From a virus: DNA of 29,047 nucleotides. The stretch spans positions 1-29,047 of the IMG/VR virus record IMGVR_UViG_3300030333_005253; one strand, written 5' to 3'. Shown piece after piece: positions 1 through 29,047 of this stretch. Position 1 is the first letter of the stretch, and each line of letters starts with the position of its first letter. A model generated the notes under the pieces. The model had not been told where the DNA came from, searched no databases, and saw nothing but the letters and a program-made list of their open reading frames with translations. The position numbers were made by a program, and so were the translations under genes.

Positions 1-197
1 TTAATATCATCTTCAGTAAGTTTATATTTCAAATACATTCTTTCCACACCATCAAAATGACGTTCTTGGAAATATTGAAGAGCATCATCTACCAAATCAT
101 CTATTTGCTCATCAGCAACATTAATCTCAACTACAGGTTCTCCTAACCTTCTTAGAGAATAGTCAATTAATTCTTGTCTACTTGCTGGTTTTGACAT
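1..197 (-). CDS. 13: Neck protein gp13-like, N-terminal part (cut by window edge)
   Basis: Only the first 65 residues are in the window; the frame stays open to base 1. The visible part starts MSKPASRQELIDYSLRRLG and continues with an acidic stretch (EINVADEQIDDLVDDALQ, about residues 24-41) and a QERHFDGVE segment. This resembles what I recall of the N-terminus of the neck protein (gp13 position) of marine T4-like phages. In T4, gp13 with gp14 forms the neck that joins the filled head to the tail. The position fits: in T4, gene 13 follows the baseplate/fiber genes. The ATG overlaps the stop of the fiber gene (TAATG), and a good ribosome binding site GGAGG lies 9 bases upstream, which settles the start. 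The gp13 name rests on recalled similarity and gene order; another virion structural protein is possible. Confidence 0.7.
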   Translation of the reverse strand, partial: MSKPASRQELIDYSLRRLGEPVVEINVADEQIDDLVDDALQYFQERHFDGVERMYLKYKLTEDDI

Positions 198-2566
198 TAA
201 TACGAACCTCCATCAATCGCTCCTGCTGTAAGCAGTCCCGTAATATTTACATTTGATGAGAATGTTGCTATTCCAGCAACGACTAATTCATCTAAGTCAG
301 TTTGTCCATCAACATCTAAACCACCAGTGCTTACATCAAGTTGTACGAATGAAGAAATACCAGTAGCATTAACATTAATAAGATCTCCTAAGAAATTAAC
401 ATTTTGACTGGAATTTATACGAAGTGCTTCATTTCCACTAGTATGGAAAGAAATTGTATCAGCAGCAGGGAATCTTATCTTTGTATTTGAATCTCCCGTG
501 TGATATATCGTATCAGCAACATCTAAATTACCAGATACTGTTACAGTGCTACTGAATGTAGCAGCACCAGCAACGACAACTTCATCTAAATCTGCTTGAC
601 CATCTACATCTAAACCAGCATTAATATCTACAGCAGAAGAGAATGTAGCAACACCAGCAACATTTAATCCTTTGTTAATATTAACATCGGTGGTAGTTAC
701 AATACCAGTTATCCAAAATCCACCAGGAGTGATTGTGTGAAGAACTCCTAATCCACCAAGATCCCAAGTGGTTTGGGTACCATAAAATGTAGTAACACCA
801 GTAACATTTAGTTGATCTAGTTTAGCACCACCTACTACATCAAGACGATTATTAACATCAACAAGAGAAGAAAATGTAGAAACACCAGAGACATTTAAAG
901 TAGTACTATCTAATTGTCCTGTTACTGTTACACCAATTCCTGATGTTTCAAAACGTTTTAAAGCATTCCAATATGCTTCTACTGCACCATTAGGAGAAAC
1001 AACTAATCCCCTTTCTCCACTGGTAGGATCTAAATAAATTCCTCCTCCAGTTCCACTAACACTTCTAAGATAAAGAGTTCCAGTATTATTATCCAGATAA
1101 GTATTATTTGAATCATGGTAGATTTGTAAATCTCTACCATCACCAAATGTTGCATATCCACTATCACTAAACTCTAAAGAATTCTGACTTCTATCCCATT
1201 TAATGTTTGCTGAATCACCAACAATATCTATATCGCTTTGAAAAGTAGCAATTCCAGCAACGACAACTTCATCTAAATCAGTCTGCCCATCTATATCAAC
1301 ACCACCAGTGCTTATATCCAATCCAGTGGCAGTTACAATTCCTGTAACATCTAATCCACCAGCAGTTATTACAAAGTCATCGCCAAATGTAGAAACACCA
1401 GTTACATTTAACTGATCAAGTGTTAATCCACCAACAATATTTGCACTTCCATTAGCATCTATAGCACCAGCAAATGTAGAAACACCAGAGACATTTAATA
1501 GGTCAGTTTCAGTACGTCCAGTAACATCAATACCTTCGGCAGTAGTGGCAAATTTCTCATTACCATTATAATATAATTTTACATCAGAATTAACAGTAGC
1601 TTTAAGATATGTCTCACTATCATTTTCTCTTTTGAGTATGATCGAATCAGCACGAAGTTTAAGATCACCAGTAGAATTTTTTATATGAGTATTACCTGAA
1701 TGCCATATCTCAAGATCATCACTATTTCCAAATTTTAATCTGGCATCATCAGTAAACTCTAAATCATTTTCAGAAGCATCAAATGTTATATTCTGACCAC
1801 CAGCAGCACCCTGGAAAACTACATCAGCATTATTGAATGTAGTAACACCAGCAACTACTAATTCATCTAAGTCAGTTTGTCCATCAACATCTAATCCAGC
1901 ATTAATATCAACAGCAGCATCAAAAGTCGATACTCCTGCCTGAACTGCAATTCCACCACCAAATGTAGCAATACCAATAAAGGTAGAAACACCAGTAATT
2001 TTTAAATCTGTAAATGTATTTGGTGCAACTTTAATAGCAGTTTCAATTGTTGCTGTAGTTGTTGCATCAAGTGATGTAATATTTTGAAGTTCTCTTGCAC
2101 TACTAATTACTTGTGTGGATCCAATGCTAAGTGATTGTACACTTGAAATTCCAGCAACATTTAATCCTCGTAATATATCTACATCTGCATTAACATCAAC
2201 AGTATTGGAAAACGTAGATATTCCTGTAACTGCTAATTGTCCACCTAAATTTAAATTCTTTCCTACTCCTATACCACCAGCAAAAGTTACAGAACCAGTG
2301 GTTACACTTATTGAATTTGTTGTTCCAGAGAATGTTGTTATTCCACTCGCATCAGGTCCAGCCGTAAAATGATATCCATAAGCATCCAGGACATCCGACA
2401 TATAGAATTTCTCTTGGGTATTATCCCATACGAGTAGCATTCCATCTTCAGCAGATCGTGTAGTATCAACGTCAGTTAGATTTACTATTCTTGTCGGTGG
2501 TGCTGATGCATTGGATAATACACGAATTACATTTTGAGATCCAATTCTATCGTTTATCGTTGGCAT
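197..2566 (-). CDS. Repetitive tail/baseplate fiber-like structural protein (789 aa)
   Basis: A virion fiber-like protein, probably attached to the baseplate or tail and exposed at its distal part. The N-terminus (about residues 1-65, with VNLTDVDTTRSAEDGMLLVW) resembles attachment domains of marine phage fibers. The rest is built from repeats ending in G(V/I)(S/A/T)TF, each followed by a short beta-strand unit such as LDVDGQTDLDELVVAG. Three inserted modules break the array: DDLEIWHSGN (about residue 285), RDLQIYHDSNNTYLD (about 478-492) and IYHTGDSNTKIRF (about 686). These are common in marine phage fibers. The protein ends in LLTAGAIDGGSY with no recognisable intramolecular chaperone or receptor-binding domain, so it may be only a shaft or need a partner. 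It starts by overlapping the stop of the 111-aa gene (TAATG), with GGAG about 10 bases upstream. It sits where T4 has gene 12/wac, but I see no similarity to either. Confidence 0.8.
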   Translation of the reverse strand: MPTINDRIGSQNVIRVLSNASAPPTRIVNLTDVDTTRSAEDGMLLVWDNTQEKFYMSDVLDAYGYHFTAGPDASGITTFSGTTNSISVTTGSVTFAGGIGVGKNLNLGGQLAVTGISTFSNTVDVNADVDILRGLNVAGISSVQSLSIGSTQVISSARELQNITSLDATTTATIETAIKVAPNTFTDLKITGVSTFIGIATFGGGIAVQAGVSTFDAAVDINAGLDVDGQTDLDELVVAGVTTFNNADVVFQGAAGGQNITFDASENDLEFTDDARLKFGNSDDLEIWHSGNTHIKNSTGDLKLRADSIILKRENDSETYLKATVNSDVKLYYNGNEKFATTAEGIDVTGRTETDLLNVSGVSTFAGAIDANGSANIVGGLTLDQLNVTGVSTFGDDFVITAGGLDVTGIVTATGLDISTGGVDIDGQTDLDEVVVAGIATFQSDIDIVGDSANIKWDRSQNSLEFSDSGYATFGDGRDLQIYHDSNNTYLDNNTGTLYLRSVSGTGGGIYLDPTSGERGLVVSPNGAVEAYWNALKRFETSGIGVTVTGQLDSTTLNVSGVSTFSSLVDVNNRLDVVGGAKLDQLNVTGVTTFYGTQTTWDLGGLGVLHTITPGGFWITGIVTTTDVNINKGLNVAGVATFSSAVDINAGLDVDGQADLDEVVVAGAATFSSTVTVSGNLDVADTIYHTGDSNTKIRFPAADTISFHTSGNEALRINSSQNVNFLGDLINVNATGISSFVQLDVSTGGLDVDGQTDLDELVVAGIATFSSNVNITGLLTAGAIDGGSY
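207..211 (-). promoter_or_regulatory. Ribosome binding site of the gp13-like gene
   Basis: GGAGG on the minus strand, 9 bases before the ATG at 197. It lies inside the last codons of the fiber gene, where the same bases encode the Gly-Gly of its C-terminal DGGSY. It is one of the few strong Shine-Dalgarno sites in the window. Confidence 0.75.
260..1894 (-). repeat. Dispersed ~44-bp and 27-bp DNA repeats inside the fiber gene
   Basis: Four copies of a 44-base unit encode variants of DVDGQTDLDELVVAG: 276-319, 570-613, 1257-1300 and 1851-1894. Copies 1 and 4 differ at only one base although they are 1.5 kb apart; copies 2 and 3 form a second, more alike pair. A 27-base repeat encoding the VSGVSTF region is identical at 872-898 and 1472-1498. 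Similarity at DNA level, not only protein level, suggests recent duplication or gene conversion. Confidence 0.85.
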
Positions 2567-2901
2567 TACCTAGTTACTCCGGGTCGTACTAATGCTGTAC
2601 CTTCAACTGCTTTATAATCTTTTCCAGCATTAACTATTTTGACATCATATACATATCTTCCTGGTTTTAATGTTACGGTGTTTGATGCCGTCATTGTTAA
2701 AGAAATCATTCCATTCTCAGGATCAGATACTGTAGCTGCAAAAGCAACTGCAGTAGAACTTGTATATGATTTCCTAAGTTGTGCTGTACAGGCAGCTCCA
2801 ACTAGATACAATGGTTCGTTAGTTCTGGTATCCTCTAGTTGAAAGGAAGTATCAAAATCATAACCCTGTTCAATTGTGATATTGGATACATATACTGCCA
2901 T
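2566..2901 (-). CDS. Small virion-associated protein upstream of the fiber (111 aa)
   Basis: Starts MAVYVSNITIEQGYDFDTSF and continues as alternating short beta strands with turns, for example DPENGMISLTMTASNTVTLK and PGRYVYDVKIVNAGKDYKAV. The overall look is a single Ig-like or beta-sandwich domain. Proteins of this type sit next to fiber genes in marine T4-like phages, and the pattern is reminiscent of N-terminal domains of phage baseplate/upper-fiber proteins of the BppU kind; this is a resemblance in layout only. It is the first gene after a late promoter, and its stop overlaps the start of the fiber gene (TAATG), so the two are probably made together. A role as fiber connector or accessory virion protein is inference. 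I see no signal peptide or membrane segment. Confidence 0.7.
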   Translation of the reverse strand: MAVYVSNITIEQGYDFDTSFQLEDTRTNEPLYLVGAACTAQLRKSYTSSTAVAFAATVSDPENGMISLTMTASNTVTLKPGRYVYDVKIVNAGKDYKAVEGTALVRPGVTR

Positions 2902-2927
2902 TATTATTCAAGCAAATACTATTATCT

Positions 2928-3137
2928 TTAGATATTTATATTATCTCCCATCGTCAATTTTTTAAGTAAGGATTTAATTTCATTAATATCATCTTTCATC
3001 TTATCCAATTCATTTTTTTGTAATTCTTTTTGACGTAAAGAATTAACATACTGATTGTATCCAATAGAATCACAATTAATTATGGCACCACTTTTTTCAT
3101 CTCTGTATAGATGTGGATGACCCTCTACTTTCATCAT
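2928..3137 (-). CDS. Small coiled-coil protein of the baseplate region (69 aa)
   Basis: The N-terminal half, MMKVEGHPHLYRDEKSGAII, resembles a short protein conserved at this place in marine T4-like phages, where it is usually listed as a structural or hypothetical protein. The C-terminal half is a textbook coiled coil: Leu44, Met47, Ile51, Ile54, Leu58 and Leu61 follow 3-4-3-4-3 spacing between charged residues. Oligomerisation is therefore likely. The start overlaps the stop of the 2509-aa gene (ATGA at 3137-3134). A second Met follows directly, so the start may be 3137 or 3134. AAGGAG at 3155-3150 is the ribosome binding site, with a slightly long spacing of 12. The last codons contain the late promoter of the next block. 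Function is unknown; a small connector or trimeric accessory of the neighbouring large protein is a guess. Confidence 0.75.
   Translation of the reverse strand: MMKVEGHPHLYRDEKSGAIINCDSIGYNQYVNSLRQKELQKNELDKMKDDINEIKSLLKKLTMGDNINI
2933..2940 (-). promoter_or_regulatory. T4-type late promoter (TATAAATA) for the 111-aa/fiber/neck genes
   Basis: Perfect TATAAATA on the minus strand, the -10-like box used by T4-family late transcription (phage sigma gp55 with the sliding clamp). It is about 31 bases before the ATG at 2901. It lies inside the codons for the last Asn-Ile-Asn-Ile of the 69-aa gene, followed at once by its stop. Confidence 0.7.
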
Positions 3138-6100
3138 CTTACTGCTATACTCCTTAATTCTCTTATTCTTGGTGCATATGCCTGATTTGTACCAGACATT
3201 ACAATTTTAATTGCATATCCAGTAAATAAATCCAAATCATCTACTGTAAATTCATAATCTAAGAATTGATTTGTTAAACTAGCAGGAACAAATGTATCTG
3301 GTAAACCACTATTTAATGATTCATCAACTACCTTGAATCCAGACTCATTAGTAAATGTTAAGTTATCATATCCAGGGAATAACTGGAATTTTTGTTCAAC
3401 TTGAGAAGAATCTGGTCTTATTAATGTATAAAGTACTCTGAAATCTGCAGAAGAATGTCTATAAGCAGATAAAAGAACTTTAAGAGATGTTGCTGGATTT
3501 TTCAAATCAACTACTCTAGAAACATAAACAGCAGAATGAGGATCATTTAGGATTGAATTAACTCTACCATCAGTAGGATAATTGACTACAGGTTTATCTA
3601 AACGACTAATTCTTAATTCTGAAAATGCAGTATCTAAATGTAATATTGGAGATAAATTATTATCTGTAGTTCTAAAATTAATTGCAGTAGTAAGTGATTT
3701 ATTTCTTGGTAAACCACTCAAATATTCATCCTGATTAACCTTAGAACATATAATTCTAGTAGAAGTTAAACTATTGGGAACATTTAATGCAACTGGTTCG
3801 TATCCAGAGTCATTAAATGAAGATTCTGAACCAGATACACTAGTACCTGTAATAGTTCTAATTCTTGCACTTGCAGAAGTTAATGATCCAGGTGTTCGAA
3901 TATTATAATAAGGAGTTATTGTTGTATATGCAATATTTTCTGTGGATCTTACTCTAGAACCACCAACAGAAGATTCATTAGAGAAACTAAGTGCAGGGAA
4001 TCCAGTGGGAACTCCATCAACACTTCTATTCACACCATTTGCAGACATATTAATTGCTATATGATAATCATCTATACCAATAGGATTAGCAACAGTATGT
4101 TCAACATCATTAATTCTTCTCAAAGAAACTCCATTAAGTTCATACTTATATACTAAGTCATTGTTATCATGATTTGTTATAACAGTAGAATCAACACCTC
4201 TACTACTTATTCCAAGAGTATTACCAGCAGCAGAACTATATGAAATAATTTCATTACCTATTTTTAAATATCCTGGATTAGTTGCAGATACAGATTGTCC
4301 TTCAAAAGTAGTAAAGTTAGTACCACTTAATACAGTTATATTAGTAGTTTCTGTATTAGTTAAAGATGCACTCAATGTAGTTGGTGCTACACTAGATTCA
4401 ATATCACTCAATACAACCTTATTGGTATTAGAATACATTCCATGATTAAAGTGCGATACTTTAATATAATTTCCAGAATATTCTCCACCAGTTGCATTAG
4501 CTGATGTTACAGTAACAGCTGTTGAAACTATAGTACCTGAATTATTATAGTAACTTACTCCTATTCCTGTAGCAAATTCATTTCCAGAACTACCAACTTG
4601 ACCTAATAGATTGGATACAAATAAAGTGTCTATATCACCAGATTGTTTAATAGTGATTTTAGCACCAGTACCTGTTCCATGTGAAAGTGTAGCATTACCA
4701 ACAGTGCTAGTTACAATGCCAACAACATCACCATCTTGATATCCTTTACCACGGTCATCAGCAATTCCTGTAAATGTTACTACACCAATGGCTCCTGTTG
4801 TAGCATCTACAGAAGTAATATTTAATTTTAATCCAGAACCACTACCAACATAATTAAAGGTGTCTACAGAACTATCAGTTGTATAATTAAGTCCTCCTTC
4901 AGTTACAGTGCCACAATCAAAGACGGAACTTCCCCTACCAACAATAGTAGCAGATCCACCTTTACCATTAACACCAGAAAGTTTTCGTCCTGCTGTTAAT
5001 ATTCCAACTAAAGTGCTAACACTAGGAATTGTTTCATTGAGTTTGCTAATATTAATAGTAGCAGTTTTGGATAGTGTTTTTATAGGATCTATTCCTAATG
5101 TTGGAATATATCCATTACTTCTACTTAAATCTGGATTATAGAAGTAGGCTGTTCCCGTTTCTTGAGTAAAGTTTGCTTTATATAATTTAAATTTAAGATC
5201 TTGATATTGATTTGGTGTCCATATAGAACCATTTTGAGACTTAAATAAACTTCCAAGTGCAAATTGCCTTTCATATACTGCAGATGCTGCATTTTCAGTA
5301 GGTGGTATAGATGTTGCTTCTACAGATTTTTCACCCATTATAGCAGTCCACATCGTATATTCATCACTATTGGCAGAAATTATTACTATGGCATATTCTC
5401 TACCTGGTGCCAAATAAATTGGTTCTGGGAATTTTACATTGGTTGCGAGAGATCCATCATCTGATGTTTGTATATTACTTATAATATTTCCATTAGCATC
5501 TGTTGTTGTAGGTCTTAATGTAACAGTTTTTCCAATAACATTCAAAGTAGGGAATCCCAAATCAACAGTTCTTACTTGGACTCTAAGAGGAGCATTTCCA
5601 CTATCTACTGTGCGGAAGAACAAATCAACAGATGTTAAAAATACACCATTTACATCATCACTTAGGTCAATATCAGATGGTGCTTCAACATTACCACCAA
5701 CTATAAATGTTTGTGCTAAAGGATCATAATATTCGATTTCAGTCATACCAAAATCAGTTTCATTAATTTGAAGATTTGCAGTTGCATTTGTAGTTAAATT
5801 TGTTTCAAGAACTGTTTCATTAGATGTAGTTGTTACTGTATTCTCCCATTGATTTAATGTTCCAGTAGAAGTATATCTACTTTCTCCATAAGAAATTTCA
5901 TTACTTCCAGGAGCACCACGTTCATTTGTAGGACTCGATGTTAATTTAAATGTTTTAGTACCAGTCTCTACTCTAACTGAAGGAACTGGACTTGAATTTG
6001 GATTTCTTAAAAAGAATGTTCCAATTACATCTCCATAATTATCACTTAATAATCTCAAATCTTTAACATAAGCTTCTGCACCATTTTCTCCAACTAATTT

Positions 6101-9100
6101 CATACCTGTGGTTACATATCCAGAATATAGTCCTTGTGCTTCTGTAGATAATGCTGTTGTATCAACATTAAGGATTTTAGATGATAAACTATAAGTTTCT
6201 GAAATAGATTCAGTTTTATCATATGGGTTAATAGTGTATATTGATGTTGGATTGTTAAATGGTCCAAATTTATGTCTAGGACTACAAACTCTAAATTTAA
6301 TTAACTCTACACCATCTACATAACCCGTAACAGTCTCTCCTACAACAAATGCATCAGTAGCACCTGAAGTATTTAAAGTTGAATCTGTTGCAATTTCAAT
6401 TAATTTTGGTACAAAATCAACATCACTTCTACCATCGAGGAATTGATAATATCTTGTAGATGGTTTAAGATTTGTTGCTATAAATTGAGTATTTCTTGAT
6501 CTCATAAATTCTTCATCACCAGATGCTACTAACTCATTTCTAGTATTAACATCATCCACATTAAATGAAGTTGATTGATTAGAAACACTGCTACTACTTA
6601 CACTGTTGTTTAGTACTCTAGTTTCTCCTACACTCATTCCACCATTTGCTTCAATTTCTGCAGCCTCTGCCATTGCGTGTTCATCTATCAAAGCAACACG
6701 CATAGTCGATTGGGTAATTCTGGTAGTATTAATTGTTCCCAAATCCAAGTTTATATTACTTTCAAGATTTTGAACTACATTCTGAGAATTAGTAATTCGA
6801 ATATTATTATCTGGTAGTTGAATAGTTCTAACCCAACTATCATTCTGTGGATTTAATTCAACATTTCCATTATATACAACAACATGGAATGGGTTAACAT
6901 TTTCACTTGTTGTTGCCATTGGTTGTTCTAACCAATCAGATTCTTCATATTTTAAAGTTATTGCATCTCCAGTTTTTTGTATATTAGGATCTAAAGTTTG
7001 AAAATTATCATTAAAATCTTGAGTTTGTGTAGTAACTTCATCAAGAGATGCTAATTGTGATGCAATACTATTTCTACTAACAATAGGAACCAATTCATTT
7101 AATCTTGTATTTACCTGCACTGCAGACAAATTAGAATCTATTGAAGTATAATCTTTAAAGGAATCAACAAAAAATCCACTTTTAAATCTATTTCTTCCAT
7201 CAGCATCTTGAATTTGAAGAACTTGAGTATCTAATTCAAGTAATGATAATGTGGTTACTTGTTCTAAATTTTCTACTCTATCTTCAATATTACCAATATC
7301 TCTCATAGTATATCTTCTATTGTCAATTAAAGATATAGATGCATTTCTTGGATGATACAAATATGGAGGCAAATTAATTGTTGCAACTTGCATCAATGCA
7401 TCATTCTTCACGGGTGGTTTGGGATATTTTGAAGATATACCTTTTTCCAAAATAAATTTACCAAATTTATCTAAATATAATTTATCAATTCTAGGTAAAT
7501 AATAATCATAACCTACCATAGAACCTTCATTTGATGTTAATAGGTATTTTGGACTAGTACCAAAATTTCTAGCACTAAAATCAAATGGAGATTTCCATTC
7601 ACTTGTAGGATCAAATACAGAAACTCTAGGTCTAAAATCAAGAGTATCAGATGCTCTTATACCATATTTTCCAATAGTTGGAATATCTTCCAAATATCTT
7701 TCTTTATCATAACTTAAAACAGTAAATACATCTCCATCATCAGTAGATGGTATTGAATAATAATCAAATACAATTAATAATCTTCTAGATGGTTCTTTAG
7801 CAGAATCCCTTCTAACAATTCTTGAATAATCATAATATTCATCTCTTTGTCCTTTATCTACAGTAAATGATTCAGTTATATTTTTATAATTACCCAAAGT
7901 AATTAACTCAACTTCAGTATTTAATTTAGATTCATCAAAGACTACAGATTCTCCTGAAGATAATTTATCACTCGTCAAATAAACAACTTCTAAATTATTT
8001 GCTGATGGTGATGAAACAACTCTTGCTATTGCTTTACTTGTACTACCTATTATATGTTCTCCAATTATAGCATTGGTATGAACACTAGCAGTTGATGTAA
8101 ATTGAATCCTATCCAATGTTGGATCTGAATTATCTAATGATTCATAAACAGATACTACTTTTGCTACATCAGGATAATTTAAACAAATCTCTTCGTCTTG
8201 AACTCTTACACCATAATAAATGCTATGAGATAATCCATCATTTAATGAAGTATTAACACCCACTCCAGATTGTTTATATTTAGATCTTGAAATTACAATA
8301 GATGCACTTCTATTATATTGTTTTATCTTGCTTTGAATACCATATTTAACAAGTGTAGTATCTACTACAAGATTATCTGTTTGACCTGTACGTAAACCAT
8401 TAATAGTTACTTGATTATTGGTAATATTGAATTGACTACTATCAATAGAAGCTTGAGCTCCTGAATCTTTATAAGTTACAGAATACCTTTCTTGATCGAA
8501 AGTTTCATATGCAGCACTAGTGATTCCTACTGCTGCAAGATCAATTGAAAGTTGACCATTACTATCAGTATCTTCATCAGTTATTTGCTCAGAAATAGTC
8601 AATGTAGATCCAGTAAGATCTGTTGAAGATACATTAGAATTTCCTAAAGGTGCAAATAATCCTCCATTACTTCGTATGTTAGGTGCCATGGCAAATACAT
8701 CAAAGGTTGCTGTAGTAACACCAGTAGCATTACCAGTAGTTGGTAATGCATTATCATAAACATCACTAACAGCAACACCAGTAATACTATCTAATGTAAT
8801 TGTTAATCCATCAGAAGCAACAGCACTTACCCTATTATAAGTATCCGTACTAAATCCAGGTCGAGAATATGAAATAATTGTATCTGTTGTTATACCACTG
8901 AATGGTTGTGAAGTAGAAGTACAAATAAATGAAGTTTTATTAGGAGCTAAAGTTGGAATTGTTATTTGATTTGTTCCACGCATTCTAAATCTTTGCAGAA
9001 CTGTATTTGCACTAAATTCAGGAAATCCTGTATGTCCACTTTGACTTACTGATTTTATATTTCGAGTTCCATATGCAACAAATTCTTTAACCATTCTCGA

Positions 9101-10663
9101 TAAGTCTACTCCATTAACTAGTAAACCCTCTCCTTTGGAAAAATTACCAGAAGTTTGTCTTAAATAGATATATTGAGTACCAGCACCAGCATAAACTACA
9201 AAACCAGTAGCACCACTACTTTTACCTTCTATAAAAGCACTTTGAGGAATATCATCAGCATCAACACTTTCATTTAAGGTTAATTTAGTCCATGTTTGAA
9301 CATCATATAATCTTAAATCATATTTTGTAGATGAATCTACATACTTAGTATCAGTAAGATTAAATGTATATATTCTTGCTTCTCCAATTTGAGCACCTCC
9401 ATCTCCTTTCAATCTATTATATAATTTTACAGTTTCTCTTTGTTTTGGTGTTCCAAGTACATTATTAACTTGTATTAGAGTTCCCATATTAAATGGAATC
9501 ATTACATTGGATAATGATTCTGTATCTCTTGGCTTATCTACATCAATAATTGTTGTTCCTGGTTTTTCAACATCATATCCCCTTACATATGCTTTTCCTG
9601 GAGATATTTTAACAGACATTAAATCATCAGAAGGTTCATTTCCTTGTTCTGTCTTTTCATTATCAAAGTATATACCATTATTACCTAGCCTATTATTTAA
9701 TGAATTATGTACTGATGGGTTGAATGGATTTACAGCATAATCTCCAGACTCATCATAAGTTCTTTCTGCCAAATAATCACGAATTACATTATATTGCGTT
9801 TTTGTATTGAGTTTTTGTATCTTACCATCTTTAACTCTTAAAAGTTCAATAAAATCAACATCATTAGTATCAGTTATTAATTTTTTGGTAAGTGATAAAC
9901 CTATTTTAAATCTATCGGCACCAGGAGCAGCATAATTAGTAAATCCTTTAGCGTTATCGTATAAAGACTCATCTTCTTTTGCACTAACAATTGTTTCATC
10001 AACCTTTAAACCAACTCTATATGATGGAGTATTGGTATAATTATCCAAAACTATGGTTTCTTCTGCAACATTTACAAAATAACCTCTAACAAAATATATT
10101 CCGTTACTAATAGATGCAGCAGATCCTATAGATGTTGCATTAGATGATATTAAAGATGCAAAAGGTGTTCCTGCAGCAATTGTTGTATTTCCATACTCTA
10201 CATTTTCAGTAGCACTTAAAGATTCTCCATCTTGGAATTGACTGAAAATGAAATTATTATCAGAATCTATATATTTTACATATATTGTTATATCATCAAC
10301 ATTAATACCATCTACAAATTCAACATGTTGAATTTTTGCTGTAGTTCCAGATACTTGACCTGTTATTTTCTTTCCTATAAAATTTTTAAGATATAATGAA
10401 ATATCAACACCAGAATTTGAAGAATTTAATTTTACTGCATAAAATTGTCCATCATAAGAAATACCACCAGGAATAATTACACTCCCTTCCTTGAACATAT
10501 GAGATCCAAAGGACTGTATTTGACCTTGAAGTACTGATTGTAAAGTTGTTAATTCTCTTGCTTGTACAGGAGCTCCTGGCTTAAATAATACCTTATAAAA
10601 ATTCTTTTCAGAATCAAAATCATCATAGTAGGGACTAATATTTAAATTTGTTTTTTGTGTCAT
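3134..10663 (-). CDS. Very large DUF4815-type virion structural protein (2509 aa)
   Basis: The N-terminus (residues about 1-70: YYDDFDSEKNFYKVLFKPG, then PVQARELTTLQSVLQGQIQ and FKEGSVIIPGG) matches the pattern I know from DUF4815 proteins of marine phage tails. Following parts: a long beta-rich region; a module near residues 1645-1780 (DPLAQTFIVGG ... APLRVQVRTVD ... LAPGREYAIVI ... YTMWTAIMGE) seen in several marine phage fiber/baseplate proteins; GG-x-x-Y repeats near 1915-1985; an LKIGNEIISYS module near 2105-2180 that recurs in the giant neighbour; and a conserved-looking C-terminus (DLKNPATSLKVLLSAYRH, LFPGYDNLTF, YAPRIRELRSIAVR). It follows gp8 with a 6-base gap and overlaps the 69-aa gene by four bases. 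Position suggests a baseplate or fiber-anchoring role where T4 has genes 9-11. I see no sequence match to T4 gp9, gp10 or gp11, so no symbol is given. Confidence 0.85.
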   Translation of the reverse strand: MTQKTNLNISPYYDDFDSEKNFYKVLFKPGAPVQARELTTLQSVLQGQIQSFGSHMFKEGSVIIPGGISYDGQFYAVKLNSSNSGVDISLYLKNFIGKKITGQVSGTTAKIQHVEFVDGINVDDITIYVKYIDSDNNFIFSQFQDGESLSATENVEYGNTTIAAGTPFASLISSNATSIGSAASISNGIYFVRGYFVNVAEETIVLDNYTNTPSYRVGLKVDETIVSAKEDESLYDNAKGFTNYAAPGADRFKIGLSLTKKLITDTNDVDFIELLRVKDGKIQKLNTKTQYNVIRDYLAERTYDESGDYAVNPFNPSVHNSLNNRLGNNGIYFDNEKTEQGNEPSDDLMSVKISPGKAYVRGYDVEKPGTTIIDVDKPRDTESLSNVMIPFNMGTLIQVNNVLGTPKQRETVKLYNRLKGDGGAQIGEARIYTFNLTDTKYVDSSTKYDLRLYDVQTWTKLTLNESVDADDIPQSAFIEGKSSGATGFVVYAGAGTQYIYLRQTSGNFSKGEGLLVNGVDLSRMVKEFVAYGTRNIKSVSQSGHTGFPEFSANTVLQRFRMRGTNQITIPTLAPNKTSFICTSTSQPFSGITTDTIISYSRPGFSTDTYNRVSAVASDGLTITLDSITGVAVSDVYDNALPTTGNATGVTTATFDVFAMAPNIRSNGGLFAPLGNSNVSSTDLTGSTLTISEQITDEDTDSNGQLSIDLAAVGITSAAYETFDQERYSVTYKDSGAQASIDSSQFNITNNQVTINGLRTGQTDNLVVDTTLVKYGIQSKIKQYNRSASIVISRSKYKQSGVGVNTSLNDGLSHSIYYGVRVQDEEICLNYPDVAKVVSVYESLDNSDPTLDRIQFTSTASVHTNAIIGEHIIGSTSKAIARVVSSPSANNLEVVYLTSDKLSSGESVVFDESKLNTEVELITLGNYKNITESFTVDKGQRDEYYDYSRIVRRDSAKEPSRRLLIVFDYYSIPSTDDGDVFTVLSYDKERYLEDIPTIGKYGIRASDTLDFRPRVSVFDPTSEWKSPFDFSARNFGTSPKYLLTSNEGSMVGYDYYLPRIDKLYLDKFGKFILEKGISSKYPKPPVKNDALMQVATINLPPYLYHPRNASISLIDNRRYTMRDIGNIEDRVENLEQVTTLSLLELDTQVLQIQDADGRNRFKSGFFVDSFKDYTSIDSNLSAVQVNTRLNELVPIVSRNSIASQLASLDEVTTQTQDFNDNFQTLDPNIQKTGDAITLKYEESDWLEQPMATTSENVNPFHVVVYNGNVELNPQNDSWVRTIQLPDNNIRITNSQNVVQNLESNINLDLGTINTTRITQSTMRVALIDEHAMAEAAEIEANGGMSVGETRVLNNSVSSSSVSNQSTSFNVDDVNTRNELVASGDEEFMRSRNTQFIATNLKPSTRYYQFLDGRSDVDFVPKLIEIATDSTLNTSGATDAFVVGETVTGYVDGVELIKFRVCSPRHKFGPFNNPTSIYTINPYDKTESISETYSLSSKILNVDTTALSTEAQGLYSGYVTTGMKLVGENGAEAYVKDLRLLSDNYGDVIGTFFLRNPNSSPVPSVRVETGTKTFKLTSSPTNERGAPGSNEISYGESRYTSTGTLNQWENTVTTTSNETVLETNLTTNATANLQINETDFGMTEIEYYDPLAQTFIVGGNVEAPSDIDLSDDVNGVFLTSVDLFFRTVDSGNAPLRVQVRTVDLGFPTLNVIGKTVTLRPTTTDANGNIISNIQTSDDGSLATNVKFPEPIYLAPGREYAIVIISANSDEYTMWTAIMGEKSVEATSIPPTENAASAVYERQFALGSLFKSQNGSIWTPNQYQDLKFKLYKANFTQETGTAYFYNPDLSRSNGYIPTLGIDPIKTLSKTATINISKLNETIPSVSTLVGILTAGRKLSGVNGKGGSATIVGRGSSVFDCGTVTEGGLNYTTDSSVDTFNYVGSGSGLKLNITSVDATTGAIGVVTFTGIADDRGKGYQDGDVVGIVTSTVGNATLSHGTGTGAKITIKQSGDIDTLFVSNLLGQVGSSGNEFATGIGVSYYNNSGTIVSTAVTVTSANATGGEYSGNYIKVSHFNHGMYSNTNKVVLSDIESSVAPTTLSASLTNTETTNITVLSGTNFTTFEGQSVSATNPGYLKIGNEIISYSSAAGNTLGISSRGVDSTVITNHDNNDLVYKYELNGVSLRRINDVEHTVANPIGIDDYHIAINMSANGVNRSVDGVPTGFPALSFSNESSVGGSRVRSTENIAYTTITPYYNIRTPGSLTSASARIRTITGTSVSGSESSFNDSGYEPVALNVPNSLTSTRIICSKVNQDEYLSGLPRNKSLTTAINFRTTDNNLSPILHLDTAFSELRISRLDKPVVNYPTDGRVNSILNDPHSAVYVSRVVDLKNPATSLKVLLSAYRHSSADFRVLYTLIRPDSSQVEQKFQLFPGYDNLTFTNESGFKVVDESLNSGLPDTFVPASLTNQFLDYEFTVDDLDLFTGYAIKIVMSGTNQAYAPRIRELRSIAVR
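3150..3155 (-). promoter_or_regulatory. Ribosome binding site of the 69-aa gene
   Basis: AAGGAG on the minus strand, 12 bases before the ATG at 3137 and 15 before the alternative ATG at 3134, inside the final codons of the 2509-aa gene. It supports the 69-aa frame as a real gene. Confidence 0.6.
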
Positions 10664-10669
10664 TTTTCT

Positions 10670-12235
10670 TTAAAATTCCAAGATGATTTTAATGTCTTCT
10701 TTTTGTCTAGAATCTCTTTGTACTAGAGGTCTATTATTAATATAAATTACTTCACCTGTCTTTTTATTTATCTCTGGATTTGCTAGTCCATTTGTAAAGA
10801 CAACTCCTAAATTTATATCTTTAGAGTTCACCGTGGTTTTAATTCCACTAAATCCACTATCAATAACACTAGTAAATGGACTAATATTACCAGCACCTGT
10901 ATCATCTGCAGGACTTGCGAATGATACTACTTTAGAAACTGAACTAACAGTACCCCAATCCAGTTGATCCTTTGTATTTCCAAAATATAATGATCTATCT
11001 TGGAAATACTTTAAAACTTTAGTTTCATCATCATATGATGCAACATATCCTTTTGCAGTTCCGCTACTATTTGTTTGTTCTATTTTAGTACCAATAGTAG
11101 GATTTGAGCTAGTTGAAGATATTTTCACAGAATATAAAGAAGAATAATCACTTCCAGTAAAAATATTATCTGAAGTATATTGACTTGGATTTTTTAAAAT
11201 TCCTACTTGACAGAATTTAGTATCTATTGGAAAATCTTTAGTTGCATCATCAAATCTTGCATATACTAGTACTTTATCTGTACCTAATTCAGTGTAAATA
11301 TTATATCCATGTCCTTTAGAAGGTGGAATAATAGGTATTAATTTTGCTGGATTTGGAATAGAACCATCAGGTTGTAAATTTCCCAAATCAACTACACCAA
11401 AAGTATATCCACTTCCACCAGATACAACTACAGCACTAGTTATTGTTCCTGATCCAGGAGCTACAGTTATTGATACTTTACCTCCAGTTCCATCTCCTAA
11501 TATATCAACTACCCCATCTTTATAATTTGCTCCACCATCAGCAATATATATTTTTTTAATTTGATTTAAATTAATATCAGAATTACCTGCTTCTCTAACA
11601 TTTTGAATTTGATTATCTGTTGAAGTCTCCCATTCATTAGGAACAACAACATATTCTGTAGAATCAAATTTTATAATATCACTAGGAGAAACTGAAAATA
11701 GATATTTCCAAACATACCCATCACCACTTGTTCCAGCAGCTGTTGGTTCTAAATCAGTAAAAGTAGGTTCATCTTTAGACGGATTACCTTTAAGATTATC
11801 TCCAGAAGAACCATTGTCTATACAAACATAAACCCTAAAATCGCTATTAATTACATAATAATTTGAATCATATAATCTACTTAAATTAGAATTTGGTGCT
11901 GGATTTGCATTACTATAATCATGTCTGTACATATCATAACGTGTATTGCTAGACCAATTAACTCTTCTTATAAGTCTTCTAACATTAGCACTAGTTACTT
12001 TCTTACCAAATAAAGCAGCATCTCTATATTGAGAATTATATTGCAAATTATCAACTGGATTTAAAGTATCTGTATTCCAGGAACTTTCCGAATCAGTTCT
12101 TCCAAAACCTGAAGATGGAGTTGCTGGATTAGGTAGTCCTAAAAATACATAATATGAATTATTAGTATCTAATACGGAATCTACAAAATTACCTGCATTC
12201 AATATTCTAAATTGATCTGTTACTATGGCTGGCAT
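10670..12235 (-). CDS. 8: Baseplate wedge protein gp8
   Basis: Homologue of T4 gp8, a dimeric baseplate wedge subunit that binds gp7 and gp10 in T4. Recognisable blocks are GDGYVWKYLFSVSP (about residues 169-182; T4 has GDGYVWEYLFEIPP), EYVVVP near 195, and the C-terminus GEVIYINNRPLVQRDSRQKE ending ILEF (T4: GEMIYMENRPP...ILFTF). The N-terminal IVTDQFRILNA fits T4 IVTSKFRTEKM. At 521 aa it is much longer than T4 gp8 (334 aa). Part of the excess is an insertion around residues 225-285 with two GG-x-x-Y units (IADGGANYKD, VVSGGSGYTF), the same module found many times in the adjacent giant protein. It is the first gene after the late promoter at 12254-12261. Its ATG at 12235 has no strong Shine-Dalgarno site. 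Confidence 0.92.
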   Translation of the reverse strand: MPAIVTDQFRILNAGNFVDSVLDTNNSYYVFLGLPNPATPSSGFGRTDSESSWNTDTLNPVDNLQYNSQYRDAALFGKKVTSANVRRLIRRVNWSSNTRYDMYRHDYSNANPAPNSNLSRLYDSNYYVINSDFRVYVCIDNGSSGDNLKGNPSKDEPTFTDLEPTAAGTSGDGYVWKYLFSVSPSDIIKFDSTEYVVVPNEWETSTDNQIQNVREAGNSDINLNQIKKIYIADGGANYKDGVVDILGDGTGGKVSITVAPGSGTITSAVVVSGGSGYTFGVVDLGNLQPDGSIPNPAKLIPIIPPSKGHGYNIYTELGTDKVLVYARFDDATKDFPIDTKFCQVGILKNPSQYTSDNIFTGSDYSSLYSVKISSTSSNPTIGTKIEQTNSSGTAKGYVASYDDETKVLKYFQDRSLYFGNTKDQLDWGTVSSVSKVVSFASPADDTGAGNISPFTSVIDSGFSGIKTTVNSKDINLGVVFTNGLANPEINKKTGEVIYINNRPLVQRDSRQKEDIKIILEF

Positions 12236-12253
12236 CTTAAATAGTTTTTTAGA

Positions 12254-12261
12254 TATTTATA
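12254..12261 (-). promoter_or_regulatory. T4-type late promoter (TATAAATA) for gene 8 and the following genes
   Basis: Perfect TATAAATA on the minus strand, 18 bases before the gp8 ATG. The TAA stop codon of the giant gene (12259-12257) lies inside the box, so promoter and terminal codons are superimposed. Confidence 0.75.
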
Positions 12262-15200
12262 ATAGTTTTGGAAGAGCACCAGTACTTCTCAATCCAGTAC
12301 CTCTTCTCTGTATCACTGGGAATGTTGTTATTCCAACATCTACAACATTACCAGTTACTGCTATTGACACTGGAGAACTCGACCTAGTTCCTGTTAATTT
12401 ACCCCAAGAGAACTTACCAATCGTCTTTGTACCCATTGAAGTTGCAATTCCAACTGGATTGCTATGAATTAAAGTAGTAACAATACCTGTTGTTCCAGAA
12501 TAAGAAAAACTATCAATGATGTATATATTATCTAAGAATGTAGTTCCTATACCCACTACAGCAGAATCACTTCCTGTTCTATCAATTGATGTTGCACCAT
12601 ATCCTAAATTAGTATCAAATATATAAAGTGGATTTCCTACTTCCATTCCTGTCCATCCAGCAGTAGACTTACTTACAAAGAATTTAAATCCTAAAGTAGA
12701 AATACCAACAGTCGTTGTAGTTATACCAGTTACAATCCCAGAGAAACCTTGACCATTAACATTAGCCATATATTCGAAAGTTGGATTAGGAACTGAAACT
12801 ACAATCTGCGGTGCAATTGTATATCCTGCTCCAGAATTAGTAATTGCAAATGAATTTACAGTTCCAACTCCAGATATACCTAATGTTGCAGTTGCAGTTG
12901 ATCCAACACCCACATATGCATTACTTTGAGCATCCCATGCCTTAATATTAGGTGGTGCAGAAATTTTAATTGTAGGTGCTGTATTATAATTAGTTCCACC
13001 ATTAGTAATATGTAATCCAGATATAGTTCCAGCAGCAGATACAGTAGCAGTTATAGCAGCAGCAACTGGATATGAATTGTTAGAAATGGTAATTGTTTCA
13101 TAATTAACTGCATTATCATATTCAAACAATTCTATAGAATCAACAAATATAGAAGTTTGTGAAGTTCCTACATTACCAATTATTTTTGATACTGGATAGA
13201 TTTGTGATTCTATAGAATCTCTTGATTTATATGCTACTTCACCATTAATAACACTTTCAATTTTTTGTTTAGTCCAACTAAGAGGTTTATAATTAACATC
13301 ATCTACCCCTTTACCAGAATATACATTGGTCTCAAATTTATCAGAATAAGATAAATCATAAATTGTTCTGCTATCCTGTGTTTCAGTTTCAGCATCTTTT
13401 CTATGAACCCTTACACTATCACCTCTTTGTAGGGTTTTCTTTATACCAGTAACTAAACTATCATCAAGATTTCTTGTACCTCTATAGAAGAATATTGCAA
13501 CATTATCTTCTTCTTTTGGTGCTGTAGTAAAGACAAATGATGTACCACCCTCAAATAAATATGATTCTCCTGGATTTTGAATTATTCCATTAATAGTAAT
13601 GAATAGATTATTTTGAAGATCTACATATGAACCAGCTTGAGACTCAAAACTGAGTAGTTGATTATTATAATAGAGTGGGAACCTTACTCTCTTACCATCT
13701 TGATATTTTTTAATTGAATCAATAAAATCAAATTCACCAAATTGCCAAGCAGCAAATGTGTCTGTAAAAATTTCATCAACAGTTAATTCTAATTCTGATA
13801 CAACATTCTGCAATGTTCTAGCAGTAACTAAACCAACAGGTTTAATTACATCTCCACGTTTGAATGCATACCCATTTCTAGCAATTTTATAATCAGTAAC
13901 TTCAAAAGTATTAGAACCTAGATCAACAGTAGAAGCAGCACTAACAGCAATATCAACTAAAAGACCTGTTCCAGTTTCATCAGTAACTCCTTGTCCTAAT
14001 CTTGATATTCCCTTAATATTAAGATTTGAATAACTTGGATCTGAAACAAATACTCTAGGATTGGTATAATTTGTACCAGCAGCACCGATATTAAATGTTA
14101 ATGCACCACCACTTCCATTTGGAGATTTGCCAACATTCACGGTAAATGATGTGGTAGTTCCAACAGTTTCAACACCCAATACTTTACCATCTGTCCAATG
14201 GAATGGATCAGTTGTTCTTGGATATGAATGAAGAGTCTTATGACTATCTTGAGCACATGTAAATGTTATAGCACCTGTAGAAATTCCAATGAAACTAGTT
14301 GCTTTCTTAACTGCATTTGTAGCAGTTCCACCAGTATAAGTATGAGCATAATTTCCTGCTGTACTAATACCAACTTGAAGTTCAAATGTATTAGTGGTTT
14401 TATTAGCAATTGATATCCACTTATTGTAAATTGGATCAGTATTTCTTGGATAAGTATGACTACTAACACCACCATCTTTATCACATGTAAATGTTAATGA
14501 GTTTTCAGCAATCTTAACATAATCACCATTACTAAATCCATGAGATGCCGAAGTAACTGTCATTATTCCTGTTGTAGCAGTATAATCAGCACCAGTTATA
14601 TCTTTAGGGAGTGCACCACCTAATAGATGTACTCCAGTCGTTGTAATTGTTAATACACCAGTAGAAGGATCATATAAAGTGCCAGATGTTGCACTAAGAT
14701 TACCAGGTGTGCCACTAAGTCTTCTAATTCCATTAGTTGCACCACTTATAAAGATGTGTGTATTAACTCCAACTGGATGTGCAGTTATAGTTGCTCCACT
14801 ACCACTTGATGCAGCACCAACATTAACCTCAATGGTATTCAATGTAGTAGCAGCAATAGATACTGCCATATTATTGTATATTGGGTCTGTTACACGTGGA
14901 TATTGATGAGATGTTGAATGATTATCTCTAGAACAGCTGAATAGTAAAGAATTAGTACCAATTCCTATTGTATTACTAGTAGTAAGATTGTGGTTATTAA
15001 TAGTTAATATCAATCTACCAGAATGAGACTCATAGAACGCATCTGTGGGCGTTAGAGCACCTACTCCAGCGACAAGAATAGAATCAGTATCAGCACCTAT
15101 GAATCTATGTTCATATCCTTTATCAGTTACTGCTATTCCAATAGAAATAATATCATTATATCCTTGACCATATGTTAAATCACCATACCAAGGCATAACA

Positions 15201-18200
15201 TCTCCACTACCAACATAAGTATGTGGAATAGTACATACACCAACATCAGCAGTGAATGTATTTACTGAAGCAATTCCTGTGATATTAAATGGTCTATCAT
15301 TAATAGTGTCTGGGAATATAGTAGTAGTAACTCCTGCGTGTTCTGCAGTACATGTAAAATGAAGTCCAACCATAGTAACTTCATTAGTTTCACCAATAAC
15401 TAATCCATGCTGCTCTACAGTTGTTACATCCATTAATCCAGTTACATTATTATAGGATGCAGTACTAATTGATAGAGCAGAACCAGTTGTAGCAAATCCA
15501 ACAACTGATGTAATAGAACCACCAGCACCAGTTATAGGTCTTATTTGTGCTCCTAAAAGAGGTGCATATCCAATTCCACCAGTAGCACCAAGTGAAACAA
15601 CAACACCTCCTCTTGGTAATTGATTCATATTTACATCTGATTCGGAAATATAAACTTCTCCACCCAAATCAGTACCATCATTAGTAGTAATACCACTAAA
15701 GCGAACAGTTGATACACCTGCTATATTTACTTCTGGATCTATTATTTCAAAATTATTTTCTGGATTATTTGATGTAGATGGAGTTTGGAATATACTATTA
15801 ATGAATAAAATACCATTTCCACCAGTAGTTCCAATACCAGCAGTATTTGCACCACCTACTGTTAAAGTAAATGATGTAGCAATACCTGTAAATTGATCTG
15901 AAATATCATCATATATTTGGTTTGTATCATAATTTTGTCTTAAAAATACTCTTCCATTAAAGTCAGACTTTGGAAAATCTAAATTACTATTATCTTTTAG
16001 AATTGTTGGGGTTCCTGTAGGTGGTGTAATGAAATGAATATTCTTACCTACAATATTATAAGAACCTTTATAAAGTCTTACATTTGATCCATCTGTATGT
16101 GATGTTGCAGAAGAACCAACTACAGCTCTATCAACATTAACTATAGTAGATGCTCCAACTCCAGTTATTGGTCCAATAGCAGTTGTCCCAAACCCAACAT
16201 TTCTAACTTTTACATATTCATCATTAATTCTTAAAATATCTTCTGGAGCTATTGTGCCAATACCACTAAGAGCAAATATTGTTGATGCAGTACCAATTTG
16301 ACCACCATTTCCAGATAAAGTATGTAATATTGGAGTATAAATTAATGGATATTGAGTAATATTATCAATAGATATTAAAGATTTCTCATTTGATTTTGCC
16401 ATTGATAATTCATGAGCATTTCCTTCTCCAGATGACGCAAATGTTGCATTAGTTCCTGCTTCTGCCAATGCTCTAGTTGTGGCAATTTGGAAACTATCAT
16501 CAGTAACTTTAATAGCAAAAACTGATGAAGGTAAAGGTGTACCTGTACTATCAGTCATTGCAGTTGATCCAACTCCAACAAATGTAGCCTTGGGTGTGTA
16601 TTTTAACTCTTCACCTGTACTAAAGAAATGATTTTTAATAGTGAAAGTACCAGTAGCTAAATTTAGATCATTAGAATCTTTAGGATTAAATGATTTTGCA
16701 AAAATATAATCACCGTTATATGTTGCAGGGAATTCAGTTCTATTAATTCTCCTACCTTTAAGTGCATTATATCCTTTAGTACTAATAGATTCTACGACAT
16801 TTCCATAAGTAGCATCTGGTGGTGTATTAACAGTGTCAACAAAAGTATAAAAACACTCATTAAAAGATGATATTTTAATTTCAGATGTCATTGATGCATC
16901 TGGATAGAATTTTAATATAAAATTATCTCCAGAATAAACTCCACCAAAAGTACCAATACCTTGAGCAGAATCATAAGCTGTAGTACTTGCAACAGAAAGA
17001 AATGGAGATTGTTGAACATAAACATTAGTTGTTCTATCATTAATTGTTAGAACTTCATGTAAAGCCTTTGATACTCCCATACCAACTTCAACATATGATT
17101 TAACAGCATTAAATAAATTTTTATTTAAACTGAATACAGTTGTTGCAGCTGCAGAAACAGTTGATTCAAAACTAGATTGATATATTGAAGTTCTTTCTTG
17201 ACCATCATCCTGTGTAGTTAATTTAAATCTATAAGTACCTTCACCAGTTGCAGTTGTTCCAAATCCAACAATTTTGGACTTAAGACTAACATCATGTTCT
17301 GTATCATTAGTATAATTAAGTGATAATAATCCAGATGAAATATCAGCATTAAATGATCCTATAGGAGAATCAGAAGTAAATTTCTTATCAGAATCAAAAT
17401 AATAATCAGAAATATATGTATTAGTTCCATCATGTACTAAAAATATATCAACAAAATTCATTTCTCTTGTTGTATTATCAATAACTTGTGTATTGACAAA
17501 TAAAGAGTTAAATTTATGTGTCCCAACTCCTATAATTGAACTTGTTATACCTGCTACATTTGTAGTAGAAGCAACACCCACAGCAGCACCAGTTAAATCA
17601 ATAAATCCTACTGTTTGAGTGCCAATCCCAGATGTGGAACCATCAAAAATAGATTTTCTATATTTTAGATCATAATCAGTAAAAATTGTATCTTTAGGAG
17701 TAAATCTTAAATAACTATCATTAAATTCATTAACATATATTGAGAATGTTCCATAACTTTTGTCTTCAAGATGATTAACTTCAGTACCAGCATTATCTAA
17801 ACTTCCTTTTTCCAGTAAGAAATTATTATCACCATCATTTAGAATAACTAATTCTGTTAATTGAACTTGATTATTCTCAAAAGCTTCATTTACTCTTACT
17901 AAAATACTATCGTATGAAAGTGATGAACTTAATTTAAATAAATCAACAAATGTATCAGGATCATCACCTAAATTAGAAAATTGTTGATTTATATTATCAA
18001 TTGGTAAAACTGCATTAGTTTTACAAATAGTATAATCTGTTAATTTTTGTGTTTTTAATTTTAAGAATTTAGATGAATCTCCAACTAAATCAATATCTAT
18101 AGCAAGATCAAAATTATTAATAGTATCTACTCTATTTTCTTCTAATATATCTTTTATTACAATTGAACCTACAGAACTTCCAATACCCACGTTGGTAGTT

Positions 18201-21200
18201 GAAGTTATCCCAGTATCTGAAAAATTCTTTAATCCACTAGTATGAACTAAATTGTTGACAGGAGTACTTGACTCTTTCCATGTAATAGGACTTTTAATAG
18301 TGTATGAAAGATTTTGATAGTAATCATTATCTGGAATTACTTGGTTATCTTCATCTAATTTTCCAACACTATCTTGCCAACCAATATCTTTTTTATTTGA
18401 ATAATCAACTAAAAATCTACCAGTATTATACTCAATTAATTCTATTGTTGCTATATTTCCAGATTGTTTACCAGTGATATTTTGATTTACTGATAGTTCA
18501 TATGTACCATATACTTTAATTAATCCTTTTATATCAACATCAGTAATTACTAAATCTCTTTCTATATTATCTACAATAAGTTTTTCACCTACAATAAAAG
18601 TAGATTTTTCTTGAGTAATATTAAATGAAGGATAATCATCTTCATGTATAATAGTTCCAATTGAATCTTGGATAGTTTTAGCAATACCAGTTGTGGTTGT
18701 TAAACCAGCCACATGAATTGTTACTTTATCTTGTACTCCAGATTTATCATAACTATAAACTTCGAGGAATTTATATCCATAATCTGCAGAGTTAAATCCA
18801 GATCCTGCAGTACCAACTTTCTGTATTCCTTCTATGAATACCTTATCACCAGTTTTAAATGGATCTGCTGAGAAATTTAATGGTGGAGTTGTTAAAGTAC
18901 AAGTAAATGTAGTTCCTATACCAGCAGAAACAGAATCAACTTCTACAATACTAATTCCATTTGAATTATTTTTAGTGTATAATTTTGTAGTTTTTTCAGA
19001 AAGTCCTTTTGGTGTTTGTTCTATACGTACTTTACTAATAGAATTACCAACTACTTCAGCTTCTAAAATACCACTATCAATTACTTTTCCACTATCAGTA
19101 TTTACAATTACAATATCTGGTGCTTTAGTATAATTTCTACCACCATTTGTGACTGTAATAATACCTATAGTATTAGAATCTTTAATAGTAATTAATGGAG
19201 ATATAAAAGCAGTTGGTTGTAAAGTTTTATCCGAAGAGTATTCAAAACCTTCATTAATAATTCTCACTTTTCCACTATTTCCTATAGTATTTGATTCTGC
19301 AACTATCGAAGCATCTATTCCATTAACAGAATTTGTTGAGCTAAAATCTGGTACTTTTTTATATCCACTTCCACCAGAAACAATATTAATTTTACTTATG
19401 GGACCTTGTGCACTTACAGAAGTAGTTGTATATTTTAATATAGAGCAATCTGAAGAACCATACGATAATCTTTCAGGAATTTCATCTAAATCAATATTAA
19501 ATGTAGTAGTTCCTACACCAGAAAGAACATAATCTGAAGTATAAGAACTATCAACAAATAATATTTCTGAATGATTATTTACTAAAGTATCTGCAGTACT
19601 CAAATATCCAGATTTTTCTAAATTATAATATAATTTTGTAGGTAATATATTTGTAGTTGTAGAATCAGTATTATAATTAATTGTTACTGCGGCACCCACT
19701 ACTCCTCCAGTAGTATCAATACCAATTATGGTAAATCCAGAAGTTGTAGCTGTGGAAACAAATTCATTCTTAAATTCATTATCATAGAAAAGTTTAAAAT
19801 AATGATTATCTAATGAAGAATCAGATACATCAAAAACTAAATTATTACCTCTAACTGCTGTAATTCTTGGATTAATCGGTGATATGGTATGAGTTTGCCC
19901 TCCTGTATTTGCAAATCCAATGACAGTGGGTGGATTAACTTTGGAGTCAATAAGTGTTTCACAAAGTTTAATATAGTCATTATTAACCTTATAGGTATAA
20001 TAAGAACCTGTAGATAATCCAGAAATAGGTAATGTAGACGAATAACTGACTCTATCTCCAGTATTTAAATTATGATCTAATATTTCAATTTGATTAGTTG
20101 TCGTATTAATCTTAGAAGCGTCAACTGTACGTGGGTTAATTATAATATTTTTAATATTATCATCCCATTTAACAGATACTGAAGTAGCAGTTGTACCTAC
20201 ACCAACAGCAAATTTTGGTAAAGATGTCAATTCTACTTTATCACCCAATCTCATTCCATGATCAGTTGAAACAGAAACAACACAATTAACTCTGTCAAGT
20301 GATGCTTGTTTTTGAATAAATTGACTTTCTATTAAAAATTCATCATTATCTTCTAATTGTGCTACAGTATTACGGAAATATACCTCTTCATATGCATCAC
20401 CAGTGTGATCAGTACCAATACCAGTCTTTATTCCAATAGTGTTTATTGTCTTATTAACAACATATACATTAGTGGTAAGTCCAGATGCTGGTAAATTAAA
20501 TGGTGTTGCTGAAACATTGGTTGAAATTGAAAGAGTCCCACCAGTAGGTATGGTTAAAGTGACTGCTTCATTAGTCTCAAATGGATGATTTTCAATATAA
20601 ATTGTCCTAGTTGGAATAGTTCTTGTAACCTGACCATCTCCAAAATCAAATGTTCTAACATTTGCATAGGATCCAACTGTTGCTATTCCAGTTAAGGTAC
20701 CAACTCCTATAGATTCACTAGCATTAAAATATGCCTTTTTATTAATAGTAGACTCAAAATAATCTAATTTTTTAGGAATTGTGAATGAATCTGGTCTAAA
20801 TTCTAATTTTGTAGATATACTATGGGAAGTTCCAGGTAATCCTCTTCTAATTCTAAGTATATTGAGATTTTTATATACATCTAATAATTTTACAGTTTCA
20901 CTTCCAATTCCTATAGTACTACCAATAGAAACTTCTGGAATTTGGTTTACATATATTTCTGTAGTAGCAGCTCCTGGAGATGCATCAGTGCCAGTAATTG
21001 GTGCAATAAGATTTGCATAATATGAAGTAATACCTATCTTATGTTGGCCATTCAATTCTGTAAGATAAGTACTAAATCCAGAAACTACAATATTATCACC
21101 TTCTCTTAAATTATGTTCTGGTAAAATAGATACTTTTACTTTACTTTCATCTTCCCATGTAAAAATTGCTGTTGGATAATTTTCTATAGTAGTTTCTACA

Positions 21201-24200
21201 TTAACTATATCTTTTCCTTCTATTGAAGATATTTTTGATATTAACCCATTACCACTTGTACCCTTATTATCAAAAGTTAAAACATCATTTACTTTATAAT
21301 TATTTCCTTTGTTAATAATATTCATACTATTAACAAATCCATCAGTTACAGATTCAATAACTGCTTTTTGTCTTGTAATTTCATTTGTTTCAATAATAAA
21401 ATCATTTCCTGCAAAATTATCAGATATTTTATATGGAAAAGTATTTCTAAGTAAATTTGAATTATTTAAATCAAAATCTTGATCTAAAGTAATATTATCA
21501 GATAATGTACTACATCTATATGAATCACCTACAAAATATGGAAATTCTGGATTTCCATCATTATCAATTGTAGCATAGTATGCGTAAACACCATTAGGAA
21601 ATTCTGGAGTTTTTGCAAATCTACCATTATGCTCATCAAGATCTCCATTACCTATAAATTTATAATCTTCTACAAAGAATCCCTCTGGGAATAGTGTAGT
21701 TGATGGTCTATCTTCAATGTTAGAAGCATCTTTTACATATCCAGTAATTAATCTTCGTGCATTATTACTAATTGAAGGATCTTCATATCCATATGAACCA
21801 TAAATTGGATTACCATCATAAGCCCACCCAATTATATTAGATGCAACACTTCCATCACTATTTTCATTAAATCTTTGTCTTAAAGTATCAAAATATCCAG
21901 AAATTGAATATTGTAAATTATTATTAGATTCTTCAAGATATTCACTTATTGGGGAATTACTATTTCGACGATTTTCCGCAGTATTAACTGATAATTTTCT
22001 GACTTTACCATCAATATATGCATTAGATCCTGCAGATTTAACTAAAATAGTAGTATGTAATGGAGTTGTGGAATATCCAATACCTGGATTTATAACTTTA
22101 ACATCAACTATTTTTCCATCACTAATAACGGGTCTCAATTCGGCACCAGAACCTAATTCATCTCTTCCACTAACATCTTTAACTATTAAATCGGGAATAG
22201 AACTATATTCCTTTCCTCCAAATTCTATATTTACATTTGTAAGTTCAGTTCCAATAACAATTGGTTTTAATTCAGCATTTTTACCACTTTTTATAGATAT
22301 ATTTGGTTTTTTCTCAAAATTTAATATATCTGAACCATAACCAGCTCCGCCTTCATATACATATGCATCAACAATACTACCCCTTACTATGGGAGTAGTC
22401 GTGATTACTTGAGAAGTACTACCAATTCCAGCAGAAGTATAATTTACATTAACTTCAATTGGAAGATAGTAGAAGTTATGATAACTACTTCCAGCTCCCA
22501 CAGATGTAATATTTACAGGTTTTCTTCTTTCATAGAATGATGTTATTGTTCCTCCTACACCAGCATTTGCAACATTGAAAGAATGATCATCTACCTTTAA
22601 AATTCTATATTGAGTAGATGTTGTTGTTATTCCAGTAGATGTGGTTAAACCTGTAATATCTACTCCAACACCACCATCTAAAGGATCATTAGAATATAAT
22701 ATCTTATCGCCATCATTAAATCCATGATTTTTAAAATTAATAGTGTTACTAACAGTATTAATTCCTGTAGGCTTAACAATTAATTTTCTATTAGTATACC
22801 CACTACCACCATTAATTACATCTATTTCTGATAATGTAAATTTACTAGAAACAGTTTTAAATTTATGAATTCCTGTTGAATTAATACCACTAAACACAAT
22901 AGTATTGATTCCACTAGAATATTCACCAAATGATGGATATAGTTTAACCGTCAAATTATTGTCAATTGATGTAAAATACCTTCCACCATTAGACAATGTT
23001 GATGTACCAATACCAACTCCTGTTGCTAAATTATTATTAGAATCATATATTACTTCTTGACCATCAGTAAAATAATGATTCTCTAAGAATATTAATTGAG
23101 ATCCTCCTATTGTTACACCACCAGAATTTACAGTTCCTCTTCCATCAAATTTAACTTCTCTAGATCTTTTTGTAACTATTGGTTCAAGAACTGCTCCTTC
23201 ACCATTACCACCACTTACTGTAACTGAAGATACGTCAGCAATATCAAAATCTAATTCATCTACATAAACTTTTTCAACACTTCCACTAATTACAGGTCTA
23301 GCATAGGCAGTTGATCCTATTCCAGCAGAAATTGATATTTTTGGTAAATTAATAGCATCATAACCACTACCACTGTTTAATACATTTAAAGACTCTAATT
23401 TCCCATAATATACATTATCATATGATTTATAACCTTTAATCTCAACACCATTAATCAACATTCCAATATTTTCTGGAGTAGTTAATTCATTAGATCCATT
23501 TTTAATATTTGATGGTAATGCAAATTTCTTTAATAATTTTTGTGCTCCAATTGTAGAAGATCTCTGTGAATACAATGTAAATGTATGTGTACCAAAATCT
23601 CCTGATGGTGGTGAAAGATTTAAAGATACATCATCTTCAATAAAAGATGATGAATTATATAACTTAATAGATTGTCCATCAGATAAAACTTTAACATAAT
23701 ATGATCCTGTTATTAATCCACTAATAGGGACACTATCTGGCTGATAATATACCCTGTCGCCAGTAATAAATGGTGCTTTATTGTCAAATTTTATAGTAGT
23801 ATATTCACCATTTGATAATATATCAGTTAAATTACTAACAGAATTTATTTTATCAGAATTAATATTTTTTGTTATTTGATAAGTATATGGTGCAGTATAT
23901 CCTTCCATCCCTGATGGTAATGAATTAGATGCAACATATGCATATTCATCATCATCTTTATCAACATAAAGATTTTGTATGTCAGATATAATTTTATCAT
24001 TTCCATATTGAATTGGGAGTATATTACTATTTGCTTTATTGATCTTTCTTCTCAATGCATAAGAAATACCTGAAACAGGTGTAAAACCAGTAAACTCTTT
24101 TAATTGTATTGAACGTCCATTTATATCAACAATATAAGGTTCTGAAATAGAACCAAAATCAACTTCACCATCACTAAACAAACTTGTAGTAGTTGAATTA

Positions 24201-25717
24201 AATGATTCTGTTGTAGGATATACTACTTTATCAGAACCACCTAACCCATCTTTTTCTACGATTTCTATTCTATCTCCTATTTTTAAACTTGATCTATCAA
24301 TATCACTTTTAAGGGTTAATGATAAAGTCTCTCCAAAATTTAAAATATCATACGTAGAACTAGTATTGTATATCCAAGAATTTGCAAATATTTGTTTATA
24401 AGTTTTAGTACCTTCTGTTGGATTTTCTATTAAATCACCAAGACTCTTAACTGAGATTATATCACCCTCAGAAACCTTTAAATTCTTAGATACTTGCTCG
24501 AATTTAGATAATACTCCAGTTAATCTTAATTCTACACGTTTTGAAGAGTCTCCATCTTCAAATCCATAATAAATTTCATCAGATCTAATATTATCAGCAA
24601 TATCTATGTCTTTATTAACTCCAGAAGATGAAGACCATGTGCATCCTATAAATTGATTGATACTTTTATCTGAATAGGTAATACTATTAATACCAGATAT
24701 TACCATTCCAGTTTTTGCAAATCCAACTGTAGAATCTACAGAAATTATAGAAGAACCTATAGAAACTTCTTCAAGACTTTTTGTACTTGGTGTGATATTA
24801 AAATTACCTTCAACATAATTATTATCATCATATCCTATGAAGAGTGAAAGTTTAAAATATTGCTTATTTTCTCTCGTAAATGGTTCAACTTCTGATATTG
24901 ATGCTAATGTATTAGAATCTGTAGATTTTGTAAGGGTTTGTCCTACTAATTTTGTAGGATTTCCAGAAATTATTTCAGCAATCGCAACTTCTCTTCTAAT
25001 ATAGTTTGCAGAAGATGGCTTAATTAAAAATTCTTCTAAATTTACTACAGTTGGTGTTACTCCATATAAAACATTAAAAAGAATTCTAATTGATTCATCA
25101 GTTCCTTTTGATTGATAGAAAGATTTTACTTCTTTTATAAAATTACTAACATCTAATTTTTTATCTAAATTAATATTTTCAAATCCAGGTGCAAAAGTAT
25201 ATCTTAATTTTTTATAAAAATCCTTAAGAAATAAGGAACTTAAATTCTGTACATTCTTATTAGCAAGATGTCCATCCTCAGAAGTAGAAGAAAATACAAG
25301 TTCTTCTTGACTTACATCACCGTGATATGACGTAATACCACTAAATCCACGTTTACATCCAGTAAATGTATTAGTTGTTAGACCAGTATATGTAATTATT
25401 TCATTATCAATCTTTAATAGTCCATATTCTGATGGAAATCCTTTTGTACTATTAACAGTAATAGTAGTATCTGTAGATGTAACATCAGATTCAAGAGTAG
25501 TGCTATCTACTACAACTTCAGGTGTTAAATTATCAAGTTTCAAATATTGATCTAAATTTTCTGCAATATCAACAGGACCACCTTGATATTCTTGAGAAAT
25601 ATAATATTGCTTTAAAAAATCTACAGCTTTTGGATTTTCATCCAAAAGAAATTCAGGTAATTGGTTATTAATTATCTGTTGAATCTTTACTCTAGATTCA
25701 AATCCAGTCTTTATCAT
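12257..25717 (-). CDS. Giant modular baseplate structural protein (4486 aa), gene 7 position
   Basis: One open frame of 13.5 kb, almost half the window, between gp6 and gp8, exactly where T4 has gene 7 (1032 aa). I see no residue-level match to T4 gp7, so orthology is inferred from order only. Residues 1-60 (SRVKIQQIINNQLPEFLLDE, AVDFLKQYYISQEYQGGPVD) look like an assembly domain. The rest is a mosaic: LKIDNEIITYTG modules (near 81-132, with weaker copies near 321, 1583 and 3142); many GG-x-x-Y units; at least nine H-x-F-x-x-G-D units; a YHYH-type domain (about 1293-1403); LFINSIFQTP (about 3310); three or four Cys/His-HxYPRxTDP repeats (about 3450-3840); and FITINGIIQNPGESY with FEGGTSFVF (about 4036-4080). 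Predicted all-beta, no membrane segment. It starts one base after the gp6 stop (TAATATG) with no clear ribosome binding site, so it may depend on coupling. A tape-measure role is unlikely. Confidence 0.85.
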   Translation of the reverse strand: MIKTGFESRVKIQQIINNQLPEFLLDENPKAVDFLKQYYISQEYQGGPVDIAENLDQYLKLDNLTPEVVVDSTTLESDVTSTDTTITVNSTKGFPSEYGLLKIDNEIITYTGLTTNTFTGCKRGFSGITSYHGDVSQEELVFSSTSEDGHLANKNVQNLSSLFLKDFYKKLRYTFAPGFENINLDKKLDVSNFIKEVKSFYQSKGTDESIRILFNVLYGVTPTVVNLEEFLIKPSSANYIRREVAIAEIISGNPTKLVGQTLTKSTDSNTLASISEVEPFTRENKQYFKLSLFIGYDDNNYVEGNFNITPSTKSLEEVSIGSSIISVDSTVGFAKTGMVISGINSITYSDKSINQFIGCTWSSSSGVNKDIDIADNIRSDEIYYGFEDGDSSKRVELRLTGVLSKFEQVSKNLKVSEGDIISVKSLGDLIENPTEGTKTYKQIFANSWIYNTSSTYDILNFGETLSLTLKSDIDRSSLKIGDRIEIVEKDGLGGSDKVVYPTTESFNSTTTSLFSDGEVDFGSISEPYIVDINGRSIQLKEFTGFTPVSGISYALRRKINKANSNILPIQYGNDKIISDIQNLYVDKDDDEYAYVASNSLPSGMEGYTAPYTYQITKNINSDKINSVSNLTDILSNGEYTTIKFDNKAPFITGDRVYYQPDSVPISGLITGSYYVKVLSDGQSIKLYNSSSFIEDDVSLNLSPPSGDFGTHTFTLYSQRSSTIGAQKLLKKFALPSNIKNGSNELTTPENIGMLINGVEIKGYKSYDNVYYGKLESLNVLNSGSGYDAINLPKISISAGIGSTAYARPVISGSVEKVYVDELDFDIADVSSVTVSGGNGEGAVLEPIVTKRSREVKFDGRGTVNSGGVTIGGSQLIFLENHYFTDGQEVIYDSNNNLATGVGIGTSTLSNGGRYFTSIDNNLTVKLYPSFGEYSSGINTIVFSGINSTGIHKFKTVSSKFTLSEIDVINGGSGYTNRKLIVKPTGINTVSNTINFKNHGFNDGDKILYSNDPLDGGVGVDITGLTTSTGITTTSTQYRILKVDDHSFNVANAGVGGTITSFYERRKPVNITSVGAGSSYHNFYYLPIEVNVNYTSAGIGSTSQVITTTPIVRGSIVDAYVYEGGAGYGSDILNFEKKPNISIKSGKNAELKPIVIGTELTNVNIEFGGKEYSSIPDLIVKDVSGRDELGSGAELRPVISDGKIVDVKVINPGIGYSTTPLHTTILVKSAGSNAYIDGKVRKLSVNTAENRRNSNSPISEYLEESNNNLQYSISGYFDTLRQRFNENSDGSVASNIIGWAYDGNPIYGSYGYEDPSISNNARRLITGYVKDASNIEDRPSTTLFPEGFFVEDYKFIGNGDLDEHNGRFAKTPEFPNGVYAYYATIDNDGNPEFPYFVGDSYRCSTLSDNITLDQDFDLNNSNLLRNTFPYKISDNFAGNDFIIETNEITRQKAVIESVTDGFVNSMNIINKGNNYKVNDVLTFDNKGTSGNGLISKISSIEGKDIVNVETTIENYPTAIFTWEDESKVKVSILPEHNLREGDNIVVSGFSTYLTELNGQHKIGITSYYANLIAPITGTDASPGAATTEIYVNQIPEVSIGSTIGIGSETVKLLDVYKNLNILRIRRGLPGTSHSISTKLEFRPDSFTIPKKLDYFESTINKKAYFNASESIGVGTLTGIATVGSYANVRTFDFGDGQVTRTIPTRTIYIENHPFETNEAVTLTIPTGGTLSISTNVSATPFNLPASGLTTNVYVVNKTINTIGIKTGIGTDHTGDAYEEVYFRNTVAQLEDNDEFLIESQFIQKQASLDRVNCVVSVSTDHGMRLGDKVELTSLPKFAVGVGTTATSVSVKWDDNIKNIIINPRTVDASKINTTTNQIEILDHNLNTGDRVSYSSTLPISGLSTGSYYTYKVNNDYIKLCETLIDSKVNPPTVIGFANTGGQTHTISPINPRITAVRGNNLVFDVSDSSLDNHYFKLFYDNEFKNEFVSTATTSGFTIIGIDTTGGVVGAAVTINYNTDSTTTNILPTKLYYNLEKSGYLSTADTLVNNHSEILFVDSSYTSDYVLSGVGTTTFNIDLDEIPERLSYGSSDCSILKYTTTSVSAQGPISKINIVSGGSGYKKVPDFSSTNSVNGIDASIVAESNTIGNSGKVRIINEGFEYSSDKTLQPTAFISPLITIKDSNTIGIITVTNGGRNYTKAPDIVIVNTDSGKVIDSGILEAEVVGNSISKVRIEQTPKGLSEKTTKLYTKNNSNGISIVEVDSVSAGIGTTFTCTLTTPPLNFSADPFKTGDKVFIEGIQKVGTAGSGFNSADYGYKFLEVYSYDKSGVQDKVTIHVAGLTTTTGIAKTIQDSIGTIIHEDDYPSFNITQEKSTFIVGEKLIVDNIERDLVITDVDIKGLIKVYGTYELSVNQNITGKQSGNIATIELIEYNTGRFLVDYSNKKDIGWQDSVGKLDEDNQVIPDNDYYQNLSYTIKSPITWKESSTPVNNLVHTSGLKNFSDTGITSTTNVGIGSSVGSIVIKDILEENRVDTINNFDLAIDIDLVGDSSKFLKLKTQKLTDYTICKTNAVLPIDNINQQFSNLGDDPDTFVDLFKLSSSLSYDSILVRVNEAFENNQVQLTELVILNDGDNNFLLEKGSLDNAGTEVNHLEDKSYGTFSIYVNEFNDSYLRFTPKDTIFTDYDLKYRKSIFDGSTSGIGTQTVGFIDLTGAAVGVASTTNVAGITSSIIGVGTHKFNSLFVNTQVIDNTTREMNFVDIFLVHDGTNTYISDYYFDSDKKFTSDSPIGSFNADISSGLLSLNYTNDTEHDVSLKSKIVGFGTTATGEGTYRFKLTTQDDGQERTSIYQSSFESTVSAAATTVFSLNKNLFNAVKSYVEVGMGVSKALHEVLTINDRTTNVYVQQSPFLSVASTTAYDSAQGIGTFGGVYSGDNFILKFYPDASMTSEIKISSFNECFYTFVDTVNTPPDATYGNVVESISTKGYNALKGRRINRTEFPATYNGDYIFAKSFNPKDSNDLNLATGTFTIKNHFFSTGEELKYTPKATFVGVGSTAMTDSTGTPLPSSVFAIKVTDDSFQIATTRALAEAGTNATFASSGEGNAHELSMAKSNEKSLISIDNITQYPLIYTPILHTLSGNGGQIGTASTIFALSGIGTIAPEDILRINDEYVKVRNVGFGTTAIGPITGVGASTIVNVDRAVVGSSATSHTDGSNVRLYKGSYNIVGKNIHFITPPTGTPTILKDNSNLDFPKSDFNGRVFLRQNYDTNQIYDDISDQFTGIATSFTLTVGGANTAGIGTTGGNGILFINSIFQTPSTSNNPENNFEIIDPEVNIAGVSTVRFSGITTNDGTDLGGEVYISESDVNMNQLPRGGVVVSLGATGGIGYAPLLGAQIRPITGAGGSITSVVGFATTGSALSISTASYNNVTGLMDVTTVEQHGLVIGETNEVTMVGLHFTCTAEHAGVTTTIFPDTINDRPFNITGIASVNTFTADVGVCTIPHTYVGSGDVMPWYGDLTYGQGYNDIISIGIAVTDKGYEHRFIGADTDSILVAGVGALTPTDAFYESHSGRLILTINNHNLTTSNTIGIGTNSLLFSCSRDNHSTSHQYPRVTDPIYNNMAVSIAATTLNTIEVNVGAASSGSGATITAHPVGVNTHIFISGATNGIRRLSGTPGNLSATSGTLYDPSTGVLTITTTGVHLLGGALPKDITGADYTATTGIMTVTSASHGFSNGDYVKIAENSLTFTCDKDGGVSSHTYPRNTDPIYNKWISIANKTTNTFELQVGISTAGNYAHTYTGGTATNAVKKATSFIGISTGAITFTCAQDSHKTLHSYPRTTDPFHWTDGKVLGVETVGTTTSFTVNVGKSPNGSGGALTFNIGAAGTNYTNPRVFVSDPSYSNLNIKGISRLGQGVTDETGTGLLVDIAVSAASTVDLGSNTFEVTDYKIARNGYAFKRGDVIKPVGLVTARTLQNVVSELELTVDEIFTDTFAAWQFGEFDFIDSIKKYQDGKRVRFPLYYNNQLLSFESQAGSYVDLQNNLFITINGIIQNPGESYLFEGGTSFVFTTAPKEEDNVAIFFYRGTRNLDDSLVTGIKKTLQRGDSVRVHRKDAETETQDSRTIYDLSYSDKFETNVYSGKGVDDVNYKPLSWTKQKIESVINGEVAYKSRDSIESQIYPVSKIIGNVGTSQTSIFVDSIELFEYDNAVNYETITISNNSYPVAAAITATVSAAGTISGLHITNGGTNYNTAPTIKISAPPNIKAWDAQSNAYVGVGSTATATLGISGVGTVNSFAITNSGAGYTIAPQIVVSVPNPTFEYMANVNGQGFSGIVTGITTTTVGISTLGFKFFVSKSTAGWTGMEVGNPLYIFDTNLGYGATSIDRTGSDSAVVGIGTTFLDNIYIIDSFSYSGTTGIVTTLIHSNPVGIATSMGTKTIGKFSWGKLTGTRSSSPVSIAVTGNVVDVGITTFPVIQRRGTGLRSTGALPKLL
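14200..15370 (-). repeat. Protein-level repeats with Cys/His and HxYPRxTDP motif in the giant gene
   Basis: Three clear copies of C-x-x-D-x-(H/G)-x-x-x-H-x-Y-P-R-x-T-D-P end near 14940, 14492 and 14266 (CSRDNHSTSHQYPRVTDP, CDKDGGVSSHTYPRNTDP, CAQDSHKTLHSYPRTTDP). A divergent one ends near 15364 (CTAEHAGVTTTIFPDT). Most are preceded by a TG-x-(L/M)-x-(V/I)-T segment, some with an HGFSNGD-type motif, and an LTFTC strand, giving a unit of about 75 residues or a multiple. Confidence 0.75.
21510..21840 (-). other. YHYH-type domain within the giant baseplate protein
   Basis: Residues about 1293-1403 read WAYDGNPIYGSYGYED ... ITGYV ... FFVEDYKFIGNGDLDEHNGR ... FPNGVYAYYATID ... FPYFVGDSYR. This fits the YHYH domain pattern (DGNPIYG...GY, DEHNGR, PNGVYAYY, PYFVG) that occurs in bacterial secreted proteins and in marine phage baseplate proteins. 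Its biochemical role is not established as far as I know. Confidence 0.7.
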
Positions 25718-25718
25718 A

Positions 25719-27644
25719 TTACTGTCTTATTAAATTCCCATTTAAATAACTTGATGTATAATAATCTCTAGAGAATAATACTCCAGATATTTCATCGCCA
25801 GAAGCAATTACGTCTTTAACCATATTTATTGAACTTGAAGAGATGTTAAAATTCAAATATAAATCTTTTAAACCGAGAATATCATTGGATTCAGGAAAAG
25901 CTTGTATCTCAATGATATTATTAGATTTAACTGTTGACGTGATATTTATAGTATTTAATAGTATTTCACCTTTAATGTAATCAACAGTTCCTGCAGATTT
26001 AACAACAACCCTAGTTTCTTCATTACTAACTGGTCTTACTATTGATATAATTCCAGTTTTCTTATCACTATTAGGTATATCTGTCAAATATACTGTACCT
26101 GGTTCTGTTGCTATAGTAAATCCAGTCGATTTTATATTATATCCATCTCTATTTACATGGAATCTATTACCAAAGCAAAGTTCATATTGTCCAAATTGAT
26201 TTATTAATGCTCTTAAATCTCTTCTAATTCTTACTTTAGTAATATTAGATGTTATGGCACCATCAGTAATATCAATTAGTTGCTGAATTTTACTATATTT
26301 AAATCTTCCACCAAATGAATTTAAATCCACTGAATTGGAATAAGTAGTCAATGTATTGATTACACTTTCTTTTAATGAATTTGCAGTAGATACTTTAGTG
26401 GCATCATAATATACAGAAGAATCAATTTCCACATATAGTATTTTAATATCTTCTATTCTCTGTCTTATACCAGATATAGAGTATTGTTTTAATTGTGATA
26501 AAACTCTAGTTTTATTAAAGTCAGAGATAAAGGTTCCATTTTTTGGTTTAATACTAATAGTTACAGTTCCATATTCAGGAGGATCTAATTCTTCACCACC
26601 AACAACAGAAACACTTTCTGTATCGGGATATATCTTCTTAATAATAGCCTCGTAATCACGTGCTGTAACCGCCCTGCTCTGTGCTGAATATATCTTAGGT
26701 GCAAAATACTTAATAGAGTCAATTGACTCTATTTCACCCCCATTCTGAGATGCCTGGTTAGTTGTAACAGATATATCTGATGGATTGAGAAGAGTTCCAC
26801 TAGATAGTTCTAATCTTCCAGAAAAAGCAAAATTCCTTACCCCATTACCTTCTTTACCATTACTAATAATATAATTTGCAGTAATTATATTACCATCATT
26901 ATCCTTACCAGTTCCTAATTTTTTACCTATTAATCCATCACCGAATAATAATTCATATTGTTCATCTTGCACTTCTTGAAGAAGATAAATTTGAGATAGG
27001 GAAGTTACACCAATAATATTATCTACAGGAAAATATTGTATTCCTAATCCATTTTCATTTTCATTTTTAATATACACTGTAAGTGTAGAAGTATCAATAG
27101 ATGAATTATTAATAATAAATTTTTGATCTAATGATCCATCATGTGTAAATTGTTTCGTTAAGTATGTTCCTTCATATATTTCTATATTTTCAAATGATGC
27201 TATAAAATCACCTGATGCTGTTTCACCAAAAGTTCTTGTTATATTTTCTGGAATTGAAAATACATATGAAGTATTATTGACATTTCCTGTACATATAAGA
27301 CCTCTCTTGAGCGTCACAGTGCCTGATTCATTACCATCAGGTCTTTTTACACTGAACGTTATTTCTGCCTTTGCTGCCGTCTTAGAACGGGGTACATATC
27401 CTATATTTCTAGCTAATGAAACTACATTTTCACGAAGAGTTGCAGAATCCAAAAAGGATTCATTAACAATCATATTAGAATTAATTGCAGTAATATACGT
27501 ATTATATGCTAATGTATCAAGTAATATCGAAAAATTAGACCCTTCAAAGTCGAAATCCGTGAAATCTGAATTTGCACGAAGATAATCCTTAATGGAAGTC
27601 TTTATCTGATCAAAATCTAAGTTTGTGTATTTAGTAAACCCCAT
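25719..27644 (-). CDS. 6: Baseplate wedge protein gp6
   Basis: Homologue of T4 gp6, whose dimers form the continuous ring that links the baseplate wedges around the hub. At 641 aa it is close to T4 gp6 (660 aa). The N-terminal signature is clear: DFDFEGSNFSILLDTLAYNT (residues 31-50) followed by NMIVNESFLDSATLRENVVS (57-76) and ARNIGYVPRSKTAAKAEITF. Further blocks include YELLFGDGLIGKKLG, ITANYIISNGKEGNG and FAPKIYSAQSRAVTARDYEA, the last two typical of gp6/baseplate J-like wedge proteins. It starts one base after the gp25 stop (TAA A ATG) and ends one base before the giant gene. No separate promoter precedes it, so it is presumably transcribed with gene 25. Confidence 0.95.
   Translation of the reverse strand: MGFTKYTNLDFDQIKTSIKDYLRANSDFTDFDFEGSNFSILLDTLAYNTYITAINSNMIVNESFLDSATLRENVVSLARNIGYVPRSKTAAKAEITFSVKRPDGNESGTVTLKRGLICTGNVNNTSYVFSIPENITRTFGETASGDFIASFENIEIYEGTYLTKQFTHDGSLDQKFIINNSSIDTSTLTVYIKNENENGLGIQYFPVDNIIGVTSLSQIYLLQEVQDEQYELLFGDGLIGKKLGTGKDNDGNIITANYIISNGKEGNGVRNFAFSGRLELSSGTLLNPSDISVTTNQASQNGGEIESIDSIKYFAPKIYSAQSRAVTARDYEAIIKKIYPDTESVSVVGGEELDPPEYGTVTISIKPKNGTFISDFNKTRVLSQLKQYSISGIRQRIEDIKILYVEIDSSVYYDATKVSTANSLKESVINTLTTYSNSVDLNSFGGRFKYSKIQQLIDITDGAITSNITKVRIRRDLRALINQFGQYELCFGNRFHVNRDGYNIKSTGFTIATEPGTVYLTDIPNSDKKTGIISIVRPVSNEETRVVVKSAGTVDYIKGEILLNTINITSTVKSNNIIEIQAFPESNDILGLKDLYLNFNISSSSINMVKDVIASGDEISGVLFSRDYYTSSYLNGNLIRQ
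25943..25950 (-). promoter_or_regulatory. Possible internal late promoter (TATAAATA) in gene 6
   Basis: Perfect TATAAATA on the minus strand inside gene 6, about 225 bases before the giant gene. It shares the following bases TC with the sites at 12254 and 2933. It could give extra transcripts of the giant gene, or be chance in AT-rich DNA. Confidence 0.3.
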
Positions 27645-27645
27645 T

Positions 27646-28047
27646 TTATCTCGTTGCTTCTAAAATAAATGTATATTCTTGTGATGGAAACTCTTGTCCA
27701 ATAATATCAAATAGAACAGTTACTTCAAATGAATTTTGTTCTGGTGTAGGATTAACTTGAACCTGTACATTATTTACTCTTGGCTCAAAATTATCAATTG
27801 CAGTCTCAATTTGACTCTGAATAACTGATGCAGTACCAAAATCAACGAATCCAAATAAGCTACTTCTTACTTCAGAACCTAACAATGAGTTAAAAAAGCG
27901 TTCAGTAGGTATAGTTTCGACTATATTTCTTACAGATCTACGTATCGCATTCTCATTTTTTAATATTGGTAGATCTTTTGTGATTGGATGAGGTTCAAAA
28001 GACAATGTTATGTCTTTAAATGCCCTTGATATCCTTTTAATCGCCAT
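27646..28047 (-). CDS. 25: Baseplate wedge protein gp25
   Basis: Homologue of T4 gp25 (gp25/GPW family), the small wedge protein at the centre of contractile-tail baseplates that contacts the sheath. From the ATG at 28047 it is 133 aa, matching T4 gp25 (132 aa). Visible family pattern: residues 25-70 with DLPILKNENAIRRSVRNIVE, TERFFNSLLGSEVRSSLFG, and a C-terminal beta half (RVNNVQVQVNPTPEQNSFEV). The family was once called lysozyme-like, but a purely structural role is now accepted for such proteins. A TTG two codons upstream (28053) would add Met-Phe; I prefer the ATG because it gives the family length. It is the first gene after a late promoter and the terminator at 28087-28111, so it opens the baseplate transcription unit. 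Confidence 0.93.
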   Translation of the reverse strand: MAIKRISRAFKDITLSFEPHPITKDLPILKNENAIRRSVRNIVETIPTERFFNSLLGSEVRSSLFGFVDFGTASVIQSQIETAIDNFEPRVNNVQVQVNPTPEQNSFEVTVLFDIIGQEFPSQEYTFILEATR

Positions 28048-28065
28048 AAACAAGGAGTTTTTCTT

Positions 28066-28073
28066 TATTTATA
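28066..28073 (-). promoter_or_regulatory. T4-type late promoter (TATAAATA) for genes 25, 6 and the giant gene
   Basis: Perfect TATAAATA on the minus strand, 18 bases before the gp25 ATG, in the 63-base gap between the terminator-bearing 49-aa gene and gene 25. No -35-like element is expected for this promoter class. Confidence 0.75.
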
Positions 28074-28086
28074 CGTGATTTTACAT

Positions 28087-28111
28087 AAAAAAAGTGCCTC
28101 TTTCGAGACAC
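28087..28111 (-). terminator. Rho-independent terminator after the 49-aa gene
   Basis: On the minus strand a 7-bp stem (GTGTCTC pairing with GAGGCAC, one G-U pair) closes a GAAA tetraloop and is followed by seven T. It starts 5 bases after the stop of the 49-aa gene and separates that block from gene 25. Confidence 0.88.
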
Positions 28112-28116
28112 CTCGG

Positions 28117-28266
28117 TTATTTTCCTTGTCCTCGGTACTTTTTACGAGCCGAGTTACGAGAGGTTGCCGAATATTTCGTGTGTTTTCCGTTTCCCTGACG
28201 AGTTTTTTTCGGAGAAGTAAGAATTTCTTCAGAACCCCATGCTCCAGTCTTTGATTTTACTGCCAT
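28117..28266 (-). CDS. Small basic protein (49 aa), conserved-looking in marine T4-like phages
   Basis: MAVKSKTGAWGSEEILTSPK followed by KTRQGNGKHTKYSATSRNSA and ending RKKYRGQGK. It has thirteen Lys/Arg and only two Glu, so it is strongly basic; nucleic acid binding is possible but not shown. I recall very similar short proteins in marine T4-like phages, without a known function. The codons (CGT, TCG, CGA, GGA) are less AT-biased than in the baseplate genes. A weak purine-rich site (AGAGG) lies about 13 bases upstream, overlapping the end of the 73-aa gene. The gene is directly followed by a strong terminator, so it is the last gene of the upstream transcription unit. Confidence 0.75.
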   Translation of the reverse strand: MAVKSKTGAWGSEEILTSPKKTRQGNGKHTKYSATSRNSARKKYRGQGK

Positions 28267-28271
28267 TTTGC

Positions 28272-28493
28272 TTAATTTGCCTCTTTTTTGGTTGAAAGTT
28301 TCTTTAATACCTTGGTTAATGACTCAGAAGGTAGTAAAGCAGTGATAATTAGTCCTAAAAATACTGATATAAGCACTTTTGATGACAAAAGTTGCAATAT
28401 AAAAATAAGAAAGGCACTAATACCGAAAATTTGCCACTTGTTTTTGACTATTTCCAGTATCTTTTCACTCGTTATAGGTGTTTTTGATGCCAT
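28272..28493 (-). CDS. Small membrane protein (73 aa), unknown function
   Basis: A charged N-terminus (residues 1-20, including ITSEKILEIVKNK) is followed by a hydrophobic stretch at residues 21-54 (IFGISAFLIFILQLL, then VLISVFLGLIITALL), long enough for two short membrane helices with Ser-Ser-Lys at the turn. The tail is basic (KVLKKLSTKK). It has no cleavable signal peptide pattern and no catalytic motif. Its size and layout would allow a holin-like protein, but nothing specific supports this and no lysis partner is visible. The start follows the stop of the 54-aa gene without a gap (TAAATG), and it ends 5 bases before the 49-aa gene, so it belongs to the same unit. Confidence 0.65.
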   Translation of the reverse strand: MASKTPITSEKILEIVKNKWQIFGISAFLIFILQLLSSKVLISVFLGLIITALLPSESLTKVLKKLSTKKEAN

Positions 28494-28658
28494 TTAGTCG
28501 TCTTGATAAATTTCAGTCCTTAGATCTTGAGGACTTGGAAGACCTGTCTGATAATATTCAATTGACAAGTCTTCCATAATATCAAAGTACTCCATCTGTG
28601 ATAAATCAGAAAAAATTTGTTTTCCTTTACAATAGATATTGTACTTATCTCTTGCCAT
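28494..28658 (-). CDS. Small conserved-looking protein (54 aa), unknown function
   Basis: Translation from the ATG at 28658: MARDKYNIYCKGKQIFSDLS, then QMEYFDIMEDLSIEYYQTGL and PSPQDLRTEIYQDD. It is acidic and probably mixed alpha/beta, with one Cys and no membrane segment. I recall short proteins of this kind (CKGK near the start, YFD.M.DL..E.YQTG in the middle) in marine T4-like phages, always of unknown function. It overlaps the stop of the glycosyltransferase-like gene by one base (TAATG) and is followed without a gap by the membrane protein gene. A weak AAGAG lies 7 bases before the start. The tight packing on both sides and the absence of any other frame here support it as real. Confidence 0.7.
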   Translation of the reverse strand: MARDKYNIYCKGKQIFSDLSQMEYFDIMEDLSIEYYQTGLPSPQDLRTEIYQDD

Positions 28659-29047
28659 TAGATTACTCTTGATTTTTCGTGCCCGACTCGAACTCTTGGA
28701 TCACACCAGATTTCGAAACCTGCCTCTTTTGCATCTAGGCAGAATGAGACATCTTCGCCACACATGTCTTGGACTTCGCCTGATTCGAAGACTTGCATCT
28801 TAGGAGCAAACCATGGATACTTCATTTCTTCGTGTTCGAATACTCCATTTTTAATGAGTAACCATCCAAAACCTGTATAATCAACAGTAAATGGTTTGCG
28901 ACGCTTTGAGATACTCTCTACGGTTTCATGATTCATTACTCCACCATTACTTCTGAAGTCTTCCTCATCTAACCAGTGTGCGACACTTGTGGTTCTACCA
29001 TCTTCTGTGGCATACCAACCACCAGCAATGTCTTGATCCATTAAGAT
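28658..29047 (-). CDS. Glycosyltransferase-like protein, C-terminal part (cut by window edge)
   Basis: The frame is open through base 29047, so the visible part is the C-terminal 129 codons of a longer gene; the Met at 29041 is internal. It begins ILMDQDIAGGWYATEDGRTT. The hydrophobic run followed by D-Q-D is the DxD metal/nucleotide-sugar site of GT-A glycosyltransferases. GEDVSFCLDAKEAGFEIWCD further on supplies the Glu-Asp pair typical of GT2-type enzymes, and VGHEKSR near the end supplies the late His often found after that pair. Proteins with this GGWYATEDGR segment are known to me from marine T4-like phages, next to structural genes. It may modify virion or host surface sugars; target and donor are unknown. 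The composition is much richer in GC (about half in places) than the baseplate genes. Confidence 0.75.
   Translation of the reverse strand: MLMDQDIAGGWYATEDGRTTSVAHWLDEEDFRSNGGVMNHETVESISKRRKPFTVDYTGFGWLLIKNGVFEHEEMKYPWFAPKMQVFESGEVQDMCGEDVSFCLDAKEAGFEIWCDPRVRVGHEKSRVI

Follow-up and report, generated by a model that had tools for sequence, protein, structure and literature searches.

A 4486-residue protein in the gene 7 slot of a cyanophage baseplate operon and its divided gp7 core

Genes, modules and relatives of the giant protein

The window, by which we mean the whole 29,047-nucleotide stretch of viral DNA that was analysed, carries a baseplate operon in the order gp25-gp6-giant-gp8-DUF4815 (Table 1). 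The giant open reading frame starts with ATG, begins 1 nt past gp6 and runs uninterrupted to a stop 21 nt short of gp8, occupying 13,461 of the 29,047 bases (46.3%). A preliminary description of this DNA had placed a 4486-residue protein, taking 46% of the window, in the gene 7 position between gp6 and gp8, where T4 encodes 1032 aa. The frame call and the PHROG and Pfam matches of the neighbouring genes bear out this assignment, and the 1032-aa length of T4 gp7 is likewise confirmed. The calculated mass of 484 kDa gives 2.9 MDa for six copies, in agreement with the approximately 3 MDa estimated earlier. In comparisons with two relatives from other contigs, dN/dS stayed between 0.2 and 0.5 in each 450-codon block, indicating that the entire length is coding and maintained by purifying selection.

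Table 1. Features of the window and of the giant protein (residue numbers refer to the giant)
Feature	Positions	Strand	Evidence
gp25, 135-aa frame, ATG two codons in	27646-28053	minus	PHROG 261; Pfam PF04965
gp6, 641 aa, adjoining gene, expected binding partner	25719-27644	minus	PHROG 219, 650 bits; Pfam PF21379 (Gp6-like)
Giant gp7 (baseplate wedge subunit), 4486 aa, P0001	12257-25717	minus	ORF call; PHROG 2885; dN/dS
N-terminal helical segment, residues 8-62, by position the gp7 core-bundle helix-turn-helix	25532-25696	minus	m1 motif; helices 12-58
gp7 core part 2, residues 158-267, SKGT motif (190-224) and VGQT motif	24917-25246	minus	hhalign; HMM; PDB search
Insert between core parts 2 and 3, residues 268-2439, ~2170 residues, repeated beta modules (GGxGY, HxFxxGDxV and IDNEIITYTG types)	18401-24916	minus	self-HMM map
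YHYH-like domain inside the insert, residues 1284-1385	21563-21868	minus	Pfam PF14240, E 2.7e-21
gp7 core part 3, residues 2440-2515, DNDYYQNLSY...HTSGL motif	18173-18400	minus	hhalign; HMM
Presence/absence repeat array, residues 3421-3870, YPRxTDP type	14108-15457	minus	alignment of relatives; self-search
Conserved C-terminal peptide PVIQRRGTGLRSTGALPKLL and stop	12257-12319	minus	same C-terminus in other giants of the group
gp8, 521 aa	10670-12235	minus	PHROG 438, 510 bits; Pfam PF09215 (Phage-Gp8)
DUF4815/'VrlC' structural protein, 2509 aa, downstream of gp8	3134-10663	minus	Pfam PF16075, E 2.1e-58; PHROG 358

The DUF4815/VrlC gene directly after gp8 encodes a second giant, with a putative role in the baseplate. 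Near the left edge of the window ends a 789-aa fibre-like protein (197-2566) built of repeated 'LNVSGVSTF'-type units. Both gp8 and gp7 contain a glycine-rich module that matches PHROG 460 (head closure Hc2) and is shared among wedge/neck proteins; head closure was rejected as a function because the PHROG matches sit on these glycine-rich modules, present in both proteins. The gp7 of pelagiphage HTVC008M (33435-36485) is likewise annotated 'head closure Hc2', apparently via PHROG 3465; it lies between gp6 and gp8 and has all three gp7 motifs described below.

As the preliminary description proposed, a short N-terminal domain is followed by repeated beta-rich modules. A self-search with window profiles located IDNEIITYTG-type modules at residues 83-145 and 321-400, HxFxxGDxV-type modules near 640-690, 875-905, 980-1050, 1865-1938 and 3001-3080, GGxGY-type modules near 770-820, 1160-1240, 2090-2250 and 4224-4312, and a repeat array at 3396-3900. 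The word 'mosaic', used earlier for this arrangement, fits its composition, but not shuffling among relatives: 11/11 aligned relatives have residues 1-3420 in collinear and nearly complete form, and only the array at 3420-3870 varies in presence. S-SRM01 and several IMG/VR giants lack the array, ACG-2014f, S-CAM7 and S-SM2 have part of it, and in P-SSM2 it is expanded. YHYH domains are predicted to be metal-dependent hydrolases on the basis of conserved histidines (PMC7824862). In the window protein the His pair is replaced (VYAYY), and it is missing too in the other 11 aligned giants (VYAYF/VYAYY), so that, judging from these residues, the domain here more likely serves in binding or structure than in catalysis. 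The C-terminal peptide follows the pattern P-x-IQRRG-x-GLR-x-TGALPK in the group's giants, and no other ORF of the loci examined showed it.

PHROG 2885 ('baseplate wedge subunit') matches the giant almost end to end (residues 2-4472 to profile positions 2-4178 of 4179, 3445 bits). A tblastn search with the first 489 residues found the giant N-terminus in 462 phage records, nearly all from cyanophages (record names Synechococcus, Cyanophage, Prochlorococcus or Marine virus), and the order gp25-gp6-giant-gp8 is common to the window, P-SSM2, S-SRM01, ACG-2014f, S-CAM7 and S-SM2. The giant is thus not peculiar to the window phage: giants are the rule in its marine cyanophage relatives (Table 2), and the protein typifies a cyanophage family that is already known. 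The present analysis adds the identification of its core as gp7, the division of that core and the correction of a published report that gp7 is absent.

Table 2. gp7 proteins compared and first residues of their core motifs
Phage	Form	Length (aa)	m1/m2/m3 starts
T4	T4 gp7	1032	648/725/865
phiM12 (Sinorhizobium phage)	smaller form, same slot	1007	7/60/927
Mosig (pelagiphage)	smaller form, same slot	874	4/172/602
HTVC008M (pelagiphage)	smaller form, same slot	1016	4/161/748
S-CRM01	smaller form, same slot	1454	9/151/1305
Window	giant	4486	8/158/2440
P-SSM2 (Prochlorococcus phage)	giant, AAX44489, annotated 'baseplate wedge initiator'	5195	8/164/2460
Syn9	giant, annotated 'putative fiber'	6076	6/659/3442
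S-SZBM1	giant, S-SZBM1_208	6619	5/665/3519
S-SRM01	giant	3895	
ACG-2014f	giant	4225	
S-CAM7	giant	4314	
S-SM2	giant	4156	

gp7 core motifs and the spacing between them

According to the preliminary description, the giant had no visible match to T4 gp7. Profile comparison overturned this claim for the N-terminal SKGT segment and located a second core motif near residue 2480. A profile of residues 1-300 and their homologues, searched against 177,635 distinct PDB sequences, returned two matches, both gp7 (T4, E 2.4e-4; Klebsiella phage KP1-type, E 1.5e-3) and both on the SKGT segment. In hhalign, giant residues 190-224 paired with T4 gp7 724-758 at E 7.7e-6 with giants alone and 2.6e-6 with compact forms added, and the full giant alignment matched T4 gp7 at E 1.4e-5, these E-values being given for one template. 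An HMM of the second motif (m2) built without T4 scored T4 at 24.7 bits, compared with 5.1 for the best shuffled T4 sequence, and the PHROG 2885 profile matches T4 gp7 at 730-758 (E 1.3e-4). At the sequence level, the first part of the core is thereby securely tied to T4 gp7 through the SKGT segment. The preceding helical motif (m1) occurs in all Kyanoviridae and phiM12 homologues; its match to T4 648-688 is not above shuffles and not significant alone.

The resemblance is remote. The Pfam Gp7_helical, domain V and domain VI models match T4 and PspYZU05, but neither the giant nor the compact cyanophage, pelagiphage and phiM12 forms, making the giant a distant homologue outside those Pfam families. 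NCBIfam gave nothing for residues 1-300, and phmmer with the whole giant against PDB sequences gave chance zinc-finger matches only. A relation to T4 gp7 is found at the N-terminus (residues 1-300) and not at the other end, where hhalign found no match for the C-terminal 627 residues; by that test, the last 400 residues do not correspond to T4 domain VI.

The third motif (m3), YYQxxSY...HxxG, lies at giant residues 2465-2495 and has six invariant positions across 12 homologues; in phiM12 gp7 it forms the very C-terminus, and its HMM matches residues 932-986 there with i-E 5.4e-11. Between compact pelagiphage gp7 and the giant, hhalign paired two blocks that keep their order, 1-288 with giant 1-281 (E 8e-17) and 476-841 with giant 2087-2530 (E 3.7e-11). 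The T4 counterpart would be at ~865-903 (HPVGF), a placement backed by its location and by the conserved H and G residues; the score is weak (8.6 bits, surpassed by 1/300 shuffles, the best reaching 11.6), and in the PDB-wide search KP1 gp7 ranks 2 at E 0.39. Residues 2440-2515 are linked strongly to the gp7 of pelagiphages and of the Sinorhizobium phage, and weakly to that of T4.

Judged from sequence, the giant carries the gp7 core as two parts, at residues ~1-267 and ~2440-2515, and in the alignment of 11 relatives the core segments fall among the better conserved bins. The distance from SKGT to YYQxxSY...HxxG is ~2170 residues in the giant versus ~107 in T4, and past the third motif the giant extends for another ~1970 residues. 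In 12/12 homologues examined from outside Straboviridae, the three motifs keep the same order, and the m2-m3 interval spans 331 to 2749 aa (479 in HTVC008M, 2678 in Syn9). The scores of most of these homologues are non-independent, because they went into the motif models; T4, PspYZU05, Syn9 and S-SZBM1 did not. The motif starts indicate growth between m2 and m3 and after m3, in Syn9 and S-SZBM1 also between m1 and m2, whereas T4 gp7 is extended N-terminally instead.

A mediocre AlphaFold2 model of residues 1-480 (mean pLDDT 60.0) contained helices at 12-58 (low pLDDT), 159-175 and 190-218. Its best Foldseek match was 9f4a_A0 (E 2.8e-3), a 1031-aa chain that we take as KP1 gp7 because the 1032-aa protein of that baseplate entry is gp7; 5iv5_BJ of T4 (1004 aa, gp7 by length) ranked third (E 0.026), neither match being significant alone. 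The model of residues 3381-4251 was unusable (pLDDT 39.8).

Virion evidence and a possible role in the wedge

Published mass spectrometry places homologues of the giant in the virion, in line with the earlier suggestion of a virion protein. The 6619-aa S-SZBM1_208, which motif HMM comparison identifies as homologous to the window protein, was detected in CsCl-purified virions with 71 peptides, 13.5% coverage and an emPAI of 0.41; the emPAI values of gp6 and gp8 were 0.23 and 1.37 (PMC9146016). S-CREM2 ORF122, a protein of 1937 aa in the gp7 position by its coordinates, yielded 91 unique virion peptides (PMC10665884). A structure of a baseplate with a giant gp7 was looked for and not found.

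The core bundle of contractile tails unites one gp7 orthologue with two subunits of gp6 type (XM1, PMC10457771). We consider it probable that the giant is the cyanophage gp7, with its core building the (gp6)2-gp7 wedge and its insert and tail forming the periphery of the baseplate. The core would join two copies of gp6 into a heterotrimer that builds the wedge ring, with one giant per wedge and six per virion. The ~2170-residue insert, at the place of domain V in T4, and the ~1970-residue tail would project from the wedge to the baseplate periphery, where they may hold fibres or touch the host; host contact could then be relayed by way of gp7 and gp6 to gp25, the sheath initiator. Residues 3420-3870 are the best candidate for a variable, host-facing element, and the long arms or skirt round the baseplate proposed in the preliminary description are plausible.

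The insert and tail could instead be compact, folded round wedge and hub into a thicker T4-like baseplate without long arms, an arrangement compatible with gp7 identity to which we assign an appreciable, if minor, chance. The collinearity of residues 1-3420 in all relatives is more in keeping with such a fixed structural role than with an adhesin free to vary, whereas the string of small repeated modules and the presence/absence array fit an extended part.

A more far-reaching proposal, in which the split wedge core, insert and giant tail replace T4 gp9/gp10/gp11 with an extended host-sensing skirt of ~3 MDa made by a single gene, seems to us rather unlikely. Searches of the five closest genomes with a giant found no T4 gp9/gp10-N domain, and gp11 turned up in none of the Kyanoviridae tested. 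Specifically, PF07880 was found in Syn9, S-SZBM1 and Mosig, and not in P-SSM2, S-SM2, S-SRM01, ACG-2014f, S-CAM7, S-CRM01, S-PM2, HTVC008M or phiM12; the GP11 domain occurred only in T4 and PspYZU05 among the genomes tested. HTVC008M and phiM12, with compact gp7, also do without these domains, while Syn9 and S-SZBM1 have both a giant and a gp9/10-like domain, so absence of the domains does not follow the size of gp7, and the correlation expected from replacement by the giant is unsupported.

T4 gp7 has been stated to be absent from cyano- and pelagimyophages and substituted by VrlC (PMC7029224). Together with the 'putative fiber' annotation of the Syn9 copy and the fibre-like appearance of the beta modules and YHYH-like domain, this statement would favour a fibre or adhesin in the gene 7 slot, the true gp7 having been lost and VrlC/DUF4815 standing in its place. 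We regard this as highly improbable: the giant and the pelagiphages HTVC008M and Mosig all have the gp7 core motifs in order, the PDB-wide profile search matches gp7 only, and the VrlC/DUF4815 gene is also there, downstream of gp8. By sequence homology, the reported absence is contradicted, with gp7 homologues in both groups beside the VrlC/DUF4815 gene.

There is equally little to recommend processing of one translated chain into several shorter virion proteins: the peptide coverage of the S-SZBM1 homologue is low, and the same stretch in S-SKS1 (19897-32283) forms four ORFs (707, 1571, 1062 and 592 aa), but coding similarity there runs on in another frame across the breaks, every other complete giant is a single ORF, and the N- and C-termini are both conserved within one chain. 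The S-SKS1 breaks are accordingly frameshifts, due to sequencing error or decay, rather than gene boundaries, and we rejected the four ORFs as natural pieces.

T4-like cyanophages and pelagiphages abound among marine viruses. The split gp7 core tells structural biologists which segments to assign to the wedge of their baseplates and which to seek at the periphery, and corrects the published view of these phages as lacking gp7.

Comparison with known gp7 proteins

With T4 gp7 (PDB 5HX2, 5IV5) the giant shares the SKGT segment, a collinear VGQT motif and, more weakly, the H-x-x-G motif at 865-903. T4 gp7 has an N-terminal extension of ~645 aa that the giant lacks, and is without both the long insert and the C-terminal tail. 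XM1 gp17, a minimal contractile-tail homologue of 242 aa, also has no such insert. The compact gp7 proteins of HTVC008M, Mosig and phiM12 (874-1016 aa) resemble the giant in having the three core motifs in order, with the core beginning at residue ~4-9, but differ in an m2-m3 distance of 331-764 aa and in little or no C-terminal tail. P-SSM2 gp7 combines the same slot, split core and modules, with 39% identity over residues 1-3886 and the C-terminal part, and differs in its expanded repeat array.
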